DNA of 64,000 bases. Origin: Agrobacterium vitis (lineage in GTDB: Bacteria > Pseudomonadota > Alphaproteobacteria > Rhizobiales > Rhizobiaceae). The stretch is taken from contig NZ_AP023272.1 in NCBI RefSeq assembly GCF_013426735.1, positions 2,028,501-2,092,500 on the forward strand. The letters are read 5' to 3'. The position numbers and the translations under genes are program-made. Under the pieces are notes generated by a model. It saw nothing but the letters and a program-made list of their open reading frames with translations. It was not told the DNA's origin and searched no databases. Below are positions 1-64,000 of this stretch, piece after piece. How positions within the stretch are numbered: position 1 is the first letter of the stretch; each line of letters starts with the position of its first letter.

Positions 1-1
1 C

Positions 2-652
2 CTGGCGCTTGCGGTCAATCGTCCGCTGATCGTTCAATCACTCTGGACGAACAAGGCGACGATTCCGAATGGCTTCAACTTCCCGAACTACGGCAAGACC
101 TTCGATCCGAACCGTCACGCCATGGAATACAATATCGAGGAGGCCAAGCGCCTAGTGAAGGAAAGCGGTTACGACGGTACGCCGATCACCTACCATACGA
201 TGGGCAACTATTATGCAAACGCCGTTCCCGCCTTGATGATGATGATCGAGATGTGGAAGCAGATCGGCGTGACCGTGGTGCCGAAGGTGTATGCACCGGG
301 CGGCGCACCGAAGGATCAGGACAGCTATATGCGCAACTGGTCCAACGGCCAGTGGATGACGGATGCCTGGGCGACGATGATCTGCGAATTCGGACCCAAG
401 GGCCAGGTTCAGAAGCGTTGGGGCTGGAAGGCGCCCGCGGAGTTCAACGATTTGTGCACGAAGGTATCGCAAATACCGGATGGTAAGGAGCGTTTCGACG
501 CCTTCAACCGCCTCCGTGACATCTTCGAAGAGGAAGCGCCGGCCGTGATCCTCTACCAGCCCTTCGATGTCTATGCCGCACGCAAGGACGTTCACTGGAG
601 GCCAATCAGCTTTGAGATGATGGAATTCCGCAACAACCTTGCTTTCGGCTGA
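2..652 (+). CDS. ABC transporter substrate-binding protein, family 5 (C-terminal part)
   Basis: Partial gene cut by the left edge; the reading frame is open from base 2, about 216 residues are visible and it ends at TGA 650-652. The sequence is typical of the C-terminal lobe of SBP_bac_5 (DppA/OppA-type) periplasmic binding proteins: an N-R-P-L-I helix near the start, then Y-N-I-E-E-A-K-R-L-V and the D-I-F-E-E-E-A-P-A-V-I-L-Y-Q end typical of the family. It should capture the solute in the periplasm and hand it to the permeases encoded just downstream. It is followed after 55 bases by the first ATPase gene, so it is the first visible gene of a seven-gene operon. The downstream phosphodiesterase and phosphatase suggest the ligand is a phosphodiester (AccA-like) rather than a plain peptide; that is inference. 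Confidence 0.9.
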   Translation: MALAVNRPLIVQSLWTNKATIPNGFNFPNYGKTFDPNRHAMEYNIEEAKRLVKESGYDGTPITYHTMGNYYANAVPALMMMIEMWKQIGVTVVPKVYAPGGAPKDQDSYMRNWSNGQWMTDAWATMICEFGPKGQVQKRWGWKAPAEFNDLCTKVSQIPDGKERFDAFNRLRDIFEEEAPAVILYQPFDVYAARKDVHWRPISFEMMEFRNNLAFG

Positions 653-707
653 GCAACCTGTCGAACCGGCGGTGCGCATGCATGCGCGCCGCACACGGAG
701 ATCCGCC

Positions 708-1655
708 ATGTCCGACCTATTGACCGTTCGCGACCTCGTCGTCCGGATTCCCGCGCGCAACATAACGATCCTGGACGGCGTCAGTTTCTCTCTGGAGGCA
801 GGTCAGACGCTCGGCCTTGTTGGCGAATCCGGCTGCGGCAAGAGCATCACCTGTTATGCGATCGCCAATGCGCTGCCGCGCGGCATTGTGCTCAGCGGCG
901 GCAGCGTGGCCTTCGAGCCCGGCGGATCCGGTATCTCCAGGCCGGCTATCCCGAAGATCGCGATGATCTTTCAAGACCCGACCAGCAGCCTGAATCCTGT
1001 TCATACGATCGGGTATTATCTGGAGACGGCGCTTCACCGCCATCAGGGTCTCAAGGGCAAGGATGCTCGGATGGAGGCCATGCGACTTCTGGAACGCGTC
1101 GGCATCGACCGCGCCGCGAGCCGGCTGCGGGCCTATCCGCACCAGTTTTCCGGCGGCATGAACCAGCGCGTGATGATCGCGCATGCGCTTGCGGCCAAGC
1201 CCAAGTTGCTGATTGCCGACGAGCCGACGACGGCGCTCGACGTGACCATGCAGGCCCAGATCCTGCATCTGCTGGAAGAGCTGAAGGCGGAAACCGGCAT
1301 GGCACTGATGATCGTATCGCACGATCTCGGCATCATTGCCCGGCTCGCGGACAGGGCGGCCGTGATGTATTGCGGCAAGATCGTCGAGACGGCACCCGTC
1401 GCTGAACTGCTCGAACGACCGGCGCATCCTTACGCACGCGCGCTGATCGACTGCATGCCCAGCATCGATCCTGATGATCTTGCACCGCCGGTCCCAATCC
1501 CTGGATCCGTCCCGCTGCTCGATAGCCTTCCGGTGGGATGCCATTTCCACCCACGCTGCTTGCGTGCGAGCGGCGAATGTTCCACCCGCTTTCCGGCGCC
1601 CATCACTATCGGTCTCGCCCACGAGGCCTCCTGTTACCATCCGGTGGCAGCATGA
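708..1655 (+). CDS. ABC transporter ATP-binding protein (DppD/OppD type)
   Basis: Cytoplasmic ATPase subunit of a dipeptide/oligopeptide-type importer, 315 residues. Visible motifs are Walker A G-E-S-G-C-G-K-S, the signature F-S-G-G-M-N-Q-R, Walker B L-L-I-A-D-E-P followed by T-T-A-L-D, and the C-terminal Cys-containing oligopeptide-transporter extension (C-H-F-H-P-R-C). The ATG at 708 is chosen because CGGAG lies 7 bases upstream and the protein then starts [10 protein letters not shown], the usual beginning of the family; an earlier in-frame start would overlap the preceding gene. Its last bases overlap the next ATPase gene (ATGA), which implies translational coupling. It probably forms a heterodimer with that second ATPase. 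Confidence 0.92.
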
Positions 1656-2701
1656 GCGCTCCTCTTCTTCAAGCCAGCGGTCTGACCAAGGCATTCCGCC
1701 ACAAGACCGGCCTCTTCGCCCGGCCGACCACCCAGCTTGCGGTGGACTCGATTGGCTTTGAACTTGCGATCCGCGAGCGCCTCGGTGTCGTTGGCGAATC
1801 CGGAAGCGGCAAATCGACACTCGGACGGCTTCTGCTCGGATTGACGGAGCCCACACGGGGCGATGTTTGGTTCGAAGGCATCAACCACAAGCAGCGTCAC
1901 ACACGGGACTGGAAGGAGTTTCGGACTCGCACCTCTTTGGTGCAACAGAACCCGCTCTCGGCTCTCAACCCGCAGATGACCATTGGACAGCAGGTAGCCG
2001 AGGGACTGCTGATCCATTATATTGCCAGCCGGGCAGACGCTTATCAACGCGTTGCCACCATGCTCGAGCGCGTCGGCCTGTCGAGCACGATGATGAGCCG
2101 CTATCCGCACCAGATGTCGGGCGGCCAGCGACAGCGTGTCGTGATTGCCCGCGCCCTGATCCTCGATCCGAAACTGGTTGTTTTCGATGAGGCGGTGTCC
2201 GCTCTCGATGTATCGGTTCAGGCCCAGGTGGTCGCGCTTTTACGGTCGCTCTGGCAGGAGCGTGATCTTGCCTATGTCTTCATCACCCACGACCTGCGTA
2301 TCGTCCGCCATCTCGTCGATCGCATCGCAGTCATGTATCTGGGCCGCGTCGTCGAGACTGGCGACATTCGAACCATCTATGCGTGGCCGCGCCATCCCTA
2401 TACGCGGGCGCTTCTCGCATCTGTCCCGACCATGGATCCAAGGGTTCGCAATATCGAACCGCCCATCAAGGGCGAGCTGGATGCGTCGAAAGTGTTGCAG
2501 GGTTGTTCTTTCCGGTCGCGCTGTCCCTTCGCGCTCGACAGATGCGCCGTTGAAACACCCGAACTCCGGCTCATTTCGGCGCATGGCGTCAGCCAGCACA
2601 CTGCCTGTCATCGTGCGGAGGAATTACCGCGATCGATCGCGCCGCAAATGGACATGATGACAGACAGGCAACCAGTCTCACAGAAGGAGACGGCGCTGTG
2701 A
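1652..2701 (+). CDS. ABC transporter ATP-binding protein (DppF/OppF type)
   Basis: Second ATPase of the same importer, 349 residues. Walker A is G-E-S-G-S-G-K-S, the signature M-S-G-G-Q-R-Q-R, and Walker B V-V-F-D-E-A followed by V-S-A-L-D, so both ATPase sites look intact. The C-terminus carries the Cys-rich oligopeptide/dipeptide transporter tail (C-S-F-R-S-R-C-P-F-A). ATG 1652 overlaps the stop of the preceding gene by four bases, and the end overlaps the GTG start of the next permease by four bases (GTGA). This four-base coupling on both sides shows a single operon with balanced subunit synthesis. Confidence 0.92.
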   Translation: MSAPLLQASGLTKAFRHKTGLFARPTTQLAVDSIGFELAIRERLGVVGESGSGKSTLGRLLLGLTEPTRGDVWFEGINHKQRHTRDWKEFRTRTSLVQQNPLSALNPQMTIGQQVAEGLLIHYIASRADAYQRVATMLERVGLSSTMMSRYPHQMSGGQRQRVVIARALILDPKLVVFDEAVSALDVSVQAQVVALLRSLWQERDLAYVFITHDLRIVRHLVDRIAVMYLGRVVETGDIRTIYAWPRHPYTRALLASVPTMDPRVRNIEPPIKGELDASKVLQGCSFRSRCPFALDRCAVETPELRLISAHGVSQHTACHRAEELPRSIAPQMDMMTDRQPVSQKETAL

Positions 2702-3615
2702 CGGCCTTTATCCTTGCCCGTCTGGTTCGAGCGATCGCGGTGCTCATCTTCACCGTCACGCTCGTCTTTATCGTTCTGCGCCTGAGCGGAGATCCAGCCC
2801 AGCAGATGCTCGGCGACGATGTCGGTCCTGCGGCGGTTGCCGCGTTCAATGCCAAATGGGGTCTGGATCGGTCGCTTCCAGAACAATATGCCTATTATGT
2901 CGCAAACGCCGCGCGCGGTGATTTCGGCATCTCCTTTGGCGATGGACGGCAGGTCTTCGACATTGTTGCGGAACGGATACCAAAGACGTTGATGCTAACG
3001 GTGCCAGCCTTGCTGCTCAGCATGCTGATCGGCATTCCCGCCGGCATTCTGGCCGCGATCAGGCGCGAATCCGCGCTCGACAAGGGCGTCATGGCAGGTG
3101 CCGTCCTGGGCTACAGCGTTCCCAACTTCCTGCTTGGCCTTGTCTTCATCTTTGTCTTTGCCGTCTGGCTGCGTGTGCTGCCAAGTTCGGGCAGTTCGAC
3201 ATTAAACCATGCGATCCTGCCGATCGCGACCTTTGCATTGTTCAACGCTGCGGCCGTTGCGCGTTTCATGCGCTCGACGCTGCTCGACGTGCTGGGGCAG
3301 CCCTATATCGCGGCTGCGCGTGCCGACGGGGCGCCTGACTGGGAGATTATCTTGCGGCACGCGCTGCCGAATGCGGCGATCCCCATGGTCACCACGCTGG
3401 GCTTTATCGCGGGTGGCATGATGGGAGGGGCGGCACTGATCGAACCCGTCTTTGCATGGCCAGGACTCGGCATCGGCTTTGTCAGGGCCACGGCCACCGG
3501 CGATCTGCCGGTGGTCCAGGCGATGATCATTCTGTTCACGGTCTTCATGGTGTCGATCAATCTGACTGTTGACATTCTCTATGGCCTGCTCAACCCCAAG
3601 ATCAGGAAGCCGTGA
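2698..3615 (+). CDS. ABC transporter permease (DppB/OppB type)
   Basis: Inner-membrane permease of 305 residues. The N-terminal helix I-L-A-R-L-V-R-A-I-A-V-L-I-F and the following F-I-V-L-R-L-S-G-D-P-A are the hallmark of DppB-type subunits. The cytoplasmic EAA-type loop appears as Y-I-A-A-A-R-A-D-G-A-P near residue 205, followed by R-H-A-L-P-N-A, and the protein ends L-N-P-K-I-R. The start is GTG, fused to the upstream stop. The gene is followed immediately by the second permease, so the two should form the heterodimeric channel. Confidence 0.92.
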   Translation: MTAFILARLVRAIAVLIFTVTLVFIVLRLSGDPAQQMLGDDVGPAAVAAFNAKWGLDRSLPEQYAYYVANAARGDFGISFGDGRQVFDIVAERIPKTLMLTVPALLLSMLIGIPAGILAAIRRESALDKGVMAGAVLGYSVPNFLLGLVFIFVFAVWLRVLPSSGSSTLNHAILPIATFALFNAAAVARFMRSTLLDVLGQPYIAAARADGAPDWEIILRHALPNAAIPMVTTLGFIAGGMMGGAALIEPVFAWPGLGIGFVRATATGDLPVVQAMIILFTVFMVSINLTVDILYGLLNPKIRKP

Positions 3616-3616
3616 C

Positions 3617-4483
3617 ATGCGATCATCGACCACAGCGACGCCCGCAGCGCGTGGAATGAAAACTCCGTTTCGGGGGATGCCGGCCAGCATCGGTGTTTGC
3701 TGCGTTTGGATAGCGCTTGTAGTCGTCGTTGCGCTGACGGCGCAATGGATCGCTCCGCATGATCCGCTGAACCAGAACCCGCTCCTCCGGCTGATGCGGC
3801 CGCTCGTCTCGGTGGCCTTTCCCTTCGGAACCGATTATCTGGGACGCGACATCCTCAGCAATCTCCTGGTTGCTACGCAGATGACCCTTATGATCGCGCT
3901 GGTAGGCTCGATCATCTGCGCCCTTGTCGGCGCCAGTCTCGGGCTCGCGGCTGCGCATTTCGGCGGCTTTGTCGACAATCTCATCATGGGTTTTGCCGAT
4001 GCCATGGCCTCGATACCCTTCATCGTCATCGCACTCGGGGTGCTTGCTCTCTTCGGCTCAAGCCCGTTGCTCTTTGTCTTTCTCGTCGGATTTGCCAGCT
4101 GGGAGCGCTATGCGCGATTGACGCGTGGCCTGGTGATCAGCGCCAGGGAAGAGGGCTATGCGGAAGCGGCCCGCATTGTCGGCGTGCCGTCGATGCGCAT
4201 CTACCTTCGTCATATGCTGCCAAACATCGCCGGCCCGCTGATCGTGCAGTTCACCGTCAACTTCCCGGAAATCATCCTGCTGGAAAGCGGCCTGAGTTTT
4301 CTTGGGCTCGGCATTCAGCCGCCGGAAACGAGCCTTGGATTGATGGTGGCCGACGGTCAAAACTATCTGGCGATCGCCTGGTGGCTCGCCGCCTTTCCCG
4401 GCACGGTCATCGTCCTAACGACCCTCTCCATCAGTCTGCTCGGCGACTACCTGCGCGATCGTCTCGATGCACGGCTGCGCTAA
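3617..4483 (+). CDS. ABC transporter permease (DppC/OppC type)
   Basis: Second permease, 288 residues. It shows the DppC pattern: a first membrane helix (W-I-A-L-V-V-V-V-A-L), the conserved H-D-P-L-N-Q-N-P segment, G-T-D-Y-L-G-R-D-I-L-S, then the EAA loop with Y-A-E-A-A-R-I-V-G-V-P and R-H-M-L-P-N. ATG 3617 begins one base after the stop of the partner permease; a longer reading would overlap it. The start is therefore given by position rather than by a strong Shine-Dalgarno. It completes a full importer of one binding protein, two ATPases and two permeases. Confidence 0.9.
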   Translation: MRSSTTATPAARGMKTPFRGMPASIGVCCVWIALVVVVALTAQWIAPHDPLNQNPLLRLMRPLVSVAFPFGTDYLGRDILSNLLVATQMTLMIALVGSIICALVGASLGLAAAHFGGFVDNLIMGFADAMASIPFIVIALGVLALFGSSPLLFVFLVGFASWERYARLTRGLVISAREEGYAEAARIVGVPSMRIYLRHMLPNIAGPLIVQFTVNFPEIILLESGLSFLGLGIQPPETSLGLMVADGQNYLAIAWWLAAFPGTVIVLTTLSISLLGDYLRDRLDARLR

Positions 4484-4499
4484 ACAAAAGGAAGATAAG

Positions 4500-5300
4500 G
4501 TGAATCCGCTCAGAATGACCATTGAGACGATGCGCCTTGGCGGCCATCGCGGACATAGCGCCGGAGCGCCGGAAAACACACTTGCCGCGTTTCGAAAGGC
4601 TTTCGAATATGCTGGCCCTCTTGTCACTTGCGAGACTGATCTCAGTATCACCAGTGATGGCGAACTGGTGCTGATGCACGACAAGACGGTCGATCGGACC
4701 ACCAACGGCCGTGGCATCATCCAGAAGATGACTTATTCGGAAGTCTCCAGGCTGGACGCCGGAAGCTGGTTCGGCGCGGAATTTGCCGGAGAACAGGTTC
4801 CGCGTCTCAGAGATGCGCTGCAGCTCGCCCGCGAACTCGGTATCATCTATCAGCTCGAACTGAAGATCTACGACCGCAATGACGTCTTGTTTCCGAAGCT
4901 GAAGACTCTGATCGATGAATTGGCCTGCGCAGACCTTCTGCAGTTTTCCTCGTTCGACTACGTTCAGCTGAAAGCGGTGAAAGAGGCAATCCCTGATGTG
5001 CCGACCGTCGGTCTGATGCATTCCCGACTGATCGATCCCGCCGCGATTGCCCGTCAGGCCAATCTCGATGCGATGAACATCGAGATGTATCATTTCGCCA
5101 GCGGCGAGGCACACCAGCTCCACGAAGAGGGTTTTGCCGTCTTCACTTACCTGCCGGCTCAGTATCACGAAAAGCTGATACAGTACGGCACCGATATTGA
5201 AGCCCAGATCGTCAAATGGGTTCGCGAAGGCCAGCTGGATCAGCTTCTCGGCGACGACGTGGCACAGGTGACAAGGCTGAGGGATATGGCCCGTGGCTGA
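4500..5300 (+). CDS. Glycerophosphodiester phosphodiesterase-family protein (AccF-like by context)
   Basis: Metal-dependent phosphodiesterase of the GDPD family, 266 residues, no signal peptide, so cytoplasmic. The N-terminal G-H-R-G-H-S-A-G-A-P-E-N-T motif carries the two catalytic-region residues of the family (His and Glu of H-R-G...P-E-N-T), followed by the metal and acid-base residues in E-T-D-L and V-L-M-H-D-K-T-V-D-R-T-T. GTG 4500 is chosen because AAGGAAG lies seven bases upstream; an ATG at 4515 is possible. It sits between the importer and a phosphatase gene whose start it overlaps. This placement matches accF of the agrocinopine operon, which splits a sugar-phosphodiester opine, but hydrolysis of glycerophosphodiesters is an equally allowed reading. 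Confidence 0.87.
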   Translation: MNPLRMTIETMRLGGHRGHSAGAPENTLAAFRKAFEYAGPLVTCETDLSITSDGELVLMHDKTVDRTTNGRGIIQKMTYSEVSRLDAGSWFGAEFAGEQVPRLRDALQLARELGIIYQLELKIYDRNDVLFPKLKTLIDELACADLLQFSSFDYVQLKAVKEAIPDVPTVGLMHSRLIDPAAIARQANLDAMNIEMYHFASGEAHQLHEEGFAVFTYLPAQYHEKLIQYGTDIEAQIVKWVREGQLDQLLGDDVAQVTRLRDMARG

Positions 5301-6111
5301 CATGCATGCTTCTACCTCGGCCACCAGTGCGGTCGAGGCTGTCGTCGAAGACATTGCGAAGGAAGCCGGAAAATTGGCCCTGACCTATTTTCAGTCTCTG
5401 GCGAGCCTTCCGGTCGAAAAGAAGGGTCACCTCGATCTTGTGACCGAGGCCGATAGGCAGGTTGAGACCCTCCTGATAGCGAGCCTGCAGAAAGCCTTTC
5501 CCGATGACGGCATCTTCGGCGAAGAGGGTGGAGAGATCACGGGAACCTCGGGCCGCATCTGGGTTGTCGATCCGATCGATGGGACGTTCAACTTCGTTCG
5601 GGGCAACCAGAACTGGGCAGTTTCCATCGGTCTTTACGCAAGCCGTCGGCCGGTCTTTGGGGTCATCCACGCACCTGCCCGGGACCTGACCTTCGTCGGA
5701 GGCAGGTCGGTGCCGACAAGACTCAACGGCAAGCCGATCAAGTCGCTTCCCGTCCTCGACATGTCACGGGCCGTAACGGGGTTGAGCTTCCATCCCTCGG
5801 TATCGACGGCTGACAGACTTGAGGTCATACGCTGTCTCTCGGACGACCTTGGCATCAGCTTTCGCGTCGGAGGGGCGGCGACGATTTCCCTGGTCGAGGT
5901 GGCGATGGGCGAAACGGACGGCTATCTGTCGCTTGGGGATTCGACTTGGGATGTGATGGCTGCGCTGCCGATACTCGACAACCTCGGTGCCTCCCATACG
6001 ATCGACTGGGGCAAGATTGACCTGTCATCGAAGCTTCGTTTCGCATGTGGCAGCCCTGAGTTCCTAAACAAGCTTCGCCCACTGCTCAAGCGCATTCCGC
6101 TGCCAGCATAA
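5293..6111 (+). CDS. Inositol monophosphatase-family sugar phosphatase (AccG-like by context)
   Basis: Mg-dependent, Li-sensitive-type phosphatase of 272 residues. Motif 1 is complete: G-E-E-G-G-E supplies the metal-binding Glu pair, W-V-V-D-P-I-D-G-T-F-N-F supplies the D-x-I-D-G-T metal site, and D-S-T-W-D-V-M-A supplies the C-terminal W-D motif. GTG 5293 overlaps the upstream stop by eight bases; an ATG at 5302 would give a slightly shorter protein. Family members hydrolyse inositol, arabinose or nucleotide phosphates. As the last gene after a phosphodiesterase, it most likely dephosphorylates the phosphomonoester that enzyme releases. Confidence 0.88.
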   Translation: MADMHASTSATSAVEAVVEDIAKEAGKLALTYFQSLASLPVEKKGHLDLVTEADRQVETLLIASLQKAFPDDGIFGEEGGEITGTSGRIWVVDPIDGTFNFVRGNQNWAVSIGLYASRRPVFGVIHAPARDLTFVGGRSVPTRLNGKPIKSLPVLDMSRAVTGLSFHPSVSTADRLEVIRCLSDDLGISFRVGGAATISLVEVAMGETDGYLSLGDSTWDVMAALPILDNLGASHTIDWGKIDLSSKLRFACGSPEFLNKLRPLLKRIPLPA

Positions 6112-6162
6112 TCGCCTGAGCTATGGAACAAAGGCAGCTAAGGGGCGCTATACCACTTTCAC

Positions 6163-6450
6163 CTAACCCGGATGGCCGCGGTGAGGGGGGATGCTGCGAT
6201 CGCAATTCAGACGTTCGAGGTTGAGATACGGTCGGCGTCGGCTAAAGGACTGCGCTTTTGAGCTCCCAATATCCTCCATGCGTGGTTTGGCGACCGTCGA
6301 TTGGCTGCGGCTTTCAATCTCGCGTTCATCCTTTGCCAGGAGAGAGCACATGGTTTCGATGCGTCCACGAATGGCGATGTCGTCGGCGATTTTGCTCTGT
6401 TCTGCGTCTGTAGGCTCGCACTTTGCGTCTACCCACGTTCTTCCGATCAT
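6163..6450 (-). CDS. Hypothetical protein, 95 aa, coupled to the upstream secreted protein
   Basis: Not recognised. The ATG at 6450 overlaps the stop of the upstream gene (TAATG), the usual sign of coupled translation. The N-terminal half, with T-D-A-E-Q-S-K-I-A-D-D-I-A-I-R-G-R-I-E-T, looks like a normal soluble helical protein rich in charged residues. The C-terminal half (P-P-H-R-G-H-P-G at the end) is less protein-like, so the true end or even the reality of the gene is uncertain. No membrane segment or signal peptide is seen. Confidence 0.35.
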   Translation of the reverse strand: MIGRTWVDAKCEPTDAEQSKIADDIAIRGRIETMCSLLAKDEREIESRSQSTVAKPRMEDIGSSKAQSFSRRRPYLNLERLNCDRSIPPHRGHPG

Positions 6451-6953
6451 TATTTAACGCCCATGGTGAAACCGGACGATGATCCTACTTTTGTGAAATA
6501 GATTTCCGCCCCGGGCCGTTGCCAGTATGCGGTGTCGGATATCTCGTTGTGATCTTCATTTTCAGGCTTGCCGAGTTCAACCTTTAGGTCGGCGAGCAGG
6601 CTGTCATTGTTGGTCAAACTGTAGCTGCATGCCCGACCCGGATTTACCCCTGTCGCGACCCAGAATGACAAACGGCTCCCGGCCTCTTCATCCCACCATC
6701 CAACGACGTCGACCGTCATCTTGTTATAGCTCTCGTAAGATGATTTCCAATTCTTGTCTTCCGGCATCCGGGGCCATCCGAGCTGGTCTCCCCTTTGCCT
6801 TGCCTCCTCGACACTTGTGGATCGACAAACAGCAAGAGCTTGTGCGACCATAATGCTATTTGCGAGAGATACGCTGACCGGACCAAGGCAAACAATTGCC
6901 GCGGCAATCAGCGATGGCGCAAAGCGATGTTGGCTGAAGTCCGAAACGTTCAA
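6450..6953 (-). CDS. Hypothetical secreted protein, 167 aa
   Basis: Not recognised. The first 30 residues form a plausible signal peptide (basic H-R-F, then a hydrophobic stretch I-A-A-A-I-V-C-L-G-P-V-S-V and S-L-A-N as a cleavage region), so export is likely. The mature part is rich in Trp, Tyr and acidic residues (V-D-V-V-G-W-W-D-E-E-A-G-S) with two Cys. The start is TTG 6953: GCGGAGA lies seven bases upstream and no ATG is available before the signal sequence. It is transcribed towards the IMPase gene of the left operon and overlaps a small downstream gene by one base. Confidence 0.6.
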   Translation of the reverse strand: MNVSDFSQHRFAPSLIAAAIVCLGPVSVSLANSIMVAQALAVCRSTSVEEARQRGDQLGWPRMPEDKNWKSSYESYNKMTVDVVGWWDEEAGSRLSFWVATGVNPGRACSYSLTNNDSLLADLKVELGKPENEDHNEISDTAYWQRPGAEIYFTKVGSSSGFTMGVK

Positions 6954-7260
6954 TAGCGGCTCTCCGCAAATTCATTGGATCATCCAAATAGGATGGCGCG
7001 TGGCGGCTTCTTTTCAAGTCAATGGAGGTCTGAGCTTGAAAAGTCGAAAACCCACATCCGAAGCCCGTTCTGGCAATTGACCCAATATCAGCAAGGGTGG
7101 TGATAATCGGTTTTTCAAGCTGATCTTAGCCGTCAACGCGCAGTCGGATTTCGCAAGACCTGTGGATTGGTGGTCTCCATGTGCTGTAACAAACCATCGA
7201 ACCGCGTGTCGGTTGGGACCTGCGACTGTTCAAATCAGCGTCGGCATGTAACAATGGCGT
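6954..7260. other. Intergenic region between divergent orphan genes
   Basis: About 300 bases with no convincing gene on either strand. It separates the minus-strand secreted protein from the plus-strand small protein at 7261 and so should hold both promoters. No clear terminator hairpin, repeat or RNA gene was recognised here. Confidence 0.5.
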
Positions 7261-7509
7261 ATGACGCACGGTGATCTCCACTATATCTTGCAGACGCTTT
7301 ACGATGCCGGAGGCCGGGACGTGAATGCGAAGGATTTGCCTTGGTCGACTGGGATGACGCCTGCGATCCTGCAAGCATTGAACATGCTCTATATGACGCG
7401 CTCGGAGCGGGGAGAGGATAAGCTGTTTTCGCTGACGAGGTCAGGCTATGGAGCTATAGGGCAGGAACCGCCGGTTCTATTTCCATTTTTGCGAAAATTA
7501 TTTCGATAA
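7261..7509 (+). CDS. Small hypothetical protein, 82 aa, possible winged-helix fold
   Basis: Not recognised with certainty. The sequence H-Y-I-L-Q-T-L-Y-D-A-G-G, then P-A-I-L-Q-A-L-N-M-L-Y-M-T-R-S and F-S-L-T-R-S-G-Y-G-A-I-G reads like a small winged-helix domain: helix, helix, helix, beta wing. The composition is that of a real protein and the stop is clean, but the Shine-Dalgarno is weak. It stands alone, with intergenic DNA on both sides. Function unknown. Confidence 0.42.
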   Translation: MTHGDLHYILQTLYDAGGRDVNAKDLPWSTGMTPAILQALNMLYMTRSERGEDKLFSLTRSGYGAIGQEPPVLFPFLRKLFR

Positions 7510-7608
7510 TGCGATTTATACTATCATATGTCGCGTTCAACTGGGATCAATATCAACGATAACATCCATGCGCAAAACACGGGCCGCCATTTTTAATGAC
7601 TCTCCGTC

Positions 7609-8064
7609 TTAAATCTCGGCATCCTGGTGTTCGAATTGCCAGGTCAGCACGTGTGATCCGTGGCGCAGCGTCATGATGGCCGGGTATGCTGTTGCTTCGT
7701 CAGGAGCGCCGATCAACAGCGGCCAGCGGCGCAGGAAGCGGATGAGTATGCCTTCGTCGCAATCGTTGACAGACAGGATTACGTCACCGACATATCTCTC
7801 TTTCGGCTCATCACCAAAGATTGCGGCAAGAGAAGCCGTCAGCCGATAGTGATTGGAAAAAGTTATATGCATGTACTGTGCGCAGAAGGCCAATTCCTTG
7901 ATTGAACTTCCAACGATGTCTCTCGGTTTTATCATGGTCGCGCCGTGTGCACCGTTTATTTCATTTGATATGGGAGTGGGATGCTTAATTCCTAGCAAAT
8001 ACGGTATGGTGAATTTCGCGCAGGATGTATCCGTAGCAATCGACATCAAATTTGATGTTGTCAT
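7609..8064 (-). CDS. Hypothetical protein, 151 aa
   Basis: Not recognised. It has protein-like composition with two Cys and an ordered C-terminal half (Y-V-G-D-V-I-L-S-V-N-D-C-D-E-G-I-L-I-R-F-L-R-R-W), but no signal peptide or membrane helix. The ATG at 8064 gives the longest form; M7 is an alternative. It faces the small protein at 7261 convergently. Base composition is lower in GC than the conserved genes around the block, in keeping with an accessory region. Confidence 0.5.
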   Translation of the reverse strand: MTTSNLMSIATDTSCAKFTIPYLLGIKHPTPISNEINGAHGATMIKPRDIVGSSIKELAFCAQYMHITFSNHYRLTASLAAIFGDEPKERYVGDVILSVNDCDEGILIRFLRRWPLLIGAPDEATAYPAIMTLRHGSHVLTWQFEHQDAEI

Positions 8065-8690
8065 GCCGTCGTAATACGTTTCACCTGCTGCCTGATCACG
8101 GTATTGCTTTGATTAAGGTTCCACGATTTGACTCGTAATCTAGAATGCAGAAAAAATACACTGAATTACTAGGGGTGTTTTGACCAATATTGGGTTGATT
8201 CGTGCTTAATGCAATTTCATTGTGACGAACTTCCTGTCTCCATGCGCAACGCTTTCCGGCCTTGAACGCTTCAGATCCAGGTTGAAAAAGCGACTGCATA
8301 GTCCCTTAAGTCGGAATCGCTTTGAGGAGAAAATTATGCAGCAAATTTAAAGTGTTAAAGCGTCCTTTGTGCGTTTTATGAAACGCACGGCGCTGTAAGG
8401 GCTTTGCGGGGCTTGATCCATTGCAGGCAGAGATTTTAGAGGCTCTTGCCCGACATGGCTTGAAAGCTGCGTTGCCGCCGATTAAACACGCTATAGCAAA
8501 TGGTGTGATCCCTTTGGGGATGGCGCCTTTGGCAGTGGCAGCTTTCAGGTTCTACGGCGTTGTTTTCGGTCATCGGAGACGCGGCGAGCGGTGATATGGA
8601 GCCGCTTCGGAACATGTCGGGGCGGCGGCTTTGGATTGTTTGCCAGCGGTGTTCCGCGGCAGACGCAACCGGTGTAAAATGGGCAACGAT
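8065..8690. other. Intergenic region upstream of the pcm-like gene, holding repeat copy 1
   Basis: About 625 bases without a convincing gene. It contains the interspersed repeat at 8305-8398. The left part (8100-8230) is AT-rich and could hold promoters for the flanking genes; the right part up to 8690 shows nothing recognisable besides the start region of the methyltransferase. Confidence 0.6.
8305..8398 (+). repeat. Interspersed rhizobial repeat, copy 1 of 3
   Basis: A 94-base element that also occurs at 62357-62449 (nearly full length) and at 41562-41603 (5' part only). The core is GGAGAAAATTATGCAGCAAA followed by TTTAAAGTGTTA. After it comes a perfect 8-bp stem, GTGCGTTT at 8369-8376 and AAACGCAC at 8381-8388, with a four-base loop. 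All copies contain ATG-CAG-(CAR or AAA)-ATW-TAA, a four-codon mini-frame (ATG at 8336) preceded by a purine-rich GAGGAG. The three copies share orientation and each precedes a plus-strand gene. Confidence 0.75.
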
Positions 8691-9344
8691 ATGATCGATT
8701 TTGAAGCAGCGCGGGCGAAAATGGTGGACGGCCAAATTCGAACGACGGATGTAACCTCTCATTCCGTGCTTTCGGCTTTTCTGTCCGTACCGCGGGAAGC
8801 CTTTGTGCCGGAAAATCTGAAAGCCCTGGCTTATATCGATGAAGATATTCAGGTCGCACCCGGTCGCTATCTGATGGATCCGTCGCCGCTTGCCAAGCTT
8901 TTGCAACTGGCGGAAATTGGCCGCAGTGAACTGGTCCTGGAAATCGGAGCGGGCACCGGTTATGTCTCGGCTTTGCTCGGACGGCTGGCCGGTGCGGTTT
9001 TCGCCGTTGAAAGCGATGAGCAGCTGGCTAGTGCTGCAAAGTCCAATCTTGAAAAGCTGGGTGCCGCGAATGTCACGGTCGTTCAATGTCCGCTGGAGGC
9101 TGGCTATTCCAAAGAAGCTCCTTACGATCTGATTTTCCTGAGTGGGTCGGTCGAGGAAGTGCCTCCGGCACTGTTTGATCAATTGCGTGACGGTGGTCGT
9201 TTGGTTGGCGTGGTCGGTAGCGGCCGTGCCGTCCGTGCTCATGTCTTCGTCAAGGCCGGTGGTTCGGTTTCGACAAGCTCGCTTTTCAATGCTTCGATCA
9301 AGCCGCTTCCCGGTTTTGAAAAAGCGCGTGAATTCGTATTCTGA
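8691..9344 (+). CDS. Protein-L-isoaspartate O-methyltransferase family protein (first of two)
   Basis: SAM-dependent methyltransferase of 217 residues in the PCMT family. The SAM-binding motif I, V-L-E-I-G-A-G-T-G-Y-V-S-A-L-L, is at about residues 82-96. The N-terminal F-E-A-A-R-A-K-M-V-D-G-Q-I-R-T is the form found in rhizobial homologues next to tolC. An M-in-frame at 8679 would add four residues; 8691 gives the family-typical M-I-D-F. The true substrate is unclear: a second, more canonical pcm follows surE at 33303, so this copy may have diverged. It is followed by a hairpin and the long tolC upstream region. Confidence 0.85.
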   Translation: MIDFEAARAKMVDGQIRTTDVTSHSVLSAFLSVPREAFVPENLKALAYIDEDIQVAPGRYLMDPSPLAKLLQLAEIGRSELVLEIGAGTGYVSALLGRLAGAVFAVESDEQLASAAKSNLEKLGAANVTVVQCPLEAGYSKEAPYDLIFLSGSVEEVPPALFDQLRDGGRLVGVVGSGRAVRAHVFVKAGGSVSTSSLFNASIKPLPGFEKAREFVF

Positions 9345-9364
9345 TCATCGCGGCGGAAGGTTTG

Positions 9365-9391
9365 CGAACGGTCATTGTGAGTGATCGTTCG
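9365..9391 (+). terminator. Hairpin after the pcm-like gene, possible terminator
   Basis: CGAACGGTCA (9365-9374) pairs with TGATCGTTCG (9382-9391), one G-T mismatch, loop of seven bases. It starts 21 bases after the stop codon. There is no long T-run behind it, so it may be a weak terminator or mRNA-stabilising hairpin. Confidence 0.45.
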
Positions 9392-9397
9392 TATCCA

Positions 9398-9483
9398 TTT
9401 TGAATGTCTCACGTCATTGAAGCATTTGAGATGTTCAAAATGTCTTCAAGGCGAGGATGTGGTTCACACCTCTAAGCCTTGGT
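9398..9483 (+). repeat. Two-hairpin structured element, copy A (upstream of tolC)
   Basis: Hairpin 1: TTTTGAATGTCTCA (9398-9411) pairs with TGAGATGTTCAAAA (9428-9441), 14 pairs counting two G-U. Hairpin 2: AAGGC-GAGG-TGTG (9449-9462) pairs with CACA-CCTC-GCCTT (9466-9481) with a small bulge. A second copy with different but still complementary arms lies at 11410-11493, downstream of tolC. Shared sequence includes GCATTTGAGAT and the GGATGTG loop region. Whether it acts as RNA or as a DNA palindrome is unknown. Confidence 0.7.
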
Positions 9484-9916
9484 CATAATTGGCATGGCTT
9501 CTGTCATTGCACCGGACCGGTCTTGCATCCATTCTCATAAAATGGTTGTATTTTTTATTTATATCCATTTTGGTTGTGGATGATCGGGTGGCTGTTTCTT
9601 GTTTTAAAGTTATTTTCGTTCAATTTTTAACATTATTGATTTTTTGGGCGGCATGAAATGCAAGCTGTCAGGCTCTTGTCAAACTCCTGTAAACCTGCGG
9701 GCTCAGCCTATGAATTCTCCTAGGATGATTTGTGGTCAGCTTCACGCAATCTAGGCCCTTAGAATAAGGGCTGTCGTCGTTTGATGGTGAGTCTATCGCC
9801 ATCTTGTCAGTATCGCCGGGGATGAGTGAGAGCCATCTCCAATGTTGGTGACAAGTTGGAGAGAATCGGCTTCACATGAGAATGCTGGTAAAAAACTCAG
9901 GCGGTCCTCCGGGGCC

Positions 9917-9940
9917 GGCCCTTCCATGATGGATCGGGCC
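9917..9940 (+). promoter_or_regulatory. Hairpin directly upstream of the tolC ribosome binding site
   Basis: GGCCC (9917-9921) and GGGCC (9936-9940) enclose a second arm pair TCCA/TGGA with a three-base loop. It ends 17 bases before the GGGAGA ribosome binding site, and is followed by TTGGCTTAATTAAAG. It could be an attenuator or an RNA stability element for tolC mRNA; no experimental sign can be read from sequence. Confidence 0.35.
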
Positions 9941-9970
9941 TTGGCTTAATTAAAGTTGGGAGATGTATCC

Positions 9971-11374
9971 TTGTCGAGCCTTCGTAACGTGGCCTATGCC
10001 GCAGCATTTCTTCCGCTGTTTTTTCAACCTGCCGTGCTGCATGCCGAAACCATCTTCGGCGCCATGGAAAAGGCTTATAAGAACAATCCTGATCTGAACT
10101 CGGTGCGTGCCGCTCTGAGGGCAACGGATGAGAGCGTGACGATTGCCAAGGCCGGATACAGGCCGCAACTGGGCTTTTCCGTCTCCGGTACTCAGTCTTC
10201 CTTTGCCAATTTCAATGGCACCGCCATCGGCAATCTACCAGCGGATAAATATTCGGCGGATTATTATAAATCCGACGTGCAGCTGACATTGACCCAGCAG
10301 ATTTTCGATGGCTTCCAGACACTGAACAACGTGCGCTCCTCAGAAGCGGGCGTGCTTTCCAATCGGGAGAGCATGAAAGCGGACGAGATCCAGATCCTGC
10401 TCGGCGCAGCCCAGGCCTATGCCGATGTGGCGCGGGACCAACAGCTTGTCAGTATCCGCCGCCAGAACCTGAGCTTCCTCAAGGAACAGCTGAAAGCCGC
10501 CAACGCGCGCCTGGAGGTGGGCGAAGGTACCAAAACCGATGTCAGTCAGGCAGAGGCGCAGTTGGCAGGTGCCGACAGTCTGCTGGCCTCTGCTATCGCT
10601 CAGTTGAGACAGAGTGAAGCATCCTATGTGCAGGTGGTTGGCGAGATGCCGAAGGATGTGCGCCAGCCCGTACGCGCCACCAAGGCGATGCCGACCAATC
10701 TCGACAAGGCCGTTGCTTTGGGTATCAGAGAGCATCCCAGCGTGCTTGCCGCGCTGCATGCGGTAACCTCGGCGCAATACCAGGTGAAGTCGGCTGAAGG
10801 CAGCCTGCTTCCGGGCGTCAGCATTCAGGGCAGCCTTGATCGGCATAATACGGATAATCCCAGCGAGTCGACCGACCGCGATTATTCTGCGGCCTCTATT
10901 ACAGCGCAGGTAAAAATTCCGCTCTACCAGGGCGGTTCGGAATATGGTCAGATCCGCAAAGCCAAGGAAACCGTTGGTGCGCAGGAACTGAAAGTCGATT
11001 ACGCCCGATTGAGCGTGCGAAAGCAGATCATGACCGCTTTTGCCCAGATGCAAGCCGCAACGGCGGCCATCACCTCGGGCCGCAAGCAGGTTGCTGCCGC
11101 AAAGCTCGCCTTGCAGGGCGTTATCGAGGAACGCAATGTCGGCCAGAAGATCACTCTAGACGTTTTGAACTCGCAACAGACCGCACTCGACGCGCAGGAA
11201 AGCCTGGTGAACGCGCAGCGCAATGAAGTGGTCGCCAGCTATTCATTGCTGGCGGCAACCGGCACCTTGACGGTCAGGAGCCAAGGATTGCAGGTTGCGG
11301 AATATAACGCGGAAGAGCATTATGATGCCGTCAAGGACAAGTGGTTCGGATTGCGGGCCGCCAACGGCAAATAA
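9971..11374 (+). CDS. tolC: Outer-membrane efflux protein TolC
   Basis: Trimeric outer-membrane channel-tunnel used by type I secretion and by RND efflux pumps. The protein of about 467 residues begins with a signal peptide (A-A-F-L-P-L-F-F-Q-P-A-V-L-H-A-E). The mature part shows the duplicated OEP pattern: A-M-E-K-A-Y-K-N-N-P-D-L and Q-L-T-L-T-Q-Q-I-F-D-G-F in the first half, V-K-I-P-L-Y-Q-G-G-S and N-V-G-Q-K-I-T-L-D-V-L-N-S-Q-Q-T in the second. Coiled-coil helices are Ala/Gln-rich as expected. The start is TTG: 9971 is preferred because GGGAGA lies eight bases before it, though TTG 9956 is in frame. The gene is flanked by two copies of a hairpin element and has an unusually long leader. Confidence 0.93.
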   Translation: MSSLRNVAYAAAFLPLFFQPAVLHAETIFGAMEKAYKNNPDLNSVRAALRATDESVTIAKAGYRPQLGFSVSGTQSSFANFNGTAIGNLPADKYSADYYKSDVQLTLTQQIFDGFQTLNNVRSSEAGVLSNRESMKADEIQILLGAAQAYADVARDQQLVSIRRQNLSFLKEQLKAANARLEVGEGTKTDVSQAEAQLAGADSLLASAIAQLRQSEASYVQVVGEMPKDVRQPVRATKAMPTNLDKAVALGIREHPSVLAALHAVTSAQYQVKSAEGSLLPGVSIQGSLDRHNTDNPSESTDRDYSAASITAQVKIPLYQGGSEYGQIRKAKETVGAQELKVDYARLSVRKQIMTAFAQMQAATAAITSGRKQVAAAKLALQGVIEERNVGQKITLDVLNSQQTALDAQESLVNAQRNEVVASYSLLAATGTLTVRSQGLQVAEYNAEEHYDAVKDKWFGLRAANGK

Positions 11375-11409
11375 GCCATGGGTTATTGAAAATCGCAGTT
11401 GATATTGCC

Positions 11410-11495
11410 TTTGCAGATATCTCAAGCGTCGGATGCATTTGAGATATTTGCAAAGCGTTCAAGCCGGGGATGTGTCAGCATGCCCTCGTCTTGGT
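11410..11495 (+). repeat. Two-hairpin structured element, copy B (between tolC and popZ)
   Basis: Hairpin 1: TTTGCAGATATCTCAA (11410-11425) pairs with TTGAGATATTTGCAAA (11439-11454), 16 pairs with one G-U, loop 13. Hairpin 2: CAAG-GGGG-TGTG (11460-11474) pairs with CATG-CCCT-CTTG (11479-11493) over a TCAG loop. Compared with copy A (9398-9483) many stem bases differ but pairing is kept. It lies 36 bases after the tolC stop and may also serve as its 3' end, although no T-run follows. Confidence 0.7.
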
Positions 11496-11678
11496 ATTAT
11501 GCCCTTCATCCCGGATAATTCGGCCCGGCTGGCGAAACAATCCTCGATTGAACTCATAAAACTGTGTATTTTGGGCTTTAAGCTTTTGAAGGCGATTTCC
11601 TCGAGCAAAGGGGTATCCTAAGGTCAAGCGAATCACATGGCAAAAGCCGATGGGGTTTGAAGCCAAATGGGGAATGTA

Positions 11679-12602
11679 ATGGCCCAGCCGAATGTATCGC
11701 GTGAACCGTCCATGGAAGAGATCCTGGCCTCCATTCGCCGGATTATCGAAAGCAATGAGCCGGCACCCGCCCGGTCTTTCGATGATGCCTATGGTTATGA
11801 CAGTGAAGTGGACGAACTGGATATTGCAGGCAATGCGTTTTCCGTTGAGGCTGTGCCCATGGATTTACCGGTTGCGGCCAACCAGCCAGGCCCGGTTCAG
11901 CTGGCGGCATCTGCTACAAACCGTTTCTCTGAGGGGGCAGGCGATCAGGGGGCTGGCGGACAGCAGATAGCAGATGGCGCAAGAGCAGATAGTCAAAGAC
12001 ATGCCGCAAAGCCGGTTTCGCTTGCCGATCTTGCGGCGCGGGTGCGCGCCACGTCCGAGCGGCGCGAAGAGCCTGGCACTGCCGAGTTCCCTTCTGAATT
12101 TTCCTCCGCTTTTTCCAAGCAAGAGCCACAATCTCGCGATGGTCGTGGGGCCTCTTCCTACATGTCTGACACTATTGGTGGTTTTCGCGAGATTCCTACG
12201 GAGCAAGCGGCGCCTCTGGGGCAGATCCGGCCCATGGCACAGGCGCGAATCGCCGAACCGGAAGCCATGAGCGCCAGCCAGCGCCATATCGAAGCTCTAT
12301 TGCAATCGGAACTTGTGAATCAGGCTGCGGTCGCCCCTCAGGGACAGGCCGAAGAGGCGGATACGCAGGGCGATACTCGACAAGGTGCGCTTTTGTCCAT
12401 GCAGGCCGGTGCGCAGGTGGCCAAGTCCTTTGAGGAACTGGCAGCTGTCGTCGATGGTCAGCAGCGTAGGTCGCTGGATGAAATCGCCCAGGATATGTTG
12501 CGGCCGATGTTGCAGGACTGGCTTGACGACAATCTGCCGACGCTGGTTGAGCGTCTGGTGCGCGAAGAAATCGAACGAATTGCACGTGGTCCGCGCCGCT
12601 AA
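11679..12602 (+). CDS. popZ: Polar organizing protein PopZ (DUF2497)
   Basis: Pole-organising scaffold of alphaproteobacteria that gathers ParB-parS, chromosome and cell-cycle proteins at a pole; in Agrobacterium it marks the growing pole. The 307-residue protein has the three-part PopZ layout: N-terminal helix (E-P-S-M-E-E-I-L-A-S-I-R-R-I-I-E, residues 8-23), a long acidic, Pro/Gln/Ala-rich disordered middle, and the conserved C-terminal helices (M-L-R-P-M-L-Q-D-W-L-D-D-N-L-P, then E-R-L-V-R-E-E-I-E-R-I-A-R). ATG 11679 follows TGGGGAA by five bases; the in-frame ATG at 11667 has no such site. It is followed by a terminator and then valS, the usual rhizobial order. Confidence 0.9.
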   Translation: MAQPNVSREPSMEEILASIRRIIESNEPAPARSFDDAYGYDSEVDELDIAGNAFSVEAVPMDLPVAANQPGPVQLAASATNRFSEGAGDQGAGGQQIADGARADSQRHAAKPVSLADLAARVRATSERREEPGTAEFPSEFSSAFSKQEPQSRDGRGASSYMSDTIGGFREIPTEQAAPLGQIRPMAQARIAEPEAMSASQRHIEALLQSELVNQAAVAPQGQAEEADTQGDTRQGALLSMQAGAQVAKSFEELAAVVDGQQRRSLDEIAQDMLRPMLQDWLDDNLPTLVERLVREEIERIARGPRR

Positions 12603-12667
12603 GAGGGCGGTACCGCAGGCTGCTCCCGGCAAGCGTGCGTTCGAAAACATAGAACCGGAACAATCGG

Positions 12668-12695
12668 AAGCCGCCTTGTGAATGGGCGGCTTTTT
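12668..12695 (+). terminator. Rho-independent terminator after popZ
   Basis: AAGCCGCC (12668-12675) and GGCGGCTT (12685-12692) form an 8-bp stem with a nine-base loop, running into TTTTT. It lies 66 bases after the popZ stop, so popZ and valS are separate transcription units or only partly linked. Confidence 0.8.
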
Positions 12696-12800
12696 GCTTT
12701 CCTTTCTTGACACTGCGCGACCTGTCCGCTTTACCACATGGTTGACGAAAATAATGAAATCCAACGTCCGCCCGCGTTCCTGTGAACCGGTAGGGCCTTA

Positions 12801-15659
12801 ATGTCTGGTCAGAACATGCTCGATAAGACCTATGATTCCGCAAGCGTAGAACCGAAAATCGCCAAGGCCTGGGATGAGGCGGAGGCATTCCGCGCCGGTG
12901 TCAATGCCAAGCCGGGTGCGGAAAGCTTCACCATCGTCATCCCGCCGCCGAACGTGACCGGGTCGCTGCATATGGGCCACGCGCTCAACAATACCTTGCA
13001 GGACATCATGATCCGTTTCGAGCGCATGCGCGGCAAGGATGTGCTGTGGCAGCCGGGTATGGACCATGCCGGCATTGCCACGCAGATGGTTGTCGAGCGG
13101 CAGTTGATGGAAAAGCAGCTTCCGGGCCGCCGCGAGATGGGCCGTGATGCCTTTATCGACAAGGTCTGGGAGTGGAAAGACGAATCGGGCGGGTTGATCT
13201 TCAATCAGTTGAAGCGGCTTGGCGCATCCTGCGACTGGTCGCGCGAGCGTTTCACCATGGACGAGGGCCTGTCCGAAGCGGTTCTGGAAGTCTTTGTCAC
13301 ACTCTACAAGCAGGGGCTGATCTACAAGGACAAGCGCCTCGTCAATTGGGACCCCAAGCTGTTGACGGCGATTTCAGATCTTGAAGTCGAACAGCATGAG
13401 GTCAATGGCAATCTCTGGCATCTGCGCTATCCGCTGGAAGAGGGCGTGACCTACCAGCACCCCGTGGCCTTCGATGAAGACGGCAAGGCGACGGAATGGG
13501 AGACCCGCGACTACCTGGTGGTCGCCACGACCCGCCCGGAAACCATGCTGGGTGATACCGGCATTGCCGTTCATCCCGATGATGAGCGCTATCAGTCAAT
13601 CATCGGCAAGCATGTGATCCTGCCGATCGTTGGCCGCAGAATTCCTATTGTCGGTGACGAATATCCCGATCCGACGGCCGGTACGGGTGCTGTGAAAATG
13701 ACACCCGCCCATGACTTCAACGACTTTGATGTCGGTAAACGCGCGGGCCTGAGGATGATCAACATCCTCAATATCGATGCGACGGTGACCATTGTCGAGA
13801 ATGACGATTTCCTGGAGGGTCTGACCCCAAGCCGTGAACAGCAGATGGTCTGGGCCGAGCTGGAAGGCCAGGACCGGTTCTTTGTTCGCAAGAAGATCGT
13901 CGAGATCCTGGAGGCCGAAGGCCTGCTCGACAAGATTGTGCCGCATAAGCACATGGTGCCGCATGGCGACCGTGGCGGCGTGCCGATTGAGCCGCGCCTG
14001 ACTGAGCAATGGTATGTTGACGCCAAGACGCTGGCCAAGCCCGCCATCGACAGCGTGCGCGAAGGCCGCACGAAATTCGTGCCGAAAAACTGGGACAAGA
14101 CCTATTACGAATGGATGGAGAATATCCAGCCCTGGTGCGTGTCTCGCCAGCTCTGGTGGGGACACCAGATCCCGGCCTGGTATGGGCCGGATGGTCAGGT
14201 CTTCGTTGAAAAGGACGAGGAAACGGCGCTTCACGCTGCCATTCAACATTATCTGTCGCATGAAGGGCCGATGAAGGCTTTCGTGGAGGACAAGATAGAG
14301 AACTTTAAACCGGGCGAAATCCTGACCCGCGACGAAGACGTGCTCGATACCTGGTTTTCCTCGGCGCTCTGGCCGTTCTCCACCCTCGGCTGGCCGGAAA
14401 AAACACCGGAAGTGGCGCGCTACTATCCGACCAATGTGCTGGTCACCGGCTTTGACATCATCTTCTTCTGGGTTGCCCGGATGATGATGATGAGCCTGCA
14501 TTTCATGAAGGATGAAGCAGGCAACCCGGTTGAGCCATTTGAAACCGTGTATGTCCACGCCCTGGTGCGTGACAAGAACGGTCAGAAAATGTCGAAATCC
14601 AAGGGCAATGTCATCAACCCGCTGGAGCTGATCGATGAATATGGCGCCGATGCGCTGCGCTTCACGCTGACCATCATGGCCGCCCAGGGCCGCGACGTGA
14701 AGCTGGATACGGCGCGCGTCGCGGGCTATCGCAATTTCGGCACCAAGCTGTGGAACGCCACCCGTTTTGCCGAGATGAACGGTGTGAAGTCCGATCCATC
14801 CTTCCTGCCCGAGGCCGCGACATTGGCCATCCACCGCTGGATCCTGACGGAGCTGACGCGGGCTGAACGCGAGGTGACGGAGGCCATCGCGCATTTCCGG
14901 TTCAATGATGCGGCCAGCGCGCTTTATCGCTTCGTCTGGAACCAGTTCTGCGACTGGTATCTGGAATTGCTGAAGCCGGTCTTTGCCGGTGAAGACGAGG
15001 TTGCCAAGACGGAAGCCCAGGCCTGTGCGGCCTATGTGCTGGAGCAGACCTACAAGCTGCTGCACCCCTTCATGCCGTTCATGACGGAAGAATTGTGGGC
15101 GCATACCGCAGGTGAGGGTGTCGAGCGCGAAACACTGCTGTGCCATGCCGATTGGCCGGTTCTGACCTTCAGCGATGAGCAGGCGGCGGCCGATATCAAC
15201 TGGCTGGTGGATCTGGTCAGCGGCATTCGTTCGGCCCGCGCGGAAATGAATGTGCCGCCTTCCGCCGTCGCACCACTCACAGTCGTGGGTGCCAACGGCG
15301 TGACCCGCTCCAGGCTGGAGCACCATGAAGCCGCCATCAAGCGTCTGGCGCGGGTGGGTGACATCAGCCATGCCCCGGAAGCACCGAAGGGGTCGGCTCA
15401 GGTGATCGTCGGCGAGGCCACGGCCTGCCTGCCGCTCGGCAGTCTGATCGATCTTGGTGCTGAGCGAGCCCGTCTAGAAAAATCCATCGGCAAGGTTGAC
15501 CAGGATATTGAGAAGGGGCGCAAGAAGCTCGGCAATGAGAAGTTTGTCGCCAATGCCGATCCGGAAGTCGTCGCCGCTGAGCGTCAACGGCTTGCCGAAC
15601 TGGAAGAGCAGCGCGGCGTACTGGCTGTGGCCCTGCAGCGAGTCAACGAGGCCGGTTGA
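12801..15659 (+). CDS. valS: Valyl-tRNA synthetase
   Basis: Class I aminoacyl-tRNA synthetase charging tRNA-Val, 952 residues, full length for the family. The HIGH motif is in P-P-N-V-T-G-S-L-H-M-G-H-A at about residues 48-60, the editing (CP1) domain shows T-T-R-P-E-T-M-L-G-D-T, and the KMSKS loop is K-M-S-K-S at about 596-600. The C-terminus has the charged coiled-coil arm (A-R-L-E-K-S-I-G-K-V-D-Q-D-I-E-K-G) that contacts tRNA. ATG 12801 is used; an ATG at 12816 giving M-L-D-K-T-Y matches the start in many relatives and is equally plausible. Confidence 0.97.
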   Translation: MSGQNMLDKTYDSASVEPKIAKAWDEAEAFRAGVNAKPGAESFTIVIPPPNVTGSLHMGHALNNTLQDIMIRFERMRGKDVLWQPGMDHAGIATQMVVERQLMEKQLPGRREMGRDAFIDKVWEWKDESGGLIFNQLKRLGASCDWSRERFTMDEGLSEAVLEVFVTLYKQGLIYKDKRLVNWDPKLLTAISDLEVEQHEVNGNLWHLRYPLEEGVTYQHPVAFDEDGKATEWETRDYLVVATTRPETMLGDTGIAVHPDDERYQSIIGKHVILPIVGRRIPIVGDEYPDPTAGTGAVKMTPAHDFNDFDVGKRAGLRMINILNIDATVTIVENDDFLEGLTPSREQQMVWAELEGQDRFFVRKKIVEILEAEGLLDKIVPHKHMVPHGDRGGVPIEPRLTEQWYVDAKTLAKPAIDSVREGRTKFVPKNWDKTYYEWMENIQPWCVSRQLWWGHQIPAWYGPDGQVFVEKDEETALHAAIQHYLSHEGPMKAFVEDKIENFKPGEILTRDEDVLDTWFSSALWPFSTLGWPEKTPEVARYYPTNVLVTGFDIIFFWVARMMMMSLHFMKDEAGNPVEPFETVYVHALVRDKNGQKMSKSKGNVINPLELIDEYGADALRFTLTIMAAQGRDVKLDTARVAGYRNFGTKLWNATRFAEMNGVKSDPSFLPEAATLAIHRWILTELTRAEREVTEAIAHFRFNDAASALYRFVWNQFCDWYLELLKPVFAGEDEVAKTEAQACAAYVLEQTYKLLHPFMPFMTEELWAHTAGEGVERETLLCHADWPVLTFSDEQAAADINWLVDLVSGIRSARAEMNVPPSAVAPLTVVGANGVTRSRLEHHEAAIKRLARVGDISHAPEAPKGSAQVIVGEATACLPLGSLIDLGAERARLEKSIGKVDQDIEKGRKKLGNEKFVANADPEVVAAERQRLAELEEQRGVLAVALQRVNEAG

Positions 15660-15735
15660 CCTCCTGGAGTTTGTCTTGGGAAACGTGGGTTCCACTTTTC
15701 TCAGCAAAACAAACGATAATAGGAAAAATGAAAAC

Positions 15736-15768
15736 CTGTCTGGTTCAATCAAAACCAGACAGTTTTTC
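15736..15768 (+). terminator. Rho-independent terminator after valS
   Basis: CTGTCTGGTT (15736-15745) and AACCAGACAG (15753-15762) form a perfect 10-bp stem with a seven-base loop, followed by TTTTTC. It lies 77 bases after the valS stop. Confidence 0.88.
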
Positions 15769-15869
15769 TGTGGCCGTGTGTGATCTAAACCCCACGAGGG
15801 ATGCCGTAGCCATCCGAAATCACTTCCATTGTGATTGTACCCGAAGGTGGAAACGCCCTCGGTTTTTTT
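15769..15869 (+). ncRNA. Candidate small RNA, three hairpins ending in a T7 terminator
   Basis: Between two terminators lie three successive hairpins: GGATG/CATCC (15799-15815), AATCAC/GTGATT (15818-15836), and CCGAAGG/CCCTCGG (15841-15862, one mismatch) followed directly by seven T. A complete terminator this soon after that of valS implies a transcript ending here that does not come from valS. A small RNA of up to about 100 nt is the simplest reading. No match to a known rhizobial sRNA family was recognised and no promoter was identified; a remnant or leader is possible. Confidence 0.4.
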
Positions 15870-16205
15870 GATCGTGAAACAGCTTGCGCCAGTGACTTAA
15901 TCGTCCAGCGGAATGCTGCTTTTGCACTGCAAAAAATGGCGTTGGAAAATCAAGAATAACGAATAAGGACTGCGTTGCAGTTTCGCAACGGTTGTGAAGA
16001 AATGTAAAATATTATTCCGCAAACTCGGGGATAATCCTAGTTTGACGCAAATGGTTCCTTTCAATTTGTCAATTTTACGGCGTTAATAAGACCTTACGTA
16101 AAACGATCCATTCATATGGTGCGCTGCAATCGTGTTTCGTGAAGTTGTCATTTAGTTTTAATAGGTTAGGCTTCATTCAACAAAATTCCTATGTTTGGAG
16201 GGGAC

Positions 16206-17363
16206 ATGTCAAAAAAACAAATTACGCTGAGCGTTTTGGCTTTGGTCGCGGCGGCGCTTTCCAGCACGGCGGCTCTGGCGGGCGGCTTTTCCCGAGGTGA
16301 AGCCGATACCGACATTCTTTACGAGGATGGTAAAGTCAAGGCTCGCGCTGGCGCTGTCTTCGTCTCACCGGAGCGTAAATACGACACGGTGGGAGGATCG
16401 AAATCATCTGACGGTAGTTTTAGTGACAGTTACTGGATTCCCAGTGTTGCCGCCAAGGTCCAGATTTCCGATGCATTGGGCTGTGCCTTTACCTATACCC
16501 AGCCCTTCGGCGCATCCTCTACCTATGGAACGGATACACGTCGTGCTGACCAGTTGGCCGGGGCTGCGTCAGGCAATTTCAACTATTACACCAAGAAGCA
16601 TTTCATCACCAATGAATATGGCGGCACGTGCGCCGTGCGTTTCGATGTTGGTCCTGGCAAGCTCTATGTGTTGGGTGGCGGTTTCTTCCAGGATTTCGAT
16701 TACACGGCCGATTCCTATTATGGAACGCTGCACCTGAAGGATAATTCGTCTGTCGGATATCGCTTGGGTGTGGGCTATGACATTCCCGAATATGCGATGC
16801 GTGCCCAGTTGATGTATCGTTCGCAGATCAAGGAAGAGGCCGATGGTGACTTCACGCCGCGTGCCCTGTCGGCGCTATTGGGCACTGGTGCCGTTTCTGC
16901 CGATGGTTATGGCACCTTGCCTCAATCACTCAAGCTAAGCTTGCAAAGCGGTATCGCACCCGGTTGGCTTGCCTACGGCTCTGTCAAGTGGACGGACTGG
17001 AGCGTTTTGCAAACGCTCAACTACAATATTACTGGCCTCGGCGCCCAGAGGGACGATTTTTTCTGGAAAGATGGCTGGACCATCCAGGCGGGCATTGGCC
17101 ACAAGTTTAACGATCGCGTTTCCGGTACCGTCAATATCACCTGGGACAAGGGTGTAGGCAATGGCGCCGATATCATGACCGATACCTGGACGTTGGGTGT
17201 GGGAACCGAGATCAAGCTTGGCCCAGGCGATCTGCGTGTTGGGGCAGGGGTCAGTTATCTCACCGCCGGGAGCCAGAGCTATTCCAAGGGTGCATCCTAT
17301 GATGCGACCGCTAATGGAGACTGGGCCTATGCCTTCGGTAGCTCCTACCAGATCAAGTTCTGA
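16206..17363 (+). CDS. OmpP1/FadL-family outer-membrane transport protein
   Basis: Beta-barrel protein of about 385 residues likely importing long-chain fatty acids or other hydrophobic compounds across the outer membrane. A signal peptide covers the first 24 residues (L-S-V-L-A-L-V-A-A-A-L-S-S-T-A-A-L-A-G). It is followed by G-F-S-R-G-E-A-D-T-D and alternating aromatic beta strands. The C-terminus (A-Y-A-F-G-S-S-Y-Q-I-K-F) ends in Phe as barrel proteins do. ATG 16206 has an excellent ribosome binding site (GGAGGGG). The typical FadL N-terminal N-P-A motif is degenerate, as in other rhizobial members. It is a single-gene unit closed by a strong terminator. Confidence 0.85.
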   Translation: MSKKQITLSVLALVAAALSSTAALAGGFSRGEADTDILYEDGKVKARAGAVFVSPERKYDTVGGSKSSDGSFSDSYWIPSVAAKVQISDALGCAFTYTQPFGASSTYGTDTRRADQLAGAASGNFNYYTKKHFITNEYGGTCAVRFDVGPGKLYVLGGGFFQDFDYTADSYYGTLHLKDNSSVGYRLGVGYDIPEYAMRAQLMYRSQIKEEADGDFTPRALSALLGTGAVSADGYGTLPQSLKLSLQSGIAPGWLAYGSVKWTDWSVLQTLNYNITGLGAQRDDFFWKDGWTIQAGIGHKFNDRVSGTVNITWDKGVGNGADIMTDTWTLGVGTEIKLGPGDLRVGAGVSYLTAGSQSYSKGASYDATANGDWAYAFGSSYQIKF

Positions 17364-17383
17364 TATCAGTTCATGACTCTATG

Positions 17384-17430
17384 AAATGGCACGGTTGCTC
17401 TCAAATGAGCGATCGTGCCATTTCTTTAAT
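17384..17430 (+). terminator. Rho-independent terminator after the FadL-type gene
   Basis: AAATGGCACGGTTGCTC (17384-17400) pairs with GAGCGATCGTGCCATTT (17407-17423), 17 pairs with two G-U, loop of six, followed by CTTTAAT. A 12-base sequence AATGGAGCCTCG is then repeated in tandem (17428-17439 and 17441-17452). Confidence 0.8.
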
Positions 17431-18084
17431 GGAGCCTCGAAATGGAGCCTCGACGGAGCCGACCCAGGCTTTTCAGCGTGTCTTACGCCTCGTCCCCTCG
17501 TTATGCCGGACGTCGCCCTTGAGAGCTTCGTAGCGATAGTGAACATGTGTCCGCTAAATATGGCACATGACCCTGTAGAGAAGGTCTCGACAGGTGGATG
17601 TCGTTGCCCTGCCTATAGCTGATTTTGCTGTGCTCTGGTTTGTCCATTCTGTGCTTTCTTTGCAACATATTTTATATCCTCTCGGTCGTAATCCTCTCAG
17701 TGCTAAAATGTCTATTTCCCGCCACAAAGAGAGCGCAGCACAAGATCGTTGCGAAGTTCCGGGTGTGCAATCCCTGCGCTTGCTTGATCGAAAGAATATG
17801 GGTTCGGATGAAAAACCTCGGTTTTTCAGGAGGCTCCGACTTATTCGACACAGTAAAAGGCGTGGAGCAGTATACCGGCCGCAGTTTCAGGTCTCAGGCC
17901 GCTTTCTCGCCCGAAAGGCACTTTATGTTGGGGAAAATAGAGAGGACGCAAAGAATAATTTACCAGATTTCAATCTGGTTGCGTTCTTTATGGGATTTGG
18001 ATCTGTACCCGGCTGCGGACGTTGTTGGCTCTGGCGCTGTCGTAAATCCTTCGCTTGTGCGTAGAAGGGCCTTTGGTCGTGGAA
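17431..18084. other. Long non-coding leader region of exoR
   Basis: About 650 bases with overlapping weak reading frames but no convincing protein. Two inverted repeats stand out: GAAAAACC/GGTTTTTC around 17814-17831, nested in TCGGA/TCCGA; and ACCAGATT/AATCTGGT (17962-17979) closed by an outer ACGCA/TGCGT pair (17946-17984) and followed by TCTTTAT. Promoter and leader of exoR are expected here. Confidence 0.5.
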
Positions 18085-18900
18085 ATGTTTAAGGTTTACG
18101 GTAATCAGGGGCGGACAATCGGACAGTCTTCAGCCTTTCTGCTGCTGTCATTGGCGCTCGGTAATCTGTTTTATACGGGCTGTGCCCATGCATTCGACTT
18201 CAAGGCCGGTGTCTCCAAGGAGTCCGGTCCCTTCGATCTGTTCAAGTTCGGTTTCAACGCTCAAAAGAGCGGTAAGACGCAGGATGCCGTTGAAGCCTAT
18301 CGTTATGCTGCCGAAAAAGGTCACACCGGATCGCGCTGGGCGCTGGCCAATATGTATGCCGATGGCGATGGCGTCGTCAAAAACGATTATGAGGCTTTCA
18401 AGATCTATTCTGAAATTGCCAACCAGGGCGTCGAGCCGGGCTCGGAAGACACGGTCTATTTCGTCAATGCCCTGATCTCGCTTGCCAGCTACTATCAGCA
18501 GGGCATTGCCGGCAGCCCGGTTAAGTCCGATCTGGTCCAGGCCCGTCAGCTTTATTTCCAGGCGGCGTCCGCTTTTGGTTTCCCGGAGGCCCAGTTCGAA
18601 CTGGCGAAAATGCTGCTAGCGGGCGAGGGCGGCAAACGCAACGTCCAGCAGGCCAAGAAATGGCTTAACCTTGCTCGGAAGAACGGCCATGCCGGTGCCA
18701 TGGCGCTATTTGGCGATGTCATTTTCGAAGAAGGACAGGCGGCCCGTGGGCTCGCCTTCCTGACGGCAGCGCTCGATAAATGCGCGCCGAAGGATTGTCC
18801 CTGGATCGAGGATCTCCAGGAGCGCGCCTTCTCGCTTGCCGATGAAAAGGATCGTCGGGTGGCCGTGGCGCTTGTGCCGCAGGTGCAGGAACAGCCCTGA
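18085..18900 (+). CDS. exoR: Exopolysaccharide regulator ExoR (Sel1-repeat protein)
   Basis: Periplasmic inhibitor of the ExoS-ChvI two-component system, which controls succinoglycan, motility and acid response in rhizobia and agrobacteria. About 271 residues: signal peptide (L-L-L-S-L-A-L-G-N-L-F-Y-T-G-C-A-H-A-F), then Sel1/TPR-like repeats, notably A-V-E-A-Y-R-Y-A-A-E-K-G-H-T-G-S-R-W-A-L and A-N-M-Y-A-D-G-D-G-V, nearly identical to the S. meliloti protein as I remember it. The C-terminal repeat region (K-K-W-L-N-L-A-R-K-N-G-H-A-G-A-M-A-L-F-G) is complete. ATG 18085 is given; GTG 18079 lies nine bases after AGAAGGG and is a strong alternative. It converges with xth. Confidence 0.92.
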   Translation: MFKVYGNQGRTIGQSSAFLLLSLALGNLFYTGCAHAFDFKAGVSKESGPFDLFKFGFNAQKSGKTQDAVEAYRYAAEKGHTGSRWALANMYADGDGVVKNDYEAFKIYSEIANQGVEPGSEDTVYFVNALISLASYYQQGIAGSPVKSDLVQARQLYFQAASAFGFPEAQFELAKMLLAGEGGKRNVQQAKKWLNLARKNGHAGAMALFGDVIFEEGQAARGLAFLTAALDKCAPKDCPWIEDLQERAFSLADEKDRRVAVALVPQVQEQP

Positions 18901-18923
18901 ACAGCTACGCTGCTAGAAACCTT

Positions 18924-19718
18924 TTATGCTGCGACGAAATTGAAATGCCCGATCACCGGCACATGGTCGGATGGCTTTTCCCAGCTACGCACATGCTTTT
19001 CGATCTCTGTCGAGACAAGCCGATCGGTGGCCTCCGCCGAGAGCAGAAGGTGATCGATGCGAATGCCGTTGTTCTTCTGCCAGGCACCAGCCTGATAATC
19101 CCAGAACGAGTAAAGCTTTGTCGCATCCGTCGTGGCGCGGACGGCATCGGTCAGGCCAAGATTTTCCAACGCATGATAGGCGGCGCGGGTTTGTGGCAGG
19201 AAAAGCGCGTCATTGGCCCAGACCGCCGGGTCGAAGCAATCATGCGGATGCGGAATGACATTGTAGTCACCTGCCAGAATCAGCGGCTCTTCCAGCGCAA
19301 GCCGATCCGCTGCAAAGCGTTGCAGCCGCGCCATCCAGGCCAGCTTGTAGGGGTATTTCACCGGATCGTCTGAGGGATTGCCGTTGGGCAGGTAAAGCGA
19401 GCAGACCCGCAACACGCCATCGGCCACCGAAAACACGCCCTCGATAAAGCGCGCCTGCTCATCGGCCTCGTCGCCGGGCAGGTCACGATTGACCTCATCG
19501 GGCCTGATTTTTGAGAGAAGCGCGACGCCGTTGAACCCCTTCTGGCCATGGGTTTCCACATGATACCCCAAAGCCTCGATCTCGGCGCGTGGAAAGCCTT
19601 CATCGACGGATTTGATTTCCTGGAGACAGACGATATCCGGCGATGAGCTTTCCAGCCATTGGCAGAGATTGGCAAGGCGGGCTTTCACGCCATTGATGTT
19701 CCAGGTGGCAATTTTCAT
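18924..19718 (-). CDS. xthA: Exodeoxyribonuclease III
   Basis: AP endonuclease and 3'-5' exonuclease for base-excision repair, 264 residues, cytoplasmic. The fold's active-site segments are all present: W-N-I-N-G-V-K-A-R at the N-terminus, L-Q-E-I-K-S with the metal-binding Glu, A-G-D-Y-N-V-I-P with the catalytic Asp/Asn, W-D-Y-Q-A-G-A-W, R-I-D-H-L-L, and the C-terminal S-D-H-V-P-V. It converges with exoR across 23 bases and is preceded on the minus strand by erpA, 86 bases away. Confidence 0.95.
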   Translation of the reverse strand: MKIATWNINGVKARLANLCQWLESSSPDIVCLQEIKSVDEGFPRAEIEALGYHVETHGQKGFNGVALLSKIRPDEVNRDLPGDEADEQARFIEGVFSVADGVLRVCSLYLPNGNPSDDPVKYPYKLAWMARLQRFAADRLALEEPLILAGDYNVIPHPHDCFDPAVWANDALFLPQTRAAYHALENLGLTDAVRATTDATKLYSFWDYQAGAWQKNNGIRIDHLLLSAEATDRLVSTEIEKHVRSWEKPSDHVPVIGHFNFVAA

Positions 19719-19804
19719 CGGCAGGCTTTCCTTGGTTCAGGCCCCGGTTCTAACGGAAAGCCTGCCGTTTGCCACGGAGAATTATACCGAACCCACAAAA
19801 GCCT

Positions 19805-20137
19805 CTACATGGCAAAGCTGGTGCCACAACCGCAGCTGGCAACGGCATTGGGATTGGTGATCTGGAAGGACTGGCCCATCAGGTTATCAACAAAATCGAT
19901 TTCCGACCCGGCCATGTAGACCAATGATACCGGATCGATCAGCAGCGTGGCGCCATCTCGCTCAATCACCAGATCGCCGTCCTGCGGGCCTTGATCCAGG
20001 TCGAATTTATAGGAAAAGCCAGAACAGCCGCCACCTTCGACAGAGACGCGCAGAGCGTGCTTGTCATTTTCGCTGGAGACGATTTTGGCGATACGCTTGG
20101 CTGCATTTTCCGAAACGGTGACTGTCTGTGTGGTCAT
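19805..20137 (-). CDS. erpA: Iron-sulfur cluster insertion protein (ErpA/HesB type)
   Basis: A-type Fe-S carrier that delivers clusters to apo-enzymes, 110 residues. The three invariant cysteines are seen in G-G-G-C-S-G-F (about residue 38) and the C-terminal S-C-G-C-G-T-S-F. The Tyr-Lys-Phe segment after the first Cys (F-S-Y-K-F-D) is typical. AGGAGG lies five bases before the ATG. It is divergent from dgt, with about 190 bases between. ErpA and IscA cannot be separated safely by reading alone. Confidence 0.93.
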   Translation of the reverse strand: MTTQTVTVSENAAKRIAKIVSSENDKHALRVSVEGGGCSGFSYKFDLDQGPQDGDLVIERDGATLLIDPVSLVYMAGSEIDFVDNLMGQSFQITNPNAVASCGCGTSFAM

Positions 20138-20331
20138 TTTTGCCTCCTGACGGGTTCAAGGCCCGTAGAAACCTGGGGTTTGTCTATTTTTTCCTGTCAA
20201 CTTCGCGGCGAAGTAGCAAAAATTGGCAGGAAGTTAGGTCATTATAAAGAGGAAGCCGGTGCCTTGCACGGGATTTTCCTATAGGTATGAACCATAGGCG
20301 AAAGCGTCAATGGGCAGGATGAAGAGCAGGC

Positions 20332-21549
20332 ATGACAATCGATAGAAATGCATTGGGATTCGGTGTTGGAGAACGGGCGATTTTTGCCGCCGACCCCTGG
20401 AACTCGCGTGGGCGCCTCTATCCGGAAGGCGGCAGCCTGACCCGGTCCGATTTCCAGCGCGACCGCGACCGCATCGTTCATACGACAGCTTTTCGCCGCC
20501 TCAAGCATAAGACGCAGGTTTTCATCGGCCCCGACAGCGACCATTACCGCACCCGGTTGACCCACACGATCGAGGTGGCGCAAATTGCCCGGGCGCTGGC
20601 CCGCGCCTTCCGCATCGATGAGGATCTGGCCGAGGGCGTGGCACTGGTGCATGATTTCGGCCACACACCGTTTGGCCATACCGGCGAGGATGCGCTGCAC
20701 GAATTGCTGGAGCCCTATGGCGGCTTCGATCACAATGCCCAGTCGTTGCGGATCGTCACCAAGCTGGAGCGCCGCTACGCCGAATTCGATGGCCTCAACC
20801 TGACCTGGGAAACGCTGGAAGGCCTCGTCAAGCACAATGGGCCGCTGATGACTGCGGACGGCGAGGGGACGCGCGGACCGGTGCCTTTGCCGATAATAGA
20901 ATATTGCCAGATGCAGGATCTCGATATTGCCAGCCATGCCAGCCTGGAGGCGCAGGCTGCCGCAGTCGCCGACGATATCGCCTATAACACCCATGACATC
21001 GACGATGGTTTGCGCTCCGGCTATCTGACGTTTGATATGCTGGAGGATGTGCCGTTTCTGGCTGGTCTGATGCGCGATGTGCGCGACCGCTATCCCAATC
21101 TGGAGGCTGACCGGTTTACGCATGAGATCATGCGCCGCCAGATCACCCGGATGGTGGAGGATGTGATTGCGGTGGCCCAGGAGCGGTTGACGCGCATCCG
21201 CCCGATGTCGGCTGACGATATTCGCCAGGCAGGTGAAACCGTGATTACCTTTTCACAAGACATGGCCGAGACCGACCGGCAGATCAAGAAACTGCTGTTT
21301 TCGAAAATCTACCGCCATCCCGATATCATGCGTATTCGCGCTGGCGCGGCCCAGATTGTTACGGATCTGTTCAAGGCCTATATGGCCGATCCGACCCTGA
21401 TGCGCAGCGACTATTGGGTGGAGCATACGGCAGGGCTGGAAACGCCTGCCAAAGCCCGCCATGTCGGCGATTTTCTGGCCGGGATGACCGACACTTATGC
21501 GGTGCGTGTTCACCGGCAGCTGTTTGACCATACACCCGATTTGCGCTAG
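20332..21549 (+). CDS. dgt: Deoxyguanosinetriphosphate triphosphohydrolase-like protein (dGTPase, type 2)
   Basis: HD-domain hydrolase splitting dNTPs into deoxynucleoside and triphosphate, 405 residues. The HD metal site is complete: [15 protein letters not shown] and [13 protein letters not shown], followed by the distal [12 protein letters not shown]. The N-terminal [20 protein letters not shown] segment identifies the short type 2 class of alphaproteobacteria. It is followed by argS after 62 bases, an arrangement common in this group. Confidence 0.93.
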
Positions 21550-21611
21550 GCAGCGGGCGAAACGCCGCCTGTTGGGCTGGCTTCGACCTGCATCTGTCTG
21601 GATTGATCCTC

Positions 21612-23369
21612 ATGAACCTGTTCGCCGATTTCGAAAATCGAATCAAAACTGCGCTGGAAACCCTTGATCTTGTAAAGGAAAAGCGAAGCGAACTGTCGTT
21701 CGACCGGATCGTCGTCGAGCCGCCACGTGATGCGAGCCATGGCGATGCCGCAACCAATGCGGCGATGGTTCTGGCCAAGCCGCTGGGCGTCAGCCCCAGG
21801 GTTCTGGCCGATTTGATCGGCGAAAAACTCAAGGAAGATGCGGATATTGCCGAGGTTTCCGTGGCCGGTCCCGGCTTCCTGAATATCCGCCTGTCCGTTG
21901 CCTATTGGCAGCGGCTGCTGGCCAATGTGATTGCGGAAGGCACGGATTTCGGTCGCTCGAAAACCGGTGCCGGCCGCAAGGTCAATGTTGAATATGTCTC
22001 GGCCAATCCGACCGGGCCGATGCATGTCGGCCATTGCCGGGGAGCCGTGGTCGGCGATGCGCTGGCCAATCTGCTGGCCTTTGCTGGTTATGGCGTCACC
22101 AAGGAATATTATATCAACGATGCCGGCTCGCAGATCGACGTGCTGGCCCGCTCGGTTTTCCTGCGCTATCGGGAGGCGCTGGGTGAGGCCGTCGGCGAGA
22201 TCCCGGCTGGGCTTTATCCCGGTGATTATCTGATACCGGTCGGTGAGGCGCTGGCCCAGGAATACGGCGTGCGTCTGCACAATATGCCGGAAGAGCAGTG
22301 GATGGAGATCGTCAAAGATCGCGCCATCGATGCAATGATGGTGATGATCCGTGAGGATCTCGCCGCACTCAACGTGCATCACGACCTGTTTTACTCCGAG
22401 CGGCAATTGCATGCCAATGGGGCCGCCGCGATCCGCACCGCGATCAACGATCTGACCTTCAAGGGCCATGTCTATCGCGGCACGCTGCCGCCGCCGAAGG
22501 GACAATTGCCTGAGGATTGGGAAGATCGGGAGCAGACGCTGTTTCGCTCCACCGAAGTCGGCGACGATATCGATCGTCCACTGATCAAGTCCGATGGCAG
22601 CTATACTTATTTTGCCGCCGACGTCGCCTATTTCAAGGATAAGTATGATCGCGGTTTCGACCGGATGATCTATGTTTTGGGTGCCGACCATGGTGGCTAT
22701 GTGAAGCGGCTGGAGGCGGTTGCCAAGGCTGTTTCCGAGGGCAAGGCCAAGCTGACCGTGTTGCTTTGCCAGCTCGTCAAGCTTTATCGCGATGGCGAGC
22801 CGGTCAAGATGTCAAAGCGGTCGGGTGATTTCGTGACGTTGCGCGACGTGGTCGAGGAAGTCGGCCGCGATTCGGTGCGCTTTATGATGCTTTACCGCAA
22901 GAGCAGCGAGCCATTGGATTTCGATTTTGCCAAGGTGACGGAGCAGTCCAAGGACAATCCGGTCTTCTACGTGCAATATGCCCATGCCCGTTGCATGTCG
23001 ATCTTCCGGCAGGCGCGCGAAGCTTTCGGCGATATCGACCTTTCGCCGGATGTTCTGGGGGCAGCCGTGACCGGTATTACCGAGCCGAGCGAAGTCCAAT
23101 TGATTGCCAAGCTTGCGGAATACCCGCGAATCATTGAAGCTTCGGCCCAGTCAATGGAGCCGCATCGCATCGCATTTTATCTTTACGATCTGGCTAGTTC
23201 GTTCCATGCTCACTGGAATAAGGGCAAGGATCAGCCGGAATTACGATTTGTTAACGATAAAAACCGACAATCAAGTCTTGCCAGACTTGGGCTGGTGCAT
23301 GCTGTCGCTTCTGTGTTGCAGTCCGGACTGGCCATTACCGGCACGGATGCTCCGCAAGAGATGCGATAG
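21612..23369 (+). CDS. argS: Arginyl-tRNA synthetase
   Basis: Class I synthetase charging tRNA-Arg, 585 residues. The HIGH-type motif is [13 protein letters not shown] at about residues 133-145; the KMSKS-type loop K-M-S-K-R-S-G-D is at about 398-405. The N-terminal Add-1 domain and the C-terminal DALR anticodon domain ([10 protein letters not shown] onwards) are both full length. ATG 21612 is chosen over an in-frame TTG nine bases earlier, giving [10 protein letters not shown]. Confidence 0.96.
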
Positions 23370-23437
23370 TATCGTCACCAATTCCCCACATTGCGCTGGC
23401 AAGCCGATGGTCGCGTAGCGAGTGGAAGTGTAGGGTT

Positions 23438-26161
23438 ATGGTGCAAAAACAGGCTGCATATAGCAGGGGTCCAGCAGACAATGCGTTTGCGGACGACGAT
23501 CCGTTGGCAGAGCTGGCCCGTCTCGTTGGCTACGATGCGCCGGTGGCGCGTCGTGACCCTCCCATGACCCAGCATATGACTCCGCCTGCGGCGCCAGAGC
23601 CGCACCGGCATTCGCCCGCGCATGATCAGGTCAATTTGCAGGACGAGCTGCTTCAGGGCCTCGATGGTTACGTCGATGCGCCTGGCGTGTCCCAGCCGTC
23701 AGCCGGGTATTCCCATGAAGCGGTATCGGCGCGAGAGCCAGTGTCATTTGGTGGTGCTGAGGCACCTGCGCCTGCCGGGTCTTCTGCTTCGGACATATCC
23801 CTTGCCGATGAACTTGAGTGGTCAGTTGGCGATGTGGTGGTAGAACCGCCATCGGCGCGTTCCGGCGGAGCTGATCCAACAGAAGGCTATGGGCGTCATC
23901 GTCTGCCGCTTGCCAATTTCAATCCGGTCAGTGCTGGCGCCTCGCGTTCCAGTGCGGCTCGCCATGAAGAGCAGACCCGCCAGCGGCAAGAGCCGGTGAT
24001 GGAGCCTGCTCCGGTTGAGGCAGCCTCTCCTGTAGTCCACCCGGAGCCTGATGTGCCAGAATTGGATCAGGATTTCGATTTTGGGTTCAGCCCTGAAGAA
24101 CCACGAGCACCAGCATCAGCATCAGCATCGGCAACTGCTACGCAGGATGTTTTCGCCCAGCGCCGCGAACCGCCGCTTTTCCAGCCTGCTGCTCATCCGG
24201 TTTTCGCAGGTGCGCCGCTTGCCCCGCCATCGCGGGAGGTTCCGAGCTTTTTCGAGGCCCTGGCGCGCAATGAAGAGGTGGAAGCTCAACCCGTCGCGGC
24301 TTCTGCCTATTCGGTGCAAGAGCCTCGATTCGAACCTCAGGCGGCGTCCCCAAGCCTTGACCATCAGCGCCCTGACCATCAGCGCAATGACCATCAGCCC
24401 GAGTTCCAGGACGAAACATCTCTCGCCCAGCAGGAGGCTGATCCTTTCGGTGGCGATTTTGATTTCGATCTGGAAGATATCGAACTCGATCTTTCCGAGC
24501 TGGAGGCTGAGGCCGCGCCACCGGTGACAGAGCAGCGGCCGCCGCAGCCCGTGGCAGCCGCCGTTGCTGGTCCTGCCGCGCATCAGCCGTCCCGTCCGGC
24601 AGAGGCCGCACCTGTTCAGGCGGCAGCGCCCATTGCTGAGCAGGCGCCGCAGCATGTGAGTGAACCCGTTCCGCTGCCGTTTGATGCTGCCGAAATTTCC
24701 GATCAAGACGAACATCTGGAAGCGGTCGCGCATCTGGACGTTCCCGATTTGCCACCGGTGGAAGATGCCGCGCCTGCCACCTATCGGCAGGATTACGATT
24801 TCGATATCGATTCCGAACTGGCGACTTTGCTGGATCAGACGGTGGAGCCGCGCTCGGCATCTGCGCCATCAAAGCCCGTGCAAGCCGCAGCGGCTGTTGC
24901 TGCTGCTCCGGTGGCGCCCATGCCGCCCTTGGCCGAGCAGGTCAAAAATATGCCCAGCGATGATTTCGACGTGTTCGAAAAGGCGCTGGAGGAAGATTTC
25001 CGCAAGAGCCTCGACGGTCCCCATAGTTTCGGTGCCAAGCCCGGCGGGCCTGTGCCGATGCCGTTGGAAGCAGAGGACTATGACGATTACGAAGAGCCGC
25101 GCGGTTCGCGCCGCTGGGTGGCGATGGCTGCCGCAGCGGTGGTCGTGCTGGTTGGCGGTGGCGGCGTCTATGCCTGGATGAAGACCAGTGGCGGCGAAAC
25201 GTTCAGCTCCAGCGAACCGAAAGTGGTGATGGCTGACAAGGGGCCGGTCAAAGTCGTGCCTGCCGATCCCGGTGGCAAATCCGTTCCGAACCAGAATAAG
25301 GCCGTCTATGACCGCGTGTCTGGTTCCGCTCCTGATCAGCCCCAGCAAAAGAGCCTGATCTCTTCACAGGAAGAGCCGGTTGATGTTGCCCAGCGCACGC
25401 TGGAACCTGACAATCTGCCACTGGAACAGGAATCAGAGGCTGACAATGCCGGGATGAACGGGGCTGGGATGAGCGGCGATGCGCCACAGGCGGGCCAGAA
25501 TGGCCAGCCGGGCGATGCCGCCAAGCAAGGCGATCAGCAGAGCCTTTCGCCGCGCAAGGTGAAAACCATGATTGTGCGGCCAGATGGCTCGCTGGTGGCG
25601 CAGGAAGCTCCGGCCCAGCCGCCTGCGACTTCCCAGCCATCGACCGCGCAAGGTAGCGCTCCTCAGCCAGCGGCGGCCCAGCCGGGCTCTGCGGCTCCGC
25701 AAAGCGTGGAACAGGCCATGGCTTCTGCGGATACAGCAGCGGCTGCACCGGATGCCGCCCAGGATACTGGTGGCGTTCCGGCTCCCAATATGCCGGTTCC
25801 GCGCAACAGGCCGGCGGCCGCGCCAGTGCAGACGGCGGCGGCGGCTCCCAAGAGCCCAACGCCTGCTGCTACGCCTGTTTCCGCATCTCCTACGCCAACC
25901 AGCACGGCCTCTGGCTCCGGTGGTTATCTGGTGCAGATATCTTCGCTGCCAAGCGAAGCCGATGCCCAGAAAAGCTACAAGAACCTGTCGGCTAAATTCG
26001 GTAGCGTGATCGGTGGCCGGGGCGTTGATATCAAGGCCGCTGATATTCCAGGCAAGGGCACCTACTACCGTGTTCGTATCCCGGCTGGCAGCAAGGATGA
26101 AGCGGTGTCGCTCTGCGAACGTTATCGCGGCGCTGGCGGAAATTGCATGGTGGTGCGCTAA
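23438..26161 (+). CDS. Large SPOR-domain membrane protein
   Basis: Protein of 907 residues predicted to bind septal peptidoglycan. Residues 1-555 are an acidic, Pro/Gln/Ala-rich disordered cytoplasmic region with several D-F-D-F-D type patches and a short tandem D-H-Q-R/D-H-Q-P segment (about 308-322). One membrane helix lies at about 559-582 (W-V-A-M-A-A-A-A-V-V-V-L-V-G-G-G-G-V-Y-A-W). A second low-complexity Pro/Ala linker leads to a SPOR domain at about 826-907 (Y-L-V-Q-I-S-S-L-P-S-E-A-D-A). The position between argS and nagZ is the standard rhizobial location. Function in division is inferred from the SPOR domain only. Confidence 0.88.
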   Translation: MVQKQAAYSRGPADNAFADDDPLAELARLVGYDAPVARRDPPMTQHMTPPAAPEPHRHSPAHDQVNLQDELLQGLDGYVDAPGVSQPSAGYSHEAVSAREPVSFGGAEAPAPAGSSASDISLADELEWSVGDVVVEPPSARSGGADPTEGYGRHRLPLANFNPVSAGASRSSAARHEEQTRQRQEPVMEPAPVEAASPVVHPEPDVPELDQDFDFGFSPEEPRAPASASASATATQDVFAQRREPPLFQPAAHPVFAGAPLAPPSREVPSFFEALARNEEVEAQPVAASAYSVQEPRFEPQAASPSLDHQRPDHQRNDHQPEFQDETSLAQQEADPFGGDFDFDLEDIELDLSELEAEAAPPVTEQRPPQPVAAAVAGPAAHQPSRPAEAAPVQAAAPIAEQAPQHVSEPVPLPFDAAEISDQDEHLEAVAHLDVPDLPPVEDAAPATYRQDYDFDIDSELATLLDQTVEPRSASAPSKPVQAAAAVAAAPVAPMPPLAEQVKNMPSDDFDVFEKALEEDFRKSLDGPHSFGAKPGGPVPMPLEAEDYDDYEEPRGSRRWVAMAAAAVVVLVGGGGVYAWMKTSGGETFSSSEPKVVMADKGPVKVVPADPGGKSVPNQNKAVYDRVSGSAPDQPQQKSLISSQEEPVDVAQRTLEPDNLPLEQESEADNAGMNGAGMSGDAPQAGQNGQPGDAAKQGDQQSLSPRKVKTMIVRPDGSLVAQEAPAQPPATSQPSTAQGSAPQPAAAQPGSAAPQSVEQAMASADTAAAAPDAAQDTGGVPAPNMPVPRNRPAAAPVQTAAAAPKSPTPAATPVSASPTPTSTASGSGGYLVQISSLPSEADAQKSYKNLSAKFGSVIGGRGVDIKAADIPGKGTYYRVRIPAGSKDEAVSLCERYRGAGGNCMVVR

Positions 26162-26169
26162 AGGCTTAG

Positions 26170-26195
26170 GGGAGCCTTTTGCGGCTCCCTTGGAT
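26170..26195 (+). terminator. Rho-independent terminator after the SPOR gene
   Basis: GGGAGCC (26170-26176) and GGCTCCC (26183-26189) form a 7-bp stem with a TTTTGC loop. The T-run is short. It starts nine bases after the stop codon. Confidence 0.65.
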
Positions 26196-26324
26196 TGAAT
26201 GTGACTTGGTTTCAGGGCGCTTTTCTCTAAGAATAGCGCCCTTTCTGCTGCTTTTTCCGTGGATTCCTGTGCATGATCGGCGGTTTTCCCTCGGCTTTTC
26301 GCAAAGCTGGACTATTGTCTGGCC

Positions 26325-27341
26325 ATGACCCACGCAAAAGCAATGATTTTGGGCTGTTCCGGCCCGGTTCTAACCCCTGATGAGCAAGCGTTCTTTAGGG
26401 AGCATCAGCCCTGGGGCTTCATTCTGTTCGGGCGCAATTGCCTTGACGCTGCGCAGATCAGTGATCTGGTTGCGCAGATGCGCGATACGGTTGGCGGGCG
26501 CAACGCGCCAGTGCTGATCGATCAGGAGGGCGGGCGCGTTCAGCGTATCCGCGAGCCGATGTGTCCGCGCTATCCATCGGGTGCCGAGATCGGTGCGCTT
26601 TACCGTCAGGACAAGGAGAAAGGGCTGCGCGCCGCTTGGCTGATGTCGCGGCTGCATGCCTTTGACCTTTTGCGCTACGGTATCAATGTCGATTGCCTGC
26701 CGGTGGTGGACGTGCCGGTCGAAGGGGCCAGCAATGTGATTGGCAATCGCGCCTATGGTTTCGATCCGGAAACGGTCGGGGCATTGGGTGAGGCGGCGGC
26801 GGCTGGATTGAAGGCGGGCGGTGTGCTGCCGACGGTCAAGCATATTCCCGGCCATGGTCGTGGCATGGCCGATTCCCATCATGAATTGCCAGTGGTAACC
26901 GCCTCGCGGGCCGAGCTGGAAGCGCATGATTTTCCGCCCTTCCGGCGTCTCAACGGTGAATTGATGGCGATGACCGCGCATGTGGTCTATTCTGCCTATG
27001 ATCCCGATTATACAGCCTCGACCTCATCCATTGTCGTGGATGAGGTGATCCGCGGACTGATCGGGTTCCAGGGACTGTTGATGAATGACGATCTCTCCAT
27101 GAATGCCCTGAAGGGGACGATTTCCGAGCGGGCAGCGGCGGTGGTTGCTGCTGGCAATGACGTGCTGCTGCATTGCCACGGCATTATGGAGGAAATGGTG
27201 CAGGTTGCGGAGCGCGCTCCTTGGCTTTCCGGGGCAGCGCTTGCGCGGGTAAAGGCCGTTGAGGCGGCTTTCGGCGGTAACGACGGCGCCGATGAACAAG
27301 CGATCCGTGAGGAATTTGCCTCTCTGATGGCGGTGGCGTGA
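26325..27341 (+). CDS. nagZ: Beta-N-acetylhexosaminidase NagZ
   Basis: GH3 glycosidase of peptidoglycan recycling that removes N-acetylglucosamine from anhydro-muropeptides in the cytoplasm, 338 residues. Family signatures are D-Q-E-G-G-R-V-Q-R-I, N-V-D-C-L-P-V-V-D-V, the K-H-I-P-G-H-G-R-G catalytic His segment at about 172-180, and the nucleophile region M-N-D-D-L-S-M. It overlaps scpA, so this enzyme is transcribed with the condensin accessory genes, a conserved alphaproteobacterial arrangement. Confidence 0.94.
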   Translation: MTHAKAMILGCSGPVLTPDEQAFFREHQPWGFILFGRNCLDAAQISDLVAQMRDTVGGRNAPVLIDQEGGRVQRIREPMCPRYPSGAEIGALYRQDKEKGLRAAWLMSRLHAFDLLRYGINVDCLPVVDVPVEGASNVIGNRAYGFDPETVGALGEAAAAGLKAGGVLPTVKHIPGHGRGMADSHHELPVVTASRAELEAHDFPPFRRLNGELMAMTAHVVYSAYDPDYTASTSSIVVDEVIRGLIGFQGLLMNDDLSMNALKGTISERAAAVVAAGNDVLLHCHGIMEEMVQVAERAPWLSGAALARVKAVEAAFGGNDGADEQAIREEFASLMAVA

Positions 27342-28222
27342 TGGCAGAGCCTGTCGCACCCGCCCCGGCCTCCGGCGTGAAGGCTGGCACCGCCACGCCG
27401 ATGGAAAAGCTGTGGCAGGGGGACGTGGCGGGCGAGCGGGCCAGCGACGATCCGTCTCTGGTGATCGATGTTGCTGGCTTCGAAGGCCCTCTGGATCTGC
27501 TGCTGTTTCTGGCCCGCAATCAGAAGGTCGATCTGTCGCGGATTTCGGTTCTGGCGTTGGCCGAACAATATCTGCTGTTCGTCGAAGAGGCCCGCAGCAT
27601 CCGCATTGAGCTTGCCGCCGATTATCTTGTCATGGCGGCATGGCTCGCCTATCTGAAGTCGCGGCTGCTGATCCCCCAACAGGCCAAGGACGACGAGCCG
27701 TCCGGTGAGGAAATGGCCGCAGCGCTGGCCTTCCGGCTGAAGCGGCTGGAAGCGATGCGCGATGCGGCTGGAAAGCTCGTCAATCGCAATCGGCTGGGCC
27801 GCGACATCTTTCAGCGCGGCGCACCTGAACATGTGCCGGATCGGGTGAATTCGGCCTTTGAGGCCAGTCTCTACGACCTTCTATCTGCCTATGCCAATCT
27901 GCGCCAGCGTCAGGCCTATACGCAGGTGACAATCGAGCGGCGCACGGTCTGGTCGCTCGTTGACGCCCGCACGCTGCTCAACCGGATGATTGGCGAGATC
28001 AACGACTGGACGGCGCTGGACAGCTATTTGCTGCAATATCTGGCCGATCCCAGTGAGCGGATCACGGCGATTGCCAGCGCCTTTGCCGCCTCGCTGGAAC
28101 TGGTGCGGGAAGGCAAGCTGGAAATTCGCCAGGCTGGCGCTTTCGAGCCGATCTATATGCGGGGCGGCAAGGGCCTGGATGCGGGGGGCATGTTGGTGCC
28201 GCATGCCGATGGTGGCGTGTGA
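27341..28222 (+). CDS. scpA: Segregation and condensation protein A
   Basis: Kleisin subunit of the SMC-ScpAB condensin complex, 293 residues. The N-terminal kleisin signature F-E-G-P-L-D-L-L-L-F-L-A-R-N-Q-K-V-D-L-S is at about residues 46-65, followed by Y-L-V-M-A-A-W-L-A-Y-L-K-S-R-L-L-I-P. The C-terminal winged-helix segment (A-S-L-E-L-V-R-E-G-K-L-E-I-R-Q) binds the SMC head. ATG 27341 overlaps the nagZ stop (TGATG); a GTG three bases earlier is also possible. Confidence 0.94.
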   Translation: MAEPVAPAPASGVKAGTATPMEKLWQGDVAGERASDDPSLVIDVAGFEGPLDLLLFLARNQKVDLSRISVLALAEQYLLFVEEARSIRIELAADYLVMAAWLAYLKSRLLIPQQAKDDEPSGEEMAAALAFRLKRLEAMRDAAGKLVNRNRLGRDIFQRGAPEHVPDRVNSAFEASLYDLLSAYANLRQRQAYTQVTIERRTVWSLVDARTLLNRMIGEINDWTALDSYLLQYLADPSERITAIASAFAASLELVREGKLEIRQAGAFEPIYMRGGKGLDAGGMLVPHADGGV

Positions 28223-28944
28223 TGGCAATGACGGGCGACAATCAACCAGATGAAGCCGATGCCAAGGGTGGGGCAGGCGGGCTTGCCGCTATTCGTGAGC
28301 GCGAGGCCTTGCGGATCGTCGAGGCGCTGGTCTTTGCCTCGGCAGAGCCAGTCTCGGAAAGTTTTCTGGCTGAACGTCTGGCGCGCGGCACCGATATTGG
28401 CGGGCTGATGAAGGCGCTTCAGGCCGATTATGCGCCGCGTGGCGTCAATCTGGTGCGGGTTGATGGACATTGGGCATTTCGCACCGCCGCTGACCTGGCC
28501 TTTGCTATTCGCCGCGAAGACAACGAGGTGCGCAAACTGTCGCGGGCGGCGCTGGAAGTGCTGGCGATCATTGCCTATCACCAGCCGGTCACACGGGCCG
28601 AAATCGAGGATATCAGAGGTGTGCAGACCTCCAAAGGCACGATCGATGTCCTGCTGGAGGCTGGCTGGGTGCGGTTTCGCGGTCGCCGCCGCACGCCGGG
28701 CCGACCTGTGACGTTCGGCACGACGCGCGATTTTCTCGATCATTTCGGGCTGGAGGAGTTGCGCGATCTGCCGGGCATGGAGGAATTGAAGGGGGCAGGG
28801 CTGCTGACCGGTCGCATCCCGGCGAATTTCCATGTGCCGATGCCAATGGATGGTGATGCGCTTGGTGAGGACGAAGACCCGATCACCCAGCTTGATCTGG
28901 AGGAACTGGGCCTGCTGGCACCCGCCGATGCCCGTGATGCGTAA
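28222..28944 (+). CDS. scpB: Segregation and condensation protein B
   Basis: Winged-helix dimer partner of ScpA in the SMC complex, 240 residues. Typical segments are R-I-V-E-A-L-V-F-A-S-A-E-P-V-S-E, A-L-E-V-L-A-I-I-A-Y-H-Q-P-V-T-R-A-E-I-E, and I-R-G-V in the second wing. The C-terminal acidic tail is a little longer than in many homologues. Coupled to scpA by TGATG. Confidence 0.94.
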   Translation: MAMTGDNQPDEADAKGGAGGLAAIREREALRIVEALVFASAEPVSESFLAERLARGTDIGGLMKALQADYAPRGVNLVRVDGHWAFRTAADLAFAIRREDNEVRKLSRAALEVLAIIAYHQPVTRAEIEDIRGVQTSKGTIDVLLEAGWVRFRGRRRTPGRPVTFGTTRDFLDHFGLEELRDLPGMEELKGAGLLTGRIPANFHVPMPMDGDALGEDEDPITQLDLEELGLLAPADARDA

Positions 28945-29122
28945 TCTGTTGTTGAGCTTGGACTGTAGAAATGCCCATAAAATCTGCGGGACTGTTGATG
29001 GGGCGGCGGCGGTGTCTTGCCTCCCGTCATTTCCCATGCCAATCAGGTAAAAGATTTTGTAATTTGAAAAAGATGCACAAACATCTTACATCGGTAATAC
29101 CGATCAATAAGGAGTGGGGACC

Positions 29123-29338
29123 ATGGGTTCTTTCAGTATGTGGCATTGGCTGATCGTTCTGGCGATTGTGCTGTTGTTGTTTGGCCGCGGCAAGATCCCG
29201 GAACTGATGGGTGACGTTGCCAAGGGCATCAAGAGCTTCAAGAAGGGCATGTCGGATGACGATACGGCCCCTGACGGGACACCTAAGCCCGCTGATCAGT
29301 CGAAGACCGTGGACCACCGGGCCGACGATCACAAATAA
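29123..29338 (+). CDS. tatA: Sec-independent translocase subunit TatA
   Basis: Small pore-forming subunit of the twin-arginine pathway, 71 residues. It has the [21 protein letters not shown] membrane helix, the F-G-R-G-K-I-P-E-L hinge and the amphipathic helix [15 protein letters not shown], then a short charged tail. ATG 29123 is chosen because GGAG lies nine bases upstream and M-G-S is the conserved beginning; the upstream GTG 29114 is unlikely. Confidence 0.95.
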
Positions 29339-29432
29339 CCATGCGTGCAATTGAATGAGGCCGGTGCCCGATGGCGCCGGTCTGTTTCTGGAATGGGTCG
29401 CCGCTTGGCCGACGGCTTCAGGAGACTGAAGA

Positions 29433-30368
29433 ATGCTTGACATTGGCTGGAGCGAATTGCTGGTCATCGCGGTCGTGCTGATCGTTGTGGTTGGTCCGAA
29501 AGACTTGCCGCCCATGTTGCGGGCCTTTGGCAAGATGACGACGCGGTTGCGCAAGACGGCGGGCGAATTTCGCGCCCAGTTCGACGAAGCCCTGCGCGAA
29601 GCCGACATGGACGATGTGCGCCGCACGATCGATGACGCCCAGCGGCTAAACCCCGCCAATGCGTTGCGTGAGGCGATCAATCCGTTGCGGCAGATGGGGG
29701 CTGATATCAGATCGGATCTCCAGCGTTCGACGCAGGTGGATCATTTTCCTGAAGATGACAGCAGCCGCCTTCCACTGGCGGATGAACCGGCCCGGCCGAT
29801 GACGGCGGAAGATCTTCCACCACTGGCACCGCTGGGCGACACCCTCGCAAAGCCGCAATTACCGGGTTCGGCTGCTGCGGCACCTGTGACAGCACCGGTC
29901 GTCAAGGCAACCGAAACTGTCACCCCAGTGGAAAAAGCACCGGTGAAACGGGTGCGAAAGCCGAAGTCGGACGCCACGGCGCCTGAAGTGCTGACGTCTG
30001 AAGTGTCGGCGCCTAAGGTAGCAAAGACGGCAAAAGCCACGAAAGCCAAGGCTGTTTCCAAGCCAGTCAAAAATCTAAAGCCAGCGGCCGTCACCGCGCC
30101 GATCACGCAGGCGTCTGTTGATGCGGATATTGCTGTTTCGGATTCGTCGCCGAAGACGACGACGCGCGCCAAGCGACCAGCAACGACAAAGGGTCTGCCG
30201 GAGACGGTTGCCGCGCCAGCAGCGAAAAACAAAACCGTGTCCAGGAAGAAGACTGTCCCTGACGAGACGACGGCCAGCCAGCCTGAGTCGCGTGCGCCAG
30301 ACACTGGTAAGCAAGACACCAGCAAACAAGACACTGGCAAACAAGACACCAGTAAGGGTGAAGCATGA
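29433..30368 (+). CDS. tatB: Sec-independent translocase subunit TatB, with long Lys/Ala-rich tail
   Basis: Substrate receptor subunit of the Tat complex. Residues 1-90 are standard: M-L-D-I-G-W-S-E-L-L-V-I-A-V-V-L-I-V-V-V-G-P-K-D-L-P, then the amphipathic helix. At 311 residues it is much longer than E. coli TatB (171): residues 150-300 are a Pro/Lys/Thr/Ala-rich tail like histone H1, ending in tandem D-T-G-K-Q/D-T-S-K-Q repeats. AGGAG lies eight bases before the start. The end overlaps tatC by four bases. Confidence 0.93.
   Translation: MLDIGWSELLVIAVVLIVVVGPKDLPPMLRAFGKMTTRLRKTAGEFRAQFDEALREADMDDVRRTIDDAQRLNPANALREAINPLRQMGADIRSDLQRSTQVDHFPEDDSSRLPLADEPARPMTAEDLPPLAPLGDTLAKPQLPGSAAAAPVTAPVVKATETVTPVEKAPVKRVRKPKSDATAPEVLTSEVSAPKVAKTAKATKAKAVSKPVKNLKPAAVTAPITQASVDADIAVSDSSPKTTTRAKRPATTKGLPETVAAPAAKNKTVSRKKTVPDETTASQPESRAPDTGKQDTSKQDTGKQDTSKGEA
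30297..30357 (+). repeat. Short tandem repeat in the 3' end of tatB
   Basis: Four 15-base units encode D-T-(G/S)-K-Q repeated, differing by a few bases (GACACTGGTAAGCAA, GACACCAGCAAACAA and so on). It is an in-frame coding repeat, so changes in copy number would alter only the length of the tail. Confidence 0.8.
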
Positions 30369-31177
30369 GTGACGACATTGAGGACAAGCCGCAGCCGCTG
30401 ATCGAGCATCTGATAGAGCTGAGGACGCGGCTGATCTGGTCTTTGGGTGCGTTTTTCCTGGCCTTCATCGTCTGCTTTTTCTTCGCCAAGCATTTGTTCA
30501 ATCTTCTGGTCATTCCCTATAAATGGGCGGTGATCTGGGCGCATCTGGATGTCAGCAAAGCAGAGCTGATCTATACGGCACCGCAGGAGTTTTTCTTCAC
30601 CCAGGTCAAGGTGGCGATGTTTTCTGCCATGGTCATCGCTTTTCCGGTGATTGCTGCGCAGATCTACAAGTTCGTGGCACCGGGCCTTTATAAAAACGAG
30701 CGCCAGGCCTTCCTGCCGTTCCTGGTCGCCTCTCCGATCCTGTTCCTGATGGGGGCGGCGCTGGTCTATTTCTTCTTTACCCCGATGGTGATGTGGTTCT
30801 TCCTGGCCATGCAACAGGCGCCGGGGGAGGGTGATGTGGCGATTTCGCTGATGCCGAAAGTTTCGGAATATCTCAGCCTGATTATGTCGCTGGTCTTTGC
30901 CTTCGGACTCGTGTTCCAATTGCCCGTTGTCACCACGCTTCTGGCCCGGGTCGGGATTATCGACAGCAAGTGGCTGGCCGAAAAGCGCAAATATTTCATC
31001 GTCATCGCCTTCATCGTCGCGGCTGTCCTGACGCCGCCCGATCCGATGTCCCAGATCGGTCTTGCACTGCCCACCATCCTTCTCTACGAAGTCTCGATCT
31101 ATGCGGCAAAGCTGGTGGAACGGGAACGGTCGAAGAAAGCTGCGGCAGAGGCCAGTACTTCCACCGAGGTGAAATAG
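30365..31177 (+). CDS. tatC: Sec-independent translocase subunit TatC
   Basis: Six-helix core of the Tat translocase that binds the twin-arginine signal, 270 residues. Typical features are the N-terminal [13 protein letters not shown], the F-x-K-V-A-M-F-S-A loop, [11 protein letters not shown], and the conserved [10 protein letters not shown] in the last loop. It starts inside the tatB stop (ATGA), so tatB and tatC are coupled; tatA precedes with a 94-base gap. Confidence 0.95.
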
Positions 31178-31218
31178 CCTGCGTCAGAATTTGGCCCGCT
31201 TACATATTTGGAACGACG

Positions 31219-32502
31219 ATGCTTGATATAAAATGGATTCGTGAAAACCCTGAGCTTCTCGATCAGGCGCTGGCAAAGCGCGGAGCAGAGCCGCTGTCGC
31301 AGAGCCTGATTGCGCTTGATGAACAGCGCCGGGCGGTCGTCCAGTCCATGCAGGACATGCAATCGCGTCGTAATTCCGCGTCCAAGGAAATCGGCGTGGC
31401 CATGGCGCAGAAGGATATGGCGCTGGCCGAAAAGCTGAAGGCCGAAGTTGCCTCGCTGAAGGACACCCTGCCGGCTGCCGAAGAAGACGAACGTCGCCTG
31501 AGTGCGGAACTGAACGATGCCCTGTCGCGCATTCCCAATATTCCGCTGGATGATGTGCCTGTTGGCGCGGATGAACACGACAATGTCGTGGCGCGTGTTG
31601 TGGGCCAGAAGCCGGGCTGGAACCACAAGGCTATCGAGCATCCGGAAATCGGCGAAGCGCTGGGCTATATGGATTTCGACCGGGCTGCCAAGCTTTCCGG
31701 CGCACGGTTTACCGTCCTGACCGGGCCGTTGGCGCGGCTGGAGCGGGCGCTTGGCCAGTTCATGATCGACCTTCATACCAGCGAGCATGGCTATACCGAA
31801 GTTTCCTCGCCGCTGATGGTGCGTGATGAGGCGATGTATGGCACTGGCCAATTGCCGAAATTTTCTGAGGACCTGTTCAAGACCACCGATGGCCGCTGGC
31901 TGATCCCGACGGCCGAGGTGACGCTGACCAATCTGGTCTCCGGCGAAATTCTCGATCAGGAAAAACTGCCGCTGCGCTTTACCGCTTTGACGCCGTCCTT
32001 CCGCTCGGAAGCGGGATCGGCCGGGCGTGATACGCGCGGCATGCTGCGCCAGCATCAGTTCTGGAAATGCGAACTGGTGTCGATCACCGATGCGCAGAGC
32101 GCCTTGGCGGAACATGAGCGGATGACGGCTTGCGCCGAAGAAGTGCTGAAGCGCCTTGGCCTGCATTTCCGCACCATGACGCTTTGCACCGGGGATATGG
32201 GTTTCGGTGCGGCCAAGACCTACGATCTGGAAGTCTGGCTGCCGGGACAGAACACGTTTCGTGAAATCTCCTCCTGCTCGGTTTGCGGCGATTTCCAGGG
32301 ACGGCGGATGAATGCCCGCTACCGCAACAAGGATGGCAAGGGCACGACATTCGTCCACACGCTGAATGGTTCAGGTACGGCGGTTGGCCGGTGCCTGATT
32401 GCCGTGATGGAGAACTATCTTAACGAAGATGGCTCGATCACTGTGCCAGACGTATTGTTGCCCTATATGGGCGGTCTGACGAGAATCGAAAAAGCCAGCT
32501 AA
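31219..32502 (+). CDS. serS: Seryl-tRNA synthetase
   Basis: Class II synthetase charging tRNA-Ser, 427 residues. The N-terminal arm ([16 protein letters not shown]) is the antiparallel coiled coil that binds the tRNA long arm. Class II motifs are clear: T-A-E-V-T-L-T-N, motif 2 [14 protein letters not shown] with H-Q-F-W-K-C-E, and motif 3 [10 protein letters not shown]. It follows tatC by 41 bases; a frame extending upstream into tatC is not used. Confidence 0.96.
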
Positions 32503-32535
32503 AACCAGGCTTCAGAAACGTCTTGACGAGGACCA

Positions 32536-33306
32536 ATGCGGATTCTGCTGACCAATGACGATGGCATTCATGCAGACGGTCTGGCCGTTCTGGAAAGAAT
32601 CGCCCGGACGCTGTCCGACGATGTGTGGATTGTTGCGCCGGAAACCGACCAGAGCGGGCTTGCCCATTCGCTGACCTTGTCGGAGCCGTTGCGACTGCGG
32701 CAGCTTGGTGAGAAGCGCTATGCCCTGCGGGGAACGCCGACCGATTGCGTGATCATGGCCATCCGCAAACTGCTGCCCGGCAAGCCGGATCTGGTGCTAT
32801 CGGGCGTCAATGCCGGGGCGAACCTTGCTGATGATGTCACCTATTCCGGCACGGTGGCTGGGGCCATTGAAGGCACGGTGCATGGGGTGCGCTCGTTTGC
32901 GCTTAGCCAGGCCTATAGCTACGTGGCTGGCCATTCCATTCCCTGGGATGTGGCTGAAACGCATGCGCCAGCGCTGATTGCCAAGCTGATGCGCATCGAC
33001 CTGCCGCCCGGCACATTCCTCAACCTGAATTTCCCCAATTGCGAGCCGGGCGAGGTTGCGGGCGTCGATGTGACCTCACAGGGCAAACTCGACTTTGGGC
33101 TCAGCGTCGAAGAGCGGACGGATGGACGTGGGCTGCCCTATTTCTGGCTGCGATTCGGCGACCGTAAGGGCAATTTCCGCCCCGGAACCGATATTGGCAC
33201 ATTGCGTGACAACCGTATTTCGGTCACGCCGCTGAAGCTGGACCTGACCGATTACGCGGTTCAGGATATCATCGCCGCCGCGCTGAACCCGGAGGTGGGG
33301 TCTTGA
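32536..33306 (+). CDS. surE: 5'/3'-nucleotidase SurE
   Basis: Metal-dependent survival-protein nucleotidase of 256 residues acting on nucleoside monophosphates. The N-terminal [11 protein letters not shown] gives the metal-binding Asp pair; the loops [10 protein letters not shown] and [11 protein letters not shown] with Y-S-G-T-V-A-G-A complete the active site. GAGGA lies six bases before the ATG. Overlaps pcm by four bases: the classic surE-pcm-nlpD stress operon order. Confidence 0.95.
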
Positions 33307-33956
33307 AATCCGCAATGCTTGAAAAAGAAGGCTTTGCCGCCCTGGTGCTGCGGCTGCGCTCCGAGGGAATTTCCGACATCAACCTGCTGACGGCAGTGGA
33401 ACAGACGCCCCGCTCGCGATTCGTCGCCCATCATCTGGCCGAGCACGCCTATTCCCGCCAGACGATCCCGCTTGAATGCGGTGCCTTCATGGAAGGGGCC
33501 GATCTTGCCGTCCGGCTGATCGAGCGCCTGCGGGTCAAGCCCGGCCAACGGGTGATGGAGGTCGGCACCGGTAGCGGGTTCATGACCGCTGTTCTGGCGC
33601 GGCTTTGCGAACGTGTCGTCTCGGTGGAACGCTACAAGACGCTGGTCAACGATGCGCAGGCCCGTCTGGAGCAATTATCGGTCCGCAATGCGATTATTCG
33701 TCATGGCGATGGCAGCCTGGGCTTGCCGGGCGAAGGGACATTCGACCGAATCATCGCGACCGCCGCCTTCCCATCGATGCCGAAAGTCTTTACCGAGCAA
33801 CTGGTCCATAACGGGGTGCTGCTGGCTCCGTTGATTTTGGACGAAAATCGATGCGTCATGGTGCGGCTCACCCGTACCGGTAGCCGGTTTGAGCGGGAAG
33901 ACCTGTTCGAGGTTCCCTATCTGCCCCTAACGCCGAATGTTGCTGCCTTCCTCTGA
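33303..33956 (+). CDS. pcm: Protein-L-isoaspartate O-methyltransferase
   Basis: Repairs isoaspartyl residues in damaged proteins using SAM, 217 residues. Motif I is [15 protein letters not shown]; the substrate loop [17 protein letters not shown] near residues 41-57 and [10 protein letters not shown] also fit. TTG 33303 is the start: GGAGGTGGGG ends two bases before it (core spacing seven), while ATG 33315 is too far. This is the second PCMT-family gene of the window and the more canonical one. Confidence 0.92.
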
Positions 33957-34207
33957 TTGGAAGCTTCGACCTCTCTAAATTTACCAGAATGGGAGGGTTT
34001 TGAGGTGGCTAGTTCAGCGCCCTTAATTTTTATGGTTAATGGCTTTTTTGTAAAACCCCGGCACAGCAGGGTTTCCAGAGACACAGCCCCCGGTTTTCCT
34101 GCGATTTTTTGCGGAATGTTGATAAGGATTCCACGCGGTTAACCGCCCGGTAACACTAACGCGCTTTAATAAACTCACAAATGGTTGCGTCGTCAGTGGG
34201 TTGTATC

Positions 34208-35818
34208 ATGCGTCAGAGTCAGTCTTATAAATCCGGCATGCCTGTTGCCCAGATTCTCTGGGTGGGCCTGATGGCAAGCGTCGCAACTGGTTGCAGTTCC
34301 GATTCGAGCCGCTTTTCCGGCCTGTTTTCCAAAACCGATTCGATGACGACCGCCTCGACCGGCGGCCAGATCACTGGAATGGCTAATGCACCGGTGCCCC
34401 AGACGGATGTCGATGGCGGCGGCTCTTATGCTCCAGTGGCGTCCGGCGGATCGATGGGTGGCGGTGGTTATGGCAATCGCCAGCAGGCGATGACGCAGCC
34501 CTATCCGGCCCAGCAGACCTATTCGCCAGCTCGGCGTGCCTCCTCGGCTGTGTCCGTTCAAAAGGCCGAACTTGCGCCGCCGTCCGGTTCCACCGCATCG
34601 ACAGGCCCGATCTCTTCGCGCCGCCAGACGGCCTCGGCCCAGCCATTCCCCGCGGCCACACACCAGTCGGCTGCACTGGAAGATGGTGATGGTCTGTCCA
34701 CCAACACCCTGCCGCAGCCGGCAAAGCCCGGCCCAGCGAATGGTCAAGGCGCCAATGGCCAAGGTGCCAATGGATGGAGCACGGTCAATGCACCCCGGGT
34801 CGTGCTGAAGCCGGGCGAAAGCCTGGCAACCCTGTCACAGCGTTACGGCGTGCCGGAAAAGGAAATCGTCAAGGCCAATGGACTTTCGACGGCAGGGGCT
34901 GCGCGTCCCGGTCAGTCCATCCTCATTCCGACCTTCGGTTCGCGCAATACGCCGACCAGGGCGGCGGCTGCCGAAGGCACGCTGTTGCCCCCAGGTCAGT
35001 CCCCCGGACCAACGCCGCGCCAGGAAGAAAAGGTCGCGGTATTGCCGACCAATCCGAAGCTGCGCGATAAGGTCAAGACCGATATTGCCGCAAACAACAC
35101 GACCAATGCCGCGGGCACCGGCAAGACGCCGCCAGCCGCTGGCACCTATGTGGTCAAGTCAGGCGACTCGATTGCCAAGATTGCCCGCGAAAACGGTGTT
35201 TCCGTTGCAGCCTTGAAGCAGGCGAACCATCTCGGCACCCAGGGTGTCCGGGTTGGCCAGACGCTGGAACTGCCGCAGGCCGATCAAAAGCTGGCCGCGA
35301 CACCTGTCAGCACGGCGCCTGCCAATACTAAGCCGGAAGCGCCGAAGGTGACTGCTGCGGCTCCGGCACCTGCTGCGCCGACCAAGTCGGTCACCGATGT
35401 TGCGTCCGCTGATCCAGGCGACAAGGCTCCGGATGCGACTGGCATCGGCAAATATCGCTGGCCTGTGCGTGGTGCGGTGGTGGCTCCGTTTGGCGCCAAT
35501 GTCGCTGGTAAGCGCAATGACGGTATCGATATTTCCGTGCCGACCGGTACGCCGATCAAGGCCGCTGAAAACGGCGTGGTCATCTACGCTGGCAATGGTC
35601 TGAAAGAACTCGGCAACACCGTGCTTGTGCGCCATGACGACGGCACTGTGACTGTTTACGGCCATGCCGATGCCATTTCCGTTCAGCGTGGCCAGAAGGT
35701 GCAGCGCGGCCAGCAGGTGGCGACGTCAGGCATGAGCGGCAATGCCAGCCAGCCGACCCTGCATTTCGAAGTGCGCAAGGATGCGACCCCGGTCAACCCG
35801 ATGGGTTTCCTGGAATAG
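34208..35818 (+). CDS. nlpD: NlpD-like LysM/M23 lipoprotein with degenerate peptidase site
   Basis: Envelope lipoprotein of about 536 residues. Lipobox A-T-G-C follows a short hydrophobic stretch (I-L-W-V-G-L-M-A-S-V-A-T-G-C). LysM domains at about 196-240 and 313-356 bind peptidoglycan; a LytM/M23 domain spans about 415-530. The first zinc-ligand motif, normally H-x-G-x-D, reads N-D-G-I-D, so one ligand is missing, although G-H and L-H-F-E later on remain. Such domains, as in E. coli NlpD, activate amidases instead of cutting. ATG 34208 gives a lipoprotein signal; the upstream ATG 34181 adds nine residues. Third gene of a surE-pcm-nlpD set, 250 bases after pcm. Confidence 0.88.
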   Translation: MRQSQSYKSGMPVAQILWVGLMASVATGCSSDSSRFSGLFSKTDSMTTASTGGQITGMANAPVPQTDVDGGGSYAPVASGGSMGGGGYGNRQQAMTQPYPAQQTYSPARRASSAVSVQKAELAPPSGSTASTGPISSRRQTASAQPFPAATHQSAALEDGDGLSTNTLPQPAKPGPANGQGANGQGANGWSTVNAPRVVLKPGESLATLSQRYGVPEKEIVKANGLSTAGAARPGQSILIPTFGSRNTPTRAAAAEGTLLPPGQSPGPTPRQEEKVAVLPTNPKLRDKVKTDIAANNTTNAAGTGKTPPAAGTYVVKSGDSIAKIARENGVSVAALKQANHLGTQGVRVGQTLELPQADQKLAATPVSTAPANTKPEAPKVTAAAPAPAAPTKSVTDVASADPGDKAPDATGIGKYRWPVRGAVVAPFGANVAGKRNDGIDISVPTGTPIKAAENGVVIYAGNGLKELGNTVLVRHDDGTVTVYGHADAISVQRGQKVQRGQQVATSGMSGNASQPTLHFEVRKDATPVNPMGFLE

Positions 35819-35873
35819 GCGTCGCTTCGCGAGAGTTTTTCTTGAATAAGGTAGTGCGTTTCAGGAAAGTTGA

Positions 35874-35904
35874 GAAAGGCCCGGAGCAATCCGGGCCTTT
35901 CTTC
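35874..35904 (+). terminator. Terminator between nlpD and the convergent ATPase gene
   Basis: GAAAGGCCCGGA (35874-35885) and TCCGGGCCTTTC (35890-35901) form a perfect 12-bp stem with a GCAA loop, followed by TTC. The A/T-rich stem ends allow it to serve both converging genes. Confidence 0.85.
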
Positions 35905-35933
35905 ATAAGGGGCTTTCGATTGGGCTGCAAAAC

Positions 35934-36800
35934 CTAGCGTCCCAGATCGACCCGCAACCGCCCGGCCAGATCCTGGATATACTGCCAGGCGACTCGCCCG
36001 GAGCGCGCACCTCGCGTGGTGGCCCATTCCAGTGCCTCGGCGTGCAATTGCTCAGGCGGCAGCGGCAGCTTGAAATGTGCGGCATAGCCGTCAATCATCG
36101 CCAGGTAGTCGTCCTGGCTGCATTTATGAAAGCCGAGCCAAAGGCCGAACCGGTCGGAGAGCGAGACTTTTTCTTCGACAGCTTCCGACGGGTTGATGGC
36201 GGTCGATTGCTCATTTTCCATCATATGCCGGGGCAGGAGGTGGCGGCGGTTGGAGGTGGCGTAGAACAGCACATTGTCCGGACGGCCCTCGATACCGCCA
36301 TCCAATGCCGCCTTCAGCGATTTATAGGCGGTATCGTCATGGTCGAAGGAAAGATCGTCGCAAAACAGCAGCACTCGCTCGTCGCTGTTTTTCAGCAGGT
36401 CCATCAGCGTAGGCAGGGAGGCGATGTCCTCGCGGTGTACTTCCACCAGTTTCAGCCGCACGCCTGTGGCCGTTACAATATCGGCATGCACCGCCTTGAC
36501 CAGCGAGGATTTGCCCATGCCGCGCGCGCCCCAGAGCAGGACATTGTTGGCGGCAAAGCCGAGCGCGAACCGTTCGGTGTTTTCATGCAGGATGTCGCGC
36601 ACCCTGTCGACACCCCTGATCAGGCCAAGTGCGACGCGGTTGGGCCTTGGCACCGGTTGCAGATGCTGGTTTGCCGGGTGCCAGACGAAGCAGTCGGCGC
36701 CGCTCCAATCGTTGAGCGCAGGGGCGGGACCGGCCAGCCGCTCCATGGCATCGGCGAGACGGGTCACTTCCCGCAACAGATCAGCCAGCATATCGGTCAT
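35934..36800 (-). CDS. AAA-type ATPase, DUF815 family
   Basis: Cytoplasmic ATPase of 288 residues. Walker A is G-A-R-G-M-G-K-S-S at about 91-99 and Walker B L-L-F-C-D-D-L-S-F at about 145; Y-A-T-S-N-R-R-H-L-L-P shows the sensor-1 Asn and the N-terminal H-P-A-N-Q-H-L-Q-P-V is family-typical. The ATG at 36800 is preceded by GGAGG; the frame is open further upstream but without support. The family occurs widely in proteobacteria; its cellular role is not known to me. It lies divergent from yajC-secDF. Confidence 0.87.
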   Translation of the reverse strand: MTDMLADLLREVTRLADAMERLAGPAPALNDWSGADCFVWHPANQHLQPVPRPNRVALGLIRGVDRVRDILHENTERFALGFAANNVLLWGARGMGKSSLVKAVHADIVTATGVRLKLVEVHREDIASLPTLMDLLKNSDERVLLFCDDLSFDHDDTAYKSLKAALDGGIEGRPDNVLFYATSNRRHLLPRHMMENEQSTAINPSEAVEEKVSLSDRFGLWLGFHKCSQDDYLAMIDGYAAHFKLPLPPEQLHAEALEWATTRGARSGRVAWQYIQDLAGRLRVDLGR

Positions 36801-37009
36801 GTTTTGCCTCCGTTCATGGGTGAAAAGTGGTTCAAGACCGCCTGTGATCGTTGCGCTACCATGGTCATACAGGGTTCGAAAGTGTATTGACCGGGGATTC
36901 GGTACGCAAAGCCGCTGTTTCTGTTGCATTCCCTTGGGGTATTCCTATATTCCGGCGGCAAAACAGGGGGGACAGGATCTTTGCTGCCCCGGTTCCGAAG
37001 GAGTTTCTC

Positions 37010-37381
37010 ATGTTCATAACACAGGCATTCGCTCAGGATGCAGCACCTGCCGCTGGCGGGATGGGGTCCGGGTTTGAAATGCTGCTGCTTTTCGCACCCT
37101 TGATGGTGATCTGGTATTTCCTGCTGATCCGCCCGCAGCGCAACCAGCTCAAAAAGCGGGAAGCAACGCTGTCGGCTATTCGCCGTGGTGACCAGGTGGT
37201 GCTGGGTGGCGGCCTGATCGGCAAGGTGACCAAGGTCACTGATGACAAGGAACTGGAAGTCGAAATTGCTGATGGCGTCAAGGTTAAGGCACTTCGCAGC
37301 CTGATCGCCGAAGTGCGTGTCAAGGGCGAACCGGTCAAGGCCGAGATTGCCAAAGCCGACGGTTCCAAGACCGACGCTTGA
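37010..37381 (+). CDS. yajC: Preprotein translocase accessory subunit YajC
   Basis: Single-span membrane protein of 123 residues that joins SecDF in the holo-translocon. The helix E-M-L-L-L-F-A-P-L-M-V-I-W-Y-F-L-L is followed by the signature R-P-Q-R-N-Q-L-K-K-R and the small beta domain R-R-G-D-Q-V-V-L-G-G-G-L-I-G-K-V. GAAGGAG lies seven bases before ATG 37010, which excludes a much longer reading. A terminator separates it from secDF. Confidence 0.94.
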   Translation: MFITQAFAQDAAPAAGGMGSGFEMLLLFAPLMVIWYFLLIRPQRNQLKKREATLSAIRRGDQVVLGGGLIGKVTKVTDDKELEVEIADGVKVKALRSLIAEVRVKGEPVKAEIAKADGSKTDA

Positions 37382-37398
37382 CCCAAGTTTGAACACCG

Positions 37399-37428
37399 GG
37401 CCGCCCAACAGGGCGGCCTGACTTTTTT
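37399..37428 (+). terminator. Rho-independent terminator between yajC and secDF
   Basis: GGCCGCCC (37399-37406) and GGGCGGCC (37411-37418) form a perfect 8-bp stem with loop AACA, followed four bases later by TTTTTT. It may attenuate read-through from yajC into secDF. Confidence 0.85.
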
Positions 37429-37584
37429 CTGCTGTCTGCTGGAGAAAAGCCGCTTCCGTCGTCTGAAATGGCCGCTTTGTATGTTGAGCGCTGGTTTGCC
37501 CTGCGGTAAATTTTGCTCGGCGTATCAAGCCGCCATTTCCGTTTGACGATCCCGGTCTATTTGCCCCAGACCTTACCCTTCGAG

Positions 37585-40161
37585 ATGTCGATGCTGCATT
37601 TCTCCCGCTGGAAAACCATTCTCCTCTGGCTTGCCGTCGTGGCGAGCGTCCTGATCGCGCTGCCCGACCTGTTCAGCAAGGATCAACTGGCCCGTCTTCC
37701 GTCTTGGTTCCCGAGCAAGCAGATGACGCTCGGCCTCGATTTGCAGGGCGGCTCGCATATCATGCTGAAGATCGAGCGCAACGATATCGTCAAGGAGCGG
37801 CTCGAAGCCGTGGTTGGCGATATCCGCAGCAGTCTTCGCGATGCGGGTGTTCGCTATACCGGGCTGAATGGCGTTGGCCAGGCGGTCCAGGTCCGCATTA
37901 CCGATCCGGCTCAGCTTGATGCGGCGCGCAAGGCCTTGCAGACGCTGACTGCGCCTGTTAGCACCGGCGGTTTCGGGTCGAGCAGCGTCCAGGAAGCGAC
38001 ACTGGACGATAGCGGCGATGGGCTGTTGAAATTCAACCTCACTGATGCCGGTATCGATTACCGCATGTCTTCGGCACTCACACAGTCCATCGAAGTCGTG
38101 CGCCGCCGCGTCGATGAGCTTGGCAATACCGAGCCGTTGATCCAGCGTCAGGGCTCCGACCGGATCATCGTGCAGGTGCCGGGTCTGGATGATCCACAGC
38201 GTTTGAAGAATCTTCTGAACCAGACCGCGAAACTAAGCTTCCGCATGGTCGATACCAGCATGTCGGCCACCGAAGCGATCAGCGGCCGCCCACCTGCGAC
38301 ATCCGAAGTGCTCTACAGCCAGGATGAGGCTGCGGTGCCTTATCTGGTCGAAAAGCGGGTTTTGGTGTCCGGCGAGGATCTCGTCGATGCGCAGGCAAGC
38401 TTCAACCAGCAGAATAACGAACCCGTTGTCAGCTTCCGCTTCGATAGCCGAGGTGCGCAGCGTTTTGCCCAGGCGACCCAACAGAATGTCGGGCGGCCCT
38501 TTGCCATCGTGCTCGACAATCAGGTGATTTCCGCGCCTGTGATCCGTGAACCGATTGTCGGTGGCTCCGGCCAGATTTCCGGTAATTTCACGGTGCAGGG
38601 TGCCAATGACCTGGCCGTCCTGCTGCGCGCTGGCGCACTGCCGGCAACCCTGACCGTGGTCGAAGAGCGCACCGTCGGCCCAAGCCTTGGCGCCGATTCG
38701 ATCCGGGCCGGGGTTTCTGCTGGCTTCATCGGCGCGGGGCTGGTCGTGGTGCTGATGATCGGGCTTTACGGCTTCTTCGGGGTGCTGGCCGTTCTGGCGC
38801 TGTTTGCCAATATTGTCATGATTATTGCGATCCTGACGCTGCTTGGATCGACGCTGACGCTGCCGGGTATCGCCGGTATTGTCTTGACCATCGGTATGGC
38901 TGTTGATTCCAACGTGCTGATCTACGAGCGTATCCGCGAGGAATATAAAAGCGGGCGTTCCCTGATCCAGTCGATCGATATCGGCTTCAACAAGGCCTTG
39001 GCGACGATTGTCGATGCCAATGTTACGACGCTGATTGCTGCTGGCGTGCTGTTCTTCCTTGGCTCCGGTCCTGTACGCGGCTTTTCGGTAACGCTGGCCA
39101 TCGGTATCATCACCACCGTGTTTACCGCCTTTGGCTTGACCCGTTGGATGTTTACCGTCTGGGTCAACACGCGCCGTCCCAAGGCTCTTCCGAAGGGGGT
39201 TCGGACTGGAATTTTCGATGGCACGAACATCCCGTTCATGGGTGTCCGCCGTTACACGTTCCTGCTGTCAGCGGCCTTGTCTATAGCCGCTCTCGTTGGT
39301 TTCGGCACGGTTGGTATGAAACTCGGCATCGATTTTACCGGCGGTTCGATCATCGAGTTGAAGGCGCGTCAGGGCAATGCTGATCCTGCTGCGATTCGTG
39401 AACAGTTGAGCAGTCTCAACCTCGGCGATGTCCAAGTCCAGGGTTTTGGCGATCCGAGCAGCGTGCTGGTCCGCTTGCAGGCCCAGGATGAGGGTGAAAA
39501 CGGCGAACAATCGGCTGTGGCCAAGGTGCGGGGCGCATTGGAACAGGCCTATGAGTTCCGCCGTACCGAAGTCGTCGGCCCGTCCGTGTCGGGTGAGTTG
39601 ACGAAATCGGCGACCATTGGCGTGTTGATTTCGCTGATGGCGATCCTGGTCTATATCTGGATCCGGTTTGAGTGGCAGTTTGCGGCAGGCGCGATCATCG
39701 CAACCCTGCATGACGTCATCCTGACGCTTGGCCTCTACGTGGTCACTGGGGTGGAATTCGACCTCAGCAGTATTGCGGCCATCCTGACGATTGTCGGCTA
39801 TTCGCTGAACGATACCGTGGTCGTCTATGACCGGATGCGCGAGAACCTGCGCCGGTACAAGAAAATGCCGCTGGATGTGTTGATCGATACCTCGATCAAC
39901 CAGACCCTGTCGCGGACCATCCTGACATCGGTCACCACGCTTCTGGCCCTTCTGGCATTGTTCCTGTTCGGTGGCGAAGTTATCCGCTCCTTCACCTTTG
40001 CCATGCTGTTCGGGGTTCTTGTCGGTACATTCTCCTCTATCTATATGGCGGCACCGGTGCTGATCGCCTTCCGTCTGCGCCCCGAGGGCCAGGGCGAGCC
40101 GGATAAGGCTGAAAAAGCGAAGCCGGAAAAGAACGGCGCAGCGGGCAAGGCGGGAGCATAG
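37585..40161 (+). CDS. secDF: Protein translocase subunit SecDF (fused)
   Basis: Proton-driven membrane protein that pulls exported proteins through SecYEG, about 858 residues, with SecD and SecF joined in one chain. The SecD half has the N-terminal helix, L-G-L-D-L-Q-G-G-S-H near residue 52, the P1 periplasmic domain and G-M-A-V-D-S-N-V-L-I-Y-E-R in the fourth helix. The SecF half starts near residue 550 with L-G-I-D-F-T-G-G and ends with the matching I-V-G-Y-S-L-N-D-T-V-V-V-Y-D-R. The start could be ATG 37585 or ATG 37591 (M-L-H-F-S-R-W-K). The fusion is common in alphaproteobacteria. Confidence 0.95.
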   Translation: MSMLHFSRWKTILLWLAVVASVLIALPDLFSKDQLARLPSWFPSKQMTLGLDLQGGSHIMLKIERNDIVKERLEAVVGDIRSSLRDAGVRYTGLNGVGQAVQVRITDPAQLDAARKALQTLTAPVSTGGFGSSSVQEATLDDSGDGLLKFNLTDAGIDYRMSSALTQSIEVVRRRVDELGNTEPLIQRQGSDRIIVQVPGLDDPQRLKNLLNQTAKLSFRMVDTSMSATEAISGRPPATSEVLYSQDEAAVPYLVEKRVLVSGEDLVDAQASFNQQNNEPVVSFRFDSRGAQRFAQATQQNVGRPFAIVLDNQVISAPVIREPIVGGSGQISGNFTVQGANDLAVLLRAGALPATLTVVEERTVGPSLGADSIRAGVSAGFIGAGLVVVLMIGLYGFFGVLAVLALFANIVMIIAILTLLGSTLTLPGIAGIVLTIGMAVDSNVLIYERIREEYKSGRSLIQSIDIGFNKALATIVDANVTTLIAAGVLFFLGSGPVRGFSVTLAIGIITTVFTAFGLTRWMFTVWVNTRRPKALPKGVRTGIFDGTNIPFMGVRRYTFLLSAALSIAALVGFGTVGMKLGIDFTGGSIIELKARQGNADPAAIREQLSSLNLGDVQVQGFGDPSSVLVRLQAQDEGENGEQSAVAKVRGALEQAYEFRRTEVVGPSVSGELTKSATIGVLISLMAILVYIWIRFEWQFAAGAIIATLHDVILTLGLYVVTGVEFDLSSIAAILTIVGYSLNDTVVVYDRMRENLRRYKKMPLDVLIDTSINQTLSRTILTSVTTLLALLALFLFGGEVIRSFTFAMLFGVLVGTFSSIYMAAPVLIAFRLRPEGQGEPDKAEKAKPEKNGAAGKAGA

Positions 40162-40164
40162 GCA

Positions 40165-40551
40165 TTGGCAAAGGGCATTATCATCCGCGAGGCGCATTTT
40201 CCGGGCCGGTCCCCCATTGATGCCTATGGCAATGGCGGGTTCCGGTTCGCGGATATGTCGCATCGCGGCTCCCTTTTGCTTTTACCCTCAGGCATTTATG
40301 GCTGGGATATGCGCGAAGGCGACGACCTGACGGTCGCCGCCCTCCAGCGCCTGCTGGACGAGGCGGATAAGGTCGAGTTCCTGTTGCTCGGCACGGGCGC
40401 TGAACTGCGCCGTATCCCCAGTGACGTTAAAGCCGCTCTGACCGCCGCTGGCATCGGTTCTGACCCGATGAGCACCGGAGCTGCGGTGCGGACCTATAAT
40501 GTGATGCTGGCGGAAGAACGGCCCGTCGCCGCCGCATTGATTGCAGTCTGA
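40165..40551 (+). CDS. Mth938-like domain protein (NDUFAF3 homologue)
   Basis: Small soluble protein of 128 residues of the DUF498/Mth938 family. The pattern A-Y-G-N-G-G-F-R-F-A-D, G-S-L-L-L-L-P-S-G-I-Y-G-W and F-L-L-L-G-T-G-A-E-L-R-R-I-P is characteristic. The start is TTG 40165, eight bases after GGGAG and three bases after the secDF stop, so it is in the secDF operon. The human homologue NDUFAF3 helps assemble respiratory complex I, and this position behind secDF is conserved in alphaproteobacteria; the bacterial role is not established. Confidence 0.87.
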   Translation: MAKGIIIREAHFPGRSPIDAYGNGGFRFADMSHRGSLLLLPSGIYGWDMREGDDLTVAALQRLLDEADKVEFLLLGTGAELRRIPSDVKAALTAAGIGSDPMSTGAAVRTYNVMLAEERPVAAALIAV

Positions 40552-40555
40552 TCCC

Positions 40556-41419
40556 ATGGCGGAAAGTGCAAAACCATCGCCATTGGTCCCGGATGTCTGC
40601 CTGGCAATGCTGCGGGAGATCGACCGTGACCGGTATTTGGCCTGCCTTCTCTCCCCGCCGGAAAAACAGCCTGCCTTGGCAGCACTCTATGCCTTCAATG
40701 CCGAGCTTGCCCGGGTGCGTGATTTGGTGCGGGAGCCCTTGCCAGGCGAAATCCGGCTGCAATATTGGCGCGACCTGCTTTCGGGCAAGGGGCATGGCGA
40801 CACCACGGCCAATCCGCTGGCGGCAGGGCTTTTGGCAGCGGTGGAATCCTATCGTTTACCGGTTCAGCCTTTGCTCGACATGATCGATGCGCGGATTGCC
40901 GATCTTTATGATGATCCGATCGGGCCAAGATCGGCGCTGGAAGGCTATGCGGGAGAGACCGCCTCGGCGCTGATCCAGTTGGCGAGCCTGGTGCTGAATA
41001 CCGAGGCCGCACTGACTTGCGCAACCATTGCAGGCCATGCCGGGGTTGCTCAGGCCATTGCCGGCCTGCTGGCGCTGATGCCGCAGCATCGGGCGCGGGG
41101 ACAACTCTACATTCCCGACGAAATTCTGACCGCGACTGGCCTTGACCGCGAGGCCTTCCTGTCGGGCAAGGACGAGATGAGAATCGATGGTGCCATCGAA
41201 GCCTTCGCCGGTCTGGGGCTTGATCATCTTGCCAAGGCGCGCGCAGGCGGCAAGCTTCCTGCGTCTCTGGTTCCTGCCTATCTGCCCGTAGCGCTCGCCG
41301 GTCCTATTCTGCGGGATGCTCGCCGGCGCGGCGCCGATATTCTGCAAACACCGATCCGCCGAGCCCAGTGGCGCCGCCAGATGACACTGCTGCGCGCCAG
41401 CATGACGGGTCGATTTTAG
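40556..41419 (+). CDS. Squalene/phytoene synthase-family protein (NDUFAF6 homologue)
   Basis: Protein of 287 residues with the trans-isoprenyl diphosphate synthase fold. It shows D-R-D-R-Y-L-A-C-L-L-S-P-P-E and Y-A-F-N-A-E-L-A-R-V, and R-L-Q-Y-W-R-D, but in place of the paired D-x-x-x-D substrate motifs of true synthases it has E-L-A-R-V-R-D and only scattered Asp. That degeneracy is typical of the NDUFAF6 (C8orf38) group of complex I assembly factors. It starts five bases after the NDUFAF3-like gene. A genuine prenyl synthase role cannot be excluded by reading. Confidence 0.83.
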   Translation: MAESAKPSPLVPDVCLAMLREIDRDRYLACLLSPPEKQPALAALYAFNAELARVRDLVREPLPGEIRLQYWRDLLSGKGHGDTTANPLAAGLLAAVESYRLPVQPLLDMIDARIADLYDDPIGPRSALEGYAGETASALIQLASLVLNTEAALTCATIAGHAGVAQAIAGLLALMPQHRARGQLYIPDEILTATGLDREAFLSGKDEMRIDGAIEAFAGLGLDHLAKARAGGKLPASLVPAYLPVALAGPILRDARRRGADILQTPIRRAQWRRQMTLLRASMTGRF

Positions 41420-41561
41420 GGCGGTCAGGTTCCTCCTGAACCAGCCCCTCGGGAAAACCCGGATTCCACTTTTCCTGGCAAACGACGCACAGGTTTGCAC
41501 TCCGGCTCCAAACTCACGCAAGGCTCATCCGTTAAATCTTGCCAACTGCAAAATCCGCAAG

Positions 41562-41603
41562 TTGGAATCGTATCAAAGGATTATGCAGCAGATATAAAGT
41601 GTT
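41562..41603 (+). repeat. Interspersed repeat, copy 2 (5' part only)
   Basis: Shares GGAATCG and the core TTATGCAGCAGATATAAAGT plus GTT with the copies at 8305 and 62357, but the 3' hairpin part (GTGCG/CGCAC) is missing. The mini-frame ATG-CAG-CAG-ATA-TAA is at 41583-41597. It lies 60 bases upstream of the small membrane protein gene. Confidence 0.65.
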
Positions 41604-41662
41604 GCCGCAATTGCGCGATCCTCGATCGGCAGTGCTGCTCTCGCATCATCCGGAGGTTGCCA

Positions 41663-42127
41663 GTGGGCGTTGGGATCGGTATTTTTGTGTTTTTGGGCAT
41701 TATCGCCTTCGCGTGGTACGTTTCGCGCATGGCGGAGCGCAATGACGGCGAAACCCTAAGCGATGTCGGACTTGCCATCCTGGAATTCGGCCGGGCCTTT
41801 CCTGGCGAAGCCATCCGCAGCCTGCATGCCACAGCCGATGGCAAGGCAGTTTTCGTCAGGCTTCATGACAACCGCGCGGGTTTCATGCGCAATCTTCGCA
41901 ATCATTATGCCTGCCATCTGATCGAGCCGGGGCATGTGCAGGTCCGACCACTGGAGAGCGTTCACGGTTTTCACGTCACGTTTCTCGATGCCGCCCAGCA
42001 TAACGGCGACTATATTTTCGCCAAACCCGCCGAGGCAGCAGAAGTGTCGCTATGGCTGCTCGGCAACTATATCGCGCCGAACGATTTGGAACCGGCGGAA
42101 GACAGGTTTGACAAGACGTCCTTGTGA
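41663..42127 (+). CDS. Hypothetical membrane-anchored protein, 154 aa
   Basis: Not recognised. The N-terminus is a single membrane helix (I-G-I-F-V-F-L-G-I-I-A-F-A-W-Y-V), followed by a soluble domain with F-P-G-E-A-I-R-S-L-H-A-T-A-D-G-K-A-V-F-V-R-L. GTG 41663 is chosen because CGGAGG lies six bases upstream; the frame is open upstream, but that part overlaps the repeat and has atypical, Cys-rich composition. It is convergent with trmFO. A rhizobial conserved protein of unknown function. Confidence 0.7.
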   Translation: MGVGIGIFVFLGIIAFAWYVSRMAERNDGETLSDVGLAILEFGRAFPGEAIRSLHATADGKAVFVRLHDNRAGFMRNLRNHYACHLIEPGHVQVRPLESVHGFHVTFLDAAQHNGDYIFAKPAEAAEVSLWLLGNYIAPNDLEPAEDRFDKTSL

Positions 42128-42171
42128 GTAGGATGGTCCATCAGGTCCATTGAGATTGTCGAGCCTTGGAA

Positions 42172-43629
42172 TTACAGGCCCGCCTCTTCCAGTTGCTCAA
42201 CCGGCTGTGGGATGCGCGGCGGCAGGCCCAACCATTCCCGGCAATGGGCCAAGGCGCGGATGGCGATCAACTGACGCTTCATGACAGTCTTGTCCTTGCC
42301 CCGGAATCGCTTCACGCCCTCGGGCTTGACGATGGAGCCCGGCTCCAGATCCGGAAACAGGCCGAAATTGATGTTCATCGGCTGGAAGGACTTTTTGCCG
42401 GGCTCGTCGTCGGACACGATATGGCCACCGGTAATATGGTTGAGCAGCGCACCAAGCGCCGTTGTTGCAGGCGGCGGGCTAAAGGCTTCGCCCTTGCGCT
42501 CGGCAGCAGCAAAGCGACCGGCCAGAAGGCCGATGGAGGCGCTCTCGACATAGCCTTCGCAGCCGGTGATCTGCCCGGCAAAGCGCAGGCCGGGTCTGCT
42601 CTTTAGCGACAGGGACTGATCCAGCAGCACTGGTGAATGGATATAGGTATTGCGGTGCAGGCCACCCAGCCGGGCGAATTCGGCGTTTTCCAGACCGGGG
42701 ATCATCCGGAAAATCTCGGCTTGGGCACCGTAGCGCAGCTTGGTCTGGAAGCCGACCATATTATAGAGCGTACCCAGCGCATTATCCTGGCGCAGCTGCA
42801 CGACAGCATAGGCTTTCACGGTCGGATTATGGGAATTTGTCAGCCCCATCGGCTTCATCGGCCCGTGGCGCAGGGTTTCACGCCCGCGTTCCGCCATGAC
42901 TTCGATGGGCAGGCAGCCGTCGAAATAGGGCGTGCCTTCCCATTCCTTGAAGCCGACCGCGTCACCGGCAATCAATGCATCGACAAATGCGTTATACTGG
43001 GCCTCGTCCAGCGGGCAGTTGATGTAATCCTTGCCCGTGCCACCTGGCCCCACCTTGTCATAGCGCGATTGATACCAGCAGATATCCATATTGATGCTGT
43101 CGCGGTGGACGATGGGGGCGATGGCGTCGAAAAAGGCCAGCGCGTCCTCGCCGGTTTCCGAGCGGATGGCCTCGGCCAGCGCCGGTGATGTCAGCGGACC
43201 GCTGGCGATAATGCTAAGATCCCAATCGCGTGGCGGCAGGCCGGTGATTTCCTCGCGCACCACGGTTACCAGCGGGTGGGCTTGCAGCGCCTGCGTCACA
43301 GCTTCGGCAAAGGCATCTCTGTCAACGGCAAGCGCGCCGCCCGCCGGTACCTGATGACGGTCGGCGCAGGCCATGATCAACGAGCCGGCCAGCCGCATTT
43401 CCGCATGGATAACCCCGACCGCATTGGCGGTGGCATCGTCGGAGCGGAAGGAATTGGAGCAGACAAGCTCGGCCAGGCTATCGGTCTTATGGGCGTCGGT
43501 ACCGCGAAGGCCGCGCATCTCATGAAGAATGACCGGCACGCCCGCCTCAGCGATCTGCCATGCGGCTTCGGAGCCAGCCAGCCCGCCGCCAATGATGTGA
43601 ATAGGGGAATAGGAGTTGTTGTCTGTCAT
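42172..43629 (-). CDS. trmFO: Methylenetetrahydrofolate-tRNA-(uracil-5-)-methyltransferase TrmFO
   Basis: Folate/FAD-dependent enzyme that methylates U54 of tRNA to ribothymidine, 485 residues. The N-terminal FAD-binding motif [15 protein letters not shown] is followed by [19 protein letters not shown] and, near the end, [16 protein letters not shown], all diagnostic of the family (GidA-like small form). Full length. Preceded on the same strand by the DUF1127 gene, but separated by its terminator. Confidence 0.96.
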
Positions 43630-43726
43630 GGCGGCTGCTTATCACGCCTTGCCGCCGCTTCCAATCTTGAACAGAGCAAATTGCACTTTGGAGATGCAAG
43701 CTTGGTTTGGAGATCCAGAAATAGAA

Positions 43727-43747
43727 AACGGCGCCAAAAGCGCCGTT
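43727..43747 (-). terminator. Rho-independent terminator of the DUF1127 gene
   Basis: AACGGCGC (43727-43734) and GCGCCGTT (43740-43747) form an 8-bp stem with a five-base loop. On the minus strand it continues into TTTTCTATTTCT. It lies 35 bases after the DUF1127 stop. Confidence 0.8.
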
Positions 43748-43782
43748 CGAACATTCAATTCAAGTTTTAAAACCGGATCCGA

Positions 43783-43926
43783 TTAACGGAACGAACGGTT
43801 GGCAATGTGACGGATGTCGTAACGGGTGATGCCGATGTCGGACAGGGTCTGGTTGGACAGGCCGCCCAGCTCGGACAGAGTGCGGCGATAGCTAATCCAG
43901 TTTTTTGCAATGCGGATCGGGTTCAT
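43783..43926 (-). CDS. Small DUF1127 (YjiS-like) protein, 47 aa
   Basis: Short gene missed by length filters. Minus-strand ATG at 43926, stop 43783-43785, with GAGGAAA six bases upstream. The protein contains N-W-I-S-Y-R-R-T-L-S-E-L, L-S-N-Q-T-L-S-D-I-G-I-T-R-Y-D-I-R and ends R-S-F-R. The L-x-x-L-x-D-I-G-I-x-R-x-x-I pattern is the DUF1127 core. In Agrobacterium and other alphaproteobacteria such small Arg-rich proteins bind RNA or affect phosphate and carbon metabolism. It has its own terminator and so is a single-gene unit. Confidence 0.88.
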   Translation of the reverse strand: MNPIRIAKNWISYRRTLSELGGLSNQTLSDIGITRYDIRHIANRSFR

Positions 43927-44376
43927 GACGTTTCCTCGAGATCTTGTCTGCTGATCCGGCGGTCTCTCCCGCCTCAGCTGTTGACATGCTTATACATCGG
44001 GGAAGGTCTTTGTGGCAGTGCAATAAATGGGCGACTGCTATGCGTTTGTGCAGATTCATGGCTATTAATTGTGCTTCGGCTAAGATTTGAGCGTGATCCT
44101 GGGGCGCTCAAAGCAGGCCTTTTCCGAGTGAAATTCTCACCGGTGCGAGGGTTTGGAATCGCCGACCTTCAGACACAAGACGGTCCCATAATGGCTTTGT
44201 TTAACAAGAATCCAGCGGAGATTTTCTTTTGCGCAACATTCTCTGCTTTGTGGTCAGCAAAAGGCGGCATAATTCGTCAAAACGCCTTCATCACGTCTAT
44301 CTCCGTTGCGGATTTATAGCGTAAGCTTGCTGCAAGCTCTGGCTTTGATGGTCCGTGCCATATCTTTGTGCGGAGT
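43927..44376. other. Intergenic region between the DUF1127 gene and a lipoprotein gene
   Basis: About 450 bases between divergent genes with no convincing reading frame. It should hold the promoter of the DUF1127 gene on the minus strand and that of the lipoprotein on the plus strand. No clear hairpin or repeat was identified. Confidence 0.5.
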
Positions 44377-44841
44377 ATGACCTTGCTGCGGTATTTGCGC
44401 GTTCTTGCCTTTCTATCGATCTGCATGGCGCTTGCCGGGTGCATGGCCGGGCTGTTTCAATCAGATCAGAAGAAGTTCTATTATGATATTCGCGCGGTCA
44501 CCGTGCTGGCGGGTCCGAAAGTGCCGTTGGCTCTGGTTCAGGGGGTGGAGCGGCGTTTGTCGGCTGCCGTCGCTGCCACGGTGCGCAGCGAGGTTCTGCC
44601 ACGGGTGATTCTGACGGTCAGGGTCGAGGCGATGGCGAGTGGGCTTGGGCTGGACAAGCAGCATAACGAGGCCGAGGTCAAAGTCGGCGCTGCCTCGGTT
44701 GAAACCGGTGATGTGGTCGCTCAGGGCGCGTTCAAGGTGCTGACCATTACCAATGACCAGATGCTCGGCCCTGAAAGCCTTGCGGAAGAAATTTCGGCCC
44801 GGATACGCTCACTGTTTTCCCTGACCGCGCCAAAGCTATAG
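44377..44841 (+). CDS. Putative lipoprotein, 154 aa
   Basis: Rhizobial conserved protein of unknown function. A short signal (L-R-Y-L-R-V-L-A-F-L-S-I-C-M-A-L) ends in the lipobox L-A-G-C, so the mature protein is lipid-anchored. The rest is an alpha/beta domain with V-E-R-R-L-S-A-A-V-A-A-T-V-R-S-E-V-L-P-R and M-L-G-P-E-S-L-A-E-E-I-S-A-R-I-R. ATG 44377 is used; GTG 44368 is in frame. It ends about 55 bases before the riboswitch, so it is not controlled by it. Confidence 0.72.
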   Translation: MTLLRYLRVLAFLSICMALAGCMAGLFQSDQKKFYYDIRAVTVLAGPKVPLALVQGVERRLSAAVAATVRSEVLPRVILTVRVEAMASGLGLDKQHNEAEVKVGAASVETGDVVAQGAFKVLTITNDQMLGPESLAEEISARIRSLFSLTAPKL

Positions 44842-44896
44842 CGTGTGCTGGCTCATGGCTTGCAGATTGACTTCAAGCTTCATTCTGCTAACCCTA

Positions 44897-45262
44897 AAGG
44901 TGGATGGTTTTCGGCCTGAAGAGATTGAGGCTGGAAAGCAAAAGGGAATGCGAAGGCGTGGACCCAGACAGGGCATGCCAAACGCAGCCGACCCCGCGAC
45001 TGTAGAACAGCGAGGGTTTTCCATCCGGTTTTGACGATCCTTGCATGGCGGGCCGCGTGGTGTGGCCGGTGCGGTGAGCGGATAAGCCGGAAAAGCCACT
45101 GGAGTGGCAAAGCGATCTGCCGGGGTTGGACGCCTCTTTATCTACGAATCGTCCGCCTTTTCGCTTTGCCATGACCTCCGGGAAGGTGAGGAAAATCTGC
45201 GAACGGGTGCCGTTATGGTGCCGGTTTGACGCTGTGAGCCAGGAGACCTGCCGTCCGTGACG
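44897..45262 (+). promoter_or_regulatory. Cobalamin (adenosylcobalamin) riboswitch
   Basis: The conserved blocks appear in the canonical order: GGGAATGCGAAGG near 44945, CCCCGCGACTGTAGA at 44994-45008, GCCACTGG near 45097, GGGAAGG near 45179, and the B12 box GCCAGGAGACCTGCC at 45238-45252. Between GCCACTGG and GGGAAGG an extended arm is inserted: GGCAAAGCGA (45104-45113) pairs with TCGCTTTGCC, with GGACG/CGTCC nested inside. Hairpins GGGC-GCCC (45262-45273) and GGGGAGAGATCCCC follow the aptamer and may be the expression platform. It precedes the cob genes, so they should be repressed by B12. The 5' boundary is approximate. Confidence 0.93.
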
Positions 45263-45314
45263 GGCTTAACGCCCAATTGGGGGAGAGATCCCCGACGCCA
45301 GCACGGAGGTTGTC

Positions 45315-45413
45315 GTGGCGCAACAGATTGATCGCGGGCCTTCCAGGCTCCGCTCCACGGTCTTTTGGCCGTTTTGCAGTATGACGCCTGCGCCTAAAGG
45401 AGGCAGGTCATGA
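45315..45413 (+). CDS. Small ORF, 32 codons, coupled to the gene behind the B12 riboswitch
   Basis: GTG 45315 is preceded by CGGAGG at a spacing of six bases, and the TGA 45411-45413 overlaps the ATG of the next gene (ATGA). The peptide (V-A-Q-Q-I-D-R-G-P-S-R-L-R-S-T-V-F-W-P-F, then [12 protein letters not shown]) is basic and not similar to any family I know. The signal is the arrangement: the first start codon after a riboswitch, with a good ribosome binding site and stop-start overlap. It could be a leader peptide that passes riboswitch control to the next gene, or a small protein. Confidence 0.5.
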   Translation: MAQQIDRGPSRLRSTVFWPFCSMTPAPKGGRS

Positions 45414-45712
45414 TGACGCTCGTGTCATCACGCAGCATAGGTGCCGCCTTAGCTCTGCTTGTGCTGGCGGCGCTGGTTTTTGCGCTGCTGCCGTTTTCCC
45501 GTCATACGCCTTCTGGCCCTTCCGAGCGGCCTGCGGAGCAGCAATTGCGCGCACCGTCCGGTTCCAATTCCACCTTTGGCGGGGCGCTATCGCAGCCAAG
45601 GCCGGATGTGCGGTCTTCTGCGCCATCCGCTGCCGATGCAGCCCCATCCGCATGGCCGGGCTTTGTGCCGCGCTCCAGCGGGCTCTACACGCCGCCTGCC
45701 GGTGGAAACTGA
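45410..45712 (+). CDS. Small single-span membrane protein, 100 aa
   Basis: Not recognised. An N-terminal membrane helix ([15 protein letters not shown]) is followed by a Ser/Pro/Ala-rich tail of about 70 residues with no charge clusters. AAAGGAGG precedes the ATG by eight bases, a strong site. It is the first sizeable gene after the riboswitch and is followed by cobP four bases later. A role in cobalt handling or B12 synthesis is suggested by position only; it is not CbtA or CbtB by sequence. Confidence 0.6.
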
Positions 45713-45716
45713 CGCC

Positions 45717-46244
45717 ATGGCTGAGACAGTTTCGAAACGTGTCTTCGTTCTCGGAGGCGCGCGGTCCGGCAAGTCGCATTTTGCCGAACAGCTTTGTGCC
45801 GAGACCGGCCTAGAGCGTCATTACCTCGCGACCGGACGGGCCTGGGACGAGGAAATGCGCGCCCGAATCGACCAGCATCAGCAGGATCGCGGCGGCCTTT
45901 GGGTGACGCACGAGGAGCCGCTCGCGCTGGTGGACAGGCTTAAGCTTATCGATGCGCCGGGCCGGGTCATCTTGGTCGATTGCCTGACGCTCTGGGTGAC
46001 CAATCTGATGATGGAAGAGGGGCGCGACATCGCCGCTGAGGCGCAAGCCCTTGCGGATCTGCTGCCCCGGCTTTCCGCCTCCATCATGCTTGTTTCCAAT
46101 GAAGTCGGCCTTGGCATCGTGCCGGAAAACCGCATGGCGCGCCATTTCCGCGACCATGCCGGGCGGCTTCATCAATTGATCGCGGCAAGCGCTGACGAGG
46201 TTTATTTCGTCGCGGCTGGCCTGCCCCTGAAAATGAAAGGCTGA
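45717..46244 (+). CDS. cobP: Adenosylcobinamide kinase/GTP:adenosylcobinamide-phosphate guanylyltransferase
   Basis: Bifunctional enzyme of nucleotide-loop assembly (CobP/CobU), 175 residues. It phosphorylates adenosylcobinamide and then activates it as the GDP derivative. The P-loop G-G-A-R-S-G-K-S is at residues 14-21, followed by the family's [12 protein letters not shown] and the [11 protein letters not shown] and [10 protein letters not shown] segments. ATG 45717 gives [14 protein letters not shown]. It is four bases behind the small membrane protein and four before cobW. Confidence 0.95.
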
Positions 46245-46247
46245 ACA

Positions 46248-47321
46248 ATGTTGCAAAAGAAAATTCCCGTCACGGTTATCACCGGATTTCTCGGCGCGGG
46301 CAAGACGACGATCATCCGCAATATGCTGATGAATGCCGGTGGCAAGAAAATCGCGTTGATCATTAACGAATTCGGCGATCTAGGGGTCGATGGCGAGGTG
46401 CTGAAAGGCTGCGGCGCCGAGACCTGCACCGAGGACGACATTATCGAACTGACCAATGGCTGTATCTGCTGCACTGTTGCCGATGATTTCGTGCCGACCA
46501 TGCAAAAGCTGCTGGCACGGGATGTGTTGCCCGACCATATCGTCATCGAGACCTCCGGCCTTGCTTTGCCGCAGCCGCTGGTGGCTGCCTTCAACTGGCC
46601 TGACATCCGCACTCGTGTGACCGTTGATGGTGTTGTGACGGTGGTCGATAGCGCTGCTGTCGCCGCTGGCCGGTTTGCTGACGACCATGACCGGATCGAT
46701 GCCCAGCGCGCAGCTGATGACAGTCTTGATCACGAAAGCCCGATCGAGGAGCTGTTCGAGGACCAGTTGACCTGCGCCGATCTGATCGTGCTCAACAAGA
46801 CCGATCTGCTAGATGCCGATGGTCTTGCCAAAGTGCGAACCGACGTGACCACCCGGATGAGCCGCAAACCGACATTGATCGAGGCGAAGAATGGCGATGT
46901 ACCTGTCATGGTGCTGCTTGGTATCGGTGCGGGTTCGGAAGCCGATATCGACAATCGCAAGTCCCATCACGAACTGGAGCATGAGGCGCTGCATGCGAGC
47001 GGTGAGGACCATGACCATCATCACGACCACGACGAATTCGACAGTTTTGTTGTCGATCTGCCGCAGGTGCGCGAGCTGGACCGTTTTGTCGATGGCTTGA
47101 AGACCGTGATCGAAGCGCATGACGTGCTGCGGCTGAAAGGCTTCGTCGATGTGCCGGGCAAGCCGATGCGGCTGGTGGTGCAGGCGGTCGGCAGCCGCAT
47201 TGACCAATATTATGACCGGCCCTGGGCCTCTGGCGAGCAGCGGGCGACGCGGCTGGTGGTAATCGGCCTGCATGATCTGGACCAATTGGCGATTGCCGAT
47301 GCCATCCGGGCGGCGGCATAA
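46248..47321 (+). CDS. cobW: CobW-type GTPase metallochaperone
   Basis: G3E-family GTPase of 357 residues thought to supply cobalt to the chelatase CobNST. The P-loop G-F-L-G-A-G-K-T-T is near residues 13-21, the metal site C-x-C-C in N-G-C-I-C-C-T-V at about 70, and N-K-T-D near 184. A His-rich loop (H-D-H-H-H-D-H-D) at about 254-262 can bind metal. Its place between cobP and cobN is the standard alphaproteobacterial order and separates it from Zn-related COG0523 paralogues. Confidence 0.95.
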   Translation: MLQKKIPVTVITGFLGAGKTTIIRNMLMNAGGKKIALIINEFGDLGVDGEVLKGCGAETCTEDDIIELTNGCICCTVADDFVPTMQKLLARDVLPDHIVIETSGLALPQPLVAAFNWPDIRTRVTVDGVVTVVDSAAVAAGRFADDHDRIDAQRAADDSLDHESPIEELFEDQLTCADLIVLNKTDLLDADGLAKVRTDVTTRMSRKPTLIEAKNGDVPVMVLLGIGAGSEADIDNRKSHHELEHEALHASGEDHDHHHDHDEFDSFVVDLPQVRELDRFVDGLKTVIEAHDVLRLKGFVDVPGKPMRLVVQAVGSRIDQYYDRPWASGEQRATRLVVIGLHDLDQLAIADAIRAAA

Positions 47322-47324
47322 GCC

Positions 47325-50300
47325 ATGCATCTTCTGCTTGCCCAGCAAGGCTCGATCAGCGACGGGGATGACGCGATAGACCTTGGCCAGACGCCGGGGG
47401 ATATCCTGTTTCTGTCCGCCGCTGATACCGAGCTATCCGCCATTGCGGTGGCGCTGGCGCGGCAATCCGAGACCGCAACATGGCGGCTGGCCAGCCTGAT
47501 GGCGCTGAAACATCCGATGTCGGTCGATACCTATATCGAGCGTACCGCCCGCCATGCAAAACTGATCGTTGTCAGGGCGCTGGGTGGGGCCAGCTATTTT
47601 CATTATGCGCTGGAAGCGCTGCACGCCTGCGCCCGCCGCCATGGGATAAAAATTGCCGTCCTGCCCGGCGACGACAAGCCGGATGCCGGGCTGGAGGCTT
47701 TTTCAAACCTGGATGCCTCGGATCTATCGGCGCTTTGGGCCTATCTGATTGAGGGCGGCGATAGCAATGCCAGCCATTTCGTGTCCTATGCGCAGGCGCT
47801 GCTGACCAATGCACCAAAACCGCAAGAGGCTTTGCCGTTGCTGAAAGCCGGGCTGTGGTGGCCGGGGCGAGGGGTGATCGACGTTCCGGCGTGGCAGATG
47901 CTTGCAGGCGAGGGGCCGATTGCCGCCCTCTGTTTTTACCGCGCCCTCGTCCAGAGCGGCGAGACCGCGCCGGTTGAGGCGATGATTGAGGCGCTGCAAG
48001 CGCAGGGCCTGCGGGTCTTGCCGGTGTTTGTTGCCAGTCTGAAAGATGCCGTCTGCGTTGAGACGCTGCGGATGATTTTTAAGCAGGCCGCACCGGATGT
48101 GGTGATCAACACGACAGGTTTTGCCGTCTCCGTTCCGGGTGCCGACGCGCCCTCGACCGTGCTGGACGAACAGGGTGCCGTGGTGTTGCAGGCGCTGTTT
48201 TCCTCGTCGCCACGCTCCGTCTGGGAAACATCGATGCAGGGGTTGAGCGCCCGCGACCTCGCCATGAATGTTGCGCTGCCGGAAGTGGACGGACGGGTGC
48301 TGACCCGGGCCGTCTCCTTCAAATCCGCTGCCCGCTACGATGCGCGGGTGGAAACCACCTTGGTCAGCCATGCGCCGGACCAGGGCCGCATGGCCTTCGT
48401 CGCCAGCCTGGCTGCCAATTGGGCGCGGCTGAGGAACACACCTGCGCCAGAACGGCAGGTCGCCCTGATCATGGCCAACTATCCCAACCGCGATGGACGG
48501 CTGGGCAATGGTGTCGGGCTGGATACGCCTGCCGCCAGCCTTGAAGTGTTGAAGGCCCTGAAAGCCGAGGGTTATGACACCGGCATGCTGCCCGCCAATT
48601 CTGATGCGCTGATGACGACACTGATGGCCGGTGTCACCAATGCGGCGGTGAAGGGCAGGGTGATCCGCGAGACCCTGCCACTTGCCGATTACCAGCGGTT
48701 TTTCGGGAGCCTGCCTGACAAGATCAGGCGGGAGATTAGCGACAGATGGGGGGAGCCGCAGGCCGATCCGTTTTTTGCCGGGGATGGTTTCGCGCTGCCG
48801 CTGCTGCGGTTTGGCAAGGTGATGCTCGGCATCCAACCAGCGCGGGGCTATAATATCGATCCGAAGGACAGCTATCATTCGCCGGATCTGGTGCCGCCGC
48901 ATGGCTATTTCGCCTTCTACGCATTCTTGCGCCAGACATTTGGCGTTCACGCCATCATCCATATGGGCAAGCACGGCAATCTGGAATGGTTGCCGGGCAA
49001 GGCACTGGCGCTGAGCGAGAGCTGTTATCCCGAAGCGGTGCTGGGTCCGATGCCACACCTCTATCCCTTTATCGTGAACGATCCCGGTGAGGGCACGCAG
49101 GCCAAGCGCCGGGCGAGTGCCGTCATTATCGATCACCTGACGCCGCCTCTGACCAGGGCGGAAAGCTATGGTCCGCTGAAGGATCTTGAAGCGCTGGTCG
49201 ATGAATATTACCAGGCGATGGGCGGCGATCCACGCCGGGTTACCTTGTTGAAAACCCAGATCCTTGATCTGGTCGCCGATATCGGTTTGGATGAGGATGC
49301 GGGCATTGCCGGGGGCGAGGCGGAGGAGGTCAAGCTGATCAAGCTCGATGCCTATCTCTGCGACCTCAAGGAAATGCAGATCCGCGACGGCCTGCATATT
49401 TTTGGGCAGGCACCGCAAGGCCGGTTGCTGACCGATCTGGTCGTGGCCTTGGCGCGGGTGCCGCGTGGTCAAGGGCAGAGGCAAGGGGGCCAGGGTGGCG
49501 ATGCCAGTCTGCACCGGGCGATTGCTGTGGATGCGCTGTCCGGGTGGGCCGATTTCGACCCTCTGGACTGTGTGTTTTCCGATAGCTGGGACGGACCGCA
49601 ACCCGACCTTCTGAGAAACCTGACGCAAGCCCCCTGGCGCACCAAGGGCGATACGGTCGAGCGGATCGAATTGCTTGCCGCAGACATGGTATCAGGCAGG
49701 CTTGCCTGTCCCGAAGACTGGCAAAACACAAGCGCTGTTCTGGGTGAGGTTGAAGCCCGGCTGAAACCGAGCGTGATCAAATCCGGCCCAGCGGAAATCG
49801 CCGGACTGCTCAAAGGATTGTCTGGCCGCTTCGTCGCCCCCGGCCCGTCCGGTGCGCCGACACGCGGGCGGCCGGATGTGCTGCCGACCGGGCGTAATTT
49901 CTACTCCGTCGATAGCCGCGCCGTGCCGACACCCGCCGCTTACCAACTCGGCCAGAAATCCGCCGAACTGCTGGTTGCCCGCTATGTGCAGGATCATGGC
50001 GAATGGCCGGTATCGTTTGGCATTACCGCCTGGGGTACCAGCAATATGCGCACGGGCGGCGATGATATTGCCCAGGCGCTGGCGCTGATCGGCGTCAAGC
50101 CGCTCTGGGACAGCGCCTCGCGCCGGGTGACCGGCTATGAGATCATTCCCCAGGCAATTTTGGGTCGCCCGCGTGTCGATGTAACGCTGCGGATATCAGG
50201 GTTTTTCCGCGATGCCTTTCCTGAGCAGATCGCCCTGTTCGACAAGGCGGTGCGGGCGGTTGGCGCCTTGGACGAGGATGCGGCGGATAACCCGATTGCA

Positions 50301-51107
50301 GCGCGCATCAAGGCCGAAACAGTCTTGTTCCAGCAACAGGGGCTGGACGAAAAGACCGCCAGCCGCCGGGCGGGCTACCGGGTATTCGGGTCGAAACCCG
50401 GCGCTTACGGTGCGGGCCTGCAAGCCTTGATCGACGAAAAGGGCTGGGAGCGCCGGGCCGATCTGGCCGAGGCCTATCTGGTCTGGGGCGCTTACGCTTA
50501 CGGCGCGGGCGAAGAAGGCAGGGCCGAGCGCGGCCTGTTCGAAGAGCGCTTGCAGGGCATGCAGGCAGTGGTGCAGAACCAGGACAATCGCGAGCATGAT
50601 CTGCTGGATAGCGACGATTACTATCAATTCGAGGGTGGCATGACGGCGGCGGTCGAGCAGCTCTCGGGTCGCAGGCCAACCGTCTATCACAACGACCATT
50701 CCCGACCGGAAAAGCCTGTGATCCGCACCCTGGAGGAAGAGATTGGTCGGGTGGTGCGCGCCCGCGTCGTCAATCCGAAATGGATCGAGGGCGTGATGCG
50801 TCATGGCTATAAGGGCGCGTTCGAAATTGCCGCATCCGTGGACTATCTGTTCGCCTTTGCCGCCACCACCGGTGCCGTGCGCCAGCCGCATTTCGAAGCC
50901 GTTTACCGGGCTTTTATCGGTGATGACCGGGTGCGGGCTTTCATGGCCGATAAAAACCCGGCTGCCTTGAAGGACATGTCGCAGCGGTTGTTGGAAGCCA
51001 TCGAGCGTGGCCTCTGGACGCCGCGCAGCAATTCGGCGAGATATCATTTGTCCCAACTTTCCCATGCCGAGCTTTTACAGACGATTGAATTGGAGAATGC
51101 CCTATGA
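47325..51107 (+). CDS. cobN: Cobaltochelatase subunit CobN
   Basis: Large subunit of the ATP-dependent CobNST chelatase that inserts cobalt into hydrogenobyrinic acid a,c-diamide in the aerobic, cobalt-late route; 1260 residues, the normal size. Related to Mg-chelatase ChlH/BchH: the shared segments include H-M-G-K-H-G-N-L-E-W-L-P-G-K at about 547-560, Y-P-F-I-V-N-D-P-G-E-G-T-Q-A-K-R and N-F-Y-S-V-D-S-R-A-V-P-T. CobS and CobT are not in this window. The end overlaps cobO by four bases. Confidence 0.97.
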   Translation: MHLLLAQQGSISDGDDAIDLGQTPGDILFLSAADTELSAIAVALARQSETATWRLASLMALKHPMSVDTYIERTARHAKLIVVRALGGASYFHYALEALHACARRHGIKIAVLPGDDKPDAGLEAFSNLDASDLSALWAYLIEGGDSNASHFVSYAQALLTNAPKPQEALPLLKAGLWWPGRGVIDVPAWQMLAGEGPIAALCFYRALVQSGETAPVEAMIEALQAQGLRVLPVFVASLKDAVCVETLRMIFKQAAPDVVINTTGFAVSVPGADAPSTVLDEQGAVVLQALFSSSPRSVWETSMQGLSARDLAMNVALPEVDGRVLTRAVSFKSAARYDARVETTLVSHAPDQGRMAFVASLAANWARLRNTPAPERQVALIMANYPNRDGRLGNGVGLDTPAASLEVLKALKAEGYDTGMLPANSDALMTTLMAGVTNAAVKGRVIRETLPLADYQRFFGSLPDKIRREISDRWGEPQADPFFAGDGFALPLLRFGKVMLGIQPARGYNIDPKDSYHSPDLVPPHGYFAFYAFLRQTFGVHAIIHMGKHGNLEWLPGKALALSESCYPEAVLGPMPHLYPFIVNDPGEGTQAKRRASAVIIDHLTPPLTRAESYGPLKDLEALVDEYYQAMGGDPRRVTLLKTQILDLVADIGLDEDAGIAGGEAEEVKLIKLDAYLCDLKEMQIRDGLHIFGQAPQGRLLTDLVVALARVPRGQGQRQGGQGGDASLHRAIAVDALSGWADFDPLDCVFSDSWDGPQPDLLRNLTQAPWRTKGDTVERIELLAADMVSGRLACPEDWQNTSAVLGEVEARLKPSVIKSGPAEIAGLLKGLSGRFVAPGPSGAPTRGRPDVLPTGRNFYSVDSRAVPTPAAYQLGQKSAELLVARYVQDHGEWPVSFGITAWGTSNMRTGGDDIAQALALIGVKPLWDSASRRVTGYEIIPQAILGRPRVDVTLRISGFFRDAFPEQIALFDKAVRAVGALDEDAADNPIAARIKAETVLFQQQGLDEKTASRRAGYRVFGSKPGAYGAGLQALIDEKGWERRADLAEAYLVWGAYAYGAGEEGRAERGLFEERLQGMQAVVQNQDNREHDLLDSDDYYQFEGGMTAAVEQLSGRRPTVYHNDHSRPEKPVIRTLEEEIGRVVRARVVNPKWIEGVMRHGYKGAFEIAASVDYLFAFAATTGAVRQPHFEAVYRAFIGDDRVRAFMADKNPAALKDMSQRLLEAIERGLWTPRSNSARYHLSQLSHAELLQTIELENAL

Positions 51108-51748
51108 ACGAAACCGTCGATAGCGGAGCCGTTGCAGTAGCATCGGACGATCTTACCCGCCACGCCGAGAAAATGGCGAAGAAAAAAGCGGCGCGCGACA
51201 AGATCATGGCGACCAAGACCGGCGAAAAAGGCCTGATCATCGTCCATACCGGCAAGGGCAAGGGCAAGTCCTCGGCAGCCTTCGGGATGATTTTCCGCCA
51301 TATCGCCCATGGCAAAAAATGTGCGGTGGTGCAATTCATCAAGGGGGCGATGTCAACCGGAGAGCGCGATCTGATCCTGCGGCATTTTTCCGACCTCTGC
51401 GCTTTCCACACCATGGGCGAAGGCTTTACCTGGGAGACCCAGGACAAGGCCCGCGACATGGCCATGGCCAGAGCCGCCTGGGACAAGGCCAAGGAACTGA
51501 TCCGCGATCCCGCCAACAGCATGGTGCTGCTTGACGAAATCAATATCGCCATCCGCTACGACTACATCGATCTGGCCGAAGTCGTCGCCTTCCTTTCGGA
51601 AGAAAAGCCGCCCATGACCCATGTCGTTTTGACGGGACGCAATGCCAAGGACGAGCTGATCGAGATTGCCGATCTGGTTACGGAAATGGAGCTGGTCAAG
51701 CACCCGTTCCGCTCCGGCATCAAGGCGCAGCTGGGTGTGGAGTTCTGA
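51104..51748 (+). CDS. cobO: Cob(I)yrinic acid a,c-diamide adenosyltransferase CobO
   Basis: Attaches the adenosyl ligand to the corrin cobalt, 214 residues, CobO/BtuR/CobA type. The nucleotide loop I-V-H-T-G-K-G-K-G-K-S-S-A-A-F-G is at about 46-61, then V-V-Q-F-I-K-G-A, L-L-D-E-I-N-I-A-I-R-Y and H-V-V-L-T-G-R-N-A. The N-terminal 40 residues, Lys-rich, are typical. It is the last gene of this riboswitch-led run before the minus-strand parDE insertion. Confidence 0.96.
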   Translation: MNETVDSGAVAVASDDLTRHAEKMAKKKAARDKIMATKTGEKGLIIVHTGKGKGKSSAAFGMIFRHIAHGKKCAVVQFIKGAMSTGERDLILRHFSDLCAFHTMGEGFTWETQDKARDMAMARAAWDKAKELIRDPANSMVLLDEINIAIRYDYIDLAEVVAFLSEEKPPMTHVVLTGRNAKDELIEIADLVTEMELVKHPFRSGIKAQLGVEF

Positions 51749-51816
51749 TGGCGCAGAACTGGGTGTTCTGGGGGTGTACCAGCGGGCTTTGTCGCGCTGT
51801 TATTTGATCGGGTCTG

Positions 51817-52113
51817 TTACAGTCGTCCTTCCAGACTCATGCGCTGGTGAAGGACACGGAGGATGTCGATCCCATTGGCATTGATCCGGTAAAAGATCAC
51901 ATGCGCGCCCTCGGAAAAACCGAAAAGGCCTTCCCTGATGTGGTCATGCTTTTGTCCAGAATAGGGAAATTCAGCGAGAAACTCGAACCTGCTGAACAAG
52001 GCTCGCAGATAATCGTTTCGCTGACGCTTGCCCCAGGTTTTGTTGGTGTAACGTCCAATATCTTCGACATTGAGACCCGCTATTTCAGTGAGCCGATGAT
52101 CTTTGCCGCTCAT
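51817..52113 (-). CDS. parE: ParE/RelE-superfamily toxin
   Basis: Type II toxin of 98 residues. The sequence L-T-E-I-A-G-L-N-V-E-D-I-G-R-Y-T-N-K-T-W-G, Y-L-R-A-L-F-S-R-F-E-F-L-A-E-F-P-Y-S-G and the C-terminal H-V-I-F-Y-R-I-N-A-N-G-I-D-I-L-R-V-L-H-Q-R-M fit the ParE branch (R-V-L-H-x-R-M). ParE toxins poison DNA gyrase. The start overlaps the antitoxin stop by one base (TAATG), the usual antitoxin-first order. Confidence 0.9.
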   Translation of the reverse strand: MSGKDHRLTEIAGLNVEDIGRYTNKTWGKRQRNDYLRALFSRFEFLAEFPYSGQKHDHIREGLFGFSEGAHVIFYRINANGIDILRVLHQRMSLEGRL

Positions 52114-52358
52114 TATTCGCGGTCGAGCTTTTCATTGAGGGACTGGAGCGACCAATCCTCTGCAAACTCTCCACGATCTGCTTGTTGCCAACCCGTGTCG
52201 ATCTGATGGCGCAAAATTTTCAGCTTTTCTTCCCGCTCCTCCAACTCGCGGAGCGCGTCGCGCACCACTTCGCTCGCAGAGGCATAGCGGCCACTGTTTA
52301 TCTGCTGCTTGATGAAGCCTTCCCAATGCGGGCCAAGTGTCAGGCTGGTTGTTGCCAT
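52113..52358 (-). CDS. parD: ParD-family antitoxin
   Basis: CopG-like antitoxin of 81 residues. N-terminal ribbon strand T-T-S-L-T-L-G-P-H-W, then F-I-K-Q-Q-I-N-S-G-R-Y-A-S-A-S-E-V-V-R-D-A-L-R-E-L-E-E-R-E is diagnostic of ParD. The C-terminal part (W-S-L-Q-S-L-N-E-K-L) wraps the toxin. It is co-transcribed with the toxin on the minus strand, opposite to the cob genes, and a palindrome just upstream could be its autoregulatory operator. Confidence 0.92.
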   Translation of the reverse strand: MATTSLTLGPHWEGFIKQQINSGRYASASEVVRDALRELEEREEKLKILRHQIDTGWQQADRGEFAEDWSLQSLNEKLDRE

Positions 52359-52376
52359 GGGTAAACCTCTATCCTG

Positions 52377-52391
52377 TATTCAAAATGAATA
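52377..52391. promoter_or_regulatory. Palindrome upstream of parDE, possible operator
   Basis: TATTCA-AAA-TGAATA is a 15-base palindrome 19 bases upstream of the parD start, in AT-rich DNA where the promoter should be. ParD antitoxins repress their own promoters at palindromes, so this is the likely binding site. Confidence 0.5.
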
Positions 52392-52422
52392 TAGTGGATG
52401 GTTGTAAACATAGCAACGTGGT

Positions 52423-53208
52423 TCAGATCCCCATCCAGACCCGCACCGGATTGGTCGGGTCCAGCAGCAGCTTTATCGCCAGTCCGATGCAGGTGACGAT
52501 CAGCAGTGGCTTGATGATTTTGGCGCCGCTTTTCATTGCCAGTTTCGAGCCGGTCTGGGCGCCCAGGAACTGACCGATGCCCATGACAATGCCGATTTTC
52601 CACAAAACCACGCCATTGAACACGAAGACCAGGAAGGCACCGACATTGGAGCCGAAATTCAGCAGTTTTGTGTGGGCGGTGGCTTTTAACATGCCGAAAC
52701 CGGCGAGCGAAACGAAGGCCAGCATCAGGAAGGAGCCGGTGCCGGGGCCGAAAACGCCGTCATAAATGGCGATCAGCGGGGCAAGCGTCAGGCCGAACAA
52801 GAAAGGCGTCATCCGCTGGTGGCTATCGACGTCGGAAATATTCGGCTTCATGGCGAAATAGGCGGCAATCGCCACCAGCAGAAACGGCATCAGCGCTTTC
52901 AACACATCGCCCGGCACATAGGTTGCGATAACAGCGCCAATCGCGCCGCCCAGCACCGACATGACGGCCATCGGCAATTGTTTCTTCAGGTTGACATGGC
53001 CCTTGCGGCCATAGGCGATGGTGGCCGAGGCCGAGCCGAACATGCCCTGCAATTTGTTGGTTCCCAGCGTTTCCAGTGGGGGAATACCGGCAATCAGCAT
53101 GGCGGGAATGGTGATCAAACCACCGCCGCCGGCAATCGAATCGACAAAACCTGCGATGAAGGCGGCAAAAAACAGGAAGATCAGGGCTTGGAGGGCAATG
53201 TCGGTCAT
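52423..53208 (-). CDS. TSUP-family membrane transporter (TauE/SafE type)
   Basis: Membrane protein of 261 residues with about eight helices and the family's double-repeat architecture; sulfite, sulfoacetate and related anions are exported by known members. The sequence F-I-A-G-F-V-D-S-I-A-G-G-G-G-L-I-T-I-P-A is the TSUP signature, repeated in weaker form in G-V-F-G-P-G-T-G-S-F-L. ATG 53208 is used; a TTG 30 bases earlier is in frame. It sits on the minus strand inside the cob cluster and has no shown link with cobalt; the substrate is unknown. Confidence 0.87.
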   Translation of the reverse strand: MTDIALQALIFLFFAAFIAGFVDSIAGGGGLITIPAMLIAGIPPLETLGTNKLQGMFGSASATIAYGRKGHVNLKKQLPMAVMSVLGGAIGAVIATYVPGDVLKALMPFLLVAIAAYFAMKPNISDVDSHQRMTPFLFGLTLAPLIAIYDGVFGPGTGSFLMLAFVSLAGFGMLKATAHTKLLNFGSNVGAFLVFVFNGVVLWKIGIVMGIGQFLGAQTGSKLAMKSGAKIIKPLLIVTCIGLAIKLLLDPTNPVRVWMGI

Positions 53209-53544
53209 TGGGAAATCCGAGGAAGAGGGGCGTATCAAGCCTCTTACTGCATTCCCTGCGAAACGGTAATCGGTTTGAGAGGAAAATTTTCCGTGAGAAG
53301 GGTTTTGGTGGTGGCCGGATCGTCTTCGGCTGAAATTGCGGTTTGACCCGGCTCGGGCGCTTCGCTATTCCTGCCCGCCAAGATGTGCGACGGCGCCTGT
53401 TCGACAGGCTGGAATCGTCCGGTGCGGCTGACCCAATCAGGGGGCCAATTCCGGAGCTGTCCCAAAGGCCATAGGAGATGTCGGCAAAACCGGCGGCTCC
53501 GGCGCTTCGTACATAAAACGAAACGAAGCAGGGAGCCTTTTGTC
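53209..53544. other. Divergent promoter region between the TSUP gene and cbiX
   Basis: About 335 bases with no gene. It contains the perfect palindrome GGAAAATTTTCC (53281-53292). No second B12 riboswitch is visible here, so the cbiX-to-cobM genes either have another control or rely on read-through. Confidence 0.5.
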
Positions 53545-54876
53545 ATGGCAGAAAAACTCGGAATCATGGTCTGTGGACATGGCAGCCGCAACCAGAATGC
53601 GGCGCGCGAATTCGCTGTCATCGCTGAAGGGCTGAAGGCACGCAATCCCGACCTGCCGGTCGAGTATGGCTATCTGGAATTCTGCAATCCGGTGATCTCG
53701 GCAGGCCTCGACAGCTTGCGGGAAAAGGGCGTCACCCGCGTCTTAGCCGTGCCGGGCATGCTGTTTGCTGCGGGCCATGCCAAGAACGATATTCCCTCCG
53801 TGCTGAATACCTATCAGGCGCAGAACCCCGGCATGGTGATCAACTATGGGCGCGAGCTAGGTATTGACCTGAAGATGATCCGCGCTGCCGGTGATCGCAT
53901 CCAGGCTGCCGTGGACGAGGCGAATGCGCAACTGGGTGTCATCGATAAGCATGACACGCTGCTGATGGTGGTCGGGCGCGGCTCTTCCGATCCCGATGCC
54001 AATTCCAACGCCACCAAGGTGATGCGGATGCTGTGGGAAGGCATGGGCTTTGGCTGGGGAGAAACCTGTTATTCCGGCGTGACCTTTCCGCTCGTGGAGC
54101 CGGGCCTGACCCATGCCGCCAAGCTGGGTTACAAACGCATTATCGTCTTCCCCTATTTCCTGTTTACCGGCGTGCTGGTGAAGCGGATCTACAGCTATAC
54201 CGATGAGGTGGCAGCTCGCCATCCGGATATCCAGTTCGTCAAGGCCAGCTATCTCAACGATCATCCGCTGGTGCTGGATGCCTTTCAGGATCGGGTGCGC
54301 GAAATCCTTGAAGGGGCTGCGGTGATGAACTGCCAGATGTGCAAATATCGCGAGCAGGTTCTAGGCTTCGAGGCCGATATCGGCCAGCCGCAGGAAAGCC
54401 ACCACCACCATGTCGAGGGCATTGGCGGCGGGCTGGAAGACTGTCCGTGCAAGGGCGATTGCGACGCCTCCTGCCGCGATCAAGAGTTCTGTCTTCAGCA
54501 TGGCCTGCCTTGGACGCCGGTGCATAGCCATGCCGATCCGGCACCGCTGCAACCGGCTTTCGACTATGGCGCTTCGACAACGCTTGGCGGCAAATACGGG
54601 CATTTGCTGAATGCCAGCCCAGATGCGGGACTGGAAGCGGTGATGAATGCGCCGTCCAGCGGTAAGGCGCATGTCCACGAACACGGGCCGGATTGCGGCT
54701 GTGGTCATGACCATAGCCACGACCATCACGGACATGAGCACCATGACCACACACATGACCACGGGGATCACTCACACGGTCATAACCACCATCATGACCA
54801 CGGGCATAGCCATACCCACGCGCCTTACCCCCATGCGGACCATCCGCTGGGTCCGAAATCCATGAAGAAGACCTGA
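53545..54876 (+). CDS. cbiX: CbiX-type sirohydrochlorin cobaltochelatase, long form with Fe-S and His-rich regions
   Basis: Inserts cobalt into sirohydrochlorin in the cobalt-early route. Two chelatase half-domains are seen at about residues 5-120 (C-G-H-G-S-R-N) and 135-255 (V-G-R-G-S-S-D; H-A-A-K-L-G-Y-K-R-I-I-V-F-P). After them comes M-N-C-Q-M-C (261-266), the MxCxxC motif that binds a 4Fe-4S cluster in the long CbiX of Bacillus, plus extra cysteines (C-P-C-K-G-D-C-D-A-S-C). Residues 372-435 are extremely His-rich and may store cobalt or nickel. 443 residues in all. ATG 53545 is preceded by GGGAG. The stop overlaps the next gene (TGATG). Confidence 0.9.
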   Translation: MAEKLGIMVCGHGSRNQNAAREFAVIAEGLKARNPDLPVEYGYLEFCNPVISAGLDSLREKGVTRVLAVPGMLFAAGHAKNDIPSVLNTYQAQNPGMVINYGRELGIDLKMIRAAGDRIQAAVDEANAQLGVIDKHDTLLMVVGRGSSDPDANSNATKVMRMLWEGMGFGWGETCYSGVTFPLVEPGLTHAAKLGYKRIIVFPYFLFTGVLVKRIYSYTDEVAARHPDIQFVKASYLNDHPLVLDAFQDRVREILEGAAVMNCQMCKYREQVLGFEADIGQPQESHHHHVEGIGGGLEDCPCKGDCDASCRDQEFCLQHGLPWTPVHSHADPAPLQPAFDYGASTTLGGKYGHLLNASPDAGLEAVMNAPSSGKAHVHEHGPDCGCGHDHSHDHHGHEHHDHTHDHGDHSHGHNHHHDHGHSHTHAPYPHADHPLGPKSMKKT

Positions 54877-56495
54877 TGGCCTTATTCGACCGCATCTTGA
54901 TCGTGGACTGGTCCGGCGCAGCCAAGCCGGTGACGGGCAAGAACTCCATCTGGGCCTGCCTTGTCGATTGCGGTGAGGCAGGGGCAGAGATCGTCTGGCT
55001 GGAAAACTTCCCCACCCGTGCCGCCTTCATGGCGCGGTTTGAGGCTGTGGTCAGCGATGCGCTGGCGGCAGGCAAGCGCCTGCTGGCCGGTTTTGATTTC
55101 GCCTTCGGTTATCCCACGGGTACAGCAAAGCGGGTGACGGGTGATGCGAATTGGCAAGGCCTGTGGCGCGCCATTGCCCGTGAAATTGAAGACGGTCCTG
55201 ATAACGCCAATAACCGGTTCGCGCTGGCTGCCCGTTGGAATCGGGACTATTTTGTGCAGGAGCCGCGCTTCTGGGGCAGGCCACAGGCGCTGGATCTGGA
55301 TGGTCTGCCAGCAACAAAGCCCGCTGCACCCACCAGCGCGCCTTTTACCATGCGGCTTTCGGAGAGCCACGCCCGAGGCGCAAAATCGGTCTGGCAATTG
55401 GCCTATGCCGGATCGGTCGGCAGCCAGAGCCTCCTGGGCATTGCCCGATTGAGTGCCTTTCTCGACGGGCATCCGAACCGTGACAAGATTGCGGTCTGGC
55501 CGTTTGAGACTGGCTTTACGGCGGGACATGAGGAACAGCCTCCCTCTTTCAACGACGGCCACAGTGTGGTTTTGGCGGAAATTTATCCCTCGCTGTTTTC
55601 GCTTGGGGATCACGAGATTGAAGTGAAGGATGCAGCCCAGGTACGCCGGGTGGCTGTAGCCTTTGCGGGGTTCGATGCGGACGGGATGTTGGGGAGGTTG
55701 TTTGAGCGGCCCCGCATGCTCTCGGATGAGGAGATTGACGTGACGACGCAGGAAGAGGGCTGGGTGCTGGGCATCGGCCATGAGGATCTGGCCATCACAG
55801 GTGCAGAGCTTTCGTTAGGTGAGTTGGATGACGATACGGAAGACGTCATGCAAACCCCGGCACTCGACTATATCCGCCAACCTGCCGAGATCTACCGCCA
55901 GTCCTTCGAGATGATCCGGCGCGAGGCCAATCTCGACCGGTTTCCTGCTGTCATGCAGCCGCTGGTGATCCGCTTGATCCATGCCTGCGGCATGATTGAT
56001 CTGGCTGATGACATCGTGTTTTCGCAAGGCGCGTTCGAGGCAGGTGCTGCGGCACTTGCCGCCGGTGCGCCCATTCTCTGCGATGCGGAAATGGTTCGGC
56101 ACGGCATTATCCGCAGTCTTCTGCCAGCGGAAAATGAGGTGATCTGCCTGATCAATGATGTCAGGGTGCGGCCGCTGGCCGCCTGGGCAGGCAATACCCG
56201 CTCGGCGGCGCAGGTCAATCTTTGGGCTGGTCAGTTGGAAGGCGCTGTCGTGGCCATCGGCAATGCGCCGACGGCGCTGTTTCGCCTTCTGGAACTGCTG
56301 GATCAGGGGGCACCGAAACCGGCATTGATCCTCGGTCTGCCGGTCGGCTTTGTCGGGGCGGCCGAAAGCAAGGCGGAACTTGCCGCCAACAGCCGGGGTG
56401 TGCCGTTCATTGCCGTTCAAGGCCGGCGAGGCGGTTCTGCCATGGCATCGGCTGCGGTCAACGCGCTGGCGGGAGGACTTGGCGCCAATGACTGA
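54876..56495 (+). CDS. cobH: Unknown N-terminal domain fused to precorrin-8X methylmutase (CobH)
   Basis: One open frame of 539 residues. The C-terminal part, from about residue 325, is a full CobH: D-Y-I-R-Q-P-A-E-I-Y-R-Q-S-F, I-H-A-C-G with the catalytic His at residue 369, A-P-I-L-C-D-A-E-M-V-R-H-G-I, A-I-G-N-A-P-T-A-L-F and G-L-P-V-G-F-V-G-A-A-E-S-K. It moves a methyl group from C11 to C12. Residues 1-320 start R-I-L-I-V-D-W-S-G-A and include G-F-D-F-A-F-G-Y-P, like DUF429/RNase H-fold proteins; I do not know its function. An internal ATG at 55848 has GGAAG five bases upstream, so free CobH might also be made. Confidence 0.88.
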   Translation: MALFDRILIVDWSGAAKPVTGKNSIWACLVDCGEAGAEIVWLENFPTRAAFMARFEAVVSDALAAGKRLLAGFDFAFGYPTGTAKRVTGDANWQGLWRAIAREIEDGPDNANNRFALAARWNRDYFVQEPRFWGRPQALDLDGLPATKPAAPTSAPFTMRLSESHARGAKSVWQLAYAGSVGSQSLLGIARLSAFLDGHPNRDKIAVWPFETGFTAGHEEQPPSFNDGHSVVLAEIYPSLFSLGDHEIEVKDAAQVRRVAVAFAGFDADGMLGRLFERPRMLSDEEIDVTTQEEGWVLGIGHEDLAITGAELSLGELDDDTEDVMQTPALDYIRQPAEIYRQSFEMIRREANLDRFPAVMQPLVIRLIHACGMIDLADDIVFSQGAFEAGAAALAAGAPILCDAEMVRHGIIRSLLPAENEVICLINDVRVRPLAAWAGNTRSAAQVNLWAGQLEGAVVAIGNAPTALFRLLELLDQGAPKPALILGLPVGFVGAAESKAELAANSRGVPFIAVQGRRGGSAMASAAVNALAGGLGAND

Positions 56496-57714
56496 GGCTT
56501 CCAGCGATCCGTGGCTGACTATTATCGGCATTGGTGATGGCGGTCTTGCCAGCCTGACACAGCAGCAGCTTGCCCATCTCAGCGAAGCCCAGGTGCTGGT
56601 GCTGGGCGAGCGGCTGGAACATGCGGTGGCCGATGCCATCCCCAATGTGCGGCGCATCCTCACCTGGGGTGCTGGTTTTCGGGAAACACTGGATCAGCTT
56701 CTGGCACTGCGCGGCACGCCGGTCGTGGTGGTGGCGACCGGCGATCCCATGCATTTCGGCATAGGTGCGACGCTGCGGCGCTATCTGGCGCCAGAGGAGA
56801 TGCGGGTCCTGCCTAGCCCCTCGGCCTTTTCGCTGGCGGCTGCCCGGCTTGGCTGGCCGCTGCAAAACGTGGCGCAGATTTCCCTGCATGGCCGCCCGCT
56901 GTCCTACCTTAACCGGCATGTGCTGCCGGGTGCGCGCATCCTCGCCCTGACCTCGAATGCCGAAACGGTTTTTGAGGCTGCCGACCTGCTGGTGCGGCGC
57001 GGCTTTGGGGCCTCCATGCTGCATGTACTGGAACATATGGGCGGTGCGCTGGAGCGCATCCTGCATGTCAGCGCGCAAGATCTGCTGGCGCAGCTGCCGG
57101 GAATTGCGGATTTCAACACGCTTGCCGTCGATTGCGCCGGTGCCGGAGTGCTGCTGTCGCCGGTGCCGGGCCTGCCCGACGATGCCTTCCGCCACGATGG
57201 ACAATTGACCAAACGTGAGGTGAGGGCGGCAACACTTGCGCATCTGGCACCGTTTCCCAATGCTTTGCTCTGGGATGTCGGTGCCGGTTGCGGCTCCATT
57301 GCCATTGAGTGGCTGCGGACTGGAATGGGCACCCGCGCTATCGCAATCGAGCCGAAGCCGGAGCGGCTGGCGATGATGCGCGACAATGCCGAGGTGCTTG
57401 GCGTGCCGGATCTGGAGATTGTCGAGGCCGAAGCCCCGGCGGGGCTGCTGACGCTTGATCCGCCGGATGTGATTTTCATCGGCGGCGGCATCACCACCGA
57501 AGGTCTGTTTGAGGCCTGCTGGCAGGCATTGAAGCCCGGCGGGCGGCTGGTCGCCAATGCTGTGACGCTGGAAGGCGAGGCGCAGCTTGTGGCTTTGCGC
57601 GGCCTGCATGGTGGTGAGCTGAGCCGGATTTCCGTGGCGCGCGCAGCACCTGTCGGTCGGTTCTGCGGCTGGAAATCACTGATGCCGGTGACAACATGGA
57701 GTGTTTCCAAATGA
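56488..57714 (+). CDS. cobL: Precorrin-6Y C5,15-methyltransferase (decarboxylating), CobL
   Basis: Fused CbiE-CbiT enzyme of 408 residues that methylates C5 and C15 and decarboxylates the C12 side chain. The CbiE part (residues 1-205) begins W-L-T-I-I-G-I-G-D-G-G and includes V-V-V-A-T-G-D-P-M-H-F-G-I-G. The CbiT part (225-400) has the SAM motif L-L-W-D-V-G-A-G-C-G-S-I-A-I-E-W at about 259-274. It overlaps the cobH stop by eight bases, with GGGAGGA ten bases upstream. Confidence 0.95.
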   Translation: MTEASSDPWLTIIGIGDGGLASLTQQQLAHLSEAQVLVLGERLEHAVADAIPNVRRILTWGAGFRETLDQLLALRGTPVVVVATGDPMHFGIGATLRRYLAPEEMRVLPSPSAFSLAAARLGWPLQNVAQISLHGRPLSYLNRHVLPGARILALTSNAETVFEAADLLVRRGFGASMLHVLEHMGGALERILHVSAQDLLAQLPGIADFNTLAVDCAGAGVLLSPVPGLPDDAFRHDGQLTKREVRAATLAHLAPFPNALLWDVGAGCGSIAIEWLRTGMGTRAIAIEPKPERLAMMRDNAEVLGVPDLEIVEAEAPAGLLTLDPPDVIFIGGGITTEGLFEACWQALKPGGRLVANAVTLEGEAQLVALRGLHGGELSRISVARAAPVGRFCGWKSLMPVTTWSVSK

Positions 57715-58445
57715 CAGGTAAGCTGTATGGCCTTGGTCTCGGCCCCGGCGATCCGGAACTGCTGACCCTGAAGGCGCATCGCATCCTGACCTCCGTTTCG
57801 GTGATTGCCTATCCGGCACCCGATACCGGTCCAAGCTTTGCCCGCCAGATTGCCGCGCCCTATCTGCGGGCCGACCAGCTGGAAGTGCCTATGATCGTGC
57901 CGATGCGGGTGGAGCGTTATCCGGCCCAGGAAATTTATGACGCTGCCGTTGTGACCCTGTCGCATCATCTGGATGCGGGTTCGGATGTGGCGGTGCTGTG
58001 CGAGGGCGATCCGTTTTTCTACGGCTCGTTCATGTATCTGTTCGAGCGGCTGGCGCATCGCTATCCGACCGAGGTCGTTCCCGGTGTCTCGTCGATGATG
58101 GCTGCCGCCGCTGCCTATGGCCGACCGCTGGCAGCGCGCAACGATGTGCTGACCGTGCTGCCAGGCCCGTTGGAGAATGATGAGTTGCGCGCCCGGATCG
58201 AAAGCGCCTCTGCCGTCGCCATCATCAAATTGGGGCGGCATTTCCCCCGCATCCGGGCGCTGATCGACACCATGGGCCTGACCGCCAATGCCGGTTATGT
58301 CGAGCGCGTGTCGCTACAAAATGAACGCCTTTTGCCGCTGGGTGATGTCGCAGAAGATGTTGCCCCGTATTTCTCGATGATCCTGATTTACAAGGGGGCT
58401 GAGGGCTGGGCGCTTGGCGCGGCTCCGCAAACGGAAAGACTTTGA
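57711..58445 (+). CDS. cobI: Precorrin-2 C20-methyltransferase CobI
   Basis: SAM-dependent methylation of precorrin-2 to precorrin-3A, 244 residues. Uroporphyrin methyltransferase-family signatures are L-Y-G-L-G-L-G-P-G-D-P-E-L-L-T-L-K, V-A-V-L-C-E-G-D-P-F-F-Y-G-S-F and P-T-E-V-V-P-G-V-S-S-M. The C-terminal S-M-I-L-I-Y-K-G is standard. ATG overlaps the cobL stop (ATGA), and the stop overlaps the next start (TGATG). Confidence 0.95.
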   Translation: MTGKLYGLGLGPGDPELLTLKAHRILTSVSVIAYPAPDTGPSFARQIAAPYLRADQLEVPMIVPMRVERYPAQEIYDAAVVTLSHHLDAGSDVAVLCEGDPFFYGSFMYLFERLAHRYPTEVVPGVSSMMAAAAAYGRPLAARNDVLTVLPGPLENDELRARIESASAVAIIKLGRHFPRIRALIDTMGLTANAGYVERVSLQNERLLPLGDVAEDVAPYFSMILIYKGAEGWALGAAPQTERL

Positions 58446-60313
58446 TGACGACGCCTCAAAAAAACGGCCCTGAAAAAACTGGCTCTGAAAAAAACGACAA
58501 TACAAAACCCGCTATTGTCATTCTGATGCCAACGGCGCTGGCCTTGGCGCGGCGTATTGCCGATGCCGTTTGCGGTGAGGTTCACGCCGCCGCATCCCGT
58601 GTGGACGGGGCCGATCAGAGCTTTGACGATGTGAAAAGCCATGTCCGGGCGTTGTTTTCTGCTGGCCGTCCGATCATCGCAATCATGGCATCGGGCGCGT
58701 TGATCCGGCTGCTGGCACCATTGCTTGCCGATAAGCAGTCCGAACCGCCGGTGCTGTGCGTCTCCGAGGATGGCGCTTCTGTCGTGCCACTGCTGGGCGG
58801 CCACCACGGCGCTAATGACATGGCGCGGGCGGTGGCTGAGGCTCTCAATGCCCATGCTGCGATTACCACGGCAGGCGATCTGCGGTTCGGTGTGGCTTTG
58901 GATGCGCCACCGGAGGGCTATGCGCTGGCCAACCCTGAACAGGCCAAGACGGTCATGGCCGAACTGGTGGCCGGGGCAAGCGTCCGCCTAGTTGGCGATA
59001 CGGATTGGTTAGCGGCTTCGCGCCTTGCCTTTCACGACGAGGGCAAGGTGACCCTGACCGTCACCGATCAGCGCCGAACGGCGGGGCCGCTGGAATTGGT
59101 CTACCACCCGAAAACCCTGGTGCTGGGCATGGGCTGCGAGCGCCATGCCTCCGTTGAAGAGGCGATTGCGCTGGCGCAGCAGGCATTGGATATATCAGGT
59201 CTTGCCGCCCAAAGCCTTGGTGCTGTGGCCTCTATCGACGTCAAGGCCGATGAGGCGGCAATCCATGCGGTGGCCAAGCATTTCGGCGTAGCCGCCCGGT
59301 TCTTTTCCGCCGAGCGGCTGGAACAGGAACGGCCCCGGCTGCAAAACCCTTCGGAGGTGGTGTTTGCCGAGGTCGGCTGCCACGGCGTGGCGGAGGGCGC
59401 GGCGCTGGCGGTGGCCGGTTCGGATGGGGTGCTGGTTCTGCCCAAGATTAAATCGAAAGGTGTGACCGTTGCACTGGGCCGCAGCGCCCAGCCCATCAAG
59501 GAAACAAGCCTTGGCCGCGCCCGTGGGACATTGTTCGTCGTCGGCATCGGGCCGGGGTCGGAAGGCTGGCGCTCGCCGGAAGTCTCCCGCATGGTGGCGG
59601 CTTCAACCGATCTCGTTGGCTATTCGCTTTATCTCGACCTGCTGGGATCGCTTGCCGAGGGCAAGACCCGGCATGATTTCGACCTTGGCAAGGAAGAAGC
59701 TCGCGTGGTTCATGCGATGGAACTGGCGGGCGAGGGCAAGACGGTGGCGCTGGTCTGTTCCGGCGATGCCGGTATTTATGCCATGGCGACGTTGGTGTTC
59801 GAGCTGTTGGACAAGGGCGGAATTTCTGCGGGCGCGCAGCGGATCGAGGTGCAGGTTTCGCCGGGCATTTCCGCGCTTCAGGCTGCCGCCGCCCGGATTG
59901 GTGCGCCGCTCGGCCATGATTTCTGCACCATTTCGCTGTCGGACCTGTTGACACCCTGGGAGCATATCCAGCGCCGGGTGAAGGCGGCGGGCGAGGGCGA
60001 TTTCGTCATCGCCTTCTACAATCCGGTGTCGATGAAGCGGCGTACGCAGCTGGCCTATGCCCGCGACCAGCTGCTGACCTATCGCCCGGCTGACACACCG
60101 GTCATTCTCGCCACCAATCTTGGACGCCCCGGCGAGACGGTGCGGGTCGTGCCACTGGCTGGCTTGAATGTCGATGATGTCGATATGCTGACGGTGGTCA
60201 TCGTTGGTTCGTCGGAAAGCCGCACCGTCAAAACCGGTGACGGCAAGACCTGGGTTTACACGCCGCGCGGCTATTCCGGCAAGGCGGATACGGCAATGCT
60301 AAAGGACGCATGA
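58445..60313 (+). CDS. cobJ: CbiG-CobJ fusion: cobalt-precorrin 5A hydrolase-type domain plus precorrin-3B C17-methyltransferase
   Basis: Bifunctional protein of 622 residues. Residues about 22-345 are a CbiG/CobE-type region: M-A-S-G-A-L-I-R-L-L-A-P-L-L, the D-G-A-S-V-V-P-L-L-G-G-H-H-G-A-N segment, then a C-terminal part L-V-L-G-M-G-C-E-R and C-H-G-V-A-E-G-A-A. Residues from about 358 are CobJ/CbiH: L-F-V-V-G-I-G-P-G-S, V-A-L-V-C-S-G-D-A-G-I-Y-A-M-A, V-S-P-G-I-S-A-L-Q-A-A and F-Y-N-P-V-S. CbiG opens the lactone in the cobalt-early route. Such fusions are known in alphaproteobacteria. ATG 58445 follows the cobI stop as TGATG. Confidence 0.92.
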   Translation: MTTPQKNGPEKTGSEKNDNTKPAIVILMPTALALARRIADAVCGEVHAAASRVDGADQSFDDVKSHVRALFSAGRPIIAIMASGALIRLLAPLLADKQSEPPVLCVSEDGASVVPLLGGHHGANDMARAVAEALNAHAAITTAGDLRFGVALDAPPEGYALANPEQAKTVMAELVAGASVRLVGDTDWLAASRLAFHDEGKVTLTVTDQRRTAGPLELVYHPKTLVLGMGCERHASVEEAIALAQQALDISGLAAQSLGAVASIDVKADEAAIHAVAKHFGVAARFFSAERLEQERPRLQNPSEVVFAEVGCHGVAEGAALAVAGSDGVLVLPKIKSKGVTVALGRSAQPIKETSLGRARGTLFVVGIGPGSEGWRSPEVSRMVAASTDLVGYSLYLDLLGSLAEGKTRHDFDLGKEEARVVHAMELAGEGKTVALVCSGDAGIYAMATLVFELLDKGGISAGAQRIEVQVSPGISALQAAAARIGAPLGHDFCTISLSDLLTPWEHIQRRVKAAGEGDFVIAFYNPVSMKRRTQLAYARDQLLTYRPADTPVILATNLGRPGETVRVVPLAGLNVDDVDMLTVVIVGSSESRTVKTGDGKTWVYTPRGYSGKADTAMLKDA

Positions 60314-60314
60314 C

Positions 60315-61106
60315 ATGACGGTTTATTTCATTGGTGCCGGTCCCGGCGCGCCAGATCTGATCACCGTGCGGGGCTTAAGGCTGATTGAGCGCTGCCCGGT
60401 CTGCCTCTATGCCGGATCGCTGGTGCCGGAGGAAATCGTCAAGGCCGCGCCTGCTGATGCGCTGGTCAAGGACACAGCGCCCATGCATCTGGACGAGATC
60501 ATCCAGGAAATCCAGGCGGCCCATGCACGAGGCCAGGATGTGGCGCGGGTGCATTCCGGCGATCCTGCCATCTATGGGGCGATTGCCGAACAGATGCGCA
60601 GGCTGGACGCGCTGGATATTCCCTATGACGTGGTGCCGGGCGTACCCGCCTTTGCGGCGGCTGCCGCAAGGCTGAAGACCGAACTGACCCTGCCGGAAGT
60701 GGCCCAGACGGTCATCATTACCCGCACCGAGATGAAGGCGTCGTCGATGCCGGAATTCGAGACGCTTGATATCCTCGGCAAATCCCGCGCCACGCTGGCC
60801 ATTCATCTGTCGATCCGCAATCTCGGTCATATCCGCGAGACACTGACCCCTTATTATGGCGAGGATTGCCCGGTGGTGATCGCCTACCGCGCCACATGGC
60901 CGGACGAATTGTTCATCCGCACCACGTTGAAGGATATGGCGGAGGAGGTGCGCAAGGCGAAGATTACCCGAACGGCGCTGGTCATGGTCGGCAAAGTGTT
61001 CGGCGATGTCGCCTTCCGCGATAGCGATCTCTACAATTCCGGTTTTTCCCATGTGCTGCGCAATGTGGGCAAGAAGGGTGTATCCAAGAAAAACCAGGCC
61101 GTCTGA
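60315..61106 (+). CDS. cobM: Precorrin-4 C11-methyltransferase CobM
   Basis: Methylates C11 of precorrin-4, 263 residues. Family features: V-Y-F-I-G-A-G-P-G-A-P-D-L-I-T-V-R-G, R-C-P-V-C-L-Y-A-G-S-L-V-P, R-V-H-S-G-D-P-A-I-Y-G-A-I-A and G-V-P-A-F-A-A-A-A-A. The end has a short Lys-rich tail. One base separates it from the stop of the preceding gene, so it is in the same operon, which ends here. Confidence 0.95.
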   Translation: MTVYFIGAGPGAPDLITVRGLRLIERCPVCLYAGSLVPEEIVKAAPADALVKDTAPMHLDEIIQEIQAAHARGQDVARVHSGDPAIYGAIAEQMRRLDALDIPYDVVPGVPAFAAAAARLKTELTLPEVAQTVIITRTEMKASSMPEFETLDILGKSRATLAIHLSIRNLGHIRETLTPYYGEDCPVVIAYRATWPDELFIRTTLKDMAEEVRKAKITRTALVMVGKVFGDVAFRDSDLYNSGFSHVLRNVGKKGVSKKNQAV

Positions 61107-61194
61107 CGCCAACAGTGGTTGCGGGATAGCGCAAGGCCGCTATTGTCCCGTCAAAGGATATATAAAGGCCAAATGACCCAAAAAGGACAGGGCG

Positions 61195-62154
61195 ATGCAT
61201 AAGGTGATTTTCGATACGGACCCCGGCGTTGACGATGCCATGGCACTGCTGTTTCTGCATCACCATGCGGATATCGATCTGCTGGGCATTACTACGGTGT
61301 TCGGCAATGCCACCATTGAGACCACGACGCGCAATGCTCTCTATCTGAAGCAGGAATGGAATATCGACGCGCCGGTTGCCAAGGGTGCTGGCGAAACCTT
61401 CATTCCGCATCGCGTTACCCATGAGCCGCCGAAATTCATTCATGGCGATGATGGACTTGGCAATATCGGTGTGCCGGATGCCGTGGATATTCCGCTCGAT
61501 CCGCGCCCGGCGCATCGCTTCATCGTCGAGACCATCCGCGCCAATCCGGGCGAAGTGCGGATCGTTGCGGTTGGCAGAATGACCAACCTTGCCAATGCTT
61601 TGAAGGAAGATCCTGAGATCGTTTCTCTGGTCAAGGACGTGGTCATCATGGGCGGTGCCTTCGATGTCAATGGCAATGTGACGCCCGCCGCCGAGGCCAA
61701 TATCCACGGCGACCCGGAAGCGGCCGATATTGTCTTCACCGCCGGCTGGCCGGTGGTTGTGGTTGGTTTGGATGTCACGACGAAAACCGTGATGACCCGC
61801 CAGGCGCTGTCCGACATCCGCGATGCGGCAGGCATGCGGGCGCAATTGCTGTTCGACCTGTCGCAGTTCTACATCAAGTTCTACGAGAGCCGGGTGCCTG
61901 ATGGCATGGTGGTGCATGACAGCTGCGCCTGCGCCTACGTTGTGGCACCGGAGCTATTCACCACCCGCAGCGGTTCGATCCGGGTGGTCTGCGGCGGTAT
62001 TGCCGATGGCCAGACCATCCAGAAGCCTGACAGCATGGGCTTCGGCCCCAGCGATTGGGACGACCTGCCAAGCCAGACGATCTGCACCGATATCGAGGCC
62101 GGTGCCGTGCTGAAGCTGATCCACGACACGATCGTGTCAGTCCAGGAAGCGTGA
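61195..62154 (+). CDS. Nucleoside hydrolase (inosine-uridine preferring type)
   Basis: Cleaves the N-glycosidic bond of ribonucleosides, 319 residues. The N-terminal calcium-binding motif D-T-D-P-G-V-D-D-A-M-A is complete; V-G-R-M-T-N-L-A-N-A-L and V-V-I-M-G-G-A-F-D-V-N-G-N-V-T-P-A-A-E-A-N complete the family pattern, and H-D-S-C-A-C-A-Y near residue 240 carries the late His-Asp site. AAGGA lies seven bases before the ATG. It is 88 bases downstream of cobM and is functionally separate from B12 synthesis as far as known. Confidence 0.93.
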   Translation: MHKVIFDTDPGVDDAMALLFLHHHADIDLLGITTVFGNATIETTTRNALYLKQEWNIDAPVAKGAGETFIPHRVTHEPPKFIHGDDGLGNIGVPDAVDIPLDPRPAHRFIVETIRANPGEVRIVAVGRMTNLANALKEDPEIVSLVKDVVIMGGAFDVNGNVTPAAEANIHGDPEAADIVFTAGWPVVVVGLDVTTKTVMTRQALSDIRDAAGMRAQLLFDLSQFYIKFYESRVPDGMVVHDSCACAYVVAPELFTTRSGSIRVVCGGIADGQTIQKPDSMGFGPSDWDDLPSQTICTDIEAGAVLKLIHDTIVSVQEA

Positions 62155-62533
62155 CTTCGTCCGCTGCATTCCTTGACCGATGAAGAGTAGACAATAAATC
62201 AATATATTCATGGTTTATTAGCTAGGAAGCCAGAATGCCCGCCTTATCGGAGAGTTGGCACCATTAAATTGGGTGGTGTCTGCGTTGTGTCCGATGAGTG
62301 AGCATGTTGCGATAATGTCTGGTGTAATTTCTTATCCAAAGCCTAAGGCATGATTTCTTAAACAGGTTGTCGTTTAAGGAGAACATTATGCAGAAAATAT
62401 AAAGTGTTACAGCGTTCTTTGTGCGGGTTTCCAAAACGCACGGGCTGTGGCGCGGCGTGCGGACAGAAATGATCAATAGGTTTTTATCTCAATCTATGCT
62501 TTCATTAGTATGTAATGTTAGGGGTCGGATTGA
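62155..62533. other. Intergenic region upstream of cheD, holding repeat copy 3
   Basis: About 380 bases with no gene. The left half is AT-rich (62190-62290). The right half contains the third copy of the interspersed repeat (62357-62449). The cheD promoter should lie between the repeat and 62533. Confidence 0.6.
62357..62449 (+). repeat. Interspersed repeat, copy 3 of 3
   Basis: Nearly full-length copy of the element at 8305-8398: CTTAAA, AAGGAGAACATTATGCAGAA, AAAGTGTTACAGCGTTCTTT and the GTGCG/CGCAC hairpin (62421-62441) are all kept in the same order. The mini-frame is ATG-CAG-AAA-ATA-TAA (62388-62402) with AAGGAG upstream. It ends 84 bases before cheD. Confidence 0.75.
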
Positions 62534-63091
62534 ATGTCTTTCGTTTGGAATGCTCCAGTGGCTTCACGAATCGATCTGCCCAAGGGTCGGGTGACCATTT
62601 CGCAGGGACAATTTGCCGTCAGCGACGATCCTGATTCGGTGATGACGACGGTGCTTGGCTCCTGCGTCGCGGCCTGTATTCGCGATCCCGTGCTGGGTCT
62701 CGGCGGTATGAATCATTTCGTCTTGCCGGGGCCGGTTACCAAGGTCATGAGCAAGAGCGAGGCGGCGCGATATGGCTGCCAGCTGATGGAGCTTCTTGTT
62801 GACGGGTTGCTGGCGCGTGGTGCAAATGTCTGGCGGCTGGAGGCAAAGATTTTTGGTGGCGCCAGTCCCGGAAACTCCTTCTATAATGTGGGGGCGCGCA
62901 ATTTCGATTTCGCGCGGCAGTTTCTGGCAACGAACGGTATTGCGGTCATTGAGGAAAATGTCGGCGGCCCTTATGGCTGCAAGCTCGAATATTGGCCCTA
63001 TTCGGGCAAGACCAATTGCGTGCCGCTTGGCGGACGTATGGGTGTGAAGCCCAAGGTTACGACAATTCGGTCGCCAGCTCAGAAGGTGTGA
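62534..63091 (+). CDS. cheD: Chemoreceptor glutamine deamidase CheD
   Basis: Deamidates glutamines of methyl-accepting chemotaxis proteins and interacts with CheC-type phosphatases, 185 residues. The catalytic Cys is in V-L-G-S-C-V-A-A-C-I-R-D, with the conserved His in G-G-M-N-H-F-V-L-P and the G-G-A-S-P-G segment near residue 115. It stands alone between a nucleoside hydrolase and cobK, away from any che operon, unlike the usual rhizobial location at the end of the main chemotaxis operon. It converges with cobK over 57 bases. Confidence 0.93.
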   Translation: MSFVWNAPVASRIDLPKGRVTISQGQFAVSDDPDSVMTTVLGSCVAACIRDPVLGLGGMNHFVLPGPVTKVMSKSEAARYGCQLMELLVDGLLARGANVWRLEAKIFGGASPGNSFYNVGARNFDFARQFLATNGIAVIEENVGGPYGCKLEYWPYSGKTNCVPLGGRMGVKPKVTTIRSPAQKV

Positions 63092-63148
63092 GGATATCGC
63101 CTTCACCGTGGCGAAACAAAATCAATATCAATGTGACAACGCAATCGT

Positions 63149-63841
63149 TCAGCACGCGACCGGGCGGGCGATCATCACCACGGGCAATCCCAATTTTCGG
63201 GCCGCGATAATCTTGCCGTAGCTTGCCTCGCCGCCTGAATTGCGGGTCACGAGATGGGTGATGGCATGGCTTTCCAGCAGGGCTTTTTCTGATTCCCAAT
63301 CCGCTGACGCTTTGCCGACAACGATGTCGGCATGGGTAAAGGGCAGCGGCGTTGAAGGCGCATCCACCATGCGGATCACAAAGTGGCAATCCGTTCGCCG
63401 CGCAAATATGTCGATATATTGCCGCCCCAGCGCCAGGAAGACCCTGGCTCCCTCCGGCAATGTATGGGCCGCCGCTTCCAGCGTTTCGACCATGATCCAG
63501 CGGTCCCCGTCTTGTTCCAGCCATTGCGGGCGCAGATGCACGGTCAGCGGGATCTTTGCTTTCCGGCAGGCTTTGACGGCATGGGCGGATATCTGCTGGG
63601 CAAACGGATGGGTGGCGTCGATCACCCTGGTAATGCCTTCACTCCTCAGATAGGCCACCAGCCCATCGACACCGCCGAAGCCACCGATGCGGACGTCTCC
63701 AGCCAGACTGGCCGGATATTCGGTGCGTCCGGCAAGCGCGGTAATGACGAAAGCCTCACCTTGCTCCACCAGCTCTGCGGCAAGCTTTGCCGCCTCTGCT
63801 GTGCCGCCGAGAATGAGGATGCGTTCAGGAGGCGATGGCAA
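63149..63841 (-). CDS. cobK: Precorrin-6A reductase CobK
   Basis: NADPH-dependent reduction of precorrin-6A to precorrin-6B, 230 residues. The N-terminal dinucleotide-binding motif R-I-L-I-L-G-G-T-A-E-A-A-K-L-A and the family's V-I-D-A-T-H-P-F-A-Q-Q-I-S, L-A-L-G-R-Q and V-T-R-N-S-G-G-E-A-S-Y-G-K are all seen. The start is TTG 63841, with GGGAG upstream; no ATG is available. It overlaps the upstream cbiD-like gene by 17 bases and runs against the main cob operon, on the minus strand. Confidence 0.92.
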   Translation of the reverse strand: MPSPPERILILGGTAEAAKLAAELVEQGEAFVITALAGRTEYPASLAGDVRIGGFGGVDGLVAYLRSEGITRVIDATHPFAQQISAHAVKACRKAKIPLTVHLRPQWLEQDGDRWIMVETLEAAAHTLPEGARVFLALGRQYIDIFARRTDCHFVIRMVDAPSTPLPFTHADIVVGKASADWESEKALLESHAITHLVTRNSGGEASYGKIIAARKLGLPVVMIARPVAC

Positions 63842-64000
63842 GGATCGCTCCCGCTCGGTCGGTGACGATCACATCGACCGCGATATCGGCACCGCGCAGG
63901 ACTGACAGGGCTGTCTGTCTTGCCCTTTGCGCAATCGGGGTCGCCATGTCCAGATTGTTTTGCCGGGTGATGTCGAGGATTTCCAGTGCGGTGTTGGCAG
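63825..64000 (-). CDS. cbiD: C-terminal end of a CbiD-type (cobalt-)precorrin-5B C1-methyltransferase, partial
   Basis: Only the last 58 residues are visible; the gene runs off the right edge. The sequence N-T-A-L-E-I-L-D-I-T-R, M-A-T-P-I-A-Q-R-A-R-Q-T-A-L and A-D-I-A-V-D-V-I-V-T-D-R-A-G-A-I-L-A matches the ending of CbiD, which methylates C1 during ring contraction in the cobalt-early route. It overlaps cobK, so the two form a minus-strand operon. The identification rests on a short piece and on context. Confidence 0.72.
   Translation of the reverse strand, partial: ANTALEILDITRQNNLDMATPIAQRARQTALSVLRGADIAVDVIVTDRAGAILAIAS

Follow-up and report, generated by a model that had tools for sequence, protein, structure and literature searches.

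The use of agrocinopines and the uptake of agrocin 84 are commonly regarded as plasmid traits. The acc operon is an already known type, best described from crown-gall (Ti) plasmids, and that of pTiC58 serves agrocinopines A/B and agrocin 84 uptake. The Ri plasmid pRiA4 also carries an acc operon, which is located near virD4 and is accompanied on the same plasmid by agrocinopine synthase (Acs). Outside tumour-inducing strains, a report on Ensifer meliloti M270 describes acc-type agrocinopine genes on an accessory plasmid, together with synthase genes and without T-DNA transfer genes (PMC5994717), and acc genes were reported for K306, the passage concerned naming no location for them. A chromosomal acc operon was named in no title or abstract opening found in the literature.

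In this study, a full copy of the operon was identified on the chromosome of Agrobacterium vitis, across the left edge of the stretch of 64,000 nucleotides that was analyzed (the window). The preliminary description had reported seven overlapping genes encoding a binding protein, two ATPases, two permeases, a phosphodiesterase and a phosphatase, with the 5' end missing. This content and order were confirmed, and the remainder of accA and a DeoR-type AccR were found upstream. Three of the junctions do overlap (by 4, 4 and 8 bp), whereas at the other three the genes are separated by 55, 1 and 16 bp. The order accR-accABCDEFG, directly evident from the DNA, constitutes a full and collinear acc set, and all eight frames are open. 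The gene starts were set via alignment with the plasmid Acc proteins. The features of the operon are as follows, negative positions lying outside the window.

-1886 to -1871, upstream of accR: predicted distal palindromic operator
-1816 to -1801, upstream of accR: Pho-box-like repeat
-1792 to -1758, upstream of accR: predicted paired proximal operators
-1774 to -962, same strand as accA: accR, DeoR family; the true start is perhaps a GTG near -1735
-913 to 652, plus strand: accA, family-5 binding protein (521 aa); 1 to 652 is the 3' part in the window
708 to 1655, plus strand: accB, oligopeptide-type ABC ATPase
1652 to 2701, plus strand: accC, oligopeptide-type ABC ATPase
2698 to 3615, plus strand: accD, ABC permease
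3617 to 4483, plus strand: accE, ABC permease
4500 to 5300, plus strand: accF, GDPD-family phosphodiesterase
5293 to 6111, plus strand: accG, IMPase-family phosphatase

Each of the eight proteins aligned with its pTiC58 counterpart over most of its length, at 70-83% identity and in the same order, so that the match is not due to chance and the proposed acc layout is upheld. When pRiA4 and pTi_Tun201 were included, identity ranged from 70 to 87%, with 75-83% for AccR, 83-87% for AccF and 70-78% for AccG; by AccA, pRiA4 is the closest plasmid type (86.3%). The best relatives of AccA in the PDB were AccA entries (876-1140 bits), the next other protein reaching 112 bits. Among the matches listed (the best 25 for each ATPase), no NCBIfam curated or equivalog cut-off was reached by the binding protein, the ATPases or the permeases. 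Both the PDB scores and the missed cut-offs rule out a plain dipeptide or nickel binder. Likewise, AccF is not a housekeeping GDPD enzyme, since the most similar other protein encoded in this genome showed 43% identity over part of the length, and AccG is probably not a housekeeping IMPase, given its identity to plasmid AccG and the score of only 104 bits for its best PDB relatives. The two comparisons that by its own account could have refuted the preliminary description left it standing. The possibility of another acc copy in this genome was also dismissed, the next best binder being 32% identical.

The AccA positions around the bound pyranose-2-phosphate were compared directly with those of pTiC58, and 17 of the 17 positions in a residue list from the literature were equal; that list prints Glu504, where the AccA of the window and that of pTiC58 both have Trp. 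Differences from pTiC58 were seen at residues 406-407 of the loop and at residue 493 of the hinge, and these count against the explanation favored below. The AccA protein itself is not new, because the near-identical chromosomal AccA of genome G004 differs from that of the window by S198N, T321M, H344R and G466S, exactly the four differences of PDB 8CH1, and there are six PDB entries for crystallized AccA of this type. We take G004 to be Allorhizobium ampelinum S4. Its acc operon is the same operon, is also chromosomal and has the same right flank, but other DNA lies between tRNA-Cys and the operon, and G004 has RolB-family genes, whereas none were found in the genome of the window.

The region upstream of accR was compared in 24 loci, comprising that of the window (L009), L011-L013 and 20 of the 26 AccA loci (L021, L024, L028, L030, L036, L037 and all of L116-L123 were excluded). 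Counted on the same alignment from which the patterns were derived, the palindrome was exact in 20 of the 24 loci, the proximal operator in 19 and the Pho-like repeat in 22, compared to 0.2 for the latter in shuffled sequences. A Pho-like pattern of incorrect spacing gave exact matches in 0/24 loci (0.35 in shuffles). The correctly spaced pattern has two further occurrences in the 18 kb of the window's locus. Conservation of these elements is directly observed, and an AccR-type DeoR repressor with predicted operators is located upstream of the operon. Promoter-like and terminator-like sites were no commoner than in shuffled sequences (4 versus 4.1, and 8 versus 7.5, respectively).

The preliminary description had also placed the operon beside core genes and not on a visible plasmid. 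The chromosomal location holds, but the surroundings are an island-like insertion and not plain core chromosome: the operon is part of a segment of about 12.3 kb whose boundaries, 76-bp direct repeats, are directly visible near a tRNA-Cys hotspot, and the empty site was found in two of eight related genomes. The operon is therefore not ancestral core. The neighboring features are listed below.

-6370 to -6297, outside the window: tRNA-Cys
-5247 to -5172, outside the window: left 76-bp direct repeat
6112 to 7131: remainder of the insertion as far as the right repeat
6450 to 6953, minus strand: frame of 167 aa without a Pfam match
7132 to 7207: right 76-bp direct repeat, sharing 90.8% identity with the left one
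8631 to 9344, downstream: PCMT
9956 to 11374, downstream: outer-membrane efflux (TolC-type) protein
11667 to 12602, downstream: DUF2497 protein, presumably PopZ
12801 to 15659: frame of 952 aa, resembling ValS by eye

An IS3 remnant is present directly upstream of the operon. In G056, G058 and G061 no operon is present at the corresponding site, yet G061 has kept about the last 535 bp of the stretch from 6112 to 7131.

An unrooted tree was built from concatenated AccA-F for 32 of the 37 prepared loci, omitting L021, L024, L028 and L037 as near-duplicates judged by eye and L036 for its broken frame. The operon of the window fell into a clade of seven (100/100) that also holds G004, CG78 and the four genomes G451-G454, and the tree ruled out descent from a sampled Ti/Ri type. 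The operons closest to it are not those of Ti plasmids; they lack traR and belong to Neorhizobium petrolearium, Rhizobium terrae, R. oryzicola and isolate AFS040727. These resemble it in having no linked traR and no Acs or RolB found, but their neighbors differ from those of the window, and in R. terrae and R. oryzicola accG is absent beside accF. Constraint is directly apparent from dN/dS values of 0.06-0.14 against N. petrolearium.

The pTiC58 operon has the same eight genes in order and the same operator block, but the chromosomal operon is without the adjoining traR/gtfA/Na-Pi (arc) and NUDIX/epimerase genes, and no linked traR or arc genes were found in its locus. Overall, traR was nearby in 9 of the 39 loci examined. 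Searches of the window's genome gave no match for Acs or RolB, with plasmid controls positive (4/4) in each search. G451-G454 likewise gave no Acs match and no RolB, and ten of the 12 genomes reached via loci, including Kaistia, Devosia and Paenochrobactrum, were without a substantial Acs or any RolB.

These results indicate that this small chromosomal insertion very probably bears a complete acc operon of functional appearance, which would import and degrade pyranose-2-phosphate diesters. The substrates are most likely agrocinopine-like; all biochemical steps and the regulation are modeled here on the pTiC58 system. Periplasmic AccA would capture molecules ending in pyranose-2-phosphate, either agrocinopines or related sugar phosphodiesters, and AccBCDE would import them. 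Cleavage of the diester by AccF would give a sugar plus arabinose- or glucose-2-phosphate. The latter product may bind AccR and lift it from the operators upstream of accR, and AccG would then remove the phosphate to yield sugar and phosphate. The Pho-box-like element may raise expression under phosphate starvation. The bacterium would be a scavenger of diesters made by others, as neither agrocinopine synthase nor a RolB-family gene was found in its genome. The import of glycerophosphoinositol, proposed earlier, found no specific support here.

That the operon encodes a generic importer of oligopeptides, nickel or glycerophosphodiesters, combined with a housekeeping phosphodiesterase and phosphatase, is highly improbable and already disfavored: the Pfam and NCBIfam matches (SBP_bac_5, GDPD, Inositol_P and Opp/Nik permeases) are at the family level only, as such an importer would give, but the transporter proteins missed the curated cut-offs among the matches listed, and the bit scores of the AccA entries were about eight times that of the next protein in the PDB. 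It is also unlikely that the operon is a silent or decaying relic of opine use. The reported insensitivity to agrocin 84, the sites lacking the operon in G056, G058 and G061 and the IS3 remnant could be read in this way, but eight of eight frames are open, AccA is 99% identical in three species, the control elements are retained and constraint is seen against more distant relatives, although dS within the three species is only 0.01-0.06, which makes recent relaxation hard to see.

A further possibility, which we regard as tentative, is that AccA-type machinery takes up another pyranose-2-phosphate diester of soil, plant or microbial origin as a source of carbon and phosphate. Acc might then have been at root a pathway for non-opine diesters, a role that orphan operons would keep, whereas Ti/Ri plasmids would have recruited the operon later and added traR control; we consider this history possible but doubtful. 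The lack of Acs and RolB matches in G451-G454, which group with the window's operon, and in most of the 12 genomes reached via loci is consistent with it, as is the absence of linked traR from most orphan operons. However, scavenging of opines from galls of other strains gives the same pattern, the direction of change is not shown by an unrooted tree, and we know of no non-opine pyranose-2-phosphate diester in nature.

Entry of agrocin 84, raised in the preliminary description, is plausible from the binding site, and AccA/AccF, if active, would be expected to bring in and activate this toxin. However, the literature describes tumorigenic R. vitis (A. vitis) as insensitive to agrocin 84, which is at odds with the import predicted from an intact operon and counts against the explanation favored here. 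It is a practical question why grapevine agrobacteria are reported to be insensitive although at least some carry an apparent uptake and activation system.

Operons in strains with no opine-making gene detected hint at use of the pathway outside crown gall. If orphan operons serve non-opine diesters, there would be an unrecognized natural pool of pyranose-2-phosphate compounds, and agrocin 84 would mimic these and not opines only. In the A. vitis complex, where agrocinopine synthase was not found in the three genomes with the chromosomal operon, an intact operon on the chromosome means that uptake can be inherited apart from tumour induction.

The window spans 2,028,501-2,092,500 on the 3.77-Mb contig C1 of a 5.88-Mb genome (G000), and the 10 kb preceding it (negative coordinates) were found to hold the rest of the binding-protein gene and an AccR-type DeoR-family regulator, both of which the preliminary description had sought at the 5' end of the operon.

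Features upstream of and at the start of the operon (window coordinates)
-1886 to -1871, palindromic operator (predicted)
-1816 to -1801, Pho-box-like repeat
-1792 to -1758, proximal operator (predicted)
-1774 to -962, accR, DeoR-family regulator (DeoRC and HTH_DeoR)
-913 to 652, accA, binding protein, complete, 521 amino acids

Next to accA come the genes for a pair of ATPases and a pair of permeases, then those for a GDPD protein and an IMPase-family protein, and protein alignment showed the accR-G order to be identical in the window operon, pTiC58, pRiA4 and pTi_Tun201. The earlier assignment of the seven genes to the acc (agrocinopine catabolism) layout was right in kind, with collinearity at 70-87% identity; the letters A-G and R are those that we take the plasmid genes to carry.

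Protein identity to pTiC58, pRiA4 and pTi_Tun201
AccR, 75-83%
AccA, 80-86%
AccB, 78-82%
AccC, 77-78%
AccD, 71-79%
AccE, 72-76%
AccF, 83-87%
AccG, 70-78%

Among PDB sequences, AccA entries matched the binding protein at 876-1140 bits versus 112 bits for the next protein, which argues for the AccA-like protein originally suggested rather than a plain dipeptide or nickel binder; its next relative inside G000 is 32% identical. Similarly, the phosphodiesterase is not housekeeping-like, with 83-87% identity to plasmid AccF versus 43%, over a part, for its best G000 paralog.

In comparison with N. petrolearium, per-gene dN/dS was 0.06-0.14; with pTiC58 it was 0.07-0.14. At a dS of 0.01-0.06, the three vitis-complex species have diverged too little from one another for reliable ratios, values there reaching 0.59 for accE (against G004) and 0.51 for accG (against CG78, which is G005). 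AccF could be aligned with GDPDs of solved structure, and AccG with IMPases, across the stretches of their catalytic motifs. In C58, AccF releases arabinose-2-phosphate or glucose-2-phosphate, both of which bind AccR, according to the C58 AccA paper (PMC4526662), and by analogy with that work we infer that the window operon would function in transport and catalysis.

The same paper gives the residues around pyranose-2-phosphate. Three of the 26 positions compared differ between the window AccA and that of pTiC58: two in the loop (406 and 407) and one in the hinge, where Tyr493 is Phe in the window. None of these is among the 17 pyranose-2-phosphate neighbours; Glu504 of that paper is Trp in both proteins. 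The AccA of G004, a vitis-complex genome, differs from that of the window by S198N, T321M, H344R and G466S, the same four differences shown by the PDB AccA 8CH1. Therefore, a chromosomal AccA of the vitis complex has already been crystallised and deposited as AccA, and the window protein is not new. A genome note on K306 (PMC7365797) records accR, accG and a pair of accF genes, and a paper on Ensifer (PMC5994717) describes an accessory plasmid that lacks T-DNA transfer genes and carries genes to make, transport and catabolise agrocinopine.

Alignment revealed a block upstream of accR common to the 24 compared loci. With patterns derived from the same alignment as the counts, and shuffles preserving base composition only, the palindrome was exact in 20 loci and within one mismatch in all 24 (shuffled means 0.0 and 0.05), the proximal operator was exact in 19 and within one mismatch in all 24 (0.0 and 0.95), and the Pho-box-like direct repeat was exact in 22 (0.2), the remaining two having one-mismatch matches only, elsewhere in the stretch. 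In the 18-kb acc locus of G000 (L009), the palindrome was the sole match at up to one mismatch (0.07 expected), with no exact match within the 64-kb window, and the Pho-like pattern had two further matches. Since the mechanically called accR start overlaps the proximal operator, alignment with pTiC58 suggests that the true start is probably a GTG near -1735. The title of a paper in a reference list mentions that acc is under the dual control of agrocinopines and phosphate. Just upstream of accR, a small part of the C-terminus of an IS3-family transposase has persisted (22.9 bits; L009 7732-8031, window -2268 to -1969).

The operon had been described as chromosomal, beside core genes; the chromosomal location stood, but a plain core setting did not, as the operon lies in a repeat-bounded segment of ~12.3 kb for which G056 and G058 have empty sites. 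Eight vitis-complex genomes were compared (G000, G004, G005, G056, G057, G058, G060 and G061). The operon and the same right flank occur in G000, G004 and G005; in G058 and G056 the left flank is joined directly to the right flank (~window -5172/-5181 and 7129/7140); G061 keeps ~535 bp of the right end with the operon absent; and the comparison of G057 and G060 stopped short of the right flank. The 76-bp direct repeats bounding the segment in G000 (-5247 to -5172 and 7132 to 7207) are 90.8% identical, with a single copy at the empty sites and one copy only, at the right end, in the compared stretches of G004, G005 and G061. A tRNA-Cys gene (L009 3630-3703, window -6370 to -6297) is located ~1 kb outside the left repeat. 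This gene marks a hotspot of integration in the vitis complex: the homology of G004 and G005 to G000 stops 7 bases beyond the 3' end of tRNA-Cys, and in G056 the sequence around this end recurs on the far side of an insertion of ~13.7 kb. Integrase-like reading frames were seen by eye near tRNA-Cys in G056 and G061, and none among the frames scanned in the G000 segment, which included part of the small ones.

AccA is 99% identical to that of A. vitis CG78 chromosome 1, and matching DNA stretches in G004, G005 and G061 are 95-97% identical to G000, from which we infer that G000 belongs to the Allorhizobium vitis complex. At E <= 1e-150, 8 of the 63 genomes from the genus had AccA; at E <= 1e-120, it was present in 19 of the 394 genomes sampled from the family, in 12 of these at just 40-44% identity, perhaps a different subfamily. 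A genome-collection scan yielded 32 loci, 26 with AccA at 58-99%, and traR was linked in 9 of 39 loci examined. In an unrooted tree of concatenated AccA-F (32 rows, 2103 columns), the three vitis-complex operons grouped with N. petrolearium (96/98) and, together with R. terrae, R. oryzicola and AFS040727, formed a clade of seven (100/100), outside which fell the pTiC58-, Tun201-, pRiA4- and Bo542-type operons. For the Bo542 type the tree used L030, which has an accA 99.9% identical to that of pTiBo542. The R. oryzicola (L016) and R. terrae (L018) operons have no accG adjoining accF; L033, L036, L038 and L116 carry a second, distant AccF-like GDPD gene (32-34% identical) in or beside the operon; and two AccR-like genes in opposite orientations adjoin that of Paenochrobactrum gallinarii (L033 8127-9980).

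A search with pTiBo542 agrocinopine synthase (Acs), positive in 4/4 Ti/Ri control records, gave no match in the operon carriers G000, G004 and G005, full-length matches in G056, G057, G060 and G061, and a 125-residue piece in G058; thus, in this small sample of eight related genomes, none had island acc together with full-length Acs. Among 12 genomes reached via scan loci, 10 had no match or just 20-27-bit matches, and G456 and G459 were positive. RolB-family genes were absent from G000 and from the same 10 genomes, and present in all seven other vitis-complex genomes and four controls. Contig C5 of G000 (96,407 bases) carries a divergent vir-like gene set at ~40016-51613 (L134, L135), with VirC1 (394 bits), VirD4 (66% to pRiA4), a weak VirE2-family match (35 bits) and, without a Pfam match, a 600-aa protein of F-box-like appearance by eye; the set occurs in a genome in which neither a RolB nor an Acs gene was found.

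Insensitivity to agrocin 84 is stated for tumorigenic R. vitis in a 2014 paper (PMC4159041), and the AccA and AccF sequences offer no obvious reason for this. There are three possible explanations: the operon may be silent, the target may be less sensitive, or the operon, seen at this site in 3/8 vitis-complex genomes, may be absent from the strains tested.

Novelty is limited, since operons of this type are known and an almost identical AccA was already crystallised. Added to the preliminary description are the lack of a detected agrocinopine synthase in the three carriers, the clash with the insensitivity to agrocin 84 reported in that paper and, as judged from sequence, a complete operon with its regulator and predicted operators, its island character and its place among traR-free operons.
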